NCBI RefSeq assembly: GCF_000159695.1
Contig: NZ_CM000955.1
Span: 1,065,473 to 1,129,472, forward strand
Reading direction: 5' to 3'
Source of the DNA: Finegoldia magna ATCC 53516
GTDB lineage: Bacteria > Bacillota > Clostridia > Tissierellales > Peptoniphilaceae
DNA length: 64,000 nt
The translations under genes were made by a program, and so were the position numbers. This document shows positions 1 through 64,000 of this stretch, piece by piece. The notes beneath the pieces were generated by a model. That model had not been told where the DNA came from. It made no database searches and saw only the letters and a program-made list of their open reading frames with translations. Numbering within the stretch: the first letter of the stretch is position 1; the number at the start of each line of letters is the position of its first letter.

Positions 1-270
1 AATTGGCGCATTCAAATCTCCTGACAATGGCGAACCACTAAGAGCATCTGCAAAGTTTTCTCCTGAAGCAAGGATTAATTTTTCTGCGTTTTTCGCAAAT
101 TTTGTAGCAATAGTTGCAGAAGTATCGTATCTGTTCATACCTGCTATTCTCTCGATGTTCACATCTTTTTTTACATCATCAGCAAAAGATAATGAACCTG
201 CCAACAAAGATGATCCAGTAATTGCAAACATTAATATAGCTGCCGTTACTTTCTTCAAATTCTTGTTCAT
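1..270 (-). CDS. Cell-wall-binding repeat 2 (CWB2) surface protein, 5' part only
   Basis: The gene starts at an ATG at 268-270 after a purine-rich ribosome binding site and runs off the left edge, so only about 90 residues are visible. It begins with a Sec signal peptide (MNKNLKK, then a hydrophobic stretch ending near SLSFADD). The first CWB2 repeat follows, with the family signatures ERIAGMNRYDTSATIA and ILASGENFADALSG. CWB2 modules (PF04122) bind anionic wall polymers and hold proteins on the surface of clostridia and related cocci. The effector part lies outside the window. Its start closely resembles the two complete CWB2 proteins near 38 and 41 kb. Confidence 0.85.
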   Translation of the reverse strand, partial: MNKNLKKVTAAILMFAITGSSLLAGSLSFADDVKKDVNIERIAGMNRYDTSATIATKFAKNAEKLILASGENFADALSGSPLSGDLNAPI

Positions 271-479
271 GATTTCTCCTTCCAAAATTGAAATTAATAT
301 AAAGGGATAGTAAGACTCTCATCCTATCTCTTAACTGTATTTTACTACTAAGTTTGTCTTTAATCAATAACTATTTTTATTCTAAAATAAATTCACAAAA
401 CAATGTGATTTCCATTAAATAATTGGTATAATTAAATTGGAAGAAAACGAATCTTCACTACATAAATTAGGAGCTAAAA

Positions 480-1433
480 ATGAAACTAAAAAATTTGTTT
501 AAAATGTTGGCTATTGCACTATTGATTTGTTTGAGTGTGCAAGTAAGTAGCTATGCAATGGATGATCCAGAATATGATCCTGAATTGTATAATGCCGCTT
601 TTGATGGAATGCCCACGGGAATTTATAACAAGGACGGAGTTCTTGTCGACCCATATGACGGCTCAATTATTAAAGAAAGAAATACATGGATAAAATTTGG
701 TGATAATACTCAGAAATACGAAGATATAGCTGGAAATATGCAAAAACAAGATGAGTATGGGAATAACGCGTTGAATTACGTTCGTTGGATAAACAGCGAC
801 GGCACGATAAATAAAACAAAAAGATACGACGATGTAAAAAAGAGAACAGAAAGCGGAGTAATCAGATTCATAATCAAAAAGAATCCCGCAAATAAGAATA
901 ATGTAATAGTTATTTTGAGAAATCTAAATACAGGTGAAACTCGTAAAACAGTTGTCCCTTATGGCAAGAAAAAAGAAAGAGCATTGGACTTTGCAGATTA
1001 TAAAATCGAAAAAATGTATCAAGAAGGTGTCAATAACGAAGAATTTATTATAACACCAGAAATTAATGAATTTTCATTAAATCAAGACAATGTAATTAAC
1101 CACGATCACGACATCTACCTCACTGTAGCTGAAAACAAACAATACAAAGAAGAACAAAAAAGAAAACAAGAGGAAGAAAAGAAGAAAAAAGAAGAAGAAC
1201 AAAAAAGAAAACAAGAAGAAGAGAAAAAGAAAGCCGAAGAAAAACGCCAAAAAGAAGAACAATTAAAAAAAGAGAACGAAGAAAAACAAAGAAAATACGA
1301 AGAAAAACTCGCCCAACAAAAACTTGAAAAAGAACAACAAAAAACCAAGCAAAAACGAATCACAATCGCCGTTGTTGTCGCTTCCATTATTTTAATAGCC
1401 GCAGGTTTCGTATTGTATAAGAAAAGAAGATAG
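480..1433 (+). CDS. Secreted, membrane-anchored coiled-coil protein of unknown function
   Basis: 317 residues. An N-terminal signal peptide (residues 1-27, cleavage near SYAMDD) is followed by an acidic globular region (about 28-215) that I do not recognise. Next comes a long Lys/Glu/Gln-rich segment (about 220-290) that should form a charged coiled coil. The protein ends in one transmembrane helix (about 293-312) and a short KKRR tail. No LPXTG sortase motif is visible, so the helix plus positive tail is the likely anchor, with the coiled coil projecting through the wall. The RBS TAGGAG lies just upstream of the ATG. The stop codon lies inside a terminator hairpin that has been split by an insertion sequence. 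Antisense open frames over the K/E/Q region are composition artefacts. Confidence 0.7.
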   Translation: MKLKNLFKMLAIALLICLSVQVSSYAMDDPEYDPELYNAAFDGMPTGIYNKDGVLVDPYDGSIIKERNTWIKFGDNTQKYEDIAGNMQKQDEYGNNALNYVRWINSDGTINKTKRYDDVKKRTESGVIRFIIKKNPANKNNVIVILRNLNTGETRKTVVPYGKKKERALDFADYKIEKMYQEGVNNEEFIITPEINEFSLNQDNVINHDHDIYLTVAENKQYKEEQKRKQEEEKKKKEEEQKRKQEEEKKKAEEKRQKEEQLKKENEEKQRKYEEKLAQQKLEKEQQKTKQKRITIAVVVASIILIAAGFVLYKKRR

Positions 1434-1446
1434 AGCCGTGCAATTT
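1431..1446 (+). terminator. Left half of a terminator hairpin split by an IS3-family element
   Basis: TAGAGCC(G)TGCA at 1431-1442 is complementary to TGCAGGCTCTA at 4509-4519. Joining the two flanks at the TTT target duplication rebuilds a stem-loop (TAGAGCC-G-TGCA / ATT / TGCA-GGCTCTA) followed by a T-rich tract. It lies between the convergent ends of the coiled-coil gene and pstB, so it was probably a shared bidirectional terminator. Confidence 0.65.
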
Positions 1447-1556
1447 TGACCTGAACCCGTAAACACGGAATAATTTATTAATATTTTAAGCGGAATGTAA
1501 TCTGTACATAACAGGGGACATTCCGTTTAATTTTGGGGTATGTGAAAAGTTTTGTG

Positions 1557-1598
1557 TATCAGCTCCTCCTGATAGGTTGTGAGCTGATATTTTTTTGA
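1557..1598 (+). terminator. Inward-facing hairpin terminator at the left end of the IS256 element
   Basis: ATCAGCTC and GAGCTGAT form a stem followed by a run of T on the plus strand. It would stop transcripts entering the element from the left. A second perfect hairpin (CTGGTC-GTCA-GACCAG, about 1753-1768) lies further inside the 3' non-coding part. Confidence 0.5.
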
Positions 1599-1827
1599 TT
1601 TTTAAAAAATATACTTTTATTACTAAAATCTGAAAGTTCAGATATTTGTAACCTAATTTTGGCACAATTAAACTAAAAGGTCAAGATTTTTCTAAAAATC
1701 TCCCTTTTTGCCTAATTGTATTTCTTAAAAATTTGAAGATTTCTGTCAAGAGCTGGTCGTCAGACCAGGGCTATACCTTTACTCTTGATTGAATGATTCA
1801 AATTTTTTATTATCTTTATGGCAAAAT

Positions 1828-3042
1828 TTAGATTCTGCCTTCAAAAAATATTGATAGTTGTGACAATATTTGATCCCATCCTCTTATTCTACTCGTCCAT
1901 TTACTTGAAGCATCTACCATCGCTAGATACAAGCTTTTTTGTAGGGCGTAGTCACTTGGAAATATTGTTTTGTTTTTTGTTACTTTTCTAAGTTGTCTAT
2001 TAAAGTTTTCTATGCTATTTGTTGTATATATTAGTTTTCTTATTCCTTCTGGATATTTGAAATATGTTGATAATTCAGCCCAGTTATTTCTCCATGAATT
2101 TACACACATTGGGTATTTTTTGCCCCATTTTTCTTCAAATATATCTAGATTACTTAGTGCTAGTTCTTCTGTTGATGCTTTGTATACTGTTTTTAAGTCT
2201 TTCATTAGCTCTTTTATATCTCTATATGATACGAATTTTGTTGAATTTCTTATTTGATGAATTATGCATTTTTGAATTTCTGTTTTTGGATATACACTTT
2301 CTATTGCTTGGCTAAATCCTGATAAATTATCTGTTGAGACTATTAATATATCTTCTAATCCTCGTTCTTTTAATTGATTTAATACCAATAGCCAGTATTT
2401 ACTTGATTCATTTTCTCCTACCCACATTCCAAGTATTTCTTTGTATCCTTCTGTATTGTATCCTAGTGCTATATATACTGCTTTTTTTACTACTATGTTA
2501 TTTTCTCTTACATGATAGTGTATTGCATCTAAAAATACAAATGGATATACTTTTTCTAATGGTCTATTTTGCCATTCTTCAATAGTTGGTAGTATTTTAT
2601 TTGTTATTTTGCTTACCATGGATTCTGATATTCCAAATCCATAGATTTCTTTTATGTGTGTTGATATGTCTCTTGTTGTCATTCCTTTTGCATACATAGA
2701 TATTATTTGGTTTTCTATGTTTGATATGTCTTTTTGATATTTTTTCAATGCTTGTGGCTCAAAGGATCCTTCTCTGTCTCGTGGGATGTTTAGGTCTATG
2801 TTTCCGTATGATGATTTAACTGTTTTTTTACTTGATCCATTTCTTGTGTTTAATGACAGTGGTTTTTCACCATATTCATAATCTAGATGTTCATCTAACT
2901 CTGCTTTTAACATTTGTTCCATTGTGTCTCCTAGAAGATCTTTCAAAGCTTCTTGTAAATCTTGTACTGTTTCTGGTTGATATTCTTCAATTAACATCTT
3001 GGATATTTTGTTGAGTCTAGTTTCTGGTCTTTTTCTTGGCAT
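1828..3042 (-). CDS. IS256-family (Transposase_mut) transposase
   Basis: 404 residues, full length for the family. It starts at an ATG at 3040-3042 with the strong RBS AGGAGG. The DDE-type catalytic residues sit in VFLDAIHYHV, VSTDNLSGF and TNSIENFNRQLRK. The N-terminal part is the usual DNA-binding region, with a helix-turn-helix around MTTRDISTHIKEIYG. The protein catalyses copy-out transposition of its own element. The reading frame is intact and the target duplication is perfect, so the copy may still be active and fairly recent. Confidence 0.93.
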   Translation of the reverse strand: MPRKRPETRLNKISKMLIEEYQPETVQDLQEALKDLLGDTMEQMLKAELDEHLDYEYGEKPLSLNTRNGSSKKTVKSSYGNIDLNIPRDREGSFEPQALKKYQKDISNIENQIISMYAKGMTTRDISTHIKEIYGFGISESMVSKITNKILPTIEEWQNRPLEKVYPFVFLDAIHYHVRENNIVVKKAVYIALGYNTEGYKEILGMWVGENESSKYWLLVLNQLKERGLEDILIVSTDNLSGFSQAIESVYPKTEIQKCIIHQIRNSTKFVSYRDIKELMKDLKTVYKASTEELALSNLDIFEEKWGKKYPMCVNSWRNNWAELSTYFKYPEGIRKLIYTTNSIENFNRQLRKVTKNKTIFPSDYALQKSLYLAMVDASSKWTSRIRGWDQILSQLSIFFEGRI

Positions 3043-3047
3043 TTTAA

Positions 3048-3080
3048 AATCCTCCTGATTACTATTATATCAGGAGGATT
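3048..3080 (-). promoter_or_regulatory. Hairpin around the IS256 transposase promoter and RBS
   Basis: A perfect 12-bp inverted repeat (AATCCTCCTGAT / ATCAGGAGGATT) contains the transposase RBS in its 3' arm and a TATAAT -10 box at the loop side. A transcript read in from outside would fold and bury the RBS. A transcript starting at the internal promoter lacks the 5' arm and leaves the RBS free. This is a known way for insertion sequences to avoid activation by impinging transcription. The assignment is inferred from sequence. Confidence 0.55.
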
Positions 3081-3921
3081 CTATACACAAACTATTTCAC
3101 AGTCTCTAATTTTGTTTTAATTCTATCTTCATTGTACCATTTAATATATTTTTCTATCTCACTTATCAAATGATCATAACTAGTAAAATCCTCTCCATAA
3201 TACATTTCTTGTTTTAATATTCCAAAGAAGTTCTCCATTGGAGAATTGTCTAGACAATTCCCTTTTCTTGACATACTTTGCCTAATATTCATTTTTTCTA
3301 GTTTTTTAGTCCAAGAACTGTGTTGATAATGAAATCCTTGGTCTGAGTGTATAGTTAAATCTTTAATGTCTTTATTTTCTTCTAATGCTTTTTCTAACAT
3401 TGTATTTGTTAATCCTATTGTTGGGTGATTACTTAACGTATAGCTAATTATTTCGCTGTTGTATAGGTCTAATATTGGTGATAGGTAAAGTTTTTCTTCT
3501 TGTCCTTTAATTCTAAATTCTGTTACATCTGTTAGCCATAATTGATTTGGCTTAGTAGCTGTAAACTGTCTTTTTACAATATTATCTGCTACTTTACCTA
3601 TTTGTCCCTTGTATGATGAGTATTTTCTTGATCTATTTTTAAATTTAGTACATAGCAAGGATTCTTCTCTCATTATTCTTAAGACTTTTTTATGATTGAT
3701 ATTAAATCCTTTATTTTTTAATACCATAGTTACTCTTCTATAGCCATATCTACCTTTTGACACTTCTATTATTGTTTTAATTTCATCTTTAACTTCCTTG
3801 TCTTTATCTACTGGATTTTCTAGTTTTATTTTCCATTCATAGTATGATGATTTTAGTAATTTAGCTATTTTTAGCCATTCACTTACTTTACTTTGTGGAT
3901 TTTCTTTTAGAAGTTTGAGGA

Positions 3922-4461
3922 TTATCTTTGTCTTTTCCTTGCTTCTGCTTCCTCTTCCAGTAGCAAGGCTCGTAGCTTTTTTTCGTATATTATCTTCATT
4001 CTGAGAAGTCTATTTTCTTCCCTTAACCTTATTAATTCTTCTTTTTCGGTTTCGTTTATTGGAGTGTTAAGTTTAGACTTATTATTTGTTTTGGTCATGT
4101 CTTTTTTAGGCCTTTCTCTTTTATCTTCTAGCCCAGAAAGACCATGTTCTTGATAAGTTTTCTCCCATCTGCATACCATAGATTCATTTACAAGGTCGAA
4201 GTGCTCTACAGTCTCTCTAAGCGAAGTATTATTGATTTGCCTATATTGTATTACAGATAACTTAAATTCACTAGTGTAATTATTATTTTTTAACTTTTTA
4301 GATAAGTTATCAAATCCTCCAGATTTGTATTTATTTATCCAGTTCCGCATGGTTGAATATGGAATATCATATTTTTTAGCCACACTTTTATGACCCCCTG
4401 TTTTTCCTGATAAATATTCTAGTACTAATTTTATTTTAAATTCTTTTGTGTATTTTGGCAT
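3922..4461 (-). CDS. IS3-family transposase OrfA (HTH protein)
   Basis: 179 residues. It contains two helix-turn-helix units, the first around HKSVAKKYDIPYSTMRNWINKY and a second near SLRETVEHFDLVNESMVCRW. A leucine-zipper-like coiled coil (EEKEELIRLREENRLLRMKI) follows and leads into orfB. OrfA binds the element ends and is the N-terminal part of the OrfAB transposase made by -1 frameshifting. The stop codon at 3922 overlaps the orfB frame. The frame is complete; only orfB is damaged. Confidence 0.9.
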   Translation of the reverse strand: MPKYTKEFKIKLVLEYLSGKTGGHKSVAKKYDIPYSTMRNWINKYKSGGFDNLSKKLKNNNYTSEFKLSVIQYRQINNTSLRETVEHFDLVNESMVCRWEKTYQEHGLSGLEDKRERPKKDMTKTNNKSKLNTPINETEKEELIRLREENRLLRMKIIYEKKLRALLLEEEAEARKRQR

Positions 4462-4506
4462 ACAAAAACCCCTCCATCCGTATTCCGGATTTTGGGGTTC
4501 AGGTCA

Positions 4507-4524
4507 TTTGCAGGCTCTATTTTA
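4507..4524 (-). terminator. Right half of the split terminator, 3' of pstB
   Basis: TTTGCAGGCTCTA followed by TTTTAC directly abuts the pstB stop codon (TAA, complement of 4522-4524). It pairs with the left half at 1431-1442. With the IS3 element in the loop, pstB transcripts now run into the insertion sequence. Confidence 0.6.
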
Positions 4525-5190
4525 CTTTTCAACCAGTTTTTTATCCTCAATATACAAAATCCTATCTGATATTCTTTGTGCTTGGTCTGTATTATGTGTC
4601 GAAATGATAATAGTGTAGTTTTGTGACAAATTTTTCAAAAGATTTTCTATCGCCAATGTGTTTTGCAAATCAAGTGATGAGCAAGGTTCATCAAATATCA
4701 ATATTCTAGGATTTGTTGTGAGCATTCTGGCTATGCAGAGTCTTTGTTTTTGTCCTCCAGAAAGTTTGTTGGCATTCATTTTCAGATTGTCTTTTAATTC
4801 TTCGTACAAGTTCACACTTTTTAGTATTTGTTCTATTTTTGATTTTTTGTCGTAATTTTTGCCTAAAAAATATTCCAATGTATATGTGAGATTTTTTTCA
4901 ATGGACATGTCAAATACTGTGGAATCTTGAAACAGCATTGAGATTTGTCTTCTCAAATCAATCAGTTTGTATTGTGAGATGTCTGTGCCGTCGAATAATA
5001 TTTGTCCCGAATATTGTCCACCATTTTCTATCAAAAATCCGTTCAAACAAGACAAGAATGTCGATTTGCCCGATCCAGAATTTCCCATTATGCTGATTAT
5101 TTCGTTTTCTTCAACGGTCAAATTCACGTTTTGCAATATGTTTTTTTCTTTGTAGGATATGTTTAGGTTATTTATTTGTAATATGCTCAA
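4522..5190 (-). CDS. pstB: Phosphate ABC transporter ATP-binding protein
   Basis: 222 residues, the ATPase of the PstSCAB high-affinity phosphate importer. Visible motifs: Walker A GNSGSGKST, Q-loop LFQDS, signature LSGGQKQRL, Walker B ILIFDEP and the H-loop STH. It is shorter than typical PstB (about 250 residues), and the region after the Q-loop differs from the usual PstB sequence, so PstB is assigned mainly by operon position. The start overlaps the pstA end by 23 bp, which indicates translational coupling. No phoU or phoPR is nearby. An insertion sequence now follows directly downstream. Confidence 0.85.
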   Translation of the reverse strand: MSILQINNLNISYKEKNILQNVNLTVEENEIISIMGNSGSGKSTFLSCLNGFLIENGGQYSGQILFDGTDISQYKLIDLRRQISMLFQDSTVFDMSIEKNLTYTLEYFLGKNYDKKSKIEQILKSVNLYEELKDNLKMNANKLSGGQKQRLCIARMLTTNPRILIFDEPCSSLDLQNTLAIENLLKNLSQNYTIIISTHNTDQAQRISDRILYIEDKKLVEK

Positions 5191-6019
5191 CTATTTTACC
5201 TCCCGAAAATACTAGCACCAAATAAGCTAATATGTGTAGAATTATCAATATCATGATAAGCACAAGCGCCGTCGCATACGCTTTTTCGATTGCGATCGAT
5301 TGGCTAAGTAGCATGTGCAAATGAAAAGGCAGCGCTGTTACTGGCTTGAACAATCCAACGGAATTATTCATGAACACCGCTCCTGTGAGTAGAAGTGGCG
5401 CTGTCGCTCCTATCGCATAACTTCCTGCCAATAGCGAAATCGTGATGATATTTCTAGAAATCATTGGCATCACGAGTTTTCTTATCATGTACGTCTTGTC
5501 AATTCCAAGTGAAAAACTGTCTTTGATTGTGTTTTTGTTGATTTCTGCGATTGATTTTTCGATGTTCACTTCTACAAATGGAAACACAATCAACGAAAGT
5601 GCGATGGATGCTGTGAGTAAACTTTTGGATATATTGAGTGTAACTATGAAAAATCCGTACACAAACATTCCAATAATTATTGAAGGGATGGATGCGATGC
5701 ATTGTATTATTAATGTAATTACTGATTTCAAAAATTCAGATTTGCAATAAAAAACTCTGTAAATCGCACAAAAAACACCCAATAATGTGGAAATTCCCAT
5801 TGCAATTATCATCAACCATAAAGATCCAATTATGCTGGATTTTATTCCTCCCGTAGTTCCAAGAGGAAGTCCTTGAGGATTTTGTGTCAAAAATTCCAAA
5901 TTAACAGACGATATCCCTTTTGATATTAAAAAATAAAAAATCTTGAACACGAAGAAAAACACTACTGCAAATGATAAATACACCCACAATTTAATCAAAA
6001 AATCCTTAAACTTCGTCAT
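5168..6019 (-). CDS. pstA: Phosphate ABC transporter permease PstA
   Basis: 283 residues with about six transmembrane helices and the binding-protein-dependent permease loop that contacts the ATPase (region ISRNIITISLLAGSYAIGATAPLLLTG). Together with PstC it forms the membrane channel for phosphate. It overlaps pstC by 14 bp and pstB by 23 bp, so the three products are probably made in fixed ratio. The sequence runs leftward from MTKFKDFLIKLW. Confidence 0.9.
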   Translation of the reverse strand: MTKFKDFLIKLWVYLSFAVVFFFVFKIFYFLISKGISSVNLEFLTQNPQGLPLGTTGGIKSSIIGSLWLMIIAMGISTLLGVFCAIYRVFYCKSEFLKSVITLIIQCIASIPSIIIGMFVYGFFIVTLNISKSLLTASIALSLIVFPFVEVNIEKSIAEINKNTIKDSFSLGIDKTYMIRKLVMPMISRNIITISLLAGSYAIGATAPLLLTGAVFMNNSVGLFKPVTALPFHLHMLLSQSIAIEKAYATALVLIMILIILHILAYLVLVFSGGKIVEHITNK

Positions 6020-6872
6020 AATTATCAGTCCTCTTTTTAGTCACAAAAAGTATTACATCAAGTATAATCACGAAAACCAAAAGCACGAATGAACTTGCAT
6101 AAAGCGCGTGATAGTGCAGACTTCCCGCTTCACTCATTCCCACTTCAAGTGCAATCAATGAAGCGATAGTCTCTGCTTTTGAGAAAAATTTCGGAAATAT
6201 TGGTGCATTTCCTATCACCATCATCACTGCCATAGTCTCTCCAATTGCTCTTGAAAACGCAAGTACGAAACCACTGAATGCACTTCGTAGACTTTGTTTG
6301 ATCACGATTTTTCTGATGAAATATTCCTTGCTAATTCCAAAACAGTCCGATTGTCTTTTGTATTTTTGTTTTATCTTTTCAAAAGTTTCAGTCAACACCT
6401 CAACAAAATAAGGCAAAATCATTATGGATAATATAACGCTTCCTGCGAATACCGATTCCCCTGCTGCCATTTTAAAGTTTTTCTCAAAGAATTTCACGAT
6501 TACAAACAACCCGAAAAATCCGTAAATAATCGAAGGAATTCCCGCAAGAATTCTGATTATCCAACTCACTAAAGTTTTCACTTTATTGTTTGTGTAAAAC
6601 ACAATCATAAGCGACAATCCGTAGCTAATTGGAAATGAAAATACACAAGCCAACAGTGCAATATAAAAACTTGCCAGAATTATATTGAAAGCTCCGAAAC
6701 TTCCATCCATCGAATCCCACAAATTTCCTAACAAAAACTTATTCACGCTGTATTGTTTGAAAAAAGGAAGTGATTCTTTGAACATAAATCCTATCAGTAT
6801 CAATAATAAAGCTATGGAAAAGAAAGCAAAAATATACACCAAAGTTTTAAATATGTTGTTTTTTGTTCTCAT
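6006..6872 (-). CDS. pstC: Phosphate ABC transporter permease PstC
   Basis: 288 residues with about six transmembrane helices. The permease signature is around RSAFSGFVLAFSRAIGETMA, with the conserved GETMA of PstC proteins. It is the first membrane subunit after pstS and is separated from pstS by a strong palindromic hairpin, so it is probably expressed at a lower level than the binding protein. The start ATG is at 6870-6872 with a GAGGGG-type RBS. Confidence 0.92.
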   Translation of the reverse strand: MRTKNNIFKTLVYIFAFFSIALLLILIGFMFKESLPFFKQYSVNKFLLGNLWDSMDGSFGAFNIILASFYIALLACVFSFPISYGLSLMIVFYTNNKVKTLVSWIIRILAGIPSIIYGFFGLFVIVKFFEKNFKMAAGESVFAGSVILSIMILPYFVEVLTETFEKIKQKYKRQSDCFGISKEYFIRKIVIKQSLRSAFSGFVLAFSRAIGETMAVMMVIGNAPIFPKFFSKAETIASLIALEVGMSEAGSLHYHALYASSFVLLVFVIILDVILFVTKKRTDNYDEV

Positions 6873-6902
6873 AACGACCCCTCAACTTTGCTATTATGTA
6901 CA

Positions 6903-6930
6903 AAAAGCAAAGTGATATCACTTTGCTTTT
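6903..6930 (-). terminator. Perfect 28-bp palindrome between pstS and pstC
   Basis: AAAAGCAAAGTGAT and its exact complement form a 14-bp stem without a loop, ending in TTTTTG on the minus strand. It lies just after the pstS stop. Such hairpins act as partial terminators or 3'-end stabilisers and let the binding protein be made in excess over the permeases. Confidence 0.75.
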
Positions 6931-6934
6931 GAAT

Positions 6935-7888
6935 TTATTTGTTAGGAATGAATCCCATATCTTTTATAGTTTCTTTACCTTCTTTTGAGTTTAGATAATC
7001 TATGAAAAGTTGTTCTGTTTTTGTCAAATCACCGCTCTTCATAATGACTAAAGGTCTTGAAATGTAATATGATTTATTCAAAATATTTTCTTCTGTAGGT
7101 TCAACGCCATCAACTTTCAAAGGAATTAATTTGCCTTTGTTTTGATTTGCGATACCGAATGATGCATATCCTATTGCGTTTGGATTTTCGATAATCTTAG
7201 AAACCAAAGCTCCCATAGTTGGTGCTTGTATTGCATCTTGTCTAACTTTTACATCTTTCATAACTTTCTTTTGGAATACTTCGTGTGCACCACCACTTAA
7301 ATCACGAGTTACAACTACGATATCTTCTTGTGGAAGTGATGGATCGACATCGCTCCATTTTTTGTATTCGCCGGAGAAAATCTTCACAATTTCTTCCTTA
7401 GTTAAGTTACCTTGTTTTGCTGCAATTACATTATTTTTTGGATTAACAGCAAGTGTCAGTGCGTCTAGTCCCAAATTGTATTCTTTGTAATCTTTAACTT
7501 TTTCTTTTTCCTTGTCTTTTACTTCACGCGCTAACATTCCGAAGTTTGCAACGTTGTCCAACACAGCCTTTACCCCTGCGCCAGATCCACCAGCAGACAC
7601 ATAAATTGTTATGTTCTTGTCTGGTAACGAAGAATCAACCTTATCCCAAGTAACATTCTTTTCGATAAAAGTTGTAGAAATCTTACTGATAACAGGCGCT
7701 AAAGTAGATGACCCACTGAAGCTAATTTCGTAATTTTCTTTTGCTTTTGAATCTTCTTTTGATTCTTCCGATTCTGTTTTTTCTTCTGTTTTTTCATTAG
7801 AATTAGTTTTGTCAGAATTATTGGCACATCCTGTAAATCCTATCGCCATAACCATCATCAAAACTAATAATTTGTAAAGCTTTTTCAT
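6935..7888 (-). CDS. pstS: Phosphate-binding lipoprotein
   Basis: 317 residues. The lipoprotein signal peptide ends in the lipobox FTGC (Cys about 21), followed by a Ser/Glu/Lys-rich linker (about 22-50) typical of surface lipoproteins. The mature domain has PstS signatures: FSGSSTLAPV near its start, SAGGSGAGV and RDLSGGAHEVF, which contribute to the anion site. It binds phosphate outside the membrane and hands it to PstCA. The RBS AGGAGG is followed by ATG at 7886-7888. A TATAAT-like -10 box lies at about 7914-7919. No PhoP box was recognised. Confidence 0.92.
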   Translation of the reverse strand: MKKLYKLLVLMMVMAIGFTGCANNSDKTNSNEKTEEKTESEESKEDSKAKENYEISFSGSSTLAPVISKISTTFIEKNVTWDKVDSSLPDKNITIYVSAGGSGAGVKAVLDNVANFGMLAREVKDKEKEKVKDYKEYNLGLDALTLAVNPKNNVIAAKQGNLTKEEIVKIFSGEYKKWSDVDPSLPQEDIVVVTRDLSGGAHEVFQKKVMKDVKVRQDAIQAPTMGALVSKIIENPNAIGYASFGIANQNKGKLIPLKVDGVEPTEENILNKSYYISRPLVIMKSGDLTKTEQLFIDYLNSKEGKETIKDMGFIPNK

Positions 7889-7999
7889 ATTAACCTCCTA
7901 AATTTTATAGTTATATTATATCACATAAACTTTATTTTTATTTATATGAAAACGCTATAAATCCCCCATCATTTATTGAAATCTTCTATAATTAAGATT

Positions 8000-8028
8000 T
8001 TGTACGTTGTATTTGATAAGATTATATT
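8000..8028 (+). promoter_or_regulatory. Sigma-A-type promoter of the AhpD-like gene
   Basis: TTGTAC (8000-8005), a 17-bp spacer and TATATT (8023-8028) precede a leader of about 40 bases with the RBS AGGAGG. Confidence 0.55.
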
Positions 8029-8069
8029 AACAAGGCAATGCAAATTGTCGAAAAAATAGGAGGTAATTT

Positions 8070-8396
8070 ATGGATAGTAAAGAAGTATTGGCTGAAAACT
8101 CAAAATTGTTTGGAGAACATTTGCCAGATGTAGCTAAGAATTTCTCTGGTATGTGTGGAGAAATTTTTAAAGACGGAAAATTATCTTTGAAGGAAAAAGA
8201 ATTGATAGCTCTTGCAATCGGAATTACTGTAAAATGCGACGGATGTATCGTTCATCACACTAAAGGATGTATTGATGCAGGTTGTACAATCGAAGAAATC
8301 TCAGAAATGATGGAAGTTTGCGTTGCTATGGGTGGTGGCCCTGCTACAGTTTATGCTGGAAAATCTTTGAGAATTGCTGAAGAATTATTAAAATAA
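8070..8396 (+). CDS. Carboxymuconolactone decarboxylase / AhpD-like small protein
   Basis: 108 residues. The family motif C56-D-G-C59 followed by VHH is present, as in AhpD-type proteins that use the CxxC pair in thiol redox reactions. Many small members in anaerobes have no proven substrate. The RBS AGGAGG sits 7 bases before the ATG. It has its own promoter and a strong terminator, so it is monocistronic. A role in peroxide or disulfide metabolism is inferred from the family. Confidence 0.85.
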   Translation: MDSKEVLAENSKLFGEHLPDVAKNFSGMCGEIFKDGKLSLKEKELIALAIGITVKCDGCIVHHTKGCIDAGCTIEEISEMMEVCVAMGGGPATVYAGKSLRIAEELLK

Positions 8397-8406
8397 TTAC
8401 GATTGA

Positions 8407-8438
8407 CTAGCTGCAAGCCATGTGCAGCTAGTTTTTTT
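8407..8438 (+). terminator. Rho-independent terminator after the AhpD-like gene
   Basis: The stem CTAGCTGCA / TGCAGCTAG with a 7-base loop is followed by seven T. Confidence 0.9.
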
Positions 8439-8489
8439 GGTGGAAATTTTTCTAGTTTTGGAATATGATTATGTTAAAAGGGGGATTTT

Positions 8490-9047
8490 ATGAACGCGGA
8501 TTATACGAAGAAAATGATAATGGAAAATTTAATTAATCTTCTCAACAGAATACCTCTGAATAAAATTACGGTGAGAAAACTAGCTGAAGAATGTGGAATC
8601 AACAGAAACACTATTTATTATCATTTCAAAGATTTGAATCAAATCATAGACACGATTTTTGAAATAAGACTTAAGAGAGTGTTGAATGAATCGGATAATA
8701 TTTCTTGGGAGGATAGTTTTATCGAAGAAATGCAGTTTGCTATTGAAAACAAAACTGCGATTTATCACATTTACAATTCTATTTCTAGAAAAACACTGTC
8801 TGATTATTTGTACAATAAATCGGGACAAATTATGAGAAACTACATAGAAAATGTGGACAAGGAAATTCATGCTAAAAAGGATGACAAGGAGATTATTATT
8901 AAATTCTTCCAAAGTGCAATTACGGATTTAATTATCAGATGGCTAACTTCAGGAATGGATGAGGATATCGAGAAGAAGATTAAAAGGATAGGATTTTTAT
9001 TAAAAGATACTGTTAAATCTTCATTAACTAGGAGTAAAATGAATTAA
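8490..9047 (+). CDS. TetR/AcrR-family transcriptional regulator
   Basis: 185 residues. The N-terminal helix-turn-helix (about residues 22-50, KITVRKLAEECGINRNTIYYHF) is the typical TetR DNA-binding domain; the ligand domain is divergent. It resembles the short DhaS/TetR-like regulators of Firmicutes. The RBS GGGGG lies before the ATG. The next gene is a radical SAM protein in the same direction, 150 bp away and probably under separate control. The ligand is unknown. Confidence 0.85.
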   Translation: MNADYTKKMIMENLINLLNRIPLNKITVRKLAEECGINRNTIYYHFKDLNQIIDTIFEIRLKRVLNESDNISWEDSFIEEMQFAIENKTAIYHIYNSISRKTLSDYLYNKSGQIMRNYIENVDKEIHAKKDDKEIIIKFFQSAITDLIIRWLTSGMDEDIEKKIKRIGFLLKDTVKSSLTRSKMN

Positions 9048-9197
9048 TTTTTTAGATTTTTTTCCATTTTTGTTAGAATTTTAGGCAAATACACCCTTTT
9101 GTCCAAAGACTTTGATTAACGTTTGAGATACAATGAAGTTAAGAGATATATCTAATAGGATAGTTCTAAAAATTTTAATATATGAAAAGGTGGTTAT

Positions 9198-10595
9198 ATG
9201 AAAATTATAGAAGCTGGAAAAAGATATGGATTTGATAAGGTATTCGATTATGTTGCGAAGGATCCTCAAAAACGAGGGGTACAATTAGTCGAATGGGCAG
9301 AAAACCTTTCTCACGGAGATTTTTCGCCTCAAATTAAAATTATAAGGGAAGTTTTCGAAGACGAAAATCACCCTTACCATAGTTTTGTGATGAAAATTTT
9401 CCAAGAAGTTGACAAAAAACAAATAAAAAAAGTAGCGTATAACTTTTTTATGAATGCGTCTGTTTTGGGATGGCAAACTCAACAAAAATACAGAGAAGAA
9501 TACAATTGTAATATCCCATGGGCAATTTTGTTGGATCCTACATCTGCATGTAACTTAAAATGTACTGGATGTTGGGCTGCTGAATACGGCTACAAACAAA
9601 ACTTAAGCTATGATGAGATTGATTCTATCATCACTCAAGGAAAAGAATTGGGAACTTATATGTACATATACACAGGCGGTGAACCTCTTGTGCGTAAAGA
9701 TGATTTGATTAAATTGTGTGAAAAACACAACGACTGTGTATTCTTATCATTTACTAATGCAACTTTAATTGATGAAGATTTCGTAGACGAAATGCAAAGA
9801 GTTGGTAATTTCATTCCTGCGATTTCACTTGAAGGTTTTGAAGAAGCAACTGACGGTAGACGTGGAGAAGGTGTTTATAAAAAAGTAATCAAAGCAATGA
9901 AGATGCTACAAGAACGTCATTTGATTTACGGTATTTCTTGTTGCTATACTTCACAAAACTTTGATTCAATTACAAGCGAAGAATACTACGATTACCTAAT
10001 AGAGTTAGGTGCGTATTTTGTGTGGTACTTCCACTATATGCCAGTTGGAAATGCTGCTGTAACTGATTTACTACCTACTCCTGAACAAAGAAAACAAACT
10101 ATCGAAAGACTAAGAAAATACAGAGCTGAAAAACCATTATTCGCATTGGATTTCCAAAACGATGCTGAATATGTTGGAGGATGCATTGCAGGTGGAAGAA
10201 GATATCTTCACATTAACGCATCTGGAGATGTGGAACCTTGTGTTTTCATTCACTACAGCGATTCTAATATCAGAGAAAAATCTTTGTTGGATTGTTTGAG
10301 AGCTCCCCTATTTACAAAATATCATGACGGTCAACCATTCAACGATAATATGTTGATGCCTTGCCCAATGCTTGAAAATCCAAACGAACTTAGAGAAATG
10401 GTTCATAGCACTGATGCAAAATCTACTGATTTGGAATCTAAGCAAACTGTAGATTCACTTTGTGGTAACTGCGATGAATATGCGAAAAACTGGGAAGTTG
10501 AAGCAGAAGAAATCTGGGACAAGAGTCCTAAGAAGGAAAGATTCAAAGGTTCATATCACACAATGAATCGCCAAGAAACAATGAAATCAAAATAA
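9198..10595 (+). CDS. Radical SAM protein with SPASM-like C-terminus
   Basis: 465 residues. The [4Fe-4S]-SAM motif is C118-NLK-C122-TG-C125 in the segment DPTSACNLKCTGCW. The glycine-rich TGGEPLV strand typical of SAM binding follows. Further cysteines sit in GCIAGG, VEPCVF, MPCPM and SLCGNCDEY, and look like an extra SPASM-type cluster site. The first 110 residues are not recognised. The substrate is unknown; it could act on a small molecule or a peptide. The RBS AAAAGGTGG lies before the ATG. The gene is monocistronic with its own terminator. Confidence 0.85.
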   Translation: MKIIEAGKRYGFDKVFDYVAKDPQKRGVQLVEWAENLSHGDFSPQIKIIREVFEDENHPYHSFVMKIFQEVDKKQIKKVAYNFFMNASVLGWQTQQKYREEYNCNIPWAILLDPTSACNLKCTGCWAAEYGYKQNLSYDEIDSIITQGKELGTYMYIYTGGEPLVRKDDLIKLCEKHNDCVFLSFTNATLIDEDFVDEMQRVGNFIPAISLEGFEEATDGRRGEGVYKKVIKAMKMLQERHLIYGISCCYTSQNFDSITSEEYYDYLIELGAYFVWYFHYMPVGNAAVTDLLPTPEQRKQTIERLRKYRAEKPLFALDFQNDAEYVGGCIAGGRRYLHINASGDVEPCVFIHYSDSNIREKSLLDCLRAPLFTKYHDGQPFNDNMLMPCPMLENPNELREMVHSTDAKSTDLESKQTVDSLCGNCDEYAKNWEVEAEEIWDKSPKKERFKGSYHTMNRQETMKSK

Positions 10596-10603
10596 TTTCA
10601 ATG

Positions 10604-10628
10604 AGCAGCTTTTAATAAGCTGCTTTTT
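10604..10628 (+). terminator. Terminator after the radical SAM gene
   Basis: The stem AGCAGCTT / AAGCTGCT is followed by TTTTT. Confidence 0.85.
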
Positions 10629-10691
10629 GTATGCCAAATTTTTTTTGAATAAAAAATATTTAACTGGGTATAATTTTGTAAGAGGTGTAAT

Positions 10692-11636
10692 ATGAGATTT
10701 ATTGAAAAAAGTACGATATATTTAGCTGGTGGATGTTTTTGGGGAGTGGAAGCTTATTTCAAAAAATTAAACGGTGTAATAGACACTGACACTGGCTATG
10801 CAAATGGCGATGGAACAGACACTGATTATAGAAGAGTAAAACAAACTCATCACGCAGAAACAGTGAGAATTGTCTATGATAAAAACAGGTTGGATTTGGC
10901 TGAAATTTTACTTCATTATTTCAGAATTATTAATCCTATTTCTGTGAATAAGCAAGGAAATGATGTTGGTGAACAATATCGAACTGGAATTTTCTACGAA
11001 GATGAAAAAGATTTGGAAATAATCAATTCTGTTATGAATTACATTCAAACAAAATACGATGAAAAGCTAACTGTTTTGGTCGAAAAATTACAAAACTTCG
11101 TGTTGGCAGAAGATTATCACCAAGATTATTTGGACAAAAATCCCGTCGGATATTGTCACGTTAATTTGAATGCTTTTGATGAAAGTTTGGATACGACTGA
11201 ATACAAGAAGATGAGTGATGAAGAAATGAAGGAAAAATTGTCCGATGTAAGTTACAGGGTAACTCAAAATGAGGCTACTGAACGCCCTCACACATCTAGC
11301 TTTAATGATTTTGATGAAAGAGGAATTTACGTCGACATCGTAAGTGGTGAGCCGTTATTTTCTTCAAAGGACAAATACGATGCGGGCTGTGGTTGGCCAT
11401 CATTTACGAAAACTATTACGTCGAGTTCTGTAAATTATTCTGACGATCACAAATTATCCAGAGTTAGAACTGAAGTTAGAAGCAAACACGCTGACAGTCA
11501 TTTGGGTCATGTGTTCGACGATGGTCCTAGTGAAAAAGGCGGTCTTAGGTATTGCATCAACGGTGCAAGTTTGAGATTTGTACCATTAGAAAAAATGGAA
11601 GAAGAAGGATATTCACAATATATTCCGTTCGTATAA
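10692..11636 (+). CDS. msrAB: Bifunctional peptide methionine sulfoxide reductase MsrA/MsrB
   Basis: 314 residues, a fusion. The N-terminal MsrA domain has [11 protein letters not shown] with the catalytic Cys15. It reduces the S-form of methionine sulfoxide. The C-terminal MsrB domain (from about residue 175) has GCGWPSF and the catalytic Cys288 in [11 protein letters not shown]. It reduces the R-form. No pair of CxxC zinc motifs is seen in the MsrB part. The protein repairs oxidised methionines with thioredoxin-type reductants. It lacks a signal peptide, so it is cytoplasmic. Monocistronic. Confidence 0.95.
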
Positions 11637-11649
11637 ATCGGAAAATCAC

Positions 11650-11677
11650 AAGGAGGATTTCGTTCCTCCTTTTTTTG
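11650..11677 (+). terminator. Terminator after msrAB
   Basis: The stem AAGGAGGA / TCCTCCTT with a short loop is followed by a T run. Confidence 0.85.
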
Positions 11678-11768
11678 TGTGCAAATTAATTTATTGGGCT
11701 TTTTAGGTGTTTACAAATCATACGAAAACTGGGATAATATATCTGAAATTAAATAAGAGGAGGAAAAA

Positions 11769-12680
11769 ATGGATAAAAAGAAAGCAGATTTACTTGCTAA
11801 ATTAGCGTTATTAATAGTAGCTATCCTTTGGGGAAGTTCTTTGACTGTGGTTAAGCAATCTTCCAAAACATTCAATCCCAACTTTATTTTGGCGATAAGA
11901 TTTACGTTGGCAGCTATTTTATTATCAATCATTTTCTGGAAGAGACTTCGCCAAGCAAAATTTGACGACATAAAAAACGGACTTTTGATCGGAATATTTT
12001 TGTTCATGGCGTATTCATCACAAACTTTGGGCGTAAAATTCGCAGATCCTGGTAGAAGTGGATTCTTATCTGCATCTTATTGCGTAATCGTGCCGTTTTT
12101 GGGGTGGATTGTGTTCAAGCAAAGACCAGACAGATATAATTTGTCGGCGGCTGCTTTGTGTATAACTGGAATATTTTTCATATCGCTTTCGGGATCAAGC
12201 GCTCACGTAGATAATCCATTGGCATGGCTTGGAGATTTACTAGCTTTACTTAGCGGATTGTTGTTCGCATCGCACATAATCGCAGTAAGTGCACTTGCAA
12301 GAGGTCGTGATCCTATCGTCATGACGATATTGCAATTTATAATGGCGGCTGTGTTGTCTTGGATAACTACAATTGTAGTAGAAGACAATTCAAATCTTGT
12401 CGTAACTTCAAGATCTGTGATGGAATTATTGTACTTAGCAGTAATGTGTACAGCAGTTGCACTATTACTTCAAAACATCGGACAAAAATACACAAATCCA
12501 TCCACTGCAGCAATTATTTTGGGATTCGAATCGATATTTGGAATTTTAATTCCTGTACTTATCGGAATCGAATCATTGACAGTTTTCTCAGTAATCGGAT
12601 TTGTATTCATATTCGCAGCGATTTTGGTCAGCGAAACAAAACTTTCGTTCTTGAAGAAAAATAAAATAACTTCACAATAA
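11769..12680 (+). CDS. EamA/DMT-family membrane transporter
   Basis: 303 residues with ten predicted transmembrane helices in two EamA repeats. The first starts at LLIVAILWGSSLTVVKQ and the second near WLGDLLALLSGLLFASHII. DMT exporters move amino acids, metabolites or drugs out of the cell; the substrate cannot be told from sequence. The RBS AGAGGAGGA lies 6 bases before the ATG. The gene is flanked by terminators. Confidence 0.88.
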   Translation: MDKKKADLLAKLALLIVAILWGSSLTVVKQSSKTFNPNFILAIRFTLAAILLSIIFWKRLRQAKFDDIKNGLLIGIFLFMAYSSQTLGVKFADPGRSGFLSASYCVIVPFLGWIVFKQRPDRYNLSAAALCITGIFFISLSGSSAHVDNPLAWLGDLLALLSGLLFASHIIAVSALARGRDPIVMTILQFIMAAVLSWITTIVVEDNSNLVVTSRSVMELLYLAVMCTAVALLLQNIGQKYTNPSTAAIILGFESIFGILIPVLIGIESLTVFSVIGFVFIFAAILVSETKLSFLKKNKITSQ

Positions 12681-12708
12681 ATAGTACTTTTTTAGTACCA
12701 ATTAAAAA

Positions 12709-12740
12709 ACAGATAGCTAATTACAGCTATCTGTCTTTGT
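12709..12740 (-). terminator. Bidirectional terminator between the EamA gene and tRNA-Ser
   Basis: ACAGATAGCT / AGCTATCTGT is a perfect 10-bp stem with TTTTTT on the minus-strand side. It ends the tRNA-Ser transcript and probably also the EamA transcript. Confidence 0.8.
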
Positions 12741-12742
12741 TT

Positions 12743-12832
12743 TGGCGGAGAAAGTGGGATTCGAACCCACGTGGGAAATAATCCCAAACGCATTTCGAGT
12801 GCGCCCCGTTATGACCACTTCGATATTTCTCC
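12743..12832 (-). tRNA. tRNA-Ser (anticodon CGA)
   Basis: 90 bases including an encoded CCA. The acceptor stem GGAGAAA pairs with TTTCTCC. The anticodon arm has loop CTCGAAA (anticodon CGA, reads UCG), the long variable arm GGGATTATTTCCC marks a class II tRNA, and the T arm contains GGTTCGAATCC. The discriminator base is G73, as expected for serine. Confidence 0.95.
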
Positions 12833-12930
12833 AAATATAATAATATTATAGCACTTTTGTTGATTTAATCAAAAAATGTGTTTTTGTTTTATCTTTGATA
12901 TAATAATATTGAAATATAATTGGAGGAAAT

Positions 12931-13620
12931 ATGAAAATAATAGGACTTACACCACTTTACGATGTGGCAGAAAACAGACTTTTTATGCTTAGAAAATACA
13001 TTGAACTTATCGAAAGAAACGGAGCTTACGCGGTGATTCTTCCGTTCAATTCCGATAGGAAATTCTTGGAAGAAATCGTCGACAGATTAGACGGGATTGT
13101 GTTCACAGGTGGAATTGATGTCGCTCCATCATATTATGGCGAAGACAAAATTTTGGAATGTGGAATTTCTTCAAACGTACGCGATGAATTGGAATTTAAT
13201 TTGATGGATATTTGCTACAAAAAAGACATTCCAACATTGGGAATTTGTCGTGGACTACAAATAATGAATGTGTATTTGGGCGGAACTTTGTACCAAGATT
13301 TGAAAAAACAAAAGGACATTTCCATCATTCATTCCCAAGACAAACCATACAACGATTTGGTTCACGAGGTTAAAAATTACGGAATATTCAAAGAAAAATT
13401 CGGAGACAAGTTTTATGTGAATAGCCTTCATCATCAAGCAATCAAAGATGTGGCAGATGAGTTAGAAGTGTTGCAAAAATCTTCTGATGATATAGTGGAA
13501 GCGGCATACGTTAAGGACAAGAAGTTTTTCTTGGGAGTGCAATACCACCCTGAAATGGCGTTGGATACTTTATCCCAAGGTCATGAAATTGTCAAAATGT
13601 TTTTGGATTCAATAAAATAG
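12931..13620 (+). CDS. Gamma-glutamyl-gamma-aminobutyrate hydrolase-like class I glutamine amidotransferase
   Basis: 229 residues, peptidase C26 / PuuD-like. The nucleophile Cys sits in GICRGLQIMNV, and the His and Glu in QYHPEMA complete the catalytic triad. Family members hydrolyse gamma-glutamyl bonds, for example gamma-glutamyl-GABA in putrescine breakdown, but no other puu genes are seen here. The exact substrate is therefore open. The RBS GGAGG precedes the ATG. Monocistronic with a strong terminator. Confidence 0.85.
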   Translation: MKIIGLTPLYDVAENRLFMLRKYIELIERNGAYAVILPFNSDRKFLEEIVDRLDGIVFTGGIDVAPSYYGEDKILECGISSNVRDELEFNLMDICYKKDIPTLGICRGLQIMNVYLGGTLYQDLKKQKDISIIHSQDKPYNDLVHEVKNYGIFKEKFGDKFYVNSLHHQAIKDVADELEVLQKSSDDIVEAAYVKDKKFFLGVQYHPEMALDTLSQGHEIVKMFLDSIK

Positions 13621-13638
13621 ATTCAAAAAGTGTTATGT

Positions 13639-13666
13639 AAACCTGTGATTGTCACAGGTTTTTTTA
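13639..13666 (+). terminator. Terminator after the C26 hydrolase
   Basis: The stem AACCTGTGA / TCACAGGTT is followed by a long T run. It faces the convergent ArsD-like gene. Confidence 0.85.
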
Positions 13667-13694
13667 TTTTCCTAAAACTTAGGAAAAAATCTTA

Positions 13695-14033
13695 TCAGAA
13701 TTTACGCTTATCGTTGACATAAGCTTGGTTCAAAATATTTCTGTCGATGTGAAGATAATCCAATATTTCGTAGCTTTTTGGATATCTTCCCGAAAGCACA
13801 ACTTTTCCATCTACAACTGTGATTGGAAGTTTCATTCCGTCATCAATTTTCTGTGCAATCCCCTGTTGTTCGAATATTTCGGGATTCTTGTTTAATTTGA
13901 ACCTGTCGACAACGACCTTTTTTGTTTTTAATTTCTCCAAGAAAAATGACAACATCACAGAATTTCTATTATCCATTTCATTTTCGAACAAATTATTCTC
14001 GTCTACTTTGTTCTCAAAAATCATCATTTTCAT
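13695..14033 (-). CDS. ArsD-like protein without cysteines
   Basis: 112 residues. The C-terminal half matches the ArsD fold closely: LPITVVDGKVVLSGRYPKSYEI aligns with the LPLLLLDGxxVxAGRYPK region of arsenic metallochaperones. True ArsD proteins carry vicinal Cys pairs that bind As(III)/Sb(III). This protein contains no cysteine at all, so metalloid delivery to ArsA is implausible. No arsA, arsB or arsR is nearby. It may be a repurposed thioredoxin-fold protein. The function is unknown. The start ATG at 14031-14033 follows a weak GGTGATAG-type RBS. Confidence 0.6.
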   Translation of the reverse strand: MKMMIFENKVDENNLFENEMDNRNSVMLSFFLEKLKTKKVVVDRFKLNKNPEIFEQQGIAQKIDDGMKLPITVVDGKVVLSGRYPKSYEILDYLHIDRNILNQAYVNDKRKF

Positions 14034-14115
14034 ACTATCACCTATTATAATTATATCAGATAATAATGTGCTTTATTTATGATAAAATAGTTGTAACAAA
14101 TTCAAGGAGATTATC

Positions 14116-14892
14116 ATGCAACTTTTAACTGAAACTCAAAGGAAACATTATTTGGATATTTGGCACAGAGACAATGGAATATCAAGTTCTGGACTTAAAG
14201 TAATCGCCTGTATATCCATGCTTATCAGTCACATTGTGCAATGCAATATGCTTCAAAAATTCAACATTTATCCTACGATGACACTCACATCATCTGACTG
14301 GAGAGTCACAGTAGGAGCGTTAATGCTTTTTATCGGAAGAATTGCGTTTCCGATTTTCGCATTTCTGATTGTAAATGGAATGTTTCTAACTAGAAGCGTA
14401 GAAAAATACATAATAAGGTTGTTTTCCTTTGCGATTATTTCAGAAATTCCTTTTGATTTGGCGATTAGTGGTGAAATGTTCGATTTTTATCACCAAAATG
14501 TGTTCTTCACGTTGGCACTTTCTGCGTGTCTTATATTTGTCGTAGAAAAAATCGATAAATTCGACCAATCAAATTTAGTGAAGGCGATTTTAAAATTAAT
14601 TTCCGTTGCTTTATTCTGTGTAATCGCCAATTACTACCACACAGACTATTCTATGCTTGGAATTTTAGCGGTGTTCTTGTTGTATTTGGGGTCATCTTCC
14701 AGAAGGAACACTTACATAGCGATATTGTTCGGGTATTTTTTCGAAGCGTATATGTATTTGTTCGTGTATCTGTCGATTCCTATCATTCACTTTTACAACG
14801 GCAAAAAAGGCAACATCAACAAATGGGCATTCTACATTTTCTATCCAACACATTTATTGCTGATTAGTTTTATTAGAGATGTCGTGTTGTAG
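14116..14892 (+). CDS. TraX-family membrane protein
   Basis: 258 residues, multi-pass. The TraX/acyltransferase-like layout begins with SSSGLKVIACISMLISHI, where the His faces the membrane, followed by about eight hydrophobic helices. TraX of the F plasmid acetylates pilin. Chromosomal homologues in Firmicutes have unknown targets, probably cell-surface polymers or proteins. The RBS AAGGAGA precedes the ATG. The next gene starts 48 bp downstream in the same direction and could be co-transcribed. Confidence 0.8.
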   Translation: MQLLTETQRKHYLDIWHRDNGISSSGLKVIACISMLISHIVQCNMLQKFNIYPTMTLTSSDWRVTVGALMLFIGRIAFPIFAFLIVNGMFLTRSVEKYIIRLFSFAIISEIPFDLAISGEMFDFYHQNVFFTLALSACLIFVVEKIDKFDQSNLVKAILKLISVALFCVIANYYHTDYSMLGILAVFLLYLGSSSRRNTYIAILFGYFFEAYMYLFVYLSIPIIHFYNGKKGNINKWAFYIFYPTHLLLISFIRDVVL

Positions 14893-14940
14893 TTTGAATT
14901 TTAAGCTGAAATACATTAGAATTATATATTATACTTTTTA

Positions 14941-16101
14941 ATGGAGAATTTTATGGAAAAAACTAAAAAACAAAGTGAAATTTCGCTGGAATCTTTTGTG
15001 ACAATCGCTGTCGTTTTCGGACTTTTCGGCTACATTGCAAAAGTTATGGGCCTTGGCAATATGTTCAATACTTTGATGAAAACGGCGCACGATTTGCTGC
15101 TTAACACTGTGTTTTTCATAATGGCAATCGCAGTTTTAACAGGTGCGTTGTCCAAGCTTTTAAGCGAATTTGGAGTTATTGCGCTAATCAACAAGATCAT
15201 CAGCCCTATTATGAAACCACTTTACAATTTACCTGGAGCTTCGGCGCTTGGTATATTGACGACTTTTTTGTCGGATAATCCAGCAATCATTGGACTTGCA
15301 AAGGACAAAGGATTTGCCAAATATTTCAAGAATTATCAGCTTCCTACGTTGTGCAATTTGGGAACATCGTTCGGGATGGGATTTATCGTGTGGACTTTTA
15401 TGTCTTCACTTGGAAATGGTACGGAATTTTTCAAGGCGGCATCCCTTGGAGTTTTGGGAGCAGTCGTGGGTTCTGTGGTTTCCGTAAGAATTATGATGCA
15501 TTTCACGAAAAAATTCTACGCCGATACTGATGAACAAGTGGAATTTGAAGAAGAACAAACGATCAAAGAAAAAGAAGATTTGACTTTGATGGAAAGAATT
15601 TTGAATTCAATGCTTGAGGGTGGAAAATCTGGTGTACAAGCTGGGATGGACATTATTCCTGGAGTTGTTGTTATTTGTACGTTGGTTATGATTCTCACAT
15701 CAACTGGAACTGTTAAGAATGGAACTGTAGTCTACACTGGAGCGGCCTATGAAGGAGTCGGTTTGATTCCAAAACTTGGAGCATTGCTAAATCCCATTTT
15801 GAAACCATTGTTCGGATTCACCTCATCAGAATGCATTGCATTTCCACTTACAGCTTTGGGAAGTGTCGGAGCAGCGCTTGGACTCGTTCCAAAATTATTG
15901 GAGAAAAATTTAATCACTGGAAATGACATCGCAGTTTTCACGGCCCTTGGAATGTGCTGGTCAGGATATTTGTCCACACATGTTGGAATGATGGACACAT
16001 TAAACGCCAGAAAACTCGCACCAAAAGCAATTCTATCTCACACAATCGGAGGAGTAGCAGCTGGAATCAGCGCACATTTCTTGTATTTATTGTTAGGATA
16101 A
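14941..16101 (+). CDS. Nucleoside-recognition (gate) domain membrane protein, CD0519/CD1768-like
   Basis: 386 residues with about ten hydrophobic segments. Two gate-like repeats each have a polar-glycine break, for example TFLSDNPAIIGLAKDKG and FTSSECIAFPLTALGS. The family resembles spore maturation/nucleoside-recognition proteins and some clostridial membrane proteins, and is thought to move a small solute. The substrate is unknown. An ATG at 14953 (MEKTKK) is an alternative start. A strong shared terminator follows. Confidence 0.75.
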   Translation: MENFMEKTKKQSEISLESFVTIAVVFGLFGYIAKVMGLGNMFNTLMKTAHDLLLNTVFFIMAIAVLTGALSKLLSEFGVIALINKIISPIMKPLYNLPGASALGILTTFLSDNPAIIGLAKDKGFAKYFKNYQLPTLCNLGTSFGMGFIVWTFMSSLGNGTEFFKAASLGVLGAVVGSVVSVRIMMHFTKKFYADTDEQVEFEEEQTIKEKEDLTLMERILNSMLEGGKSGVQAGMDIIPGVVVICTLVMILTSTGTVKNGTVVYTGAAYEGVGLIPKLGALLNPILKPLFGFTSSECIAFPLTALGSVGAALGLVPKLLEKNLITGNDIAVFTALGMCWSGYLSTHVGMMDTLNARKLAPKAILSHTIGGVAAGISAHFLYLLLG

Positions 16102-16146
16102 AAAAATCCAACTTTGCTTTTCAGTAAGTAAAGTTGGATTTTTTTT
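16101..16146 (+). terminator. Bidirectional terminator between convergent genes
   Basis: AAAAATCCAACTTT / AAAGTTGGATTTTT form a 14-bp stem with T runs on both strands. It serves the gate-domain gene and the isochorismatase gene. Confidence 0.9.
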
Positions 16147-16684
16147 ATTTGATTAGTTTCGACAAAGTTTTAAATTCAGGACTTCCCGCCCTTTTCAAAA
16201 TATCGAAAATCAACGTTTCAGAATTGATTACCAAACAGTCCATCTCTCTAAAATTTTGGATAGCATTCATTTTATTTTCAACATGCCTGCTTGTAACGCA
16301 ATCTTCCAGCACAATCATCTTGTAATCGTCAATCAAATCACGTATCGTTTGGTAGACACAAATGTGAGTTTCCGCTCCGACAATTACGATTTGTTTCCTT
16401 CCAGTTTTTTCGATTTCATTCATAACATCATCAAGCTTTGCAGTAAAATCAACCTTGTCGAACACCTTCGTTTCATATTCCTTCAAACATTCTACAGTAT
16501 CTCCAAGTCCTTTCGGATATTGGCGTGTCGTAATCACAGGAATATCGTAAATTCTCGCCATCTCCAACACAGCCTTCGTGTGATTAAGCACGTATTCATT
16601 ATCGTGAAGAACAGGCACCAATTTCTCTTGCAAATCAATCAACAAAATTATCATATCGTCTTTGTTCACATTAAACTTTTCCAT
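16145..16684 (-). CDS. Isochorismatase-family cysteine hydrolase
   Basis: 179 residues. The catalytic triad is visible as Asp in ILLIDLQEKL, Lys in the middle region and Cys in VGAETHICVYQT. Members hydrolyse amides such as nicotinamide or N-carbamoyl compounds, or act on isochorismate. The short form here resembles the YcaC-like hydrolases of unknown substrate. The gene reads convergently with the upstream membrane gene and is separated from the YkvA gene by a terminator, so it is probably expressed alone. Confidence 0.88.
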   Translation of the reverse strand: MEKFNVNKDDMIILLIDLQEKLVPVLHDNEYVLNHTKAVLEMARIYDIPVITTRQYPKGLGDTVECLKEYETKVFDKVDFTAKLDDVMNEIEKTGRKQIVIVGAETHICVYQTIRDLIDDYKMIVLEDCVTSRHVENKMNAIQNFREMDCLVINSETLIFDILKRAGSPEFKTLSKLIK

Positions 16685-16712
16685 ATCTCACCTCAAAACT
16701 ATCATACCATAA

Positions 16713-16738
16713 AAAAACACGCCTCGCAGCGTGTTTTG
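16713..16738 (-). terminator. Terminator after the YkvA-like gene
   Basis: AAAACACGC / GCGTGTTTT with loop TGCGAG, and a T run on the minus strand. Confidence 0.85.
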
Positions 16739-16759
16739 ATTTATTTAAAATTTCAATAA

Positions 16760-17113
16760 CTATTTCACCACATTTTTGTAAATCAAAAAGCTTATCAAAA
16801 GTAGTATTCCCACTCCAACGACTATTCCAACTATTTTTAGTTTGGAGTTTAGTTGTTCTGCTTTTTCTTCGCTGGTGTCGATGATTTCTTCGGGGATGAA
16901 TTTCTTTGCCACCATCATTAGTGATGGAGCGAGGATTAAATCATCTAAGATTCCCAATCCTGCGACGAAATCCGGCACGAAATCCACAGGGCTTACTACG
17001 TAAAGCACTGACAATGCCAATACTATTTTCGACAATAATGGTGTTTGTTTATTAAAAAATGCATACCACAATGTTGGTATTTCGTTCTTCAAGCCAAATA
17101 ATTTTTTAATCAT
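16760..17113 (-). CDS. YkvA-like DUF1232 membrane protein
   Basis: 117 residues. The DUF1232 core is LSVLYVVSPVDFVPDFVAGLGILDDLI, with the typical PxDFxPDF turn, followed by a C-terminal transmembrane helix (about 92-113). The function of the family is unknown. The start ATG lies at 17111-17113 with a GAGGTGAG RBS. Flanked by a terminator on its 3' side and brnQ upstream. Confidence 0.85.
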   Translation of the reverse strand: MIKKLFGLKNEIPTLWYAFFNKQTPLLSKIVLALSVLYVVSPVDFVPDFVAGLGILDDLILAPSLMMVAKKFIPEEIIDTSEEKAEQLNSKLKIVGIVVGVGILLLISFLIYKNVVK

Positions 17114-17183
17114 TAACTCACCTCAAATATATTATACCATACATTGCACGATATATCGTATTACATAATAGTTACAATTTGTT

Positions 17184-18461
17184 TTATTTTTTTATTTTTC
17201 CTATTAATCCTCCAATGGCTGCTGGAATTATCCAAATAAAACTTTTGACTTGCATTGGAAATACTGATTCGATTGTTTTCAACAAACCGAAATCCAATTT
17301 GAATCCGTTAAGTAGTACTATAATTGCATAAATCGACACTCCTATTATGGATCCTAATTTTACGTTTCGTGAGAATGTGTCTTGTTTGAACAAATTCAAG
17401 AAAATCAAAACTATTGCCACAGGATATATCGCTGTCAAAAACGGTGCGGAAATTTTTAGTATTTTTTCAACGCCAACTACCGCGAAGAATGCACTGAAAA
17501 CTGTGGAAATTATTATGATTAAATCGTATGAGATAACTCCGTTTGTTTTTTCTTTGAGCATATCACTGAAGAATTGTCCAACTGTTGTTGTAAGTCCAAT
17601 TGCTGTTGTGAGGCATGCCAATGCCATTGCAACGCAGATTAATACTTTTCCCAAAATCCCCAAATGTTGGTAGCAAATGTATAACAACAAATCAACTCTT
17701 TCGACATTTCCTAGGTTGAACTTGGATGTGGCAGCTCCGAGGTAAATCAATCCTCCGTAGACGAAGCATAGTCCTATAGCTGCTATGATTGACGCTTTTA
17801 TTGTATATTGTTTGATAGTTTTGTCATCTGTAATTCCGTATCCCATAAATCCTTTGGTAACTACAATTGCAAATACTAATGATGCCAACGCATCCATGGT
17901 TTGATATCCTTCTTCAAAGCTTGATTGGAAGACTTGAATTTGATATGTATTCACAGGCGTTGCAACGGGAGATATTATTCCTTTGAAAATAATCACGACA
18001 AGAGTTGCAATCAACAACGGCGTCAAAATTTTTCCCAAATTATCTATTATGCTGCTTGGTTTTCTGACGAATAAATACACACAAGCAAAAAATACTACCG
18101 TGAGCAAAACAGAATTTGCTCCTTTGAAAAATCCTTTTTGAATTATTTCTACTGTTGTTGCTGCAGTCCTTGGAATTGCAAGTCCTGGTCCTATCGCAAG
18201 CATAATTATAGTTGAGAATATTAGTGAAAATCGCGGACTTATAGTGTTGCCGATTTTTTCAATTGTTCCTCCGCTTTTTGTCGCTGCGAGTAATCCCAAG
18301 AAAACCAGTCCTACTGCGCTTAGCAAAAATCCTAATGTCGCAATCAAATACTGATTTCCTACTTTATTACCCAAAAACGGTGGAAATATCAAATTCCCCG
18401 CTCCCAAAAACATCGAAAATAGTGCGAATCCACTAACAAATATTAATTTCCTGTTTTTCAT
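17184..18461 (-). CDS. brnQ: Branched-chain amino acid transport system II carrier protein
   Basis: 425 residues with about twelve transmembrane helices. The N-terminus FVSGFALFSMFLGAGNLIFPPFLG is the LIVCS-family signature. It imports leucine, isoleucine and valine with Na+ or H+. This suits an amino-acid-fermenting anaerobe. The RBS is GAGGTAAT before ATG at 18459-18461. It diverges from the radical SAM gene. Confidence 0.93.
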   Translation of the reverse strand: MKNRKLIFVSGFALFSMFLGAGNLIFPPFLGNKVGNQYLIATLGFLLSAVGLVFLGLLAATKSGGTIEKIGNTISPRFSLIFSTIIMLAIGPGLAIPRTAATTVEIIQKGFFKGANSVLLTVVFFACVYLFVRKPSSIIDNLGKILTPLLIATLVVIIFKGIISPVATPVNTYQIQVFQSSFEEGYQTMDALASLVFAIVVTKGFMGYGITDDKTIKQYTIKASIIAAIGLCFVYGGLIYLGAATSKFNLGNVERVDLLLYICYQHLGILGKVLICVAMALACLTTAIGLTTTVGQFFSDMLKEKTNGVISYDLIIIISTVFSAFFAVVGVEKILKISAPFLTAIYPVAIVLIFLNLFKQDTFSRNVKLGSIIGVSIYAIIVLLNGFKLDFGLLKTIESVFPMQVKSFIWIIPAAIGGLIGKIKK

Positions 18462-18599
18462 AATTACCTCTGTATAAATATTTTAAATTTTTATTAGTTC
18501 TTACAATTCTACCACAATTTCTTCCAGATAACAACTTTTTTCTAAAAAACAAACTTGTGCGAATGTTTGTTTTATTATAAAATACTAATAGGTGATATT

Positions 18600-19835
18600 A
18601 TGGAATTAAAACGCAAATTATCAATATTATCAGACGCTGCCAAGTACGATGTTAGTTGTTCTTCTAGTGGTTCAAAAAGGAAAAATACCTCTGACGGAAT
18701 CGGCGCGGCGCAGAATTCTGGAATATGTCACAGCTGGTCTGAAGACGGAAGGTGCATTTCGCTACTTAAAATTTTACTCACAAACAAATGCATTTACAGT
18801 TGTGAATACTGCGTCAACAGAAAAGAAAACAACATCGAAAGAGCAGAATTCACTCCAGAAGAAGTGGCTGATTTGACTATAAATTTTTACAAAAGAAATT
18901 ACATAGAAGGATTATTCCTGTCGAGTGGAGTTGTAAAAAGTCCAGACCACACGATGATAAAGCTTATAAGAGTTGCGGAAATTCTTCGCAATGAGAAAAA
19001 ATTCAACGGATACATTCACATGAAGGCAATCCCAGGTGCAAGTGAAGAATTAATCGAAAGACTAGGAAGGCTTATCGATCGTATGAGTATCAACATAGAA
19101 CTTCCTACGAAGTCAAGCTTGAAGATGCTCGCTCCCCAAAAAACGTATGAGTCCATTGAAAAACCGATGGATTTTATTAACGAATCCATCACTCAGTACA
19201 AAATCGACAGGAAAACTATCAGAAAAACTCCTTTGTTTTTACCAGCTGGTCAATCCACTCAAATGATAGTCGGAGCAGGTCGTGAATCGGATCTTACAAT
19301 TATCAACAAAGCAAGTAGCCTTTATGAAGACTATAAGCTCAAAAGAGTTTTCTATTCGGGATTTGTCCCTGTAATTAAATCGAAATACACAGACGGAATC
19401 AAAAAAGTTCCCATGCTACGTGAACACAGGTTGTATCAAGCAGATTGGCTGATGCGTTTTTACAAATTCAAATCAAACGAAATTTTGAACGAACAAAACC
19501 CGTTTTTTGATTTGACATTAGATCCCAAAGCATTCTGGGCAGTGCAAAACGTAGCAAACTTTCCAATAGAAATAAATCGCGCATCTTATGAAGAACTTCT
19601 TCGTGTTCCAGGATTCGGTCCAACATATGCGATGAGAATTATAAATGCGAGAAAATTTGCCAACCTCAACTACGACGATTTGACCTCTCTTAAAATCTCA
19701 CTGAAAAAAGCTAAAAACTTCATACTTGTAAACGGAGTATACCGCGGACAAAAATACAGCACAAAAGACGATTTGCTGGATATTTTGAGAATACAAGAAG
19801 GGAAAAATGTAACACAACTTAGTTTTTTGGAGTAG
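18600..19835 (+). CDS. Putative DNA modification/repair radical SAM protein
   Basis: 411 residues from the ATG at 18600, chosen because GGTGAT precedes it; an upstream in-frame ATG at 18555 has no RBS. The radical SAM motif C-IYS-C-EY-C lies at about residues 64-71. The C-terminal part has a helix-hairpin-helix unit (INRASYEELLRVPGFGPTYAMRI), as in non-specific DNA binding. This matches the family paired with the DUF4130-type DNA-metabolism protein, which is encoded two bases downstream. The actual reaction is unknown. The pair is translationally coupled. Confidence 0.88.
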   Translation: MELKRKLSILSDAAKYDVSCSSSGSKRKNTSDGIGAAQNSGICHSWSEDGRCISLLKILLTNKCIYSCEYCVNRKENNIERAEFTPEEVADLTINFYKRNYIEGLFLSSGVVKSPDHTMIKLIRVAEILRNEKKFNGYIHMKAIPGASEELIERLGRLIDRMSINIELPTKSSLKMLAPQKTYESIEKPMDFINESITQYKIDRKTIRKTPLFLPAGQSTQMIVGAGRESDLTIINKASSLYEDYKLKRVFYSGFVPVIKSKYTDGIKKVPMLREHRLYQADWLMRFYKFKSNEILNEQNPFFDLTLDPKAFWAVQNVANFPIEINRASYEELLRVPGFGPTYAMRIINARKFANLNYDDLTSLKISLKKAKNFILVNGVYRGQKYSTKDDLLDILRIQEGKNVTQLSFLE

Positions 19836-19837
19836 AT

Positions 19838-20581
19838 ATGAGATACAGTTATGACAACAGCTTAGACGGCTTGTTTACGGTGATCTTTGAACAGTACAGA
19901 CATATTGAAAATTCAATTATCGTTGTGAAATCAGAGCAATTGGATTTTTTGAATGATGACATATACATTGAAACAAATACTGACAAATCATCACGTGTGA
20001 AAAAATCGATAATAGACAAATTCGGATTCAACTTTTATCGTAGCATCAACTACGCATTCGTCTCAGAAAATCCCTACAAATCGACAATTATCGCTAAGAC
20101 AATCAAAAATATGTACACATACAGCTACAACTTCATTAACTCTTCTGACAAAATTGCTGTCCAATTCAACAGCCTGTGCAAATATTCCACAAGAGAACTT
20201 CACGCATATAAAGGACTTCTTAGATTCAAAGAAATCCAAGACAATTTCTTGTTCGCAGAATTCGAACCTAACAACGATATTTTGGAATTACTCACATATC
20301 ATTTCAAAAACAGATTGAGAAATGAAAAGTTTGTGATTTACGATAAGAAAAGAAATAAGTGTGCAATATATGTGGACAATGATTTGGCATTTTACGATGT
20401 ACAAGAAATCTTCAAAGAAGAATCTGATGAAGAGAAAATGTTCGAAGATTGCTGGATAGAATTCTACAATTCAGTCGGTATAAAAGAACGCCAAAACCTC
20501 AAACTTATGCAGAATAATATGCCGAAAAGATACTGGAAATATTTACCAGAGAAAAATAAAATTTACGATAACGAAAAATAA
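19838..20581 (+). CDS. DUF4130-type DNA-metabolism protein, partner of the radical SAM protein
   Basis: 247 residues, starting 2 bp after the radical SAM stop. It belongs to the TIGR03915-like family that is almost always next to the putative DNA-repair radical SAM protein. Typical pieces are YSYDNSLDGLFTVIFE at the start and MPKRYWKYLPEK near the end. In some bacteria it is fused to a uracil-DNA-glycosylase-like domain, which is absent here. Together the pair probably acts on damaged or modified DNA. Confidence 0.82.
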   Translation: MRYSYDNSLDGLFTVIFEQYRHIENSIIVVKSEQLDFLNDDIYIETNTDKSSRVKKSIIDKFGFNFYRSINYAFVSENPYKSTIIAKTIKNMYTYSYNFINSSDKIAVQFNSLCKYSTRELHAYKGLLRFKEIQDNFLFAEFEPNNDILELLTYHFKNRLRNEKFVIYDKKRNKCAIYVDNDLAFYDVQEIFKEESDEEKMFEDCWIEFYNSVGIKERQNLKLMQNNMPKRYWKYLPEKNKIYDNEK

Positions 20582-20633
20582 TTGTTGTATTTACACTTAA
20601 ATAATTTGAAATAATAAGTGTATATGCAACAAT
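20581..20633 (+). terminator. Imperfect hairpin after the DNA-repair pair
   Basis: ATTGTTG / CAACAAT and TACACTTA / TAAGTGTA form two stacked stems with small internal loops. No clean T run follows, so it may be a weak terminator or the remnant of an inserted element beside the tRNA gene. Confidence 0.4.
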
Positions 20634-20670
20634 ATGATTTTAAAAAAATCAGTAGTGATGCTTTTTATAT

Positions 20671-20714
20671 TTGTTCCCTTTTTGTTCCCTTTTTGTTCCC
20701 TTTTTGTTCCCTTT
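20671..20714. repeat. Four tandem 11-bp repeats (GTTCCCTTTTT)
   Basis: GTTCCC recurs every 11 bp (starting at 20673, 20684, 20695 and 20706), separated by TTTTT. It lies between the DNA-repair pair and tRNA-Arg, in otherwise non-coding sequence. Confidence 0.85.
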
Positions 20715-20768
20715 CTACAAGAATCTTAAAGAATTGTGAGTACTATCTGTAAAATTCTATAAAATAAA

Positions 20769-20800
20769 AACAAGCCTAGAACGTGTAAATTCTAGGCTTT
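20769..20800 (-). terminator. Terminator of tRNA-Arg
   Basis: AAGCCTAGAA / TTCTAGGCTT with an 8-base loop, then GTTTTTATTTT on the minus strand. Confidence 0.85.
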
Positions 20801-20805
20801 CTGCT

Positions 20806-20881
20806 TGGTACTCCCACCCGGATTCGAACCGGGGATGCCCCCTTAGGAGGGGGGTATTATATCCAGCTTAATTATGGAAGC
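20806..20881 (-). tRNA. tRNA-Arg (anticodon CCT)
   Basis: 76 bases with encoded CCA. The acceptor stem GCTTCCA / TGGGAGT includes two G-T pairs. The anticodon stem CCCCC / GGGGG has loop CTCCTAA (anticodon CCT, reads AGG). The T arm is CCCGG-TTCGAAT-CCGGG. It lies just 3' of the carboxypeptidase gene on the same strand, with a small hairpin between them. Confidence 0.93.
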
Positions 20882-20884
20882 ACA

Positions 20885-20904
20885 TAAAACCGACTCAAAT
20901 CGGC
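20885..20904 (-). terminator. Weak terminator after the D,D-carboxypeptidase gene
   Basis: AGCCGA / TCGGTT with a 6-base loop and TTTT on the minus strand, directly after the stop codon and before tRNA-Arg. Confidence 0.5.
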
Positions 20905-22089
20905 TTATGATGTAAGAAGTGCTTCTAATAATTCGTAAGTGTATTTGGCACTTCTTTTTATTCTGGTTAATGTGTCTGCTTTTTCGTAAGGTTTTTTGAC
21001 AACGAGACTTACTTCTCTCTTGTCGCCTTTTCCAGTGTCGATTACAACTTTTCCGACGATTTGTCCTTTTTTCAAAGGAGCTTTCAAGTCTTTTTTGATG
21101 TCGACTTTTTGTTGCAGACCTGTTTTTGTATTATACAAAATGGATACGTCTTCTGTCGGATAAATCTCAACGTTTTTGTCAACAACGCTGTTGACTGATT
21201 TCGTTTCGATTGGTTTTTCGCTGTTTAATATATTAATTGGCTCAAATGAATTTCTGACGTACTCCAATATTATTTTTTGGTAAGTATTTCTATCGTATTT
21301 TGTGGGAGCTCCCATCAATACGGAAACTACTTTGTTGTTCGGATTGTTTGGTTTCAAACTCATCGTAGTTATCAAACAGTATCCAGCTTTTTCAGTTGTT
21401 CCTGTTTTAAATCCATCTACGCCTTCGATTTTTCCTAAAAATGGAACTGTAGTCACGCCTTCGTATTTTCTAGACGGCATACTAAGTTTTTGTGTTTTTG
21501 TGTAATTTAAAACTTGTGGGTAATTGTTGATTGTATAAGTGGTTAATTTCGCCAAATCTTTTGCACTCATCATGTTTTCCTTGTCGTTTTCAGGATAACC
21601 TGATGCAGAATAAAACTTCGCAGATTCCAATTCTAATTCGGCTGCTTTTTTGTTCATTCTTTCGACAAATTTTGCCACAGATCCTTCTGATTTCACTGCT
21701 AATTCGTCTGCGGCGTCATTTCCACTGACTATCATCATTCCCCTTATCAAATCATTTACAGTTACTTCTTCGCCTTTTTTAAGTTGCATAGTACTCGCTT
21801 CAGGCTTTGCGTATTGTGTTTGGATTTTGATTTTATCGTCGAGCTTGTATTTGTTTGCGTTGATATCTTCCATAACTAAAACATAAGTCATGATTTTAGT
21901 AAGCGATGCTATAGCATAAGGTTTATTTTCGTTGTAATTCAACAATTCTTGGGAATAATCCTGTTCAATCGTGTAATACGAGTTTACTTTGTTTTCAAAT
22001 CCCAACTTAGAGTCCGCTTTTGATAATGCAGGTTGAAATACAATAGCAAGTATTAACATTAAGGGTATTATTTTTTTAATACTCTTCAT
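20905..22089 (-). CDS. D-alanyl-D-alanine carboxypeptidase (peptidase S11)
   Basis: 394 residues. A signal peptide (1-26) is followed by the penicillin-binding motifs S62-L-T-K65, S122-G-N124 and K228-T-G230. A C-terminal PBP5-type beta domain (about 285-375) follows. It trims the terminal D-Ala of peptidoglycan stem peptides at the outer face of the membrane. The gene for a glycosyltransferase lies 8 bp upstream in the same direction, so both probably form one transcript. A second S11 enzyme is encoded near 25 kb. Confidence 0.93.
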   Translation of the reverse strand: MKSIKKIIPLMLILAIVFQPALSKADSKLGFENKVNSYYTIEQDYSQELLNYNENKPYAIASLTKIMTYVLVMEDINANKYKLDDKIKIQTQYAKPEASTMQLKKGEEVTVNDLIRGMMIVSGNDAADELAVKSEGSVAKFVERMNKKAAELELESAKFYSASGYPENDKENMMSAKDLAKLTTYTINNYPQVLNYTKTQKLSMPSRKYEGVTTVPFLGKIEGVDGFKTGTTEKAGYCLITTMSLKPNNPNNKVVSVLMGAPTKYDRNTYQKIILEYVRNSFEPINILNSEKPIETKSVNSVVDKNVEIYPTEDVSILYNTKTGLQQKVDIKKDLKAPLKKGQIVGKVVIDTGKGDKREVSLVVKKPYEKADTLTRIKRSAKYTYELLEALLTS

Positions 22090-22097
22090 TTCTCACC

Positions 22098-23234
22098 TCA
22101 TCTTTTCGATATAACTTCTTCGTACACTTTTATTACATCATCTGTAATTTTTTCTTCGGAATATACTTCTTTGATATCGTGTGATATTTTTTCCCTGTCG
22201 TATTTTTCAATATTATCGTGCATATATCTTAACGCTTCGGCTAACTTCTCAACGTTAAATCTATCAACCAATATTCCATTTTCTTCATTTATTAAATGTT
22301 CTGGCCCACCGCACTTGCTAGCAACCACAGGTAATCCTGCAGACAATGCTTCCAAATACGCCAACCCAAAAGTTTCTGAATACGAATACAAGCAAAACAT
22401 ATCCGCATTATTGTAGCCTTCAACGATTTTTTCTCTTTTTGTTGATCCAGGAAGAAATACTTGGTCTGTCAAATTCAACTCTTCGACCATTTTAAGTAAC
22501 GGTTTTCGCAAAAATCCGTCCCCATAAATCGTAAGCTTCACATGCTTATCGTTCGAAAAAGCAATGTTGAACGCCTCGATTAATTCTTGTGGACCTTTTG
22601 TCGTGATTACATTCCCAGTGGATACGATGTTGAAGATGTCTCCTCTTTTGAAATTCTCGTTGTTTTTGAAAATCGTAAGATTTGGAATAATCGCAATCTC
22701 CGTGGAATCTTTTCCAAATTCTTCTTTGATTTTCTCTTTGAATTTGGGACTTACAGTTATAAGCCCGTCTGTCCTGTCGTAAGTTTCTTCGGCGATTCTT
22801 CTGTAAGAAGGTTTGATAGTGTCTTGATTTACAACAGAATTGCATTCTGTAAGTACGAATGGAATGTTCAACTCTTTAGCAAGTTTGGATGCGTAATATC
22901 CTTGGTCTGTAAAATAAGTGTGGATTACATCCGGTCTTCCTTCGATTTTCTCCACTTTTTTGTAGAAATGTCTCAGTACCAAATAAGAAAAGTCATAAAG
23001 GCTTTTGACTATATATCTTCCAATCGGAAAATGAAAGGAATACACTTTGACATTATCTCTTATAAAATATTCACTTTTATATTTGCGAAAACGTCTAAGT
23101 GATCTGAAATCAAGTGCAATCAACACAACTTCTACGCCTTTTTTTGCTAGTGCAATTGCCTGATCCAATTCAAATATTCCGTTCATTTTGTATTTATCCG
23201 TCGGATATCCTCTAGCGATTATATAAGCCTTCAT
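22098..23234 (-). CDS. Glycosyltransferase family 4 protein
   Basis: 378 residues, GT-B fold. The N-terminal acceptor domain starts MKAYIIARGYPTDKY. The C-terminal domain has the GT4 signature FCLYSYSETFGLAYLEALSAGLPVVA, with the conserved E-x7-E. It transfers a sugar from a nucleotide donor, probably to a surface glycan or lipid. Specificity cannot be read from sequence. It has no signal peptide. Its position before a carboxypeptidase gene suggests a cell-envelope role. Confidence 0.88.
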   Translation of the reverse strand: MKAYIIARGYPTDKYKMNGIFELDQAIALAKKGVEVVLIALDFRSLRRFRKYKSEYFIRDNVKVYSFHFPIGRYIVKSLYDFSYLVLRHFYKKVEKIEGRPDVIHTYFTDQGYYASKLAKELNIPFVLTECNSVVNQDTIKPSYRRIAEETYDRTDGLITVSPKFKEKIKEEFGKDSTEIAIIPNLTIFKNNENFKRGDIFNIVSTGNVITTKGPQELIEAFNIAFSNDKHVKLTIYGDGFLRKPLLKMVEELNLTDQVFLPGSTKREKIVEGYNNADMFCLYSYSETFGLAYLEALSAGLPVVASKCGGPEHLINEENGILVDRFNVEKLAEALRYMHDNIEKYDREKISHDIKEVYSEEKITDDVIKVYEEVISKR

Positions 23235-23261
23235 TTCTTTTCCTATCTTAATTTTAGTTTA

Positions 23262-24527
23262 CTAGTCTATTATATCAAATCCTGTGTATTTTTGTAGCAC
23301 TTCAGGAATTTTTATACTTCCGTCAGCTTGTTGATAGTTTTCGATTACAGCTGCAAAACAACGTCCAATAGCAAGTCCTGAACCGTTTAATGTGTGAACG
23401 TATTGTGGCTTATTATTTTCGTCACGATATCTGATATTTGCACGTCTTGCTTGGAAATCTTCAAAGTTTGAACAGCTTGAGATTTCAACGTATCTGTTAT
23501 AACTTGGCATCCACACTTCAACGTCATAAGTCATTGCAGATGAGAATCCCAAATCTCCAGAGCAAAGTCTAACAACTCTGTATGGAATTTCCAACAATTG
23601 CAAGATTTCTTCTGCGTTATTTGTAAGTTTTTCTAATTCGTCATAACTTGTAGAAGGTTCAACAAATTTTACCATTTCGACTTTTTCAAATTGGTGATTT
23701 CTGATCAAACCTCTTGTGTCACGTCCAGCACTTCCTGCTTCTCTTCTGAAACATTGAGTAAATGCTGTGTAATAAATTGGCAAACTTCCTTGTTCCAAAA
23801 TTTCTCCTGCCAATAAATTAGTTACAGGAACTTCTGCAGTAGGAGCAAGATACATGTCGTCTTTTTCGCAGTAAAACATATCTTCTTTGAATTTTGGAAT
23901 TTGACCTGTACCCATCATCGCACTTGGACTCATCAATACTGGAGTATTCATTTCAGTGTAACCTTGTTTATCAGTGTGAAGATCCACCATGAAATTCATC
24001 AAAGCTCTTTCAAGTCGTGCGCCTTTTCCTTTGAACACGCTAAATCTTGATTTGGAAATCTTAGTTGCTCTTTCGAAATCCAAAATATCCAAGTCAACGC
24101 CCAAATCCCAGTGAGCCTTAATATCAAAATCAAATTTTCTTGGTTCGCCCCATTTTCTCATTTCCAAATTCTCAGTATCATCCAAACCAACAGGAACATC
24201 TTTGTTAGGAGTGTTTGGAATTTCCATCAAATATTCTCTGATTTCTTCGTCGATATCTTTCAAATCGTCATCCATAGATTTGATATCATCAGATAACTTC
24301 TTCAAGTTTTTGAAAAGTTCTGTAGTATCTTCTCCGTTTTTCTTCATTTGTGGAACTTGTTTAGATAATTTGTTTTGTTCCGCCTTCATTGATTCTACTT
24401 TTTGAATAACTTCACGTCTTTTTTCATCAGTATCCAAAAGTTTTTGAATTGGATATTCTCCTCTTCTTTTTTTAAGCGCTTCAACGATTTCTTCTGGATT
24501 GTTTCTAATTCTTTTAATATCTAACAT
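23262..24527 (-). CDS. serS: Seryl-tRNA synthetase
   Basis: 421 residues from ATG at 24527, chosen because AAGGAG sits 7 bases upstream; an upstream in-frame ATG at 24548 lies before that RBS. The N-terminal coiled coil (about 28-110) contacts the long variable arm of tRNA-Ser. Class II motifs are [17 protein letters not shown] (motif 2) and NGSGLAIGR (motif 3). It charges tRNA-Ser with serine. A T-box leader precedes the gene, so expression should rise when uncharged tRNA-Ser accumulates. Confidence 0.96.
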
Positions 24528-24543
24528 AACTTTCTCCTTATAA

Positions 24544-24740
24544 AACAATAAAAAAACTCATACCAAGGGACGAAAATTACGTTTCCGCGACTGCCACCCT
24601 AATTAGCATAAGCTCTCTCAACTAATAACGCATAGAAGTTAGATTCATTATCTTCATATACTTATTCGCACCACACATAAGCTCTCTGAATTACTCCAAT
24701 AATTACTATTTCTTCATCAACTGCAATATTCAACTATATT
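24544..24740 (-). promoter_or_regulatory. T-box riboswitch leader of serS
   Basis: The minus-strand leader contains AGAGAGCTTATGTG...GGTGCGAATAAG, the usual stem I start, and a T-box sequence AGGGTGGCAGTCGCGG at 24585-24600. Its UGGC bulge can pair with the GCCA end of uncharged tRNA-Ser (discriminator G73). CGTCCCTTGG follows, then TTTTTTT at 24550-24556, so a competing terminator is present. Possible UCU specifier codons lie in the stem I region, but I cannot fix which one is used. Confidence 0.88.
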
Positions 24741-24883
24741 AATGTATATTTTACCACAAATAATCTAGTTGTGTCAATGTATAGCTCAATTACAACGTTT
24801 TTAGATTTTTTAAATACAGATTGCATTTAATTTGCATCTTAGCAAAAATGCTAATATGATTTAATGAATACAATAAATTTTTA

Positions 24884-24917
24884 AAAAACAGATCAGCATT
24901 TTAAACGCTAATCTGTT
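24884..24917 (-). terminator. Terminator after the second carboxypeptidase gene
   Basis: AACAGATTAGC / GCTGATCTGTT with a 9-base loop and TTTTTT on the minus strand. A second small hairpin (TTAGCA-AAAA-TGCTAA) lies about 40 bp further. Confidence 0.85.
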
Positions 24918-24925
24918 TTCATCTC

Positions 24926-25864
24926 TTATTTTTTATTTATAATTGTGTTTATAGCCGATTGAACAGCCTTATACCTGTCTTCATTGGTGTGAGATGCAAG
25001 ACAAGTTATTAGATATTTCTCGCCATCTTTCTCATACAAAACAACGATATTATACGACGAAGCCATGGTTCCAGTCTTGACGCCTTTTATATCTTTATTG
25101 TAGAACGCTGATTTTGGATCCAAAAATTCATTAGTATTTTCCCATGTAAATTCTCCCTGAGAAGTTTTTATGCTAAAAGAACTCTTTCCCATACATTTTT
25201 TTACAAAATCGTAATCAATAAGTTTGAGCGTTACTCTATTAATATCTTTTAAATTAGTATCTGCTTGTATGGAAAATCCACTCGGATCGAACAAGTGGGT
25301 TTTGCTGTAACCTTCATCTGCGAGGTACTTGCTGAGATTTTTTACAAAATAATCCACGTATTTTTTTGCACTGTAACCATCTCCCAAGTCTTTTTTGCCG
25401 ATGTTGTATGCCAACGCAAAAGCCGCATCATTTCCAGATGGCACAAGCATAGCCTGCATTATTTGCTCGGCTGTGTACTTTCCGACTTTCAAATGGGCTA
25501 GTGATGAGCCTTCGGGAACAAGCTCAAGCAATTCTCGGTTTACTTCGATGGTGTCATCTAATTTTACCTTCGTTAGTGCGTAATCAATCGCAAAAAGCTT
25601 CGATAAGCTTGCAACAGTTGGTAATTGTCCACCGCCTTCATAAAACAAGTATTTTCCTTTATTCATGTCATATACCGAGAAAGCAAGTGCATCTTCTGGA
25701 ATCTTCAACTCTTTAGTATCTATTTTGAAATCAATTCTATCGTAAAATTTTCTAAAAGTTCTGGATTGTAAAATTCTATAGCCACGCAAGTTAAATAAGA
25801 ATAAACAAAACGCCAAAAGAATGACTCCAAGAATTAAAAACAATTTACGCTTGTGTTTTTTCAT
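24926..25864 (-). CDS. Serine-type D-Ala-D-Ala carboxypeptidase (peptidase S11), membrane anchored
   Basis: 312 residues. An uncleaved N-terminal helix (about 8-25) anchors the protein. The active-site motifs are S86-L-S-K89, S143-G-N145 and K263-T-G265. Unlike the enzyme near 21.5 kb it lacks the C-terminal PBP5-like domain. It probably trims peptidoglycan peptides. The start ATG is at 25862-25864 with a GAGGTGA RBS. Monocistronic. Confidence 0.9.
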   Translation of the reverse strand: MKKHKRKLFLILGVILLAFCLFLFNLRGYRILQSRTFRKFYDRIDFKIDTKELKIPEDALAFSVYDMNKGKYLFYEGGGQLPTVASLSKLFAIDYALTKVKLDDTIEVNRELLELVPEGSSLAHLKVGKYTAEQIMQAMLVPSGNDAAFALAYNIGKKDLGDGYSAKKYVDYFVKNLSKYLADEGYSKTHLFDPSGFSIQADTNLKDINRVTLKLIDYDFVKKCMGKSSFSIKTSQGEFTWENTNEFLDPKSAFYNKDIKGVKTGTMASSYNIVVLYEKDGEKYLITCLASHTNEDRYKAVQSAINTIINKK

Positions 25865-25977
25865 AATTCACCTCTATACCTAAATTATCTTATATCACAA
25901 TGTGAATTGCAATAATTAGAATGATTTTTTATATTCATATTAGCATTTTGCATTTAGAAATTTGTTCATAGATTCAT

Positions 25978-26160
25978 AATCAGATTAGCGTTTTTGTTAA
26001 GAACATCATACGGAAAAAACAATCAGAAATTCCAGCGAAGGGAACCGTCAAAAAATCTCACTCGCGCCAAAGCGAAGCTTGCGCTTGAGATTTTAGGTTC
26101 ACAAGCGATGAATTTCTTTGTTTTTGTAGTCAGATGTTCGTACAAAATGCTAATCTGATT
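25978..26160. repeat. Long imperfect palindromic intergenic repeat, copy 1
   Basis: The outer arms AATCAGATTAGC (25978) and its inverted match (to 26160) enclose further matching blocks GAACATC, AAAAACAA, AGAAATTC, GAACC and AAAATCTCA on both sides, so the 183 bp can fold into one long broken stem. The inner part (about 26008-26140) matches two other copies at 28.9 and 29.3 kb. No coding frame of note is present. The rest of the 394-bp gap holds only the flanking terminator and promoter. Confidence 0.8.
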
Positions 26161-26215
26161 TGTTTATCTATTTCAACCCCAAGCAACACCATTTCTAAAC
26201 TGTCTTAAAAAACAA

Positions 26216-26254
26216 AAAACACCAAGCTCATCTCAAAAGATTTGCTCAGTGTTA
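26216..26254 (-). terminator. Terminator after the small membrane protein genes
   Basis: AACACTGAGC / GCTTGGTGTT (with G-T pairs) plus TTTTTTG on the minus strand. Confidence 0.75.
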
Positions 26255-26258
26255 TTTT

Positions 26259-26441
26259 CTACATATCTTTGTCTGCATTTTGGAAAAATTTTGCCACATA
26301 TCCTATTACTACTAAAACCAAGAATACTTTCATCAAGAATTTCAAAATACTAACAGTTATTCCCATAATTCCCATCATGATATTCAAAGCCAAAATAGCC
26401 AAGAATATGTACAAAATGTATTTTAAATATTTGTTATCCAT
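26259..26441 (-). CDS. Small two-helix membrane protein
   Basis: 60 residues, almost all hydrophobic with two likely membrane helices. It starts MDNKYLKYILY and ends in the polar tail NADKDM. It begins 12 bp after the stop of a similar small membrane protein gene and shares its terminator, so the two are probably co-expressed. I do not recognise the family. Confidence 0.6.
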   Translation of the reverse strand: MDNKYLKYILYIFLAILALNIMMGIMGITVSILKFLMKVFLVLVVIGYVAKFFQNADKDM

Positions 26442-26453
26442 ACTCCACTTCCT

Positions 26454-26681
26454 TTATATTTCTTCTTTTGCGAAAAATCTTCTGTAAATAAATCTAATTA
26501 CCAACACTGCTAATGCTATTTTGATGAAAACTTTCAAAAATGAGTAGGCAACAGCTCCAATTGCAACCAAAATTCCTACAATTGCGCCGCCTAATCCCAA
26601 TATCAAACCAAAAGTTCCCAAAATAGCTGCGAAAACTATTGATAGAATAACTATCAAAATAACAAATGCTAAAGTAATCAT
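26454..26681 (-). CDS. Small glycine-rich membrane protein
   Basis: 75 residues with two hydrophobic helices joined by a glycine-rich turn (GTFGLILGLGGAIVG) and a basic C-terminal end (YRRFFAKEEI). GGAGG precedes the ATG. It is first in a two-gene unit with the next small membrane protein. Function unknown; such proteins often sit in envelope-stress operons, but nothing here proves that. Confidence 0.65.
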   Translation of the reverse strand: MITLAFVILIVILSIVFAAILGTFGLILGLGGAIVGILVAIGAVAYSFLKVFIKIALAVLVIRFIYRRFFAKEEI

Positions 26682-26738
26682 AATTTCCTCCCTTTGCTTT
26701 GTACAGTACCTTTTATTACATTATAGCATAATAATCCC

Positions 26739-27443
26739 TTATTCACAACAAGCATTAGGAGATAATTCAAAAGATTTTATAAAAAACTTACCACTTTTTT
26801 GTACAAGTTTAAGTTCCGATTTGATATCATCTTCTAAAATAATTTCCTTGGAATTGATTTTGCACACCACTGGCTCAAACGCCCACTCTTCATCATTTTC
26901 CATCACATAATACGAATTGTCATCCTTAGAATACACGACATTTTCTTTGTTTGTGACATCATCTGATGAAATATTCGCATATTTTATCAACACAGCGTCC
27001 ACCAAATTCCTGTCCACCTTCAAAATCTTTGCGTTTTCTCTTGTTTTTTTGAACGCGTCTGGATTTTGTTTCTTCAATTCGTCTATCTTGGATTTGTCCT
27101 TGTCAGGATCCAGCGTTTTGCTTGGAAAATTCGCCACGAAATTTTTAAGCGTGATATCTTTTGGTGATGCGAAGCTCTCCCCGTAGAAAAATGTATCCAA
27201 CGAATTTACAACATCTTCGCCATTATAATCGTACGGCTTGTTAAAGTTCGCTGCGATTTTTTCGACATCTGATTTTTCCAACCTACCGTCTTTTGAAATG
27301 TCCACATTTTTGAATCCGTCATTCAAATAATCTGCCACATAAGCCTTGTTTTCTTCGGTAATTTCTGGCATTTTCTTCGAACAAGATGTGACAAATACGA
27401 CAGCGAAAATCACAAATGCGATTTTAAATAATTTGTTTTTCAT
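26739..27443 (-). CDS. Lipoprotein of unknown function
   Basis: 234 residues from the second in-frame ATG (27443), chosen because GGGAGGAAAT precedes it; an upstream ATG at 27455 would lack an RBS. A lipobox VTSC places the lipidated Cys at about residue 21. The mature part is acidic and lysine-rich and has no domain I recognise. It is exported and anchored to the outer leaflet of the cell membrane. It reads in the same direction as its neighbours but has about 55 bp on either side. Confidence 0.7.
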   Translation of the reverse strand: MKNKLFKIAFVIFAVVFVTSCSKKMPEITEENKAYVADYLNDGFKNVDISKDGRLEKSDVEKIAANFNKPYDYNGEDVVNSLDTFFYGESFASPKDITLKNFVANFPSKTLDPDKDKSKIDELKKQNPDAFKKTRENAKILKVDRNLVDAVLIKYANISSDDVTNKENVVYSKDDNSYYVMENDEEWAFEPVVCKINSKEIILEDDIKSELKLVQKSGKFFIKSFELSPNACCE

Positions 27444-27489
27444 ATTTCCTCCCATATCCTATTAACATTATTATATATTAAAATCAAAT

Positions 27490-27533
27490 AAAAAACACTG
27501 ACGGAAGTTTAACCAACTCCCAAATCAGTGTTT
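27490..27533 (-). terminator. Terminator overlapping the end of the radical SAM gene
   Basis: AAAACACTGA / TCAGTGTTTT with a 24-base loop, then TTTTTT on the minus strand. The 5' arm encodes part of the protein's last residues. Confidence 0.75.
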
Positions 27534-28195
27534 TCAACTAACATCTCGACTTTCGGATGATTTTTCAAATCGTAGTGATTTTCCAAAAACCACTTCACAA
27601 GCTCATCATCTCTTTTAATTGGCGTAGAATTATTTATGAAAATATTAATAGTAATCCATTTGAAATTAGCCAAACCAATCTCAATGTCTTTTTCAATCAT
27701 CTCCTTAGTTTGACCCTTGATTCCAACCATTAAACAAGCCGAATCAAAATAATCGGACACCTCTTTTACATCAGTAAATTTCGCGTTTTTGTTGAGGACA
27801 TTTTCTCTAAAATCGTAATCGAACGATTCAATCCCCGTCTTAAACAAAATTTCGCAGCCGAAAAACTCCCTGATTTCGTGAAGTCTATTTTTGAAAATAT
27901 AATGCGCTTCGAAAACCAATGTGTGAATATTCTTCTTATGAATTAAATTCTTGATGTCGATTTTCGTCTGTTCTGGAAGTTCGAACACATTTCCCGAATT
28001 AATACATTCCAAAACACCGAATTCGCCAGTCACATTTTGAAGAATCTCACGATTTTCACGAACAGCATCATCCATATCCATCGTATTGTCTTCAATGTAA
28101 TCGCAAAAAGTGCATTTGCCCCAAAAACATGGTCTGCCTTTCAAAAGCACAATCTCGCGTTTTAATTTTTCCTCAATCTTAGCGTATCGATTCAA
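27509..28195 (-). CDS. Small radical SAM protein downstream of an ECF S-component
   Basis: 228 residues. The cluster motif is C23-FWGK-C28-TF-C31, a CX4CX2C spacing instead of the usual CX3CX2C. The rest resembles a short radical SAM barrel (VFEAHYIFKNRLHEIREFFG, FKTGIESFDYDFREN). The start overlaps the ECF S-component gene by 17 bp, so both are translated from one mRNA. Pairing of an S-component with a radical SAM enzyme recalls the queuine-salvage pair described in gut anaerobes (queuine lyase QueL). This is an inference from context, not a recognised sequence match. Confidence 0.7.
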   Translation of the reverse strand: MNRYAKIEEKLKREIVLLKGRPCFWGKCTFCDYIEDNTMDMDDAVRENREILQNVTGEFGVLECINSGNVFELPEQTKIDIKNLIHKKNIHTLVFEAHYIFKNRLHEIREFFGCEILFKTGIESFDYDFRENVLNKNAKFTDVKEVSDYFDSACLMVGIKGQTKEMIEKDIEIGLANFKWITINIFINNSTPIKRDDELVKWFLENHYDLKNHPKVEMLVENTDLGVG

Positions 28196-28721
28196 GCTTA
28201 ATCCTCTTAACAGCAGTCATCACGACACTAAATGAAATAAGTCTGTCCACAAATTCCATAAAATATTGGTTGATAAAAGATGCTGCAGCTGGATTGATAC
28301 CCTTGTTGATCATGAATCTTACGATAACATCACTTCCTGAGCTTGTAACCCCACCAAAAATATATCCTTGAATAATAGCACCCAAAATAGCGCCTGGAAG
28401 TACAGCCAATAAAAGTGCAGGAATAGTGTGCAATTTCTTGAAATATCCCTTTTCGTACAAAATTCCAACCATAAACACCATAAGCATACCCGTAGGAGCA
28501 AATGGAAGCGCAAATGGATCGAAAAGAACTTGATTCATAACAGATGACAAAAACGCCGTCACAACCCCGTATTTCCATCCAAATAACATACACACTAATA
28601 GGGATCCTATGTGATCCAATAACAAAGGAACCTTCGTACTAACAGCGATAAAAGCACCAAGGCAGTTGATTGCAACGCAAATCGCTATAGTAGTCAACAA
28701 TTTCGTATTCGTTTTTCTCAA
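28179..28721 (-). CDS. ECF transporter substrate-binding (S) component
   Basis: 180 residues with six hydrophobic helices, typical of the S-components that confer specificity on energy-coupling-factor vitamin importers. The start is a TTG at 28719-28721 with AGGAGG 8 bases upstream. The EcfA/EcfT module is not encoded in the window, so it must be shared and located elsewhere. It is followed by an overlapping radical SAM gene and preceded by a structured leader. The substrate may be a queuine-type base, judged only by that context. Confidence 0.8.
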   Translation of the reverse strand: MRKTNTKLLTTIAICVAINCLGAFIAVSTKVPLLLDHIGSLLVCMLFGWKYGVVTAFLSSVMNQVLFDPFALPFAPTGMLMVFMVGILYEKGYFKKLHTIPALLLAVLPGAILGAIIQGYIFGGVTSSGSDVIVRFMINKGINPAAASFINQYFMEFVDRLISFSVVMTAVKRIKLESIR

Positions 28722-28724
28722 TAA

Positions 28725-28755
28725 AAAAACCTCCTAATAAAATATAGGAGAACTC
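28725..28755 (-). promoter_or_regulatory. Hairpin covering the RBS of the ECF S-component gene
   Basis: CTCCTA / TAGGAG with an 8-base loop, followed by G and seven T. It could act either as a terminator or by hiding the AGGAGG RBS, and would be the expression platform of the leader element just upstream. Confidence 0.55.
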
Positions 28756-28766
28756 AAAAATAACGC

Positions 28767-28803
28767 CCTGTTTTTTTATACTTGGAGCTCTCAAACAAGT
28801 CCT
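28767..28803 (-). promoter_or_regulatory. Possible preQ1-I-like riboswitch aptamer
   Basis: The minus-strand leader has the stem ACTTG / CAAGT closing an 11-base loop (TTTGAGAGCTC). The loop ends in C just before the 3' strand, and the A-rich tail ATAAAAAAACAGGG follows. This layout resembles class I preQ1 riboswitches (hairpin plus A-rich tail ending in a pseudoknot). The expected pseudoknot pairing is weak, so the call is tentative. A strong hairpin CTGAAA-TTTA-TTTCAG precedes it. Confidence 0.3.
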
Positions 28804-28853
28804 GAAATAAATTTCAGTTTTAACTAGGCAACAGTAATTTTACCAAATAATTA

Positions 28854-29145
28854 AACTCAATGCAAATGAGTCGCTAAAAAGTATAAACCGATTTATTTGT
28901 CGATAAAGAAAGTTTACCAAAAACTCGTAAATCGCTCATCTGACTACAAAAATTGATAAATTCAACGCTCATGAAACTAAAATCGCGAACTCGCTAACGC
29001 TCAAACAGCGCGATTTTTACGTTTCATTTCGCTTGAATTTAAAGCAATTTTTTCCGAACGATTCGCTCCTTTACGATGTTTTTGCTTATAACAAATTCCT
29101 ATCCAAATCGGTTTCTACTTTTTATTGCTAACATATTTTGAGTTG
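28854..29145. repeat. Long imperfect palindromic intergenic repeat, copy 2
   Basis: Left-arm pieces AACTCA, TAAAAAGTATAAACCGATTT and AAAACTCGTAAA are met by inverted matches on the right (AAATCGGTTTCTACTTTTTA and so on) over about 290 bp. The inner part runs from TCTGACTACAAAAA through TAAAATCGCG to TTTCGCTTGAATTT and TTTTTTCCG, and matches copies 1 and 3. No coding frame of note is present. Confidence 0.8.
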
Positions 29146-29188
29146 AAAATTTTGTAAAATTTCACACACATCCCCTCTTTTTTCTCTA

Positions 29189-29470
29189 TCAATTAAACAT
29201 GTACTGCGCAAAGCTTCGTAAGGCGTTTTCTTGTTGCAATTTAGTTAAGCCTTATTGCATCGAATATCATCTGGAGAAAACAAATACAAATTCAAGCGAA
29301 ATGAAACGTTAAAGAATTGCACCGCTTGAGCGTAGCGAGCTTCAAATTTTAGGATTTCGAGATTAGAATTTGCCAATTTTCGTAGTCGATTAAGCGTTTT
29401 GCAACTTTTATTTCCTTACCCACCAAAATAACGCCTCTTACGAAGCGTTATTTAATACATGTTTAATTGA
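29189..29470. repeat. Long imperfect palindromic intergenic repeat, copy 3
   Basis: The outer arms TCAATTAAACATGTA (29189-29203) and the exact inverted copy (29456-29470) enclose further matches such as GCTTCGTAAG. The core lies in the opposite orientation to copy 2 and contains CGACTACGAAAATT, CCTAAAAT, GCTCGCTACGCTCAAGCG and ACGTTTCATTTCGCTTGAA when read on the minus strand. The right arm is the 3' end of nnrE with its terminator; the left arm is an inverted partial copy of it. Confidence 0.8.
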
Positions 29471-30082
29471 TTTTTCCGGTATACCTATGGTTTCCACGAC
29501 GTATTCTCCCTCGTACTCTTGCAACGACTTTTTCGGTAATTGCAATGTCACAAGAAGATCTGCCTTCACTGCTACGTTGTGGATTTTATTTTCATCAGAA
29601 TCCAACCCCGATGGCATATCCACGCTCACAACGAATGCTTGTGTGTCGTTAATCATGTCGATTACATCTTTGTAAATTCCTTCGATGTCTCTTTTGAGTC
29701 CCGTTCCAAAAATGCTGTCGACAATCAAATCATTTTCTGTGATGTCGAATTTCGTGTTTTCGTCTACAAATTCAATCTCAACGTCTAATTTTTTCAAAAT
29801 ATCGTAATTGATTTTAAAATCCGTCGATGCTTTTTCTAGCCTTCCAATCACATACACCTTCACACATCGTTCTTCGTTGTAAATATCCCTTGCAACTGCC
29901 AAGCCATCTCCACCGTTGTTTCCAACAGATGCAAACACATACGCTTTGTCGAATTTCTTGTCCAAAATGTGTTTGGAGATTTGCGCTTTGGCGTTTTCCA
30001 TCAACACAATCGATGGAATTCCGATTTCGTGAATCGTGTAGTGGTCGATTTGTCTCATTTGTTCAGCTGTTACATAAATCAT
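29438..30082 (-). CDS. nnrE: NAD(P)H-hydrate epimerase
   Basis: 214 residues, YjeF N-terminal domain only. Signatures: IVLMENAK near the start, [18 protein letters not shown] and [15 protein letters not shown], then VDMPSGLD. It interconverts the R and S forms of damaged NAD(P)HX so that the dehydratase can repair them. The ADP-dependent dehydratase (NnrD) domain found fused in many bacteria is absent and must be elsewhere. The ATG overlaps the upstream dnaI-like gene by 4 bp. The 3' end forms the outer arm of palindromic repeat copy 3. Confidence 0.92.
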
Positions 30083-31056
30083 AGTCCGTTTTTGAACCTC
30101 TCTTCTCTTATATCCCTGCCGAAAAATTGTATCGGTATGAACTCGCCCTTGATTCTCGATGAAATTCTCTGATCGTATTGTGTTGTCAAATCATCAAGGT
30201 CGATATTTGTCGAAATTATCGTAGTTTTTTGGTTTTGAATTCTGTAATTTAAAAGATCAAATAGTAAGCTGATGTTGGTTTCTGTGGAATTTTCCGTTCC
30301 CAAATCATCAATCATAAGCACATCGCAGTTGTAGATAATATCTTCAACTTCTGGTTGTGGTTTCTCGTTGAAATTCTGATATCTTATCGAAAAAAGTTGC
30401 TTCAACAATTGCATCGCAGACAAATAAATCACAGAAAATCCGTTTTCAATGATTTCTTTCGCCATGCACGATAACAAATATGTTTTACCAGTTCCAACTT
30501 GTCCGTACAACAACAGCGACTTCGCGTTTTTCGTGTAATTCTTGGAATAATATTTCAAATTCTCACTGATTGCTTCCATGTTTTCACGTTGGGACATTCC
30601 TTGTGCGCTGTCTTTTTTCGTATCAAAAACGTTGATGTCAAATCTATCAAAGTTTTGTTGTTTCATTTGCTCGTTAAGTGAACTTTTTTCACGTGCAATG
30701 TTTACCATGATTGTTTTCTTGCAAGAACACATTTTTCCGTTGTAAACTCCAGTATCCTCACACTTGTCGCAGCGATGCTTCAAGTTCAAATAATCACTTG
30801 GAAACCCACTTAATATGAGCAATTTGTGCATTTTTTCTTCAGTGGATTTGATTTCATCTTCCAAATTCTTTAATTCTTCCTTGTCAGCTTTGATGCTTTT
30901 TTTCAGATATTCGTATCCAATCTCGTTTCGGTGTTGGAGCAAATTCTCGTATTCTGGAACTTTTCGAAAAACTTCATCAAATCTCATGTCCAATTCTTTT
31001 TTGGATTGATTTCTGTAATCTTCCAATATTCTGTTGGCTTCTTTTGCGTAGCTCAT
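30079..31056 (-). CDS. DnaI/DnaC-like helicase loader ATPase
   Basis: 325 residues. The N-terminal part has a four-cysteine zinc-binding site ([10 protein letters not shown]...KMCSCKK, about 93-113), as in DnaI of Bacillus. The AAA+ domain has Walker [15 protein letters not shown], Walker B VLMIDDLG and an arginine-rich C-terminal end. It loads the replicative helicase DnaB, whose gene lies upstream in the same operon. The gene sits between the dnaD-like gene (2 bp apart) and nnrE (4 bp overlap). Confidence 0.9.
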
Positions 31057-31058
31057 TA

Positions 31059-31817
31059 TTATTTATCCTTTTGCTCTTTTGATTTCTTGATAAAATCGTT
31101 CAAAAATTTCGAGTTAATATTTGTAGCCTTGTTTTCAATATCGTTAGTCTTCGGTCTGTAGTAAGTTCTCTTTTTCGTTTTTCTTTGTTGCTTTTTGTTG
31201 TTTTCTTCTTGCCATTGTTCCAACGTCATGATACCGTCAAGCTTCCAATTTCTGAGAACTTGCAAAACGTAATTCGTATTGTTTTTCGTGTTCGGATTAG
31301 TTGTACAATAATGAAAAGCTGTCACCACCAACTCTGGTGTTTGGTGATAAGTGGAAATGTGTTCCAAAATTCGCTCCATTTCTGATTTGGATAATTCCAT
31401 ATCTCTGATGTCTTCGATATCTCTGAACATCTCTTTGATTTCTTGACTATTTTGTGGAATGTAAGTCTTCTGACTTTCATCTGGCTCAGGATTTGTAATT
31501 CCAAGATACAATTGTCTCAAACTCAAAAAAACCGTGTGGTTAGTTTGTGTCTCTGCGTCAGTGTATCGTTTGATAATTCCCTCGTCCAGCCAGTAATTCC
31601 AACACTCAGATACTTCGCTTTCAGTCAAATCCAACGCCTTCGCGATTTCTTCGTCTGAAATATCCACGTTCGCCGAAGTATCCTTGGCAAGCTTGTACGC
31701 GTACAAATACACTTTTAGTTGATTTCCTGTGGCTACTTGAAGATATTGATTCAAAAATATATTTTCAATAGGTGTTTCGCCCAAATCTATTTTAAATTTT
31801 TCTACACTATATTTCAT
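31059..31817 (-). CDS. DnaD-domain replication protein
   Basis: 252 residues from ATG at 31817, which has GAGGTGA upstream; the longer open frame reads through the end of the GNAT gene. An N-terminal winged helix (about 25-85, NVDISDEEIAKALDLTESEVSECWNYW) is followed by a DnaD-like C-terminal domain (about 140-200, SKSEMERILEHISTYHQTPELV...NYVLQVLRNW) and a basic tail. Such proteins help open DNA and recruit the helicase loader during replication initiation and restart. Its place next to the dnaI-like gene supports this. Confidence 0.88.
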   Translation of the reverse strand: MKYSVEKFKIDLGETPIENIFLNQYLQVATGNQLKVYLYAYKLAKDTSANVDISDEEIAKALDLTESEVSECWNYWLDEGIIKRYTDAETQTNHTVFLSLRQLYLGITNPEPDESQKTYIPQNSQEIKEMFRDIEDIRDMELSKSEMERILEHISTYHQTPELVVTAFHYCTTNPNTKNNTNYVLQVLRNWKLDGIMTLEQWQEENNKKQQRKTKKRTYYRPKTNDIENKATNINSKFLNDFIKKSKEQKDK

Positions 31818-31821
31818 AAAA

Positions 31822-32385
31822 TCACCTCTTATTATCAATCGCCATCGTAGTGTTCTTCGAAAAAATCGTACCGTCTTTGACGATAAAAAATTCATCGAAT
31901 TCTTCGTCGTGCGTGTCCAATCTTTGATTTTCGAACACTTCTTCGTAACTACAAAACTTCCTGAATCCACATTTTTCGTAGCATTTTATCGCTCTTTTGT
32001 TGAAATTATTCACATTCAAGAAAATCCTGTCCAATCCGTAAACTTTAAACCCAATGTTAATCAAAGCTTTGATGGATTCTTCGCCGTATGATTTGTCCAT
32101 TTCATTTGGATCCAAAACAATACCCAAAAACGCTGTTTTCGTGAACTTGTCGTATTGTTTCAGACCCACATATCCTACTAATTTGCGAGATTTGTCCCTA
32201 ATCGCAAAATATTTTTGAGTTTTCATTTCTCTTTTTTGGCGATACCACATTTTTATTTCAAAATCGTCCAAATCTGACAAATTGTAATCGATAAGTCGTT
32301 CGTCTGTGTGTTTTCCCCATTGTTCGATTTCAAATGCATCGTCCAACGTAAAATCTTCTAACGTTAACCTCTCAGTAGTTATCAT
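31822..32385 (-). CDS. GNAT-family N-acetyltransferase
   Basis: 187 residues, RimJ/RimL-like. The acetyl-CoA region is GIVLDPNEMDKSYGEESIKALINIGF followed by RIFLNVNNFNKRAIKCYEKCGF. It may acetylate a protein N-terminus or a small molecule. The start overlaps dnaB by 4 bp, so it is translationally coupled within the replication operon. The C-terminal extension of about 30 residues is not part of the core fold. Confidence 0.85.
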   Translation of the reverse strand: MITTERLTLEDFTLDDAFEIEQWGKHTDERLIDYNLSDLDDFEIKMWYRQKREMKTQKYFAIRDKSRKLVGYVGLKQYDKFTKTAFLGIVLDPNEMDKSYGEESIKALINIGFKVYGLDRIFLNVNNFNKRAIKCYEKCGFRKFCSYEEVFENQRLDTHDEEFDEFFIVKDGTIFSKNTTMAIDNKR

Positions 32386-33719
32386 TTGTCAAACGCTCCT
32401 ACATCGGGCATTTGCTTGTCCAAATCCATAAACTTCGTGTGTTCCTTGTCGAATAAAGTATCCACAGTTCCCGTTGGACCGTTTCTGTGTTTTGCGACGA
32501 TAATTTCCGCGATGTTTGGCTTGTCAGTTTCAGGATCGTAATAATCATCACGATACAACATCAACACAACGTCCGCGTCTTGTTCTATCGCCCCAGATTC
32601 ACGAAGGTCACTCATGACCGGTCTGTGGTTCGGTCTTTGGTCAGGCGCACGTGACAACTGACTCAACGCTAGAATCGGGCAATTTAATTCCTTCGCCAAA
32701 CCTTTGAGTCCTCTTGAAATCGTGGAGATTTCTTGTTGTCTGTTCTCACTTCTGGAATTGGTAGTCATAAGTTGCAAATAATCTATAATCACCAAATCCA
32801 ATTGTCCACGTGCTTTTAATTTTCTGCATTTGGAACGAAGCTCATTAAGCGAAATCGACGAAGTATCATCGACATGCATATTACTTTCTGCTAATAATTG
32901 TGCTGCTTGTCCGAGATTTGTCCACTCAGTAATTTTACCAGACACAAGTTCCGACAAATTAATGTTACTAAGAGCAGACAATAATCTTTGAGTCAATTGC
33001 ATCTTACTCATTTCAAGAGAGAAAATCGCAACTTGATGTTCAACACTAGCCTTGTATGCAATGTTAAGCGCAAGTGATGTTTTACCCATTGCAGGACGCG
33101 CTGCAAGTAAAATCAAATCTGAGTTTTGAAGACCTGAAAGTTGTCTATCCAAATCAATCAACCCAGTCGTAACGCCGGTTAATTGTCCTTGGGTCATACT
33201 CATTTCGCCAATTCGTGCAAGAGTTGGCTCCAACATTTCTTGGATTGGAACCAAATCTTGGTGGTTTCGGTTCTGACTGATTTTGAAAATATTACTCTCA
33301 GCGTATTCTAAAACTTCACCAACGGAATTGTTGGCAATGGACATATCAATGACATCTTGTGACACGCGCATCAAATTCCTGATAATTGCCTTGCTTTTTA
33401 TAATATCTGCGTAGTATTTTACATTCACAGCACTTCCTACAGCTTCTGAAATGCTGATAAGCTCATCAATCCCGCCGATAATTTCGTACATATTATTGGA
33501 TTTTAATTTGTCTTCCAATGTAATGTAATCCACAGGCTTTTTCTCGTCGATTACTTGCAAAATCGCCTTGTAGATTTCTTGGTATTTCGTAGAATAAAAA
33601 TCTATCGGCTCCACGATTTCTGCCGCATCATCCACAGCTCTCTCGTCGATTATCATCGCACCGATTACACTTCTCTCAGCTTCCAAATCGCACGGCATAA
33701 TATTTTGTTGATTTTCCAT
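32382..33719 (-). CDS. dnaB: Replicative DNA helicase
   Basis: 445 residues. The N-terminal DnaB domain (PCDLEAERSVIGAMI) is followed by the RecA-like domain with Walker A AARPAMGKTSLALN, Walker B DLVIIDYLQLM and QLSRAPDQR. It forms the hexameric ring that unwinds DNA at the fork. It follows rplI, as in many Firmicutes, and precedes genes for a DnaD-like protein and a helicase loader. No intein is present. Confidence 0.96.
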   Translation of the reverse strand: MENQQNIMPCDLEAERSVIGAMIIDERAVDDAAEIVEPIDFYSTKYQEIYKAILQVIDEKKPVDYITLEDKLKSNNMYEIIGGIDELISISEAVGSAVNVKYYADIIKSKAIIRNLMRVSQDVIDMSIANNSVGEVLEYAESNIFKISQNRNHQDLVPIQEMLEPTLARIGEMSMTQGQLTGVTTGLIDLDRQLSGLQNSDLILLAARPAMGKTSLALNIAYKASVEHQVAIFSLEMSKMQLTQRLLSALSNINLSELVSGKITEWTNLGQAAQLLAESNMHVDDTSSISLNELRSKCRKLKARGQLDLVIIDYLQLMTTNSRSENRQQEISTISRGLKGLAKELNCPILALSQLSRAPDQRPNHRPVMSDLRESGAIEQDADVVLMLYRDDYYDPETDKPNIAEIIVAKHRNGPTGTVDTLFDKEHTKFMDLDKQMPDVGAFDK

Positions 33720-33752
33720 TACCTCACCGCCTTTCTGTCGTGTATTTTACAA

Positions 33753-34199
33753 TTATTCCTTGTCTACAATTACTTCTAAGTTAGCGTTAATATCAGGATA
33801 TACCTTAACTACAACATTAAATGTTCCCAAAGATTTGATGTTGTCTTTCATTTCGATTTTTTTCTTGTCAACATCCAAACTGTGTTGCTCCTTTAATGCT
33901 TTTTCGATATCCATTGAAGTGATTGAACCGAAAAGTCTGTCGCCTTCACCTGTTTTGGCGATAATCTTAACTTTTATATTTTCGATTTTTTCTTTTAATT
34001 CATTAGCGTTTTTGATATTTTCTCTTTCAATCGCTCTTAGTTCTGCTTGTTTTTCTTCCCAAATTTTTATATTTTCTTTTGTAGCTTGTACTGCTAATTT
34101 ATTTGGTAGTAGGAAATTTCTCGCAAAGCCAGTCTTTGCATTAACCATTTCGCCAGCTTTTCCCAACTTATCTACATCACTAGTCAATATAACTTTCAT
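33753..34199 (-). CDS. rplI: 50S ribosomal protein L9
   Basis: 148 residues from ATG at 34199, where the protein starts MKVILTSDVDKLGKAGE as in all L9 proteins; an upstream in-frame ATG belongs to the gdpP 3' end. L9 has an N-terminal rRNA-binding domain, a long central helix and a C-terminal domain. It binds 23S rRNA near the L1 stalk. The start overlaps gdpP by 20 bp. Confidence 0.96.
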   Translation of the reverse strand: MKVILTSDVDKLGKAGEMVNAKTGFARNFLLPNKLAVQATKENIKIWEEKQAELRAIERENIKNANELKEKIENIKVKIIAKTGEGDRLFGSITSMDIEKALKEQHSLDVDKKKIEMKDNIKSLGTFNVVVKVYPDINANLEVIVDKE

Positions 34200-36168
34200 C
34201 CGTATCCTCCTTGATATATTCATCAATTGCTTGTTTTATCTTTTCTTCTGCTTCATCCATGCTGCATTCTAGTTGCGCACCTGCACTTGTAAGGTGACCT
34301 CCGCCTCCGACTTTTTCCAAAATCAATTGCACGGAAATCTTGCCCAAACTTCTCGCACTAACATGGATTTTATCTTTTATTTTCGCCAACACAAACGAAG
34401 CTTCCACTCCCAAAATGTTGAGCAAATCATCTGCTGATTGTGCCGCAACCAAAATGGATTCGTCCACTTCTTCTTCCAATCTTCCGATGGCGATATTGTT
34501 CTTGTACATTTTCGATGAAGCGATAACATCTGATTTGAGTTTGATAGTTCTCTCATCGTCCTTGAAAAGTTTCTTAACTTTGACACTGTCTGCGCCTTGT
34601 CTTTTCAAAATAGATGCCGCTTCAAAAGTTCTAACACCTGTTTGATAGAAGAAATTCTTCGTATCCACAGTTATTCCAGCAAGTAATGCCTCTGCTACAA
34701 CCTTTGGTATTTCTAGCTTTTCTGTCATATAGAACAACACTTCCGTCACCATTTCAGACGCACTGGATGCGTAAGGCTCCAAATAAGTCAACGAAGTTTC
34801 CTTGATATAATCGGAACTTCTTCTGTGGTGATCGATAACAACGATGTTTTTAGAAATATCCATGATTTCTTGGCACTCAACAGAGTTTCTCCTGTGATTG
34901 TCGCAAATAATCACCAAACTATTGCTGTTGCAATTTTCCTTCGCAAATGCATTCTTCACAAAATATTTCTTGTAATCTGGTTTTTCTTCAAAAACCGCAT
35001 TGTAAATATTTTCGATTTGAGGACCAACCTCATTCAAAATAATGTAGCATTCCTTGTTGTTAATCTTGCACGCTTCTAACATTCCCAAACAAGACCCGAT
35101 AGAATCCATGTCTGGGTTTTTGTGTCCCATAATAAACACATTCGAGCTTTGTTCGATAAGCTTCTTCAACGCATGTGACACAACCCTTGCCTTAACCTTG
35201 TTACGTTTTTCAACAGCCTTGTTCTTGCCGCCGAAATATTTCAATTCGCCCGTGTCGACCACCGCTTGGTCTCCACCACGACCTAATGCAACATCCAAGC
35301 ATGATCTGGATTTTTCGTGAATTTCGTAAGGATTATCGCCAATAATCGACGCCCCAATACTCAAAGTAACGGGAACATTGTTAGTATTCTTGATATCCTT
35401 AATCATATCCAACACCGAAAATTTTTGTTGCATAATATTTTCAAGCTCGTGCTTTTCGACAATCATCACGAATTTATCCGATTCGTATTTTCTAATAAAC
35501 GCGTTGTGTTCTCTGGCAAAATCTTGCATAATATTTTCCACATCAGAAAACACCCTCGTTCTTTCCTCTTCTTTGATGCTGTTACGCGCTTCGTCGTAAT
35601 TGTCGATGAAAATATCCACAAGTCCCAGTCTTTTTTCGTCCAAAAGCGTCACAACATCCATAAAAGCAGTGTTGTCGATACCGTAAAGCAAAGTCAAATC
35701 CTTGTCTTCACTGTCTTTTATCGTCACTGGATAAAATCTGTAGTACTTGCCGTCAACTTGCGTTTCGTAATAATCCAAGTGGTCTTCGTCGTCTTTTACA
35801 GTCTTCAAATCCAGAATTTTTTCGATTTCATTGTTAAAAATCTCAATCTCATCATCAGCCAAATCCTTAAAATAAGTGTTAAACCAGCTGATTTTGTTCT
35901 TATCGTTGATAATCAAAAGTGGAAAAGGAACCTTGAACACAGCATTCTTAGTAATATCTGTAAACTCGTTGTTAAGATTAATAATCTTGTCCTCAACCCT
36001 TTTGTTTTTCTTGTTGATGTATGTGTATTGATCCACAATCATAAAAGCCGAAGCGATAAAAGCCAACGTTCCTATGATATTTTGAAAATAAAACAAAATC
36101 GCAGAAAGTATCACCAACAAAACTGCTTCCACAATCAAATGTTTCAGTGAATATTTAAGCTCTTGCAT
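34180..36168 (-). CDS. gdpP: Cyclic-di-AMP phosphodiesterase GdpP
   Basis: 662 residues. Two N-terminal membrane helices (about 10-50), a PAS domain (about 70-150), a degenerate GGDEF domain (about 170-300) and a DHH/DHHA1 domain (about 335-650). The DHH part shows GHKNPDMDSIG, DHHRRS and GGGGHLTSAGAQ. It hydrolyses c-di-AMP to pApA and so affects osmotic balance, cell-wall stress and beta-lactam tolerance. Its place before rplI and dnaB is the standard Firmicute order. Confidence 0.95.
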   Translation of the reverse strand: MQELKYSLKHLIVEAVLLVILSAILFYFQNIIGTLAFIASAFMIVDQYTYINKKNKRVEDKIINLNNEFTDITKNAVFKVPFPLLIINDKNKISWFNTYFKDLADDEIEIFNNEIEKILDLKTVKDDEDHLDYYETQVDGKYYRFYPVTIKDSEDKDLTLLYGIDNTAFMDVVTLLDEKRLGLVDIFIDNYDEARNSIKEEERTRVFSDVENIMQDFAREHNAFIRKYESDKFVMIVEKHELENIMQQKFSVLDMIKDIKNTNNVPVTLSIGASIIGDNPYEIHEKSRSCLDVALGRGGDQAVVDTGELKYFGGKNKAVEKRNKVKARVVSHALKKLIEQSSNVFIMGHKNPDMDSIGSCLGMLEACKINNKECYIILNEVGPQIENIYNAVFEEKPDYKKYFVKNAFAKENCNSNSLVIICDNHRRNSVECQEIMDISKNIVVIDHHRRSSDYIKETSLTYLEPYASSASEMVTEVLFYMTEKLEIPKVVAEALLAGITVDTKNFFYQTGVRTFEAASILKRQGADSVKVKKLFKDDERTIKLKSDVIASSKMYKNNIAIGRLEEEVDESILVAAQSADDLLNILGVEASFVLAKIKDKIHVSARSLGKISVQLILEKVGGGGHLTSAGAQLECSMDEAEEKIKQAIDEYIKEDTDESYID

Positions 36169-37024
36169 TGTTTTCCTTCTTTCTCAAATCCTTGAAGCTG
36201 TTCAAAGCTCCCAAGACTGCCAAAATATAAATAAACGGTTGAATTGCAACAGAAACCAACACAGTCAACACCTTAAATGGCGTCGACAATGATTTCAAAT
36301 ATGAAAACATCAAAGCAATCCCACCCAATAAGTATGAATAAATTCCGAAAATCGACAAATTATACAACAAATAATTTCCCAAATCTCTGTTCACAAAATA
36401 AGTTATTCCCGAAATCAACACCAATCCAACAATTGCGCTTGTGAATTTCATATCTATTCTGAAATCGTGAAATTGATGTTCCTTAGATTTTTGTGGAATA
36501 TACACATTCAACACACTTGAGTAAAAAGCGATAATTCCCAAAATCGCATACACAGCTTTTACAATAAGCTTAGTTGATTGATTCATCAAATCCGTCAAAG
36601 TCTTCATCAATTCTTCGTCCATCTTCACAGAACTCAAAACCTTCATGAAGTCATTCAACTTCGTACTAATCACATCTGCAATCGACATATCCGCGTTTAA
36701 TTTCAAAAGCAAATTCGTCAACACAACGAACGCACATATCCCCACAAAACTAATCGTTATAGCTTGTGTGTCAGAAAATCCCGCACTTATTAAATTCAAA
36801 ATCGAATAAAACACTAAAATTATGTACAATCCGATAGGAATCGCAATCATAGGGCTTGACACAAGCAAACTCAACACAAAAAATATCCCGAAAGATATCA
36901 GAGCCAGTCTGTTATCTTTTTCCAATCCTAACTTAATAAAATAAGAAGGCAACACAATAAATCCAAATGGAAATACAAACAAGCTCACAACATAAATCAT
37001 CAGAGCTTTTAATGAAATTCTCAT
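36155..37024 (-). CDS. DUF2232 (YybS-like) membrane protein
   Basis: 289 residues with about eight membrane helices. YybS-like proteins stand just upstream of gdpP in many Firmicutes, and the 14-bp overlap with gdpP here fits. The function is not established. The start ATG lies at 37022-37024. This is the first gene of the replication/housekeeping operon, which runs leftward from here to nnrE. Confidence 0.85.
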   Translation of the reverse strand: MRISLKALMIYVVSLFVFPFGFIVLPSYFIKLGLEKDNRLALISFGIFFVLSLLVSSPMIAIPIGLYIILVFYSILNLISAGFSDTQAITISFVGICAFVVLTNLLLKLNADMSIADVISTKLNDFMKVLSSVKMDEELMKTLTDLMNQSTKLIVKAVYAILGIIAFYSSVLNVYIPQKSKEHQFHDFRIDMKFTSAIVGLVLISGITYFVNRDLGNYLLYNLSIFGIYSYLLGGIALMFSYLKSLSTPFKVLTVLVSVAIQPFIYILAVLGALNSFKDLRKKENNARA

Positions 37025-37123
37025 TAAAGATCTATAATCAATCGTATTAATAATCCCACCTCCGTTATCATATTATTATATCATAAAATATCGCAGAAAT
37101 TCATATCCCACGATGGCGATAAA

Positions 37124-37666
37124 TCACGAAACTATCCTAATCTTAGCAGAAATAGAACATTTCTCACCGCTTTTCAAAGCAAACTTTGAACCAACTGAAT
37201 CCTTGTTCAAATTAGACACATAATACGAACAATTTCCATCGACAAAATCACTTGTAGATTCTAATTTGTATCCGGAAATCTCACTCACAATATTTTGATT
37301 ATCCAAATCATTCTTCCAATCAATCACAACAGCAGGATTCATCTTAATTGTGTCGTTAGAATTGTTAATCACATTTACATTCACACTCACAAAATCTGGT
37401 GTGAATTGATACACAACAAAACTTTCGATCCCATCACGCACACACCTAAGCACACACATATCCTCAGACTTACTCACCACATCGTATTCTTCATCTACGA
37501 AAATACCATCAGTCGGATAACGAAAAGTCTTGTCCACACCGTAATTTGGAATGCAAATTTTCAAATCATCAATAACATCCACATCATCTATCTTAAAATA
37601 TTCGATTCTCGCACCAACACTGTTGATGCAAATCTCCATATTTTTAATCGCATACAAAATTCTCAT
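37124..37666 (-). CDS. Conserved hypothetical protein, beta-rich
   Basis: 180 residues. No signal peptide or membrane helix. The sequence is rich in short beta-strand-like stretches. Its pattern (SVGARIEYFKIDDVDVI, YGVDKTFRYPTDGIF, NMNPAVVIDWKND-like region) faintly recalls the start of an aldose-1-epimerase-like fold, but it is too short and lacks the catalytic His pair. The RBS GGGAGTGAT precedes the ATG. Monocistronic, between the yybS operon and a CWB2 gene. Function unknown. Confidence 0.6.
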   Translation of the reverse strand: MRILYAIKNMEICINSVGARIEYFKIDDVDVIDDLKICIPNYGVDKTFRYPTDGIFVDEEYDVVSKSEDMCVLRCVRDGIESFVVYQFTPDFVSVNVNVINNSNDTIKMNPAVVIDWKNDLDNQNIVSEISGYKLESTSDFVDGNCSYYVSNLNKDSVGSKFALKSGEKCSISAKIRIVS

Positions 37667-37714
37667 TTTATCACTCCCTTAGATATATATACCCAAATGA
37701 GATTAGTTTGCAAA

Positions 37715-37743
37715 TAAAAAATGCCCCGTCGATGACGAAGCAT
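37715..37743 (-). terminator. Terminator after the CWB2 gene at 38 kb
   Basis: ATGCTTCGTC / GACGGGGCAT with loop ATC and TTTTTATTT on the minus strand. Confidence 0.8.
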
Positions 37744-37749
37744 TCTATG

Positions 37750-38988
37750 TTATCTTAAAGCTCTTCTGAAACCTGCAGCACGAGCTTCTTTTTCTGTTCT
37801 AAAATATCTTATATGACTTGGTTTAATCTTGTTGTAGTCTCTTTGTCCAGGAAGATGATAAATCATCGAATTCATATTTCCTTTAATTCTGCCTTCGCCT
37901 ACAGGGCCGTATCCATCTTGGTAAATGTAGTTAGGTTTTGTTGGCTTTGAAGCTTCTTTTTTGGCTTGTTCTTGCTTTTTAAGTTCTAATTCCCTTTGCT
38001 TTCTAGCTTGTTCTTCCCTGGCTTTTTTTTCATTTTCAAGTCTTTTCATCTCATTTACTTCTTCAGCAGTAGGATTAGAAAATATATTGCTCGATACAGA
38101 CTTTTCTCCACCAATAATAGTTACAGAATTCATATTTTCTAGATAACTCTTAGTTGATTGTGTCAAATTTTCATTGTCAGTCAAAATAATAGGCGCCTTG
38201 TAATTTTTAGCAACGCTTACTGCTGACAAACTATCTGCAAAAACTTTTGAATTTGCCAATATAGCATTTTCATTATTTTCAAATGAACGTCTTGCTATAG
38301 CCAACGCTGTTTGGTATCTGTCATTTCCAGCAATTCTTTCACCAGTAAAACCATTCAAAGGAAGTTGGTTAACTCCACCAATTGCGATTTCTTGTAAATC
38401 GGATTTCGGATAAGAATTACCATCACTAAGAACCATCAATGCCTTGTGATCTGCCATGAAACTAGTAGCGCTAAGAGCATCAGGGAAGTTTTTGCCACTT
38501 GCTATCAATAAATATTCTGCATCGACAAACTCTTTAGTTTTTTCCATAACCTTCACTGAAGTTTCGTATCTGTCGTTGCCTTTAAGTCTTTCAATGTTAA
38601 TATCATTTACAACAGATTTTACGGATTCTTCAATATCTGAGCCCAACGCATTTTCGCCACCAACAATGTACATGTTTTTTGGCTTTAACTTAGCAATTTC
38701 ATCGCTAGTTCTACTGTCCAATTGATCATTTGACAAAATAAGTGGCGCATTTAACGCCGCGGCAAGTTGACCCGCCGACAAAGCATCCGCAAAGTTAAAT
38801 CCACTAGCAAGCACAACATTATCCGATTCATTGAACATCGCTTTTGAAATTTCAATAGAAGTTGCAATCCTGTCTTCTCCTGCAATTCTCGACACATTTT
38901 CAACATTCGCGCTCGACACACCAGCTGGAATCATACACACAACAGCCAATGCGGCTACCGTCAATTTTTTCAAATTTTTAATAAACAT
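37750..38988 (-). CDS. CWB2 surface protein with an Ada-like C-terminal domain
   Basis: 412 residues. A signal peptide (1-27) is followed by three CWB2 repeats (about 30-305), each with RIAGxDRYxT and an LASGxNFADALSA-type motif. A charged helical linker (about 310-350, KKAREEQARKQRE) leads to a 60-residue C-terminal domain with GRIKGNMNSMIYHLPGQRDY and FRTEKEARAAGFRRA. That last unit resembles the Ada zinc-finger-like module found at the end of many secreted nucleases, though cysteines are absent. The protein is exported and wall-bound. The C-terminal partner or ligand is unknown. Confidence 0.85.
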   Translation of the reverse strand: MFIKNLKKLTVAALAVVCMIPAGVSSANVENVSRIAGEDRIATSIEISKAMFNESDNVVLASGFNFADALSAGQLAAALNAPLILSNDQLDSRTSDEIAKLKPKNMYIVGGENALGSDIEESVKSVVNDINIERLKGNDRYETSVKVMEKTKEFVDAEYLLIASGKNFPDALSATSFMADHKALMVLSDGNSYPKSDLQEIAIGGVNQLPLNGFTGERIAGNDRYQTALAIARRSFENNENAILANSKVFADSLSAVSVAKNYKAPIILTDNENLTQSTKSYLENMNSVTIIGGEKSVSSNIFSNPTAEEVNEMKRLENEKKAREEQARKQRELELKKQEQAKKEASKPTKPNYIYQDGYGPVGEGRIKGNMNSMIYHLPGQRDYNKIKPSHIRYFRTEKEARAAGFRRALR

Positions 38989-39067
38989 TTTCTCCTCCGA
39001 TAATTTAATATATTATTATGATACCATAATAAATTAAAATTTCTAACGAATTATTTTTAGATTTTTA

Positions 39068-39337
39068 TTATTTAATAAATAAATGCCCAACAAGCATTAT
39101 TATTGGGAAAGCTAATACCAACAAAAAGTTCAGCAAAGCTCTCGCAACGCTTTTTTCAATCAAGGAAAACACAATTCCAATTATCCCTACAATCGGACAA
39201 ATATATATCGTCACAAAACCTATTGGCCTCAAATTTCCCAAAAAGCCAAACTCAAAATCCTTCAATATAAAAGCAATGACAAGACACACCACTCCAATGA
39301 TGAGTGTCCACACACTTTTGTTTTTCGTTTTATTCAT
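39068..39337 (-). CDS. Small three-helix membrane protein
   Basis: 89 residues with three hydrophobic helices. GGAGG is placed before ATG at 39335-39337. It resembles short DUF4190-like integral membrane proteins, but the match is only in general pattern. It lies between two CWB2 genes and is probably expressed alone. Function unknown. Confidence 0.6.
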   Translation of the reverse strand: MNKTKNKSVWTLIIGVVCLVIAFILKDFEFGFLGNLRPIGFVTIYICPIVGIIGIVFSLIEKSVARALLNFLLVLAFPIIMLVGHLFIK

Positions 39338-39410
39338 AAACTCCTCCTTTGATATTTAATATTATTATACACTATTTGAGATTTTTTAATATATAATTTT
39401 ATTAAAAATC

Positions 39411-40104
39411 ATCCCCCGGCGTAGCCGGGGGTTTTTCTCATGCGGCCCAAAGGGCCTGTATTACCAGCCACGCCTCAATGGCGTTGGTTAGTCCGCCACT
39501 TGCAACCTCTACTTGCTACCCTTTAAAAGGGTCAACTACATCAAATGTTAGTTGTTCACTTAACTGGTCTTGTTTTAATTGGTTTTGGATATATTCTTGG
39601 ATTGCTTTTGCATTTTTACCTGCTGTGTCTACATAATATCCTCTACACCAAAACTGTCTTCCTCTGTATTTATATTTTAAGCTTCCCCATCTTTCATATA
39701 TCATTATGCTACTCTTTCCTTTTAAAAATCCCATAAAACTTGATACTGATAGTTTCGGTGGTATTTCTACTAACATATGAATATGATCTGGGCATACTTC
39801 AGCTTCTATTATGTTTACTTCTTTCCAGCTACATAATTCTCGAAGTATTTGTCCTATTTCTAATCTTTTGCTTCCGTAAAATTCTTTTCTCCTATATTTC
39901 GGTGCAAATACTATATGGTATTTACAGTTCCATTTTGTATGTGATAAACTATGTTTGTCATTTATTGATGACATTTTCTTACCTCCTTGATATTTTTTAT
40001 TGCAGTTGGCGAACTACAATTTAATTATATATCATAGGAGGTTTTTTGTTGGTTTTTCATCGCTAAAGCTATACTGAACCCCCAGTCTAACTGGGGGTTT
40101 TCTT
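39411..40104 (-). mobile_element. IS200-type insertion sequence
   Basis: The element is bounded by subterminal hairpins instead of inverted repeats: CCCCCGGC-GTA-GCCGGGGG at 39413-39431 (3' side of tnpA) and AACCCCCAG / CTGGGGGTT at 40077-40099 (5' side). These are the hairpins recognised by TnpA. It encodes only TnpA, no TnpB, so it belongs to the IS200 group. It lies between two CWB2 paralogues. Confidence 0.85.
39516..39974 (-). CDS. tnpA: IS200-type Y1 transposase TnpA
   Basis: 152 residues, full length. The HUH motif is HIH in CPDHIHMLVEIPPK. The catalytic tyrosine is in the C-terminal helix IQEYIQNQL. The enzyme moves single-stranded circles of the element, mainly at replication forks. 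The start codon region can pair with upstream sequence, as is usual in this group. The frame is intact and the copy may be active. Confidence 0.93.
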   Translation of the reverse strand: MSSINDKHSLSHTKWNCKYHIVFAPKYRRKEFYGSKRLEIGQILRELCSWKEVNIIEAEVCPDHIHMLVEIPPKLSVSSFMGFLKGKSSIMIYERWGSLKYKYRGRQFWCRGYYVDTAGKNAKAIQEYIQNQLKQDQLSEQLTFDVVDPFKG

Positions 40105-40110
40105 CTTACA

Positions 40111-40139
40111 AAAAAGAGTGCAGAAAAATCTGCACTCTT
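40111..40139 (-). terminator. Terminator after the CWB2 gene at 41 kb
   Basis: AAGAGTGCAGA / TCTGCACTCTT with a short T loop and TTTTTTG on the minus strand. Confidence 0.9.
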
Positions 40140-40151
40140 GTGTTTAAAGTT

Positions 40152-41492
40152 TTATGAATATATTCCAACTTTTGTAACTACTCCATTTTCAACAATAATA
40201 GATAGTGCCAATCCTACATTACCAACTCTATTATAGTATTTGATAAAACCTTCTGGTGTGTAATAACTTGTACGAGCTTGTCCACTGTTTCCTGTAAACT
40301 CTGTTTTGTTTGTAATTTTAAAAGTATGAGTTGCACTTTCACCTATAGGATTACCGCCAGAAAAAGAATTGATGTCTTTAACGTATTTCATATGTCCAGA
40401 AACTATCAGATAATCACCCTTGATTTTAACATCGTAAGCTTGGTTATAATTTCTCGATTCTGATTTTGATAGTTTTTGCTGTATTAGTGTTGAAGAATAT
40501 TCTCCAGTTTTTGTGTGTAAATTCTTGTCTTCTTTCTTTACAGCAGGTTTTTTCCTAGTCAAAATATCATTCACAACGGTCTTTTCTCCACCGACTATTA
40601 ACACGTTCTTGTCGTTCAAATACTTCTTGGCATTTTCTGTCAAATAATTTGATTGTGTAAGTATGATTGGTGCGTTGTGTTTTTTAGTTAAGCTTACTGC
40701 TGACAAGCTATCTGCGAATACTTGTCCACTTGCAAGGATTGCGTTGTTATTCTTGTCGAATGAAAGTTTTGCGATTTGTAGTGCTGTTTCGTATCTGTCT
40801 TTTCCAGAAACTCTTTTTCCATTAAAGCCTTTTAGTGGTAGTTGGTTAACTCCACCGATTGCGATTTCTTGTAGATTTGATTGTGGATAAGTTAGCCCGT
40901 CACTTAATACCATTACTGATTTGTGATTTACAAAAAATGATGTCGCTGCTAGTGCATCCGGAAAGTTCTTGCCACTTGCTATCAACAAATATTCTGGGTT
41001 GATGATTTCTTTTGTTTTTTCCATTACTTTTTGGGATGTTGAATATCTGTCTTGTCCTTCAAGTCTTGTTACGTCAATGTTTTCTGATTTTAATGTTGTG
41101 TCAATTCCATTTTTGCTGATTGCATTGTCTCCACCTACAACATAAACTTTCTTCGCTTTCAAACGTTGGATTTCGCTTTTTGTTTGTGAATCAAGTTTAT
41201 TTTGTGATGATAATAAAAGTGGCGCGTCAAGTGCTGATGCTAATTGTCCTGCTGATAGTGCATCTGCGAAGTTGAATCCACTCGCAAGTACGACATTTTC
41301 TGATGTAGTGTATGCTGATTTGGATATTTCTACAGATGTTGTGATTCTATCCTTGCCAGAAATTCTTGTAACTTGTTGCGATTTCGTTTCTTGTTGCGTG
41401 TTTTGTTTGTCAGCATTTGCAACGCCAATTGGTAGTACCATAGAAATCGCAAGCGTTGATGCCAAAACTTTTTTCAAAATTTTCGTGTTCAT
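40152..41492 (-). CDS. CWB2 surface protein with a beta-rich C-terminal domain
   Basis: 446 residues. A signal peptide (1-27) is followed by three CWB2 repeats (about 40-315, VTRISGKDRITTS, VTRLEGQDRYSTS, GKRVSGKDRYETA). A linker and a C-terminal domain (about 345-446) with the strands YLIVSGHMKYVKDIN and HTFKITNKTEFTG follow; I do not recognise that domain. The N-terminal region is a clear paralogue of the protein at 38 kb. An ATP-cone protein gene ends 12 bp upstream, so the two are probably on one mRNA. Confidence 0.85.
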   Translation of the reverse strand: MNTKILKKVLASTLAISMVLPIGVANADKQNTQQETKSQQVTRISGKDRITTSVEISKSAYTTSENVVLASGFNFADALSAGQLASALDAPLLLSSQNKLDSQTKSEIQRLKAKKVYVVGGDNAISKNGIDTTLKSENIDVTRLEGQDRYSTSQKVMEKTKEIINPEYLLIASGKNFPDALAATSFFVNHKSVMVLSDGLTYPQSNLQEIAIGGVNQLPLKGFNGKRVSGKDRYETALQIAKLSFDKNNNAILASGQVFADSLSAVSLTKKHNAPIILTQSNYLTENAKKYLNDKNVLIVGGEKTVVNDILTRKKPAVKKEDKNLHTKTGEYSSTLIQQKLSKSESRNYNQAYDVKIKGDYLIVSGHMKYVKDINSFSGGNPIGESATHTFKITNKTEFTGNSGQARTSYYTPEGFIKYYNRVGNVGLALSIIVENGVVTKVGIYS

Positions 41493-41504
41493 TTATGCCT
41501 CTCG

Positions 41505-41888
41505 TTAGTTGTTTTTATATTCTTCCAATACTTTTTTGTAGCCTTCTTCTTCCAATGCTTCTTCAACATATCCTCTGATTTCTTTTGTTGGATATACGTT
41601 TCTCTTGATGGATTTCATTTTCTTCAAAACATCTTCAACGATAATGTTCACATCAGAAGAGTTCATCTTTGCTCCAGCAGAATCGGATGTTTGGGCTATT
41701 GAATGGAAGATTTTTTCCTTGTCAAAGCTTTCAACATTGCCAAGTTTTTTTAGCACCCATTCTCCTTCTTCTCCGAACATTTCATCAAGCACATTGATTT
41801 TTGCATCTTCAATCATATTTGCAACTTTGTTTGGGTCTATATCGTTATCCTTAAAATAATCAAACAACAATTTTGTTAAATCGTTCAT
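41505..41888 (-). CDS. Stand-alone ATP-cone domain protein
   Basis: 127 residues. The region VESFDKEKIFHSIAQTSDSAG...VNIIVEDVLKKMKS...YPTKEIRGYVEEALEEEGYKKVLEEYKN fits the ATP-cone nucleotide-sensing domain of ribonucleotide reductases and NrdR. No reductase domain or zinc ribbon is attached. It could be a nucleotide-binding regulator. The gene lies between tuf (with a terminator between) and a CWB2 gene 12 bp downstream. GGAGG precedes the ATG at 41886-41888. Confidence 0.7.
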   Translation of the reverse strand: MNDLTKLLFDYFKDNDIDPNKVANMIEDAKINVLDEMFGEEGEWVLKKLGNVESFDKEKIFHSIAQTSDSAGAKMNSSDVNIIVEDVLKKMKSIKRNVYPTKEIRGYVEEALEEEGYKKVLEEYKNN

Positions 41889-41904
41889 AAAATCCTCCTT
41901 TAAA

Positions 41905-41936
41905 AAATGAGAGCATCCATTAAAAACGGATGCTCA
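41905..41936 (-). terminator. Terminator after tuf
   Basis: GAGCATCC / GGATGCTC with a 9-base loop and TTTTTT on the minus strand. Confidence 0.9.
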
Positions 41937-41971
41937 GCTTGTCAAATTTATCTACCTTAAATAAGGTTTAA

Positions 41972-43165
41972 TTATTCTATAATTTTAGAAACAACGCCTG
42001 CTCCTACTGTTCTTCCGCCTTCTCTGATGGCAAATCTTAATCCTTCTTCGATTGCGATTGGAGTGATTAATTCGATTATGAATTTTGCGTTATCTCCTGG
42101 CATTACCATTTCTACGCCTTCTTCTAGTTCGATGTTTCCTGTTACATCTGTTGTTCTGAAGTAGAATTGTGGTCTGTATCCTGAGAAGAATGGTGTGTGT
42201 CTTCCACCTTCGTCTTTTGTTAATACGTATACTTCTGCTTCAAATTTTGTGTGTGGGTGGATTGTTCCAGGTGCTGCTAGTACTTGTCCTCTTTCGATGT
42301 CTTCTCTTTGTACACCTCTTAGTAATGCTCCGATGTTGTCCCCTGCTTCTGCTTCGTCAAGTTGTTTTCTGAACATTTCTACACCTGTTACTACTACTGT
42401 TCTTTTTTCTTCAGTTAGTCCTACGATTTCTACGTTGTCACCAACTTTTACTTTTCCTCTTTCTACTCTACCTGTAGCTACTGTTCCACGTCCTGTGATT
42501 GTGAAGATGTCTTCTACTGGCATTAGGAATGGGTGGTCTACGTCTCTTACTGGTGATGGAATCCATTCGTCTACTTCTTCCATCAATTTCATGATTTTGT
42601 CTCCCCATTCTCCGTCTGGATCTTCTAATGCTTTTAATGCTGATCCTACTACGATTGGTGTGTCGTCTCCTTCGTATTCGTATTCGTTTAATAGATCACG
42701 TACTTCCATTTCAACTAATTCGATTAGTTCTGGATCGTCTACTTGGTCTTCTTTGTTTAAGAATACTGCGATTTTTGGTACGCCTACTTGTCTAGCTAAC
42801 AAGATGTGTTCTCTTGTTTGTGGCATTGGACCGTCTGCTGCACTTACTACTAGGATTGCTCCGTCCATTTGTGCTGCTCCTGTGATCATGTTTTTAACGT
42901 AGTCAGCGTGGCCTGGACAGTCTACGTGTGCGTAGTGTCTTTTTTCTGTTTCATATTCTACGTGAGAAGTGTTGATTGTGATTCCTCTTTCTCTTTCTTC
43001 TGGTGCTTTGTCGATGTTAGCGTAGTCTACGAATTCTCCTGAGCCCATTCTCTTGTTTAATACAAGTGTGATTGCTGCAGTTAAAGTTGTTTTACCGTGG
43101 TCAACGTGACCGATTGTACCAATGTTTACGTGTGGTTTATTTCTTTCAAATTTAGCTTTACTCAT
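41972..43165 (-). CDS. tuf: Translation elongation factor Tu
   Basis: 397 residues, full length. G1 [10 protein letters not shown]3 DCPGHADY, G4 NKEDQ and the conserved VGAGVVSKI end are present. It brings aminoacyl-tRNA to the ribosome as a GTP complex. It stands alone, not in the usual str operon (rpsL-rpsG-fusA-tuf), so another copy or an isolated location is implied. A good RBS (GGAGGGAAGC) precedes ATG at 43163-43165. Codon use is strongly biased, as expected for a highly expressed gene. Confidence 0.98.
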
Positions 43166-43312
43166 TGCTTCCCTCCTGGAAATTTTTAGTTATTTTTATT
43201 ATATCACAAACGTTAACAAATTACATTTTTTGGGGGAAATTGTATTGATTTTTGATTAAATTTAATGAAAAATAAAATCCAAATTGAAAAATCTAAATTT
43301 TCATATTTCATC

Positions 43313-43361
43313 TTGACTAATGACACTGTGTCACATATAATTTAATTATGACAGAGTGTCA
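43313..43361 (+). promoter_or_regulatory. Promoter with two TetR-type operators
   Basis: TTGACT (43313-43318), a 17-bp spacer and TATAAT (43336-43341). The spacer contains the palindrome TGACACTGTGTCA (43321-43333), and a second, TGACAGAGTGTCA, lies at 43349-43361 over the start region. A bound repressor would block polymerase directly. The adjacent TetR protein is the obvious candidate, giving self-repression. Confidence 0.75.
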
Positions 43362-43382
43362 TTTTATTTGAGGAGTGATTAT

Positions 43383-43961
43383 ATGCCGAAGCAAACTTTT
43401 TATAATTTGAGTGAAGATAAGAAAAATTTGATTGATAAGGTTCTGAAAGACGAGTTTTCCTCGAAGCCGTTCAAAGATTGCAATGTAAAAAATATTGTGG
43501 ATAGGTTGTCGATTGCACGCGGAAGTTTCTATCAATATTTTGATGATTTAAAGGATAGCTACTTCTACATTTTGGATAAGGAAACGAAGGATGTTCATTT
43601 GCTTTTTATGTCTGTGCTAAGGCAAAATAACAATGATGTGTTGAAGGCGTTGGATGTGTTTGGCGATGAGGTATGTGATCTGATTTTTGAAGATGGAGAG
43701 TATGATTTGTACAAGTTTAGGTATTTGTATTGGAATAGCGAGTTGGAAGATAGCTGGAAGGCTAAGAAGAAGGAATATTATGAGATTTTTCAAAATGATA
43801 CGGGAGGTAATAAGCTGGAGCTTGTGTATTTTATGAAGGCTACTGTTCACAGTTTGATTGAGAGAAATTTCAAGGAAGGTTGGTCTAGGGATATTTTTCT
43901 ACAAAAGTATCGTCTGCATATTAATTGGTTAAAGGAAGGGATCAAAAATGAAGATTTTTGA
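43383..43961 (+). CDS. TetR-family transcriptional regulator
   Basis: 192 residues from ATG at 43383, chosen because GAGGAGTGAT precedes it; the longer frame starts at a GTG inside the operator. The N-terminal helix-turn-helix is CNVKNIVDRLSIARGSFYQYFDDL. The C-terminal ligand domain is divergent. It overlaps the next membrane gene by 14 bp, so the pair forms one operon controlled by the operators just upstream. Confidence 0.88.
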   Translation: MPKQTFYNLSEDKKNLIDKVLKDEFSSKPFKDCNVKNIVDRLSIARGSFYQYFDDLKDSYFYILDKETKDVHLLFMSVLRQNNNDVLKALDVFGDEVCDLIFEDGEYDLYKFRYLYWNSELEDSWKAKKKEYYEIFQNDTGGNKLELVYFMKATVHSLIERNFKEGWSRDIFLQKYRLHINWLKEGIKNEDF

Positions 43962-45003
43962 GAGTTTATTTGATGTAATTTATTTGTCAGTTTTGGTGGC
44001 TCTTGGTGTTAGATTATTGTTGGAGAAAAACAAGGGCGCAAAATTATTTGGTATAATGGCGATTGTGCTTGGAGTTGGTGATGGTTTTCATTTACTTCCA
44101 AGGGTGATTTCTCATTTGAGTCCAGGAGGTTTTGAGGCTCACGCATCCGCTTTATCATGGGGTCAGTTTGTGACTAGCATTACAATGACAATTTTCTATG
44201 TGCTTTATTATCATTATTATCGTTCGCAAAGTAATGATACTGACAATTCTAAAAAATGGATTATTTATGGTTTGGCGGCTTTGAGGGTTGTTCTTGTGTT
44301 GTTGCCACAAAATAATTGGGGAACTGCCAATGGAAATTATATGTTTGGAATTTACAGAAATATTCCTTTCTTGATTATGGGAATTCTGTTGATTGTGTGG
44401 TCATACAAGAAGAAAGATGTTCCTGCGTTTAAGCACATGTGGATTTTGATTTTGTTGTCATTCTTATTCTACGTTCCTGTTGTTTTATTCAGCGATAAAG
44501 TTCCTGCAATTGGAGCTTTAATGATGCCTAAAACTGTGGCATATTTCTTGATTGTGTGGTTTGGTTTCAAACATTTTGTGAGTGAATTTGGCGTTAATAA
44601 TTTGTTTGCAAATTCTATTACGCTTTTGATTATGGGACTTATAGGTGGTGTGTTCTATCGTGAATTCACGAAATTCTACGGTTTTAGCGATGTAACTCAT
44701 CTTGGCAAAATCCACGTTCACACTTTGGTTCTTGGATTTGTCGTTAGTTTGTTGATGTATTTATTGGCAAAGGATATGAACGATGTAAAATCACTGAAGA
44801 AACCTTATGAAATTTATCTTACAGGTCTTACGTTCACAATTGTAAATATGGTTGTGATTGGAATTTACGAAGTGGTTCGTGAGGAAACGGATGTGATTAT
44901 TCGTGCGGCAATCGATGGAACTTCTGGCATCGGTCACATTATTCTAGGCGTTGGAATTGTGTGGATGTTTGTGAAATTATATAATTTGAAAATAGCAGAG
45001 TAA
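43948..45003 (+). CDS. Ten-helix membrane protein with a DUF2871 C-terminal half
   Basis: 351 residues with about ten membrane helices. The second half (about 215-345) fits DUF2871: GLIGGVFYREFTKFYG and KIHVHTLVLGFVVSLLMYLLA, with a conserved His pair inside the membrane. The first half is a separate membrane region that I do not recognise. The arrangement looks like a fusion. Transmembrane histidines hint at metal, haem or proton handling, but this is only a suggestion. It is controlled together with the TetR regulator it overlaps. Confidence 0.75.
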   Translation: MKIFESLFDVIYLSVLVALGVRLLLEKNKGAKLFGIMAIVLGVGDGFHLLPRVISHLSPGGFEAHASALSWGQFVTSITMTIFYVLYYHYYRSQSNDTDNSKKWIIYGLAALRVVLVLLPQNNWGTANGNYMFGIYRNIPFLIMGILLIVWSYKKKDVPAFKHMWILILLSFLFYVPVVLFSDKVPAIGALMMPKTVAYFLIVWFGFKHFVSEFGVNNLFANSITLLIMGLIGGVFYREFTKFYGFSDVTHLGKIHVHTLVLGFVVSLLMYLLAKDMNDVKSLKKPYEIYLTGLTFTIVNMVVIGIYEVVREETDVIIRAAIDGTSGIGHIILGVGIVWMFVKLYNLKIAE

Positions 45004-45007
45004 TTAT

Positions 45008-45036
45008 GGGAGTAGCTTATGTGAGCTACTCTTTTT
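45008..45036 (+). terminator. Terminator after the TetR/DUF2871 pair
   Basis: AGTAGCT / AGCTACT with a 6-base loop and TTTTT. Confidence 0.85.
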
Positions 45037-45113
45037 GTGTTTTGTGGACTTTGTTTGGGTATATAAGTATTGAAAGTTATTGCAAATATCTGATTTAACA
45101 AAAGGAGGATTTT

Positions 45114-46079
45114 ATGGCGAAGAATTTTGAAAAAGCCTGTGTAATTGGCGGTGGCGTGATTGGTTCATCGTTTACTTTGCTTTTTGCGATGGGCAAGATG
45201 GATGTTAAAAGTTACAACAGAAGTCCGGAAAGTGAAGCAAAGACTAAGAAGATTATAGAAGGATACGTGGACGAATTAATTGAGAAGAAGGTCGTTACGG
45301 AGGATAAGGAAACGATTTTATCAAGAATCAGATATACTACGAACGAACAAGAAGCGATTGAATTTGCAGATATTGTGGAAGAGTGTATTCCAGAACACTA
45401 CGATGTTAAAAAAGAATTCGTGAAAGTTTTTGAAAAATACGCAAAGGACGATTGTGTTTTGTGTTCTGCAACATCGGGACTACTTGTCACTAAAATCGCA
45501 GAAGATGCCAAACGTCCCGAAAGAATTTTCGGAGCGCACCCTTACAACCCACCTCATTTGATTCCACTGATTGAGATTTCACAAGGAGAAAAATCAGACC
45601 CAGAAACCGCGAACGCTCTTCGTGAATTATTCACTAGATTGGGCAAGAAACCTATCATCATCAGAAATGAAGTTCCAGGTTTTATAGCAAACAGGCTTCA
45701 AGCCGTGGTGCTTCGTGAAATGATGGATTTGGTGGACAAGGGAGTCGTTAGTATGGAAGATTGCGAAACTGCGTTGACATTTGGCCCTGCAATTAGATGG
45801 GCAATCATGGGTCCTGGACAAATATTTGAACTTGGAGGAGGAGACCATGGACTTCAGGGTCTTCTCGATCACATCGGCCCTTCCATGGAAACTTGGCTAG
45901 AAGATGCCGCTACATGGACCAAATTCACAGACGAGATTAAGAAGAAAACAGTCGACGGAGTTCACGAAGCAATCAAAAACAGACCGGCGGACATTGGCAA
46001 CACTCACGAAACTCTTGCAAAATATCGTGACGGTATGCTTGTCGAAATACTAAGACTTCACAAAGATTATAAAATTTAA
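45114..46079 (+). CDS. 3-hydroxyacyl-CoA dehydrogenase-type NAD-binding oxidoreductase
   Basis: 321 residues. The Rossmann motif is CVIGGGVIGSS near the N-terminus. The catalytic region is GAHPYNPPHLIPLIEI, followed by VPGFIANRLQAVVLRE, typical of the 3HCDH family. The C-terminal domain is the helical dimerisation part. It resembles carnitine/L-gulonate 3-dehydrogenases more than classic beta-oxidation enzymes. No other beta-oxidation gene is nearby. GGAGG precedes the ATG; a terminator follows. Confidence 0.85.
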   Translation: MAKNFEKACVIGGGVIGSSFTLLFAMGKMDVKSYNRSPESEAKTKKIIEGYVDELIEKKVVTEDKETILSRIRYTTNEQEAIEFADIVEECIPEHYDVKKEFVKVFEKYAKDDCVLCSATSGLLVTKIAEDAKRPERIFGAHPYNPPHLIPLIEISQGEKSDPETANALRELFTRLGKKPIIIRNEVPGFIANRLQAVVLREMMDLVDKGVVSMEDCETALTFGPAIRWAIMGPGQIFELGGGDHGLQGLLDHIGPSMETWLEDAATWTKFTDEIKKKTVDGVHEAIKNRPADIGNTHETLAKYRDGMLVEILRLHKDYKI

Positions 46080-46091
46080 GGATATAATGTG

Positions 46092-46123
46092 AAAATCTCC
46101 CGAGTTTTTCGGGAGATTTTTAG
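46092..46123 (+). terminator. Bidirectional terminator between the dehydrogenase and the island
   Basis: AAATCTCCCGA / TCGGGAGATTT with loop GTTTT. Related but broken sequence occurs next to the direct repeat at the other end of the island. Confidence 0.85.
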
Positions 46124-46127
46124 GTTG

Positions 46128-46156
46128 GTTATTGATTATTTTTTGAGTTAAATTTT
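46128..46156. repeat. Left direct repeat flanking the accessory island
   Basis: TTATTGATTA, a T run and GAGTTAAATTTT recur at 52216-52245 with one extra T. The left copy overlaps the 3' end of the helicase gene (encoding its last residues, NSKNNQ). Similarity extends beyond it towards the terminator. Confidence 0.65.
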
Positions 46157-49100
46157 CTAATTTCGTTTATCGTTTTATTTATAACATCACTGCCCAAATT
46201 CGAATACAACTTTTTGTCGCCAATTATATAAAACTCTTTTTTGGCTCTGGTTGCTGATACGTTCATTATGTTAGGATTTTCTGAGCCCATTGCCCAATTT
46301 GCAGCCCCTTTGCTCTTTTCATCTGCACCTAAAACCAAGAATACTATTGGTGCTTCTTTTCCTTGGAATGTGTGTACAGTTCCCACATTTGTAGGGCTGG
46401 ATTTGCTATCGTATCTCGTGAATTTAAGATCTGCTGCGAGTTTTCTGGATAAATTATCCGCAACATTTTTAAATGGAGATATTACATAGACTTGGTCTTT
46501 CTTGGATTTATCTAAAATATCTTTGTTATGTTCTGATAATTCTCTGATTTTTTGAACTAATAAATCTCCTTGCTCTTTCACATATTTATTATCTGCAGAT
46601 CCACCGACATCATACCACTCTGCTTTTCCATCTGATTTATTGCCTTGAACCATGTTTCCACCGTAGGAAATCTCGTTTGAAATGTTGAACATTGGATATT
46701 TGCAACGTCTATGCACCCATAATGGAATTCCTATCCAATCTTCAGGATTATTCAAATTTTTGTAAAATCCATATTGACTAACGCTGTCAATAAGTGTCTG
46801 TGTTGATGCATCTTCTGATAAATAAGCTTCGCCAACTTCATAATTTCGTCCCAACAAGCTTAGTATATATGAATCTAGTGTTAGGACTGGTTTGATTTGT
46901 GCTGGATCTCCAACTGCCATTACGTGCTTACATCTAAATATTGCTCCTACACTTGCTTGTGGCAAAGCTTAACCAGCTTCGTCAATAAACAAATGTCCAA
47001 GAGAATTTGCTTGAATATTTGAAAACATCCTTCCCATACTTGCAAATGTGGAACTTATAACTGGAACTACCATGTTTATCCAGTTCCAAGCTTGTTGTAT
47101 AACGATGTTTTTGTCCAAGTAATTTTGTTGTTTGCTCCATATTCTAGTTGCAGCTTCAATATTTTTGATATTTTCATACAAGAATTGTTTTCGAACTTTC
47201 AATGCACTTATGAACAATTCTGACTGAATTCTACGATACTCTTCGTCAAACCAAGGATTGCTCATTTGTAAGTCATCATATGACAATGAAAAATCCAAGA
47301 CATTGACATCTGTATTTACAGATACATCCTTCAGATCTCTAATTTTTGCTTCTAATTTTTTTATTTCGTAATCCTCTTTTTGAGTTGCTTGTACAATCTG
47401 TGATTTTTTATCTTCTACAAGCTTATTTCCATACGAAATTTGATATTCAACGACTTTTAACTCTTCTACAAAATCATCTAGCATTGATTTTGTAGATCTT
47501 TCTTTGTCTAATATTTTTAGCAACTCGTCGGAATATTTTCTCATCTGTTCATCATATGATTTTTTTCTACTAAATTGGAAAAATCCCGGTTTCTGTAATT
47601 TCAAAACATCAATGCTATTTTCAATCATTTTCTTATCTTCACTTATATTTGACGATGCCTTGTTCAATTCATCAACTTTTTGAACCAGTTGATTCTTATT
47701 AGAAGATAATTCCTTTAATTTCACATTAATCTCTTTTACAAAACTACTCAATTCATTTTTTCTAAATTCTACATTTTTTATGAAGTCCGATTTTTTATTT
47801 AATAGTTCGTACTCAAATCTATCAACAGAGAAAATTTTGTCCGATAATTTTTGCCTTTTGTCTCTATAAGACAATGCTTCCTTGTACTTCCTTTCAAATT
47901 CATTGTAGACATTATCATTTGAAATGTAATTAGTTTTTAAATCTTCTATCACATGCTTTAACGCTGTGATTATATAATACATATTTTCTGATCTTCCACC
48001 TTCAAGAGAAATCAATCCCCAAAAATTTTCCTCTGAGTTTTTTTCAGATTCTAACTTTTCGATCTTTTTATCATTTTCTTCGACCCATATTGTTGAAACT
48101 TTAGAGTTTGAGATATCTTTAAAATAATCTATTTTTTTTAAATCTTTAACCAATGATTCATCAATTTCAGATATTAGCGGAAGTTCATCTACAATGTTTT
48201 TTAAAGCGCCATTGTTAGAACTTGCAACAATAATTCCATTTTCTGCTATTTGAGATGGTAGCACACCAATTGAAGCCTTGTACGACCCACTTTCCCAATA
48301 AACAGTCTCATCATTACCAGCGATTTTTTTGTTTTTTAATTGTATAATTTCATATGATTGTTTTACCAGTAATTCCGAGAAAACATCTCTTAAAAGTGTA
48401 GTTTTCCCTGTTCCAGGAGGCCCATTCACACTTCTCATATTATTAGAATCGTATCCTATTGACAAATTGATAGCGACTTGCTGCATGAAATATGGTGCAT
48501 ATTGTATATTTCTTGGAAACCTTGACAATGGATAGTTTTTGGGCTGCAAAATATCTACAAAAATATGCCTGTTAAACTTAGGAGATGTGCTTCTACTATC
48601 CAAATTCTTTCTGACTGAACTGTTTCCCATCAAATAATCATTCAAGTTTTTTGATTGAACAGATTTTGCTTTTTGCAAATCATTAACGAAAAACGAGTGT
48701 AGATTAGTTGCATCGGTCTCCAAGTTTTTCAAAGGTTTCATCCTGCAGTTATTAATGTCTATTTTATTAGTTTGTAAGATGTTTAAAATAGCCTTATTAA
48801 ACCATTCTTTGTATGGTTCATCTTCTGGACAGTCAAATATTTCTTGGATTTTTTTGCTAAAATCTTCCTCAAACTCTTTGAACTCTTTTTCTGAAGGAAT
48901 TGTGTGAAAGTTTCTAATGTAAGAACTTTCCGTCAAAAAAGTCATATCAGAGCTTAGTTTCAAATCTTTATCGAAATACAATGCGAATGAAAATTTGTTT
49001 CCCAATGTGATTTCTTGATTAGATACGGGAAGATTGAATTTATCTCTCAAAAAATCGATTACTTCCGTGAATTTAAAAATATCAAAATATACAACTATTC

Positions 49101-49278
49101 CGCCTTTTCGATCTGGTTCAAGATTAAGATATTTGATTCTTTTATTAAATAAATCATAGAAATCATCATTCTTGAGATATTGAAAAGTTAAAAGTTTAGT
49201 GTCTCCTAAATTGATATCTCCCTCCGATAAATGCTCCACCATAATCCATGATTCTAATATTTTTTCTTTTTAGTTCAT
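46129..49278 (-). pseudogene. Large SF1 (UPF1-like) helicase, broken by two in-frame TAA codons
   Basis: About 1050 codons from ATG at 49276-49278, which has AAAGGAGC upstream. Codon 3 is TAA (49270-49272), and a second TAA at 46969-46971 sits inside motif II: IDEAG-stop-ALPQA, where relatives have DEAGQA. The same frame continues after both stops. All SF1 motifs are present: Walker A NGPPGTGKTT (about residue 290), motif III GDPAQIKP, motif V HTFQGKEAPIV and motif VI SATRAKKEF. A coiled-coil insert (about 440-660) lies between motifs I and II. Without readthrough only an N-terminal fragment lacking motif II to VI could be made, and only from a later start (ATG 49242, poor RBS). Last gene of the island operon. 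Confidence 0.85.
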
Positions 49279-49363
49279 GTTATGCTCCTTTGTTAATCGA
49301 TTTTATTTTTATTATTTCTATATTTCCATTGATTATAATCTCAATTATCGTGCCATTGTCATC

Positions 49364-49945
49364 CTATCCTAATCTATATTTTTTGACAAAAGCTTCATTA
49401 GCTTTCAGGATTTCTTTGTATTCAGTAATCATATTATAAAACGTGGCTTTTTTTAATCCAGATTTATCCAAGAATTCCTTTGAGGAAATGTTATTATTTT
49501 CCCAATTCTCATACAATTCTTCCCAATTATTTGGAAAATCAATTTTATTTCTTCCTGAGTTGATCTTTCTATTTCTAGGAAGCTCGATAATGTTTTTGTT
49601 GTTTAAGAGAACAGAATCTAATATTGTGCTTAGAATAGCTTTATTCATAGGCTGAGATACACCGTATTTATAGGTGGATTCTATATTAGAAACAACGAGA
49701 TATTTCCCGTTTTCAATAAAATATTTAAGAGAATTGGCGATGTCTTTTTCGTTTATTCCGAGTGATTTTAAGCTTCCGATAATTAAAATATCATCATTTA
49801 TCATCTCGTTTTTTATCTTTTCTAATTCCTGAAAGCTTCTCATGTGTTCGACACTTACACATATTTTCGAATCTTTTTTGTGAATAATTTCCATAATGTC
49901 TTCAAAAATAGAAATATCTTCTGTTGTTTTGGTGTAAATGTACAT
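49364..49945 (-). CDS. Degenerate serine-recombinase-like protein with a C-terminal HTH
   Basis: About 193 residues from ATG at 49945 (GTG at 49951 is an alternative). The N-terminal 110 residues follow the resolvase fold pattern (MRSFQELEKIKNEMINDDILIIGSLKSLG...LKYFIENGKYLVVSNIEST), but the catalytic Ser and Arg residues are not where the family has them. A short helix-turn-helix (ISSKEFLDKSGLKKATFYNMI) closes the protein. It is unlikely to cut DNA and may bind it as a regulator. It starts about 10 bp after the PLD-ATPase stop, whose last codons contain its RBS. Confidence 0.6.
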   Translation of the reverse strand: MYIYTKTTEDISIFEDIMEIIHKKDSKICVSVEHMRSFQELEKIKNEMINDDILIIGSLKSLGINEKDIANSLKYFIENGKYLVVSNIESTYKYGVSQPMNKAILSTILDSVLLNNKNIIELPRNRKINSGRNKIDFPNNWEELYENWENNNISSKEFLDKSGLKKATFYNMITEYKEILKANEAFVKKYRLG

Positions 49946-49956
49946 TATCACCTCTA

Positions 49957-52056
49957 CTACCTCCTAAAAAACTTGACAAACTTATTGAATCTAAAACCCA
50001 ATGCTTGTTCCAGTTCCAATCTATTCACTGTAATTTGGGACATATCTTTCTTGTCTGAATACTTCGCTTCAAATTCAACAGGAAGAGAATTTGTCCAGCT
50101 TTCGAGTATTTTCCTAGACCCTTTGTCGGTTCCTGATGTTATCATTATAACATTTGTTTTAATTATAAAGCATTTGGGTTCATTTTCCCATAGTTTCCTA
50201 ATTCCTTCTATGGCATCTTTGGAAATGTATTTTGCATGATATGAAAAATCATCATTCCAATTGAGTTCTCTTGCATAATCTGGAAGATCATAGCCAAATT
50301 CTTTGAATATATTTATTAAAGTTTTGGATGAGATTTGCATCATGTCAGGATAGTAATCATCGGCGATATCATTTGATTTGATCATGTAGTCGATAAGCTT
50401 GTCCACTTCTGTAATCATCCTTCTAAGATATTCTCTGTATAAGGAGTTTGTCGCTTTGATTTTCATGTTCTTGCTAATTCCATCGTAGGACAATGGGTCT
50501 ATGTCAGTTCTAAGTCCAGCATTATATCTCAAAAACGGCATTCTCTTTCGTTCTGGTTCTTCTGGGTCACTCACGCTATTACTTGCAAATATAATCAATG
50601 GTTGTTCTTCTCTTTGGATGATTTCGCATTGGTGACTATTTTTGATTTTTTCTTTAAGCCTTGCGTAATATGGTCCGTCTATTTCATCAATAAAAATCGG
50701 AACTCCCTTGTAAATCTCGAGCATGGCATCAATGTCTTTTGTAGGTGCTGTTTTAACAGAGAATGCTTTTAGCTGTTTATTGGTCATTAATTTTAGAATA
50801 AATTCTGTCATAAAACTTTTCCCTGTATTGGAACCTTTGGATGCTAATAATGTATATAATGGTAGGCTTGATGTCGGGATGTTTTTTATGTCAGCTATAC
50901 ATCTTATTTTTGCGTGAAACGGTGAAGAAAACAAAATATTTAAAAGCTTGTAGTGGGAATCTCTAACTTTGTCCACATCTCCAACGAAATCTTTCTTGTA
51001 ATTATCAAAAGCTTCAAATAATAAGTCGATATCATTTTTTACATCTTCTTTTTCGGGATTGAGATCTAGTGATTCTCCATCCAAAAAAGCTTCTTTAGTG
51101 TCGAAGTTGAAGGTTAATTTCGGATAATCTTTTTGTATTTCTTTGACATCTATCTTTTTTCTTTGGAGTCTTTTTGCGTTGACGCTGATTTTTTTGATAA
51201 TATTCGGAAGTATTTCAATGTATCCATTTTTCGAGTTTGTATTTAAATTTCGTACAAGTTCTTTGTTCTTCTCCATAATCTTGTCCGCATCGATAGTGTA
51301 TTTGATTTTTTCGTAAACTTCTCCACTATTTTTTGGTTGTTCTAGGACAATTGTTTTTTGCGTTTTCAGTGCTTGTTTGATTATAGGAATATCTTTTTCT
51401 GGATTATCAGTTTTTTTCGATGCTACCACATCTTCTGGTATGTCATCTGACAGACTCCACGCTGTTTCAAAATCTTGCGCATAGGCAACGTACGCTTCAA
51501 AAGTGTCGTCCACCTCATAAATTTCCAGCTGATCGCCCGACCAAGCTCTTCTTGTCATATTAGCAGAGCCTTTGATTACTCTCGTTCGTCCATCATCTGA
51601 TTTAAGAAGGTAGATTTTTCTGTGATCTATAACATACTTAGGAGATTTTATTAACAAAGACTCTTCTTTCATCATTTGTACCAAATCTTTTTCTGACCTC
51701 ACAGCATCAGCTGCCATTTCTGACAATACCATGTTTTCTGCAAGTAAATGAGCTTCTGATGTAATCTCATGAAGTTCGCTGTCTCGTCTAGTCATGAACC
51801 TTCCGCCAAGGATAATTTCTCCATAATCAAACATCTTCATGATTTTATTTACAAATTTGATGTCATAGGAAAAAGTAATAGCCCTGATTTCATTGAATCC
51901 GAAAAACAGCTCCTCCACATCTTTATAGCTAATATCTTTGAGCTCAACATGATATATCTTGTGCTTCGTACCTGATTCAGTTTTTTTACCATTTCCATCA
52001 AGAATTCTCAACTTTTCAATATTTGTGCCAGTATCAAATATGTTTAATTGATTCAT
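49957..52056 (-). CDS. PLD-nuclease / P-loop ATPase fusion protein
   Basis: 699 residues. The N-terminal domain has a single phospholipase-D HKD-like motif: H145-R-K147, then G163-S-A-N166 (DHRKIYLL...IKGSANMT). Single-motif PLD nucleases normally act as dimers. A helical linker (about 220-390) leads to an ATPase domain with Walker A GSNTGKS (408-414), Walker B IFIDEID (454-460), a sensor IIFASNS (488-494) and a likely arginine finger around 506-516. The ATPase looks closest to the AAA+/SF3 helicase group. First gene of the island; RBS AGGGGGG before ATG at 52054-52056. A DNA-sensing and DNA-cleaving role is inferred. Confidence 0.75.
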   Translation of the reverse strand: MNQLNIFDTGTNIEKLRILDGNGKKTESGTKHKIYHVELKDISYKDVEELFFGFNEIRAITFSYDIKFVNKIMKMFDYGEIILGGRFMTRRDSELHEITSEAHLLAENMVLSEMAADAVRSEKDLVQMMKEESLLIKSPKYVIDHRKIYLLKSDDGRTRVIKGSANMTRRAWSGDQLEIYEVDDTFEAYVAYAQDFETAWSLSDDIPEDVVASKKTDNPEKDIPIIKQALKTQKTIVLEQPKNSGEVYEKIKYTIDADKIMEKNKELVRNLNTNSKNGYIEILPNIIKKISVNAKRLQRKKIDVKEIQKDYPKLTFNFDTKEAFLDGESLDLNPEKEDVKNDIDLLFEAFDNYKKDFVGDVDKVRDSHYKLLNILFSSPFHAKIRCIADIKNIPTSSLPLYTLLASKGSNTGKSFMTEFILKLMTNKQLKAFSVKTAPTKDIDAMLEIYKGVPIFIDEIDGPYYARLKEKIKNSHQCEIIQREEQPLIIFASNSVSDPEEPERKRMPFLRYNAGLRTDIDPLSYDGISKNMKIKATNSLYREYLRRMITEVDKLIDYMIKSNDIADDYYPDMMQISSKTLINIFKEFGYDLPDYARELNWNDDFSYHAKYISKDAIEGIRKLWENEPKCFIIKTNVIMITSGTDKGSRKILESWTNSLPVEFEAKYSDKKDMSQITVNRLELEQALGFRFNKFVKFFRR

Positions 52057-52073
52057 AAATACCCCCCTAAATT

Positions 52074-52153
52074 AAATAGTCTAAAAATCACAAACTATTG
52101 TTAGACTAATTATACCCATATTCTATTATTAATCAATCATTTTTAGACTATTT
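52074..52153 (-). promoter_or_regulatory. Island promoter with three TAGTCTAA-type operator sites
   Basis: On the minus strand TTGATT (52131-52136), a 16-bp spacer and TATAAT (52109-52114) form the promoter. AAATAGTCTAAAAAT (52074-52088) and its exact inverse (52139-52153) flank it, and the core TTAGACTA is repeated at 52101-52108, just downstream of the -10 box. The layout suggests repressor sites upstream of -35, at +1 and in the leader. Confidence 0.7.
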
Positions 52154-52214
52154 CGTTAAAAAAATCCTCCAACATTATTATTGGCAAACCAATAAGAGTT
52201 CGGAAGATCTTTGT

Positions 52215-52246
52215 GTTTATTGATTATTTTTTTGAGTTAAATTTTT
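52215..52246. repeat. Right direct repeat flanking the accessory island
   Basis: Nearly identical to 46128-46156 (one T inserted in the T run). It lies in non-coding DNA between the island promoter and the GNAT gene. On the minus strand it would read as a damaged copy of the helicase gene's last codons. A small hairpin ATTGG-CAAA-CCAAT lies about 20 bp away. Confidence 0.65.
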
Positions 52247-52263
52247 GAATTAACAAGATATTT

Positions 52264-52806
52264 TCATTTCTGAGATAATTTTTCCCACTCTTCACGTGTA
52301 ACACCGTATTTCATACTGTCGTAATATGTGCCGTTCCAATATCGAACTTTCCTGATTCTTGCCTCTTGTATGAATCCGATTTTTTCTGCAGCCTTCATCA
52401 TTCGTGGATTGCCGCTAAAAGTAGTCAGTCCTAGATGTTCGATTTGTGGATTATCATTGAACACTTCGCTTGTCCACAATTTGAGGGCTTTTGTTCCTAT
52501 GGATTTGTTCCAGTAATTTTCGTCGTAAATCACAATCCCTATCTCCATCCATCTAGTTTTCTCATCAACCCAATTTTGAGATACCATACCAACGACAACA
52601 CTATCTACTAATATAGCTCTGCAATTGGGTTGTTGAAGATATTTCCAAATACCAGATTTTTCAAATGACTCTAAGCTTTCATAATGAACATAATCTTCAA
52701 AATACGGTCCGTTGAACTTGTTCCACTCGGGTGATTCTTCGCAAAATCCATCTCTCCATATCTTTTCCTTGTGCTTATCGTCAAATCTCTCTAATTGTAT
52801 TTTCAT
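52264..52806 (-). CDS. GNAT-family N-acetyltransferase (RimJ/RimL-like)
   Basis: 180 residues. The acetyl-CoA site region is YDENYWNKSIGTKALKLW followed by HLGLTTFSGNPRMMKAAEKIGF. Such enzymes acetylate ribosomal proteins, aminoglycosides or small amines; the target is unknown. It lies 21 bp after the comM-like gene on the same strand, so both are probably one transcript. The island boundary is just downstream. Confidence 0.85.
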   Translation of the reverse strand: MKIQLERFDDKHKEKIWRDGFCEESPEWNKFNGPYFEDYVHYESLESFEKSGIWKYLQQPNCRAILVDSVVVGMVSQNWVDEKTRWMEIGIVIYDENYWNKSIGTKALKLWTSEVFNDNPQIEHLGLTTFSGNPRMMKAAEKIGFIQEARIRKVRYWNGTYYDSMKYGVTREEWEKLSQK

Positions 52807-52827
52807 CTTCTCTCCTTTTCATCATGT

Positions 52828-54348
52828 CTACCCCCAGTATTTCTGATCCACTGTTCTATATCTTATGGCTTCCATCAAATGCTTGGCTTCGATGTTTTCT
52901 TTTCCATCCAAATCCGCGATTGTGCGTGATATTTTGAGGATTTTATCGAATGATCGTGCGGAGAATTTGTATTTATCGAATGCCAACTGTATGATGGAGT
53001 TTAACTCATCGTTTAATTTGCAGTATTTTCTAATTTGTCGGGTGTTCATTTGTGCGTTGGTTGTGATGTTTTCTTTTTCGAAGCGTTGTTTTTGGATTTC
53101 TCGTGCAGCTTCGACACGTTTTTTGATTTGTTCTGATGTGTCGCACTTTTCATCTGTTGTGAGTTCGTCTAATTTTACTGGTGAAACTTCAACATGGATG
53201 TCAATTCGATCGAGTATAGGTCGGCTGACTTTGTTCAAATAGTTTGCAATTTGATTTTGTGAACAAGTGCATTCGTGGTTAGGATCGCCGAAGTAACCAC
53301 ACGGACACGGATTCATTCCTGCTACAAATAGGAAGTTTGCAGGATATGACAAGGACGCGTTGACTCTTGTTATGGTTATGTTTTTCGTTTCGAGTGGTTG
53401 GCGCAACACTTCTATTGTCGATTTGGAAAATTCTGGAAGTTCGTCCAAGAACAATGCTCCATTGTGAGCGAGGCTGATTTCCCCTGGTTTTGGAACTCTA
53501 CCGCCACCTATAAGGCTGACTTGACTTGCGGTGTGATGAGGCGAGCGAAACGGTCTTGTGGTTACAATGTTTTTTTCTCCGAGTAATCCTGCTACGGAGT
53601 AAATTTTCGTGGTTTCCATTATTTCATCAAAGCTCATGTCAGGCAAAATCGTGCTGAGTCTCATTGCAGACATTGTTTTGCCGCTTCCTGGTGGCCCAAT
53701 CATCAACAAATTGTGAAATCCTGCAGCAGATATTTCCATCGCTCTTTTGAGAAATTTCTGTCCTTTTATATCCGAAAAATCAACATCGTATTGTATTTCT
53801 TGCTGCATGATGTCAATATCATCCAGAACTTTAGTTTCTTGTTCGCCATTCAAAATCCTGATGATTTCATCCAAACTTTCCACACAAACCTTCTCGATTC
53901 CTTTGACCATACTGCATTCTTGTGCGTTTTGTTTGGGTATGTAAACTCGTTCGTATCCCAAATCTTTCAGTGACAACACCATGCACAACGACCCATTTAC
54001 TGGATTCAATCGTCCGTCCAATGATAGTTCTCCGATGAACGCCCATTTTTCTGAAAAATCTTCCACAACTCCCATTGATTGCAAAATAGCCATCGCAATC
54101 GCAAGGTCTAGTTGAGATCCTTCTTTTCTCAAATTTGCAGGTGCCAAATTAATCGTGATACGTTTTACAGGAAATCTGATTCCAGTGTTTTCAATCGCAG
54201 AGCGCACTCTTTCCTTGGATTCTTTTATAGAAGTGTCAGGAAGACCTACAATGTTAAACGAACGCAGACCGTTCGCAAGGTCGCATTCGCATTCCACGAC
54301 ATACCCGTTCAACCCTTCCAAACAACACGTGTTTACTTTCGAATACAT
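52828..54348 (-). CDS. ComM/YifB-family Mg-chelatase-like AAA ATPase
   Basis: 506 residues. The N-terminal Lon-protease-like domain (FNIVGLPDTSIKESKERVRSAI) is followed by a chelatase AAA domain: Walker A MIGPPGSGKTM, Walker B ALFLDELPEF, and a zinc-type cysteine cluster MNPCPCGYFG...CTCS. The C-terminal helical domain ends RYRTVDQKYWG. ComM helicases promote branch migration during natural transformation in Gram-negatives; the role in this group is likely recombination-related. The start is ATG at 54346-54348 with AAGGAG. Confidence 0.92.
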   Translation of the reverse strand: MYSKVNTCCLEGLNGYVVECECDLANGLRSFNIVGLPDTSIKESKERVRSAIENTGIRFPVKRITINLAPANLRKEGSQLDLAIAMAILQSMGVVEDFSEKWAFIGELSLDGRLNPVNGSLCMVLSLKDLGYERVYIPKQNAQECSMVKGIEKVCVESLDEIIRILNGEQETKVLDDIDIMQQEIQYDVDFSDIKGQKFLKRAMEISAAGFHNLLMIGPPGSGKTMSAMRLSTILPDMSFDEIMETTKIYSVAGLLGEKNIVTTRPFRSPHHTASQVSLIGGGRVPKPGEISLAHNGALFLDELPEFSKSTIEVLRQPLETKNITITRVNASLSYPANFLFVAGMNPCPCGYFGDPNHECTCSQNQIANYLNKVSRPILDRIDIHVEVSPVKLDELTTDEKCDTSEQIKKRVEAAREIQKQRFEKENITTNAQMNTRQIRKYCKLNDELNSIIQLAFDKYKFSARSFDKILKISRTIADLDGKENIEAKHLMEAIRYRTVDQKYWG

Positions 54349-54364
54349 AATTTCTCCTTGTTAC

Positions 54365-55066
54365 TTAATTATTAATGTGATTTCTATCGAAAAATGGACA
54401 ACGCAATCCTATACATTGGTTGTTATGCTTGGACCATTTACACACAATGTCACTAGATTCCATCTCAACTCCCAAGTTTTCATTGGCAAATTGTATTGCA
54501 TCTAATATTGATATGTAGGAATCTCTCTTGCAACAACGAGGACCGCCGACTTCTCCTATAGATTCCAACGCTTTGGAAGTCATTTTGTTCGCCATTCCCC
54601 AAGTATTCTTCGCAAGTGGAGATGATCCTGTGACAATTGACATAAAAATCCCTGTGCTAATTCCAGCACCACAAGCTCCCCAAAAACCACAAGTCCCACC
54701 AGGCACTTGTTTTCCACGAGTTCTCATTTCCTTCAAACTTTTATTCAAATTAATATCTCCGCCAGCATTTTTGAACGCTGTCAAAAGCGCCGCTCCGACC
54801 ATAATGTGATGTTCTGGGCCGTGCATGTGACAAAAAGATTCGTCCATCATTTGATCCATAATTTCGATTGGATTTTTCGATGTAGAATTCTTGCAAATCC
54901 CCCAAATCACATCCATTCCATCTGTGTGACATTCGTTACACACGAAGTGACCATCGACACATCTCGTATTGCTGAGTTCTTTTTTGTGACAGATTGCACA
55001 CTCCATTTCCACCGATTCGCCCAAATATTCTAACGGTTTCCCACACAACAGACATTCATCATTCAT
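54365..55066 (-). CDS. Cysteine-rich DUF5714-type protein
   Basis: 233 residues. The N-terminal 55 residues hold three CxxC pairs (CLLCGK, CAICHK, CNECH), likely one or two zinc ribbons. Later come CHMHGPEHHIMVGAA, GGTCGFWGACGAGISTG and GGPRCCKRDS, conserved in this family, then a final pair of Cys near CKWS and CPFF. The many Cys and His suggest metal or Fe-S binding. Related proteins sit near methyltransferase or radical SAM genes in other anaerobes. The function is not known. It shares direction with comM but is separated by 16 bp. Confidence 0.75.
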   Translation of the reverse strand: MNDECLLCGKPLEYLGESVEMECAICHKKELSNTRCVDGHFVCNECHTDGMDVIWGICKNSTSKNPIEIMDQMMDESFCHMHGPEHHIMVGAALLTAFKNAGGDINLNKSLKEMRTRGKQVPGGTCGFWGACGAGISTGIFMSIVTGSSPLAKNTWGMANKMTSKALESIGEVGGPRCCKRDSYISILDAIQFANENLGVEMESSDIVCKWSKHNNQCIGLRCPFFDRNHINN

Positions 55067-55122
55067 ATTTACAACCCCTTATAATTTATTATCTATATTA
55101 TATCACTATAATATGTTTAAAT

Positions 55123-55152
55123 AAAAAAACGGTGCAGACAAATCTACACCGA
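55123..55152 (-). terminator. Terminator after the GST-like gene
   Basis: CGGTGTAGA / TCTGCACCG with one G-T pair and a run of T on the minus strand. Confidence 0.85.
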
Positions 55153-55162
55153 TACAATATTT

Positions 55163-55774
55163 TTATTCTTGAGATTTTTTCACGATTTCTTGTACAACTT
55201 CGTCCTTTTCGAAAGCTTCCGAAACTCTCTTGATATTTGGATATTCTTTCCAAGATTTTGGAGTCATTTCGCTCCAACGAGTAAGAATATAAACGTAAGG
55301 ATCCAACACTGTTTTCTTGTTTTTGTAAACGTGATCGCCATCACCAATCAAACGGTCCAAATGAGTCATCATTTTGTCGATATTTTCAAATGATTTTTGT
55401 TTGATTTTATCAATCTCTGCTTCGTCAGTTGATGTTGTCAAGCCAGCTGGTACGAACAACGCTTCAAATGCTGGATGAAAATCTCCAGTCATAAAAGCCA
55501 TGATTTCATCGAATTGGAACTTGTCTTCAGGAGATTCGTCAGCTCCCAAATCTTTTTCAGGGTATTTGTTCAAAATGTAGCGAAGAATTGCTGCCAATTC
55601 GCTTCTCACAATACCTTCTCCAATGTCTAGTGCTGGAACTGCTCCCAACGGATTGATTTTTCTGTATTCATCTGTTCCAAGTTGTACCTTTTCTACCTCG
55701 TAATCTGCGCCTGCCCATTCCAAGGCAATCCAACAAGCAACAGCGCATGTGCCTGGTGCGTAATATAATTTCAT
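55163..55774 (-). CDS. Glutathione S-transferase-like protein
   Basis: 203 residues. The N-terminal thioredoxin-like domain MKLYYAPGTCAVACWIALEW...NPLGAVPALDIGEGIVRSELAAILRYI matches beta-class bacterial GSTs, including the conserved cis-Pro in AVPAL and the SE pair that binds glutathione. The C-terminal domain is all-helical. GSTs are typical of Proteobacteria. Most Gram-positive anaerobes lack glutathione, so the thiol used here is uncertain. The gene may have been acquired by transfer. Monocistronic. Confidence 0.85.
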   Translation of the reverse strand: MKLYYAPGTCAVACWIALEWAGADYEVEKVQLGTDEYRKINPLGAVPALDIGEGIVRSELAAILRYILNKYPEKDLGADESPEDKFQFDEIMAFMTGDFHPAFEALFVPAGLTTSTDEAEIDKIKQKSFENIDKMMTHLDRLIGDGDHVYKNKKTVLDPYVYILTRWSEMTPKSWKEYPNIKRVSEAFEKDEVVQEIVKKSQE

Positions 55775-55885
55775 AACATTCCTCCTTTTGTTTTACTGTA
55801 AATTGTATACCCTTTATTCTTTTTTAATAATCAAATTGATTGGGCAAATTTGAAAACTTGTGTGACAAATTTCTCGGATAAATTT

Positions 55886-55913
55886 TTGAAAATTCAAATT
55901 AATGTGCTATAAT
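55886..55913 (+). promoter_or_regulatory. Promoter of the thiSFGH operon
   Basis: TTGAAA (55886-55891), a 16-bp spacer and TATAAT (55908-55913). The transcript would begin about 10 bases before the leader hairpin. Confidence 0.6.
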
Positions 55914-55928
55914 AATCACAGAGTGTTT

Positions 55929-55982
55929 AACACGAAGGGGTACACCACCGCGGGTGTAGGTTTCCTTCGTGTTATTTTTTTT
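55929..55982 (+). promoter_or_regulatory. Structured leader hairpin/terminator before thiS
   Basis: AACACGAAGG (55929-55938) pairs with CCTTCGTGTT (55964-55973). Inside it TACACC (55941-55946) pairs with GGTGTA (55953-55958) around loop ACCGCG. Eight T follow almost at once. It therefore looks like an intrinsic terminator placed between promoter and thiS, which must be relieved for expression. It lacks the conserved TPP riboswitch sequences. A structured RNA class named after thiS has been described in the literature, as far as I recall; I could not check whether this is a member. Confidence 0.65.
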
Positions 55983-55994
55983 AGGGGGTGAAAT

Positions 55995-56192
55995 ATGATT
56001 ACTGTAAATTCTGTCAAATATCCATTCGAAGAAAATTCTTCTTTGAGAAAAGTTCTTGAAGATTTGAACTTCAATGTGGAGTTGACGGTTTGCGAAGTGA
56101 ACAAAAACCTCGTCAAAAAAATCGACTACGATAATTTTATCGTCACTGATAACGACGAAATAGAGGTGTTTTCATTTGTTGGAGGAGGTTAA
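55995..56192 (+). CDS. thiS: Sulfur carrier protein ThiS
   Basis: 65 residues, ubiquitin-like fold, ending FSFVGGG, the Gly-Gly end that is adenylated and loaded with sulfur for thiazole formation. AGGGGGTGAAAT precedes the ATG. The 3' end overlaps thiF by 17 bp, so synthesis is coupled. It is the first gene of thiS-thiF-thiG-thiH. Confidence 0.93.
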   Translation: MITVNSVKYPFEENSSLRKVLEDLNFNVELTVCEVNKNLVKKIDYDNFIVTDNDEIEVFSFVGGG

Positions 56193-56790
56193 AATGCAGG
56201 AGATTTTTAAAAGACAAATCCCCGAACACACAGACATTTTCAGAAAATCCAAAATTCTGATCCTTGGCTGTGGTGGTTTGGGTACCAATTCATGCTTTTT
56301 ACTTGCAAAATCAGGCATTGGCACCATCAAAATCGTGGACTACGACACAGTTGAATATTCCAATTTGAACAGGCAAATCTACAGGCCAACTGATGTCGGC
56401 AAGTACAAGGTCAACGCATTCAAGGAAATTTGCGGTGAGTTCTTGCCATTTGCAAATATATCTGTTGAAAACATCAAAGTTACTGAAAGTAACATCGACG
56501 AATTGACCGACGGCTACGATATCGTAATCGAAGCGTTCGATGACGAATACGCAAAGTCATTGGTGTTGGAGCATTTTATCGGAACTGACAAAAAACTAAT
56601 ATCGGTGTCTGGAATTGGCGGCGTGAAAAAATTAGATATGAAAATTAAAAAAATGAACAATATTGTAGTTTGTGGCGATTTTGAAACGAAGACCGACATC
56701 GGTTTGTACTATCCAAACGTGATGATGGCGGCAAGTACACAAGCTATAATCGCACTTAATTGGTTATTGGAGGAAAATAATGGAAGATAA
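56176..56790 (+). CDS. thiF: ThiS adenylyltransferase ThiF (small type)
   Basis: 204 residues. The E1-like Rossmann motif is [15 protein letters not shown], followed by the [16 protein letters not shown] signature. It activates the ThiS C-terminus with ATP. This is the short thiF form found in clostridia, without the extra C-terminal cysteine domain. The start lies at 56176 (TTG; ATG at 56194 is an alternative with GGAGG at 56181). It overlaps thiG by 11 bp. Confidence 0.9.
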
Positions 56791-57544
56791 ATTGATTTTG
56801 GGTGGCAAATCTTTTGACTCAAGATTTATACTTGGATCTGGAAAATACGATCCCAACCTTATCAAAGCTTGCGTGGAATCTGCAGGCTGCGAGATGATTA
56901 CTGTGGCACTTAGACGTGCAAATACAGACGATACGAAAAATATTTTGAACTTTATTCCAGAAAATGTGACGATAATTCCGAACACTTCTGGAGCGAGAAA
57001 CGCAGACGAAGCTATTAGAATTGCAAGACTTGCGCGAGAAATGGGCTGCGGCAATTTCGTAAAAATAGAAATAATGCGTGACAGCAAGTACTTACTTCCA
57101 GACAACGTCGAAACGTTGAAAGCTACGAAAGTTTTGGCTGACGAAGGATTCGTCGTTATGCCTTATATGTATCCAGATTTGAACTTTGCGAGAGATTTGA
57201 AAGAAGCTGGTGCAAGTTGTATCATGCCATTGGGCTCTCCGATTGGATCCAACAAGGGACTTGCAACCAAAGATTTCATCCAAATCATCATCAACGAAAT
57301 TGATTTGCCAGTTATTGTGGATGCAGGAATCGGCAAACCATCACAAGCGTGTGAAGCCATGGAAATGGGCGCAAGTGCAATCATGGCGAACACTGCCATC
57401 GCTACAAGCGGCGACATCAACAAAATGGCAGAAGCTTTCGCACTAGCAATCAAAGCGGGAAGACTAGCTCACATCGCAAAACCAGGCAGAGTTTTGGAAA
57501 CGGGTGCTGACCCTTCATCTCCACTCAGAGATTTCTTTAAGTAG
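56780..57544 (+). CDS. thiG: Thiazole synthase ThiG
   Basis: 254 residues, TIM barrel. The Schiff-base lysine region FVKIEIM and the phosphate-binding loops [28 protein letters not shown] and [19 protein letters not shown] are present. It forms the thiazole phosphate from deoxyxylulose phosphate, dehydroglycine and ThiS-thiocarboxylate. The next gene, thiH, starts 7 bp after the stop and supplies dehydroglycine. Confidence 0.95.
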
Positions 57545-57551
57545 GCGACAA

Positions 57552-58706
57552 ATGGAAGAATTCAAATATTTTAGCAATATGCAAGACATTCATTCGGACA
57601 TTTACAATCAAATATCAGAAAAATTATCTGAGGTAAAATCAGTAAATGTAACGGCAGATGATGTCAGAAGAACTTTGGGAAAAATCAAAAACAACGAAGC
57701 CTTGGATTATTTCGATTATTACAACATGCTAAGCGATTGTGCCATTGATTTTATAGAAGAATTGGGAGAAATCTCACAAAAACTCAGACTACAATATTTC
57801 GGAAACAACGTGTACTTGTTCAGCCCACTTTACATCGCAAATTATTGCGAAAACAGCTGCAAGTACTGTGGATTTAGAGCGAAATCAGATATCGTCCGTG
57901 CGAAACTTACCATGGATGAAATAGAATCAGAAATGAAACAAATGAGACGCGAAAAAATCGAAGACGTTTTGATTCTAACAGGAGAATCGCAAAAATACTC
58001 CTCGGTGGATTATATATGTGATGCCGTAAAATTGGCGAAGAAATATTTCCGTGTAGTTGGCGTTGAAGTGTATCCTACAAATGTTGAAGATTACAAGAAA
58101 CTTCACGAAGCAGGCTGTGATTTCGTCACAGCTTTCCAAGAAACATACAACCCCACAAACTACAAATTCTACCACCCAACTGGACACAAATCTTGTTTTC
58201 CTTATAGATTAGACACACAAGAACGCGCAATCATGGGAGGAATTCGAGGCGTAGGATTCGGAGCATTGTTCGGACTTTCCAATGGAATTGAAGACTGTTT
58301 TTGTTTGGGAATGCACGCAAATTTGTTGCAAAAAAAATACCCACACGCAGAAATCAGCATATCATTCCCACGAATTAGACCGACAAAAAACGAAGAAGAT
58401 TTGAACATAAAAGAAGTTCCTGAGACAAAATTGATGCAATTTATAATCGCAACCAGAATCTTCTTGCCATTCGCGCAAATCACAATCTCTACCAGAGAAT
58501 CCAACGAATTTCGTAACTTGTCACTCTTGATGGGAGCTACCAAAATCTCCGCAAGCGTCGACACAGGAATCGGAAGACGTAATGACGAAAAAGATAAAGG
58601 CGACGAACAATTTTTGATCAACGACACACGAACAGTCGACCAAGTAGAAAAAGATTTGGCCAAGTACAACTTGTATCCTGTGTATAGCGACTATATTGAT
58701 GTGTAG
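57552..58706 (+). CDS. thiH: 2-iminoacetate synthase ThiH (radical SAM)
   Basis: 384 residues from ATG at 57552; an earlier in-frame start would lie inside thiG. The radical SAM motif is YCENSCKYCGFR (CX3CX2C). It cleaves tyrosine to dehydroglycine and p-cresol under anaerobic conditions, which fits an anaerobe using ThiH instead of ThiO. The operon contains no thiC, thiD or thiE, so the pyrimidine half must come from elsewhere or be imported. Confidence 0.94.
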   Translation: MEEFKYFSNMQDIHSDIYNQISEKLSEVKSVNVTADDVRRTLGKIKNNEALDYFDYYNMLSDCAIDFIEELGEISQKLRLQYFGNNVYLFSPLYIANYCENSCKYCGFRAKSDIVRAKLTMDEIESEMKQMRREKIEDVLILTGESQKYSSVDYICDAVKLAKKYFRVVGVEVYPTNVEDYKKLHEAGCDFVTAFQETYNPTNYKFYHPTGHKSCFPYRLDTQERAIMGGIRGVGFGALFGLSNGIEDCFCLGMHANLLQKKYPHAEISISFPRIRPTKNEEDLNIKEVPETKLMQFIIATRIFLPFAQITISTRESNEFRNLSLLMGATKISASVDTGIGRRNDEKDKGDEQFLINDTRTVDQVEKDLAKYNLYPVYSDYIDV

Positions 58707-58723
58707 AAATTTATATATTACAA

Positions 58724-58748
58724 TAAGCCCACATTCGTGGGCTTTTTT
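58724..58748 (+). terminator. Terminator of the thi operon
   Basis: AAGCCCAC / GTGGGCTT with loop ATTC and TTTTTT. Confidence 0.93.
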
Positions 58749-58763
58749 AATCCTTCTTGCAAC

Positions 58764-58796
58764 AAAAAAGAAGTAGATTTTTTCTCTACTTCTTCT
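58764..58796 (-). terminator. Terminator after the YhcG-type gene
   Basis: AAGAAGTAGA / TCTACTTCTT with a 7-base loop and TTTTTTG on the minus strand. Confidence 0.9.
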
Positions 58797-58802
58797 TATA
58801 AT

Positions 58803-59834
58803 TTATTTTTCCTTGTATCTTTCTATTACTTTCTCAACTTGTTCTTCTAGCTCTTTTCTGTTTGGGATATACAAAGTGTATTTTGATGCGAATATTTTAT
58901 TTGATAAGTTTCCTAATGCGTATTCTGCTTGCACGCCGTCCTTATCTGTACATAAGATTATCCCTATCGGCTCATTGTCCATCTCATCATTGACTTCTGA
59001 TTTATAATAATTGAGATACATATTAATTTGACCTACTGCTTCTGGCAATAGCTTCGTTGTTTTTAGTTCGATTAAGACATAAGACCTTAAAATCTTATTG
59101 TAAAATACCATATCCACATAATAGTGGGTGTTGCCTAGTGTTACCCTTTGCTGGCTGCCTACATACATAAAACCCTTACCAAGTTCTAGCAAAAACTTTT
59201 CAATATGATCTATCAGTGCCTTTTCTAAATCACTTTCCATCATTGGCTTTTCTTCTGGCAATCCTAAAAATTCAAACACATAAGGGTCTTTTACAAGGTC
59301 AGACGGCTTATTTATTTCATTGCCCTTTAAGGCTAGATCTAATACTTTTTCTTTGTTCTCTTCTCCAGCTGATAAGAGCAACCTTTCAAAAAGTGATGTT
59401 TTAATTTGTCTTTTTAGTTCTCTTACTGACCAGTTTGCGTTGATACTTTCTTTTTCATAAAAACTTCGTTTTTTCTCATCGCTAATGGATAAAAGCTCAC
59501 AATAATGAGACCAGGTCAATTTGCCAGACAGTGTCTGGCAAATTGGATAGGATAAATATAGGTTTCTCATATTCTGTAAATTAGACCTTGAAAATCCTCT
59601 TCCATATTCCTTTGTAAGTTGTCTTGATAAGTCATTTATAAGCTCTTTACCATACTCTGCTCTTTCTGAATGACCTTGCTCATCTTCTACGATAATACGT
59701 CCAATCTCCCAGTAAGTTTGCACCAAAATATTATTGACTTCTCTTGCAACTTCATTTCTTGCCTTATCCATCAATATTTTGATGCTATTAAAAACATCAT
59801 CATGAACTCTATCTATGTTGTTTTTGTTATTCAT
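58803..59834 (-). CDS. YhcG-type (DUF1016) PDDEXK nuclease-domain protein
   Basis: 343 residues from ATG at 59834, with AGAGGTGC just upstream. The N-terminal DUF1016 part (about 1-165, RGFSRSNLQNMRNLYLSYP...SWSHYCELL-like) is followed by a PDDEXK nuclease domain whose core is VDMVFYNKILRSYVLIELKTTK, with Asp and the ExK pair in place. Family members are thought to cut DNA and are linked to mobile elements and type I restriction loci. It stands alone here. A perfect 27-bp palindrome lies inside the coding sequence at 59518-59544. Confidence 0.85.
   Translation of the reverse strand: MNNKNNIDRVHDDVFNSIKILMDKARNEVAREVNNILVQTYWEIGRIIVEDEQGHSERAEYGKELINDLSRQLTKEYGRGFSRSNLQNMRNLYLSYPICQTLSGKLTWSHYCELLSISDEKKRSFYEKESINANWSVRELKRQIKTSLFERLLLSAGEENKEKVLDLALKGNEINKPSDLVKDPYVFEFLGLPEEKPMMESDLEKALIDHIEKFLLELGKGFMYVGSQQRVTLGNTHYYVDMVFYNKILRSYVLIELKTTKLLPEAVGQINMYLNYYKSEVNDEMDNEPIGIILCTDKDGVQAEYALGNLSNKIFASKYTLYIPNRKELEEQVEKVIERYKEK
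59518..59544. repeat. Perfect 27-bp palindrome inside the YhcG-type gene
   Basis: AATTTGCCAGACA, a central G, then the exact complement TGTCTGGCAAATT. In frame it encodes about PICQTLSGKL in the N-terminal domain. Confidence 0.9.
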
Positions 59835-59944
59835 ACAAAGCACCTCTTTGACCTCTTAATTGCTATAATTATATCATAAAACAATTGACAATCTATCACA
59901 TTAACCATACACTTGAAATATAATTATTTTAAGGAGGGTTTTGT

Positions 59945-60520
59945 TTGGACAGAAAAACTCACAAGCTTGTTCAATGTGCAGTGCTTGCTGCTTTGTGTTT
60001 CATCACGTTCACGTATTTGCAAATCAAGGTGCCAGTTCCTGGTGGAGATTTTACATCTATCCATTTTGGTAACGTGTTCTTGGTTTTGGCGGCGCTTTTA
60101 CTCGGCGGACTTTACGGTGGACTTGCTGGTGCAATCGGGATGACTATTGCGGACATTATGGATCCTGTGTATATTTTGGTTGCTCCGAAGACTTTCGTGT
60201 TGAAGTTATGTATTGGTTTGATTGTGGGAGCAATCGCTCACAAATCCAAGAAAATCAACGAATCTAACGACAACAAATACATTTTAAAGTGGGCTGTTAT
60301 TGCTTCATGTGCGGGAATGTTGTTCAACGTGTTCGCTGATCCATTTGTAGGTTATTTTTATAAATTATATGTCTTGGGTCAACCACAACAAATAGCATCT
60401 GCGTTGGCGAAAATCAGCGCCGGTGTAACTTTCTTCAATGCTGTTGTGACTGTTATCGTTGCAAATATTTTGTACATGGCAGTGCGTCCAGTGTTGAAAC
60501 GATCACATTTATTGGATTAA
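59945..60520 (+). CDS. ECF transporter S-component
   Basis: 191 residues with six membrane helices. The start is TTG at 59945, six bases after AAGGAGGG. The region DFTSIHFGNVFLVLAALLLGGLYGGLAGAIGMTIADI fits the vitamin-type S-component family. Its closeness to the thi operon makes a thiamine-precursor role (for example hydroxymethylpyrimidine) possible, but the YhcG gene lies between and the substrate is not proven. The shared EcfAT module is not in the window. Confidence 0.82.
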   Translation: MDRKTHKLVQCAVLAALCFITFTYLQIKVPVPGGDFTSIHFGNVFLVLAALLLGGLYGGLAGAIGMTIADIMDPVYILVAPKTFVLKLCIGLIVGAIAHKSKKINESNDNKYILKWAVIASCAGMLFNVFADPFVGYFYKLYVLGQPQQIASALAKISAGVTFFNAVVTVIVANILYMAVRPVLKRSHLLD

Positions 60521-60524
60521 AAAA

Positions 60525-60555
60525 TGCGTCAGATTTTACTCTGATGCTATTTTTA
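60525..60555 (+). terminator. Terminator after the ECF S-component gene
   Basis: GCGTCAGA / TCTGATGC with TTTTAC loop and TATTTTTA. Almost the same sequence recurs at 60917-60950. Confidence 0.85.
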
Positions 60556-60625
60556 TTGACAGTTTAAATAAAAGATATTACAATTAAGTTAGAAAGTAGG
60601 AAATTCTAACTTGAGAGGTGATAAT

Positions 60626-60883
60626 ATGTTAGTTGAACTTAAAGCAAAGTCGCAAGTGACAATTCCAAAAGATATTGTGAATTCTCTTGATTTGAATCAA
60701 GGAGACCAGTTTGAAGTAATGGAAGAATACGGCAAGATTATTTTCGTCCCTGTAGCTGTATATCCAGAACGTGTGATTGAAAATTTAAAAAAATCCGTTA
60801 AAGAACTAAAAGTTTCGATTGAAAATGGCGACCAACCTGTTTTTGACAATATTGATTCTCTTTTTGAAGAGTTGGACAAATAA
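60626..60883 (+). CDS. AbrB/MazE-like DNA-binding protein, orphan antitoxin-like
   Basis: 85 residues from ATG at 60626 with GAGAGGTGAT upstream. The SpoVT/AbrB domain is LVELKAKSQVTIPKDIVNSLDLNQGDQFEVMEEYGKIIFVP. It is the usual size for an antitoxin, with an acidic C-terminal half, but no toxin gene follows: a terminator comes directly after. It could be an orphan antitoxin or a stand-alone regulator. Two nearly identical terminators bracket it. Confidence 0.8.
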   Translation: MLVELKAKSQVTIPKDIVNSLDLNQGDQFEVMEEYGKIIFVPVAVYPERVIENLKKSVKELKVSIENGDQPVFDNIDSLFEELDK

Positions 60884-60916
60884 TGAGCTATAAAATAACT
60901 TACATAGATTAAATTA

Positions 60917-60950
60917 AAAAATGCGTCAGATTACTCTGACGCTATTTTTA
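60917..60950 (+). terminator. Bidirectional terminator between the AbrB-like gene and the toxin gene
   Basis: GCGTCAGA / TCTGACGC with loop TTAC, T runs on both strands. The toxin stop codon lies at its edge. Confidence 0.9.
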
Positions 60951-61226
60951 TCTGAAAAGTTCTGAATGCGATCCGACTCTGTTTAAGATTAAAACAAGAA
61001 TATCATTTCTTATTTCATAAATCAAAATCCAGTCTGGTTCTATGTGACATTCCCTCGTATTCTTGTAATTACCAATAAGACTGTGATCTCTGTATTTTGT
61101 ATCCAAAGTTTGTCCATCAGCTAAAAGTTCTATCACTTCAAATAGTTTTTCGATATTTTTATTCTGTTTTTTCGCAATTTTTACATCTTTTTTGAATTTA
61201 CTAGTGAACTTAATTTCGTATTTCAT
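60948..61226 (-). CDS. YafQ/RelE-type mRNA interferase toxin
   Basis: 92 residues. The end region YRDHSLIGNYKNTRECHIEPDWILIYEI...VGSHSELF is the YafQ signature, including the His residues used for mRNA cleavage on the ribosome. It overlaps the antitoxin gene by 4 bp. Expression is expected to be neutralised by the antitoxin made from the same mRNA. Confidence 0.92.
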   Translation of the reverse strand: MKYEIKFTSKFKKDVKIAKKQNKNIEKLFEVIELLADGQTLDTKYRDHSLIGNYKNTRECHIEPDWILIYEIRNDILVLILNRVGSHSELFR

Positions 61227-61495
61227 ATTTCAAGAGCTTTTTTCAATTCTTCGATACTTACGTATCCTTCGATTGTTTTGTCGTCTGCGATTTTTCTTCC
61301 TTCTTCAATCGCAAGTTTTGTTTCATCGTTTACAGAATCGATTTTTAAATCGAATGGGATTCCATTTTCTCTTATCGATGTTCTCAAAAACATATTTATT
61401 GCCGTTGTCATATTAAGCCCCAACTCTTGAAAAATATTTTCTGCTTTTTCTTTAATTTCTTTATCAGTTCTAATATTTAAATTAACAGTTGACAT
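61223..61495 (-). CDS. RelB/DinJ-type antitoxin
   Basis: 90 residues. The ribbon-helix-helix N-terminus (TVNLNIRTDKEIKEKAENIFQELGLNMTTAINMFL) binds DNA and represses its own operon. The C-terminal part wraps the toxin. GGAGG precedes ATG at 61493-61495. It directly precedes and overlaps the YafQ-type toxin gene. Confidence 0.92.
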   Translation of the reverse strand: MSTVNLNIRTDKEIKEKAENIFQELGLNMTTAINMFLRTSIRENGIPFDLKIDSVNDETKLAIEEGRKIADDKTIEGYVSIEELKKALEI

Positions 61496-61576
61496 AATAG
61501 ACCTCCTTATAAATATATTCTAATCCATTTACGATAAAACATCAACATTTATTCGTGTAATTTCATTACATTGTCA

Positions 61577-61888
61577 TTACCCTATCGCTATAAACACGAT
61601 TGCTAGTATCAACGCTAATAATCCTACAAGGATGCATTTTCTACAAGTAGATATTCTTTTCAATATCATTTCTTTTTCTTTTTTGGTAAATTTTCTGTTG
61701 TTTTTTCTCATCAAAATCCTATCCAACGCTACTGGCTGACGATTATTTTGTGAGATAGTTTGCCACACTTTTTCTGAGTTGACGTTTTTTCTAATCTTGG
61801 CGATTGCCAATATTTTAGATATTGAATAAATCCCGTAAATGAGTGCTATTGCAAATATTCCCAAAAATACATAGCCTACTATTTTCAT
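61577..61888 (-). CDS. Small two-helix membrane protein
   Basis: 103 residues. An N-terminal helix (about 4-26), a basic polar middle (RKNVNSEKVW...RKNNRKFTKKEKEM) and a C-terminal helix (about 84-102). I do not recognise the family. It ends 80 bp before the antitoxin gene and reads in the same direction as the metal ATPase upstream, 46 bp away. Confidence 0.55.
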   Translation of the reverse strand: MKIVGYVFLGIFAIALIYGIYSISKILAIAKIRKNVNSEKVWQTISQNNRQPVALDRILMRKNNRKFTKKEKEMILKRISTCRKCILVGLLALILAIVFIAIG

Positions 61889-61934
61889 TTTATCATCTCC
61901 TTTACGATTAGTATAAATGAGATTTCGATTTTAC

Positions 61935-63746
61935 TCAACTAACTCGCATAGCTCTGAATGAATTCAAAATAGCAAGCACTGTAACTCCGACGTCTGCGAA
62001 GATTGCAGCCCACATGTTTGTAAGTCCAAGTGCCGATAATATTAGCACAATTATTTTCACACCGATTGCAAAATACGCGTTTTGTTTTGCGATTTTGAGT
62101 GTTTTCTTTGAGATTTTGATTGCTTGGGCGATTTTCGTTAGCTCATCTGTCATGATTACGACATCGCTCGCTTCAATTGCCGCATCGCTTCCGATTTGTC
62201 CCATGGAAATTCCGACATCACTGAGTGCAAGCACTGGTGCATCGTTGATTCCGTCTCCTACGAATGCAACTTTTCTTCCTTTTTCTATCAATTTCTTTAC
62301 AATTTCAACCTTATCTTGTGGAAGTAGCTTGGATTTGTATTCGTCAATTTTGAGATTTTCTGCTACTGATTTGGCTACAGATTCTCCATCACCAGTTAGC
62401 ATGTAAGTTTTTTCGATTCCGACATTTTTCATATCAGTTATCGCTTGGGCGCTGTCTTGTTTGACTTCGTCGGCGATTCTGATATATCCCGCAAATTTTC
62501 CATCTATCGCAACGTATACAACAGTGTCTGTAGTATTTATCGGTTCAAATTCAATATCTTTTAAAAGCTTAGCATTTCCTGCTAGGATATGTTTGCCATT
62601 TATCACAGCTTGTATCCCTTGGCCTGCGATATTTTCTGCAGATTCCAAGTTCAAATATTCTTTGTCCCCATAATAATCAATGATCGATTGTGCGATTGGA
62701 TGGTTGGATGATTTCTCAGCACTCGCAACGTATTTTAGCATTTCTTCATCTGAAATATCAAATGATTTTGCTTCTACAACTTTGAACACACCTTGTGTCA
62801 ATGTTCCAGTTTTATCCATAACAACAGTGTCTGTTTCTGCAAGCTTTTCGATGTAGTTACTTCCTTTAACCAAAATCCCTGCCTTGCTGCTCGCACCGAT
62901 TCCTGAGAAAAAGCTCAACGGAATACTAATTACAAGTGCGCAAGGGCACGAAATTACAAGGAATGTCAATGAACGATACAACCATGTTTGGAAAGGTTGT
63001 TTCAATATCAAAGGCATCAATATCGCAAGCGCTGCTGCGACCAATACTACAACAGGAGTGTATACTCTTGCAAATTTCGTGATGAATTTTTCTTGTTTAC
63101 TTTTTTGGCTGGATGCATTTTCAACCAAATCCAAAATCTTCGTCACTGCAGAGTTTTCAAAATCCTTCGTAACTTTCGCATTCAAAACCTTGTCCATCAC
63201 GATGTATCCCGACAATAGTTCCTCGCCTTTTGCGACAGTAATTGGAACACTTTCTCCAGTCAACGCCTTCGTGTCAACCATGGAGCTTCCATCTACTACC
63301 ACGCAGTCCAACGGAACTTTCTCTCCTGGTTTGACTACGATAATATCTCCAACATTCACATCGTAAGGATCCACCTTATCGTAACCATCTTCCGTTTTCA
63401 AATTCGCAAAAGTCGGTGCAATGTCCATCAATTCCTTGATAGAATCACGAGATTTCCCAACGGCCTTGTCTTGGAAAATCTCCCCGATTTGATAAAAAAG
63501 CATAACAGCAACACCTTCGGCGTATTCTCCAACGAAAAACGCACCCAAAGTTGCAATCATCATCAGGAAATGTTCGTCAAATAACTGACCGTTTTTCAAA
63601 TTCAAAAACGCTAACTTTATTACTGGAATTCCTACAATCAGATAACTCACAGCGAAAGCCGCAAGTCTTGCGTATGGTTGTTTGATAAAAAATCCGATTA
63701 CAAAAAATACCGCCGAAGCTATCGTTAATTTTATTTCCTTATTCAT
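61935..63746 (-). CDS. P1B-type heavy-metal-transporting ATPase (Cd/Zn/Pb-like)
   Basis: 603 residues. Motifs in order: actuator ALTGESVPI, metal-site helix FLVISCPCALV, phosphorylation site DKTGTLTQG, SSNHPIAQSI and GDGINDAPVLALSDVGISMG. CPC with the downstream helix fits the CadA/ZntA group that exports Zn2+, Cd2+ or Pb2+. No metal-binding domain is fused at the N-terminus; it is encoded just upstream as a separate gene overlapping by one base. No ArsR/CadC regulator is visible in the window. Confidence 0.93.
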   Translation of the reverse strand: MNKEIKLTIASAVFFVIGFFIKQPYARLAAFAVSYLIVGIPVIKLAFLNLKNGQLFDEHFLMMIATLGAFFVGEYAEGVAVMLFYQIGEIFQDKAVGKSRDSIKELMDIAPTFANLKTEDGYDKVDPYDVNVGDIIVVKPGEKVPLDCVVVDGSSMVDTKALTGESVPITVAKGEELLSGYIVMDKVLNAKVTKDFENSAVTKILDLVENASSQKSKQEKFITKFARVYTPVVVLVAAALAILMPLILKQPFQTWLYRSLTFLVISCPCALVISIPLSFFSGIGASSKAGILVKGSNYIEKLAETDTVVMDKTGTLTQGVFKVVEAKSFDISDEEMLKYVASAEKSSNHPIAQSIIDYYGDKEYLNLESAENIAGQGIQAVINGKHILAGNAKLLKDIEFEPINTTDTVVYVAIDGKFAGYIRIADEVKQDSAQAITDMKNVGIEKTYMLTGDGESVAKSVAENLKIDEYKSKLLPQDKVEIVKKLIEKGRKVAFVGDGINDAPVLALSDVGISMGQIGSDAAIEASDVVIMTDELTKIAQAIKISKKTLKIAKQNAYFAIGVKIIVLILSALGLTNMWAAIFADVGVTVLAILNSFRAMRVS

Positions 63747-63961
63747 TATTTCACTTCAACATAAGGCTCAATTGATTTGATGATGTCCTTTGCTTGATCC
63801 AACACAGAATCAAACTTATCATCTTCTACATCCAACACCATTTTTGTAGTGATAAAATTCACAGTGACAGAATTTACTCCGTCCAATTCCTTGATTTTGT
63901 CTTCCATTTTTGCTGCACAATTTGCACATCCCAAATTTTCTAATGTATATCTTCTTTTCAT
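63746..63961 (-). CDS. Heavy-metal-associated (HMA) domain protein
   Basis: 71 residues, one ferredoxin-like HMA domain. The metal site is GCANCAAKME (CxxC). It probably collects metal and passes it to the ATPase encoded directly downstream (one-base overlap). In most related systems this domain is the N-terminus of the ATPase, so this is a split arrangement. GGAG precedes ATG at 63959-63961. Confidence 0.9.
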   Translation of the reverse strand: MKRRYTLENLGCANCAAKMEDKIKELDGVNSVTVNFITTKMVLDVEDDKFDSVLDQAKDIIKSIEPYVEVK

Positions 63962-64000
63962 AACTTTCTCCTTTTTGTTTTTTTATTTTTTTAAATTATT

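What the first reader, a model, noticed from the sequence alone, without database searches (positions are those of the whole stretch)
46129..52153. Three-gene island: PLD-nuclease/ATPase fusion, recombinase-like HTH protein and large SF1 helicase
A single promoter drives a protein joining a single-HKD PLD domain to an AAA+/SF3-type ATPase, a degenerate resolvase-like protein with an HTH, and a UPF1-like SF1 helicase of about 1050 codons. Nuclease plus helicase plus ATPase in one accessory operon is the hallmark of anti-phage or anti-plasmid systems. Mokosh and DISARM also combine a PLD protein with a helicase, but neither, as I know them, has a PLD fused to this kind of ATPase or a recombinase-like partner. 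The combination could be an undescribed defence system.
Basis: partly seen in the sequence, partly recalled or inferred. Interest (0 to 1): 0.82.

Follow-up and report, generated by a model that had tools for sequence, protein, structure and literature searches.

The report
Nuclease-motor operon with dead resolvase

Summary
The three genes exist but do not form a conserved three-gene system. The conserved unit is g1 (PLD nuclease fused to an MCM/SF3-like AAA+ motor) plus g2 (degenerate serine resolvase): g2 directly follows g1 in 15 of 15 loci of one g1 clade. The SF1 helicase has two in-frame stops, is absent from the other g1 loci fetched, and occurs without g1 in G021; in Finegoldia it may be a frequent neighbour.

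New: the g1 promoter carries 28-bp palindromes (half-site GTCTAWAAAT) over the -35 and just after the -10. They occur in 14 of 15 g2-linked loci (two in 11, spaced 40-43 or 50-51 bp) and in 0 of 8 g2-less loci with visible flanks; 29 of 30 palindromes in 464,576 bases lie at g1. Arg68 and Arg71 are missing from 36 of 36 g2 proteins and present in 10 of 10 ordinary relatives.

Best reading: g2 is a dead resolvase acting as autorepressor of a nuclease-motor that attacks foreign DNA. Binding, repression and defence are inferred; the defence-neighbour control was not decisive. PADLOC profiles do not support Mokosh or DISARM. Ten searches found no published description.

The parts
49957..52056 (-). 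g1: PLD nuclease fused to AAA+ motor, 699 aa
   Evidence: ORF; Pfam PLDc_2 1.1e-4; AF2 model and fold matches; nine active-site or ATPase positions identical in 37 of 37 aligned proteins
51427..51960 (-). PLD nuclease domain of g1 (residues about 33-210; H145, K147, N166, E178)
49981..51123 (-). MCM/SF3-like motor half of g1 (residues about 312-692)
49364..49951 (-). g2: degenerate serine resolvase with C-terminal HTH, 195 aa
   Evidence: AF2 pLDDT 84.5; Foldseek 2r0q 7.8e-6; catalytic residues lost in the family
52121..52148 (.). distal 28-bp palindrome, overlaps the -35 hexamer
   Evidence: 3 mismatches to the consensus
52079..52106 (.). proximal 28-bp palindrome, 2 bp after the -10 hexamer
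   Evidence: 1 mismatch to the consensus
52109..52136 (-). promoter hexamers TTGATT-16-TATAAT of g1-g2
   Evidence: 10 of 12 matches; position kept relative to the palindromes in the alignment of 14 upstream regions
46129..49278 (-). SF1/UPF1-like helicase, broken by two in-frame stops; neighbour, not part of the conserved unit
   Evidence: ORFs of 757 and 278 aa; AAA_12 2e-12, MkoC 3.4e-25 and 4.4e-26; intact 1049-aa relatives
46108..46156 (.). left copy of a direct repeat at the island edge
   Evidence: 86% identity over 50 columns with the right copy
52199..52245 (.). right copy of the direct repeat

Best explanation
g1-g2 is a self-contained, horizontally moving two-gene operon that restricts foreign DNA. 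g1 is the effector: a BfiI/NgoFVII-type PLD endonuclease carried on an MCM/SF3-like ring motor that acts on invading or replicating DNA. g2 is a small serine resolvase that lost the residues for strand exchange but kept the fold and HTH; it binds the 28-bp res-like palindromes over the -35 and the start region of its own operon and represses it. Where two palindromes are present their spacing of about 4 or 5 helical turns lets two dimers bind cooperatively. g1 stays low until g2 is displaced, titrated or inactivated during invasion. Shown here: gene pairing, loss of catalytic residues, predicted folds, the palindromes and their restriction to this promoter. Inferred: that g2 is the protein that binds them, that binding represses, that g1 cuts DNA, and that the outcome is defence.
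For: Pairing: g2 directly downstream in 15 of 15 clade loci (window, L004-L016, L025); one origin of the pairing on the g1 tree, support 100/100. g2: R68 and R71 in 0 of 36, D67 in 1, S10 in 6, against 10 of 10 relatives with D67, R68 and R71; resolvase fold. Operator: at least one palindrome in 14 of 15 g2-linked loci, 29 of 30 palindromes in 464,576 bases at g1; best palindrome reached in 0 of 2000 shuffles in 13 of 14 upstream regions and 1 of 2000 in L025; in G001 and G330 the matches with 2 or fewer mismatches lie at g1, and G002 without g1 has none. Spacing 40-43 bp in nine loci, 50-51 bp in L013-L015. g1: nuclease and ATPase residues identical in 37 of 37. Defence: patchy (5 of 341 class genomes, one of them weak); 10 of 19 loci tested have a restriction, BREX, CRISPR or Abi-like neighbour, from 30 neighbours picked by eye, best case a BREX cluster beside a distant single-gene g1 (L055).
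Against: No binding, nuclease or phage data. The palindrome consensus was read off these same promoters, and the loci are related, so the counts are not independent tests. L016 has g2 but no palindrome; L012, L015 and L025 have only one good one. L017, a truncated g1 with no g2 found, does have palindromes. Ordinary relatives of g2 lack this half-site upstream. Defence company is not shown to be enriched (199 families against 87 in a control), and the window, L004, L006, L007, L008 and L015 sit among what look like housekeeping or metal-resistance genes (read by eye). Distant g1-like proteins (22-25% identity) are on 10 plasmid records.
Confidence: 0.5

Rival explanations
1. Toxin-antitoxin logic: g1 is a self-harming nuclease-motor; g2 is both its repressor and its direct inhibitor, so loss of g2 arrests or kills the cell (abortive infection or element stabilisation).
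For: Two-gene operon with palindromes over the promoter; a DNA-binding second gene always beside g1 in this clade; horizontal spread.
Against: The more distant g1 genes have no g2 (L002, L018-L024), so g1 can exist without it; g1 is far larger than usual toxins; no complex tested.
Confidence: 0.2
2. Remnant replication and resolution module of a mobile element: g1's motor half is a SaPI/SCC-type replication initiator and g2 its resolvase.
For: Fold match to SCCmec Cch and SaPIBov1 Rep; resolvase fold of g2; distant relatives on 10 plasmid records; window island is an insertion with direct repeats.
Against: g2 lacks catalytic residues in 36 of 36; invariant PLD residues in g1; no match in 50,697 phage records; one g1 locus in viral contigs and no g2 locus there; palindromes lie over the g1 promoter rather than behind the motor gene as in SaPIs (PMC7581432 passage).
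Confidence: 0.15
3. Housekeeping-type role in DNA repair or DNA uptake, near the comM-like gene.
For: A comM-like gene (read by eye) lies within a few kb of g1 in the window, L004, L006 and L007.
Against: Rare and patchy, horizontally spread, and not seen near comM in the other loci read.
Confidence: 0.07
4. One reading: PLD-ATPase, recombinase-like protein and SF1 helicase act together.
For: All three adjacent in the window; in three other Finegoldia cases g1 or g2 and an intact helicase are listed with the same longest-contig length (26572, 41709, 47858), so they may share contigs.
Against: No helicase in L001-L028, including F. magna DSM 20470 (L004); helicase broken here while g1 and g2 are intact; helicase at 86% identity in G021, which has no g1.
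Confidence: 0.05

Closest known systems
SauUSI and NgoAVII/BfiI-type PLD restriction enzymes
   Same: single-HxK PLD endonuclease domain joined to or working with a motor or DNA-reading part (folds)
   Different: the motor here is MCM/SF3-like; Pfam shows no SF2 helicase domain in g1; the operon carries a resolvase-like regulator
SCCmec Cch and SaPIBov1 Rep helicases
   Same: fold of residues 312-692, including the AAA+ core and C-terminal part
   Different: fused to a PLD nuclease; partner is a small, catalytically degenerate resolvase; no primase or integrase recognised by eye beside it
Sin, Tn3 and gamma-delta small serine resolvases
   Same: predicted fold, C-terminal HTH, 28-bp palindromic site like resolvase boxI (PMC12217951 passage)
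   Different: catalytic Asp67, Arg68 and Arg71 lost; sites sit on the promoter of its own operon; no crossover role expected
Repressors of defence operons: RptR (PMC12255303, abstract), BrxR-type WYL regulators (search listing only)
   Same: a small dedicated DNA-binding protein controlling a defence operon through repeats in its promoter
   Different: none that I found is derived from a serine recombinase
Mokosh, DISARM, Hachiman
   Same: nuclease plus helicase logic; the broken neighbour matches Mokosh MkoC
   Different: g1 matches no Mokosh or DISARM model at E 1 or better and the helicase is not conserved with it; Hachiman known here only from the search listing

Membership tests
Mokosh type II (MkoC) | SF1 helicase and PLD domain in one protein (recalled; PLD in Mokosh I and II also in PMC10952713, passage) | tested here: not met
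   The two helicase pieces match MkoC profile positions 253-679 and 684-952 of 1136 and nothing beyond; no Pfam PLD domain in either
Mokosh type I | MkoA helicase beside an MkoB PLD protein (recalled) | tested here: not met
   g1 matches no MkoB model at E 1 or better; MkoA is matched only by the C-terminal helicase piece (7.6e-13)
DISARM | Drm proteins, among them a PLD protein and a helicase (recalled) | tested here: not met
   No Drm model matched by any of the four ORFs at E 1 or better
Small serine resolvases | resolvase fold with C-terminal HTH | tested here: met
   AF2 model; the 18 PDB matches at E 0.001 or better are all serine recombinases, though whole-chain TM scores are only 0.34-0.62 because domain orientations differ
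Small serine resolvases | catalytic Ser10, Asp67, Arg68, Arg71 (numbering recalled) | tested here: not met
   S10 in 6, D67 in 1, R68 in 0, R71 in 0 of 36 family members; the 36 were chosen from 120 listed of 194 hits
Type IV PLD restriction enzymes (SauUSI type) | PLD nuclease domain | tested here: met
   fold matches and HxK...N...E set in 37 of 37
Type IV PLD restriction enzymes (SauUSI type) | SF2 helicase motor | tested here: not met
   No SF2 Pfam domain in g1 at E 1 or better; motor half matches Cch instead
SaPI/SCC replication module | self-loading MCM-like motor | tested here: met
   fold match only
SaPI/SCC replication module | primase or ssDNA-binding partner, origin, integrase nearby | tested here: inconclusive
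   none recognised by eye in the ORFs read; no family search for these was made
Anti-phage defence system | protects cells from phage or plasmid | not testable with these tools
   needs plaque and transformation assays
Toxin-antitoxin pair | g1 toxic alone and neutralised by g2 | not testable with these tools
   needs expression tests

The most novel reading that the evidence does not exclude
A serine resolvase has been exapted, by loss of strand-exchange chemistry, into the dedicated switch of an immune operon. Its paired res-like operator, kept in helical register, forms a repressed protein-DNA complex that invading DNA undoes, for example by titrating g2 onto foreign resolvase sites or by the changed topology of replicating phage DNA. 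g2 would then sense foreign DNA as well as repress, guarding a nuclease whose motor was itself taken from a mobile element's replication helicase.
Probability: 0.3. Interest if true: 0.8.

Novelty: new variant of a known kind. Interest (0 to 1): 0.62.

Why it matters
How bacteria hold dangerous defence nucleases in check, and what releases them, is poorly known. Here the switch looks like a recombinase turned regulator with a short, well-defined promoter that a gel shift can test quickly, and the effector is a PLD-motor fusion that PADLOC-DB 2.0.0 does not describe. The unit has two genes and is found in several families of Bacillota and in Campylobacter, so it is easy to move into laboratory strains for phage tests.

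Tried and rejected
Three-gene system: set aside because the helicase is missing from the other g1 loci fetched and present without g1 in G021. Against this, equal longest-contig lengths (26572, 41709, 47858) suggest that g1/g2 and an intact helicase share contigs in three other Finegoldia cases; I could not fetch those contigs.

Defence-island enrichment: all 118 ORFs of 120 aa or more within 7 kb of g1-g2 in L004-L016 and L025 matched 199 PADLOC families; 118 of 124 ORFs from ten arbitrary 16-kb regions of three genomes matched 87. Not decisive: one protein can match dozens of families, only 25 families are shown, and the control by chance holds restriction-type genes. Single scans were of 30 neighbours chosen by eye from 19 loci; 19 of 30 matched at E 1e-10 or better, three of these only weakly (L004, L013, L018). 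Ten loci (L005, L009, L010, L012, L014, L019, L022, L023, L025, L055) have a strong match, of 19 tested and 28 distinct g1 loci held.

Palindromes in front of 10 ordinary resolvase relatives: no matching 28-bp site. g2 in viral contigs: 19 pattern matches, none confirmed. g1 in phage records: none. Rfam on 40000-60000: nothing. g1 by sequence against the PDB: nothing relevant. The Arg45 position could not be scored because g2 has a gap there in the alignment. Pfam PF27394, attached to the 120 listed g1 homologues, is not in the local library, so its name stays unknown. Rows left out of the tree: L003 and L032 (weak), L017 and L024 (truncated or broken), L026 and L027 (cut by the contig end), L056 and L057 (fetched but not included), and the duplicates L001, L028, L029. 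L058 was fetched and not used.

Literature: ten searches showed no paper describing a PLD-ATPase with a resolvase-like partner. I opened seven papers: PMC12255303 (abstract and outline), and passages only of PMC7581432, PMC12839542, PMC10952713, PMC11291487, PMC5762925 and PMC12217951. The library lacks most subscription papers.

Full report
1. What is there. On the - strand the window carries g1 (49957-52056, 699 aa), g2 (49364-49951, 195 aa) and a helicase coding stretch (about 46129-49278). The host is probably Finegoldia, from names on near-identical homologues; the window's own assembly is not held, and the nearest genome, G001, shares 29% of sampled words. The helicase is broken: a stop a few codons after the start that most relatives use, and a stop in motif II, leaving 757 and 278 aa. 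Intact 1049-aa relatives 100% identical over the 757-aa piece exist (P0242, P0243), and the 757-aa form is listed on 8 contigs, so a single assembly error is unlikely for the second stop. g1 and g2 are intact.

2. The insertion. In G002, of the same genus, the flanking GNAT-like and hydroxyacyl-CoA-dehydrogenase-like genes (named by eye) lie 39 bp apart, so the 6.1 kb is an insertion; its edges carry a direct repeat, 86% identical over 50 columns. F. magna DSM 20470 (L004) has g1-g2 at the same site, but homology stops at window 49339 and 52221; other genes surround the pair and the helicase is absent.

3. The conserved unit. A g1 profile found 24 loci in one-per-species genomes and one in viral contigs, L028, with the same gene layout as L016. 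g2 directly follows g1 in 15 of 15 loci of the window's g1 clade (window, L004-L016, L025); no helicase homologue (E<0.01) is in L001-L028. The exception near this clade is L017, a truncated g1 among transposase-like ORFs with no g2 found; it was not placed on the tree. Distant g1 proteins (26-28% identity) in L002 and L018-L024 have no g2. On the tree of 22 g1 proteins the 15 g2-linked rows form one side of a 100/100 branch; Campylobacter concisus lies inside a set of Bacillota, and Saccharofermentans (a MAG) inside Negativicutes, which suggests horizontal transfer. Among 341 class genomes g1 is in 5 (one weak); g2 matches at E below 1e-90 in two, both of which carry near g1; the next matches start at 7e-24, and the 10 that I read are ordinary resolvases.

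5. g2. The AF2 model (pLDDT 84.5) matches the Sin-DNA complex, Tn3 and gamma-delta resolvases; the 18 PDB matches at E 0.001 or better are all serine recombinases. In 36 family members Arg68 and Arg71 never occur, Asp67 occurs once, Ser10 six times, and Arg8 is always Lys; in 10 ordinary relatives Asp67, Arg68 and Arg71 occur in 10 of 10, and Arg8 and Ser10 in 9 of 9 that could be scored. Strand exchange is therefore very unlikely.

6. The operator. Upstream of g1 lie 28-bp palindromes (GTCTAWAAAT, 8-bp centre, mirror). With 3 or fewer mismatches, 11 of 15 clade loci have two, L012, L015 and L025 have one, and L016, where the g1 frame runs on upstream (1050 aa), has none. None is found in the 8 g2-less loci with visible flanks (L002, L018-L024) or in L026 and L027, which are cut; L017 has two. 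In 464,576 bases (window and L001-L028) there are 30, of which 29 are at g1 (27 of 28 without the duplicate L001). The consensus came from these promoters, so this shows specificity of place, not an independent discovery. Spacing is 40-43 bp in nine loci and 50-51 bp in L013-L015, about one helical turn more (the second site of L015 has 4 mismatches). The distal palindrome overlaps the -35 hexamer; the proximal one follows the -10. In whole genomes, matches with 2 or fewer mismatches are one in G001 and two in G330, all at g1, and none in G002; at 3 mismatches the backward control pattern matches as often or more in two of three genomes. A resolvase boxI of 28 bp is described in PMC12217951 (passage). 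I infer autorepression by g2.

7. Function. Defence is the best guess: intact nuclease plus motor, patchy and horizontal occurrence, and company. A distant single-gene g1 (L055, the same place as L002) lies beside a GmrSD-like gene, BrxL, PglZ and PglX. L012 has a type III-D CRISPR protein, L014 and L023 type IIG enzymes, L009 a type IV enzyme, L022 a related helicase, L005, L010 and L019 methyltransferases, and L025 an AbiLi-like protein. Against: neighbours were picked by eye, several loci look like housekeeping surroundings, and the family-count control was not decisive (199 against 87).

8. Comparison. It works like PLD-motor restriction enzymes such as SauUSI, with a different motor. PADLOC profiles do not support Mokosh or DISARM membership. 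Dedicated repressors of defence operons are known (RptR, abstract; BrxR, listing); none that I found is resolvase-derived.

9. Verdict. Observation partly confirmed, interpretation partly supported. The unit is g1-g2 with a res-like operator.

Noticed in passing
window 46129-49278: The helicase has two in-frame stops yet is otherwise 100% identical over 757 aa to intact relatives; two nonsense codons without a missense change is odd for neutral decay.
   Followed up: partly
window 46108-46156 and 52199-52245: Direct repeats, 86% identical over 50 columns, flank the whole island; the left copy overlaps the 3' end of the helicase.
   Followed up: partly
L004 11730-11950: In F. magna DSM 20470 a second copy of the 3' end of the dehydrogenase-like gene lies directly behind g2, followed by an arsenic-resistance-like cluster (named by eye) before the full gene.
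   Followed up: no
window 52828-54348, L004, L006, L007: A comM-like gene (by eye) lies within a few kb of g1 in Finegoldia, Anaerococcus and another Peptoniphilaceae genome: shared inheritance or an insertion hot spot.
   Followed up: no
L017 8830-8898: Two palindromes that are exact reverse complements of each other lie beside transposase-like ORFs and a truncated g1.
   Followed up: no
L016 7906-11058 and L028: g1 is the end of a 1050-aa frame and has no palindrome; the surroundings look prophage-like (by eye) and the region is also held as a viral contig.
   Followed up: partly
window 46129-46965: The helicase C-terminal piece matches PHROG 194, labelled head scaffolding protein, at 1.4e-26; the label looks wrong for a helicase domain.
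   Followed up: no
L054 5337-10695: In G021 the intact helicase lies behind a large serine-recombinase-like ORF (by eye), with no g1 in that genome.
   Followed up: no
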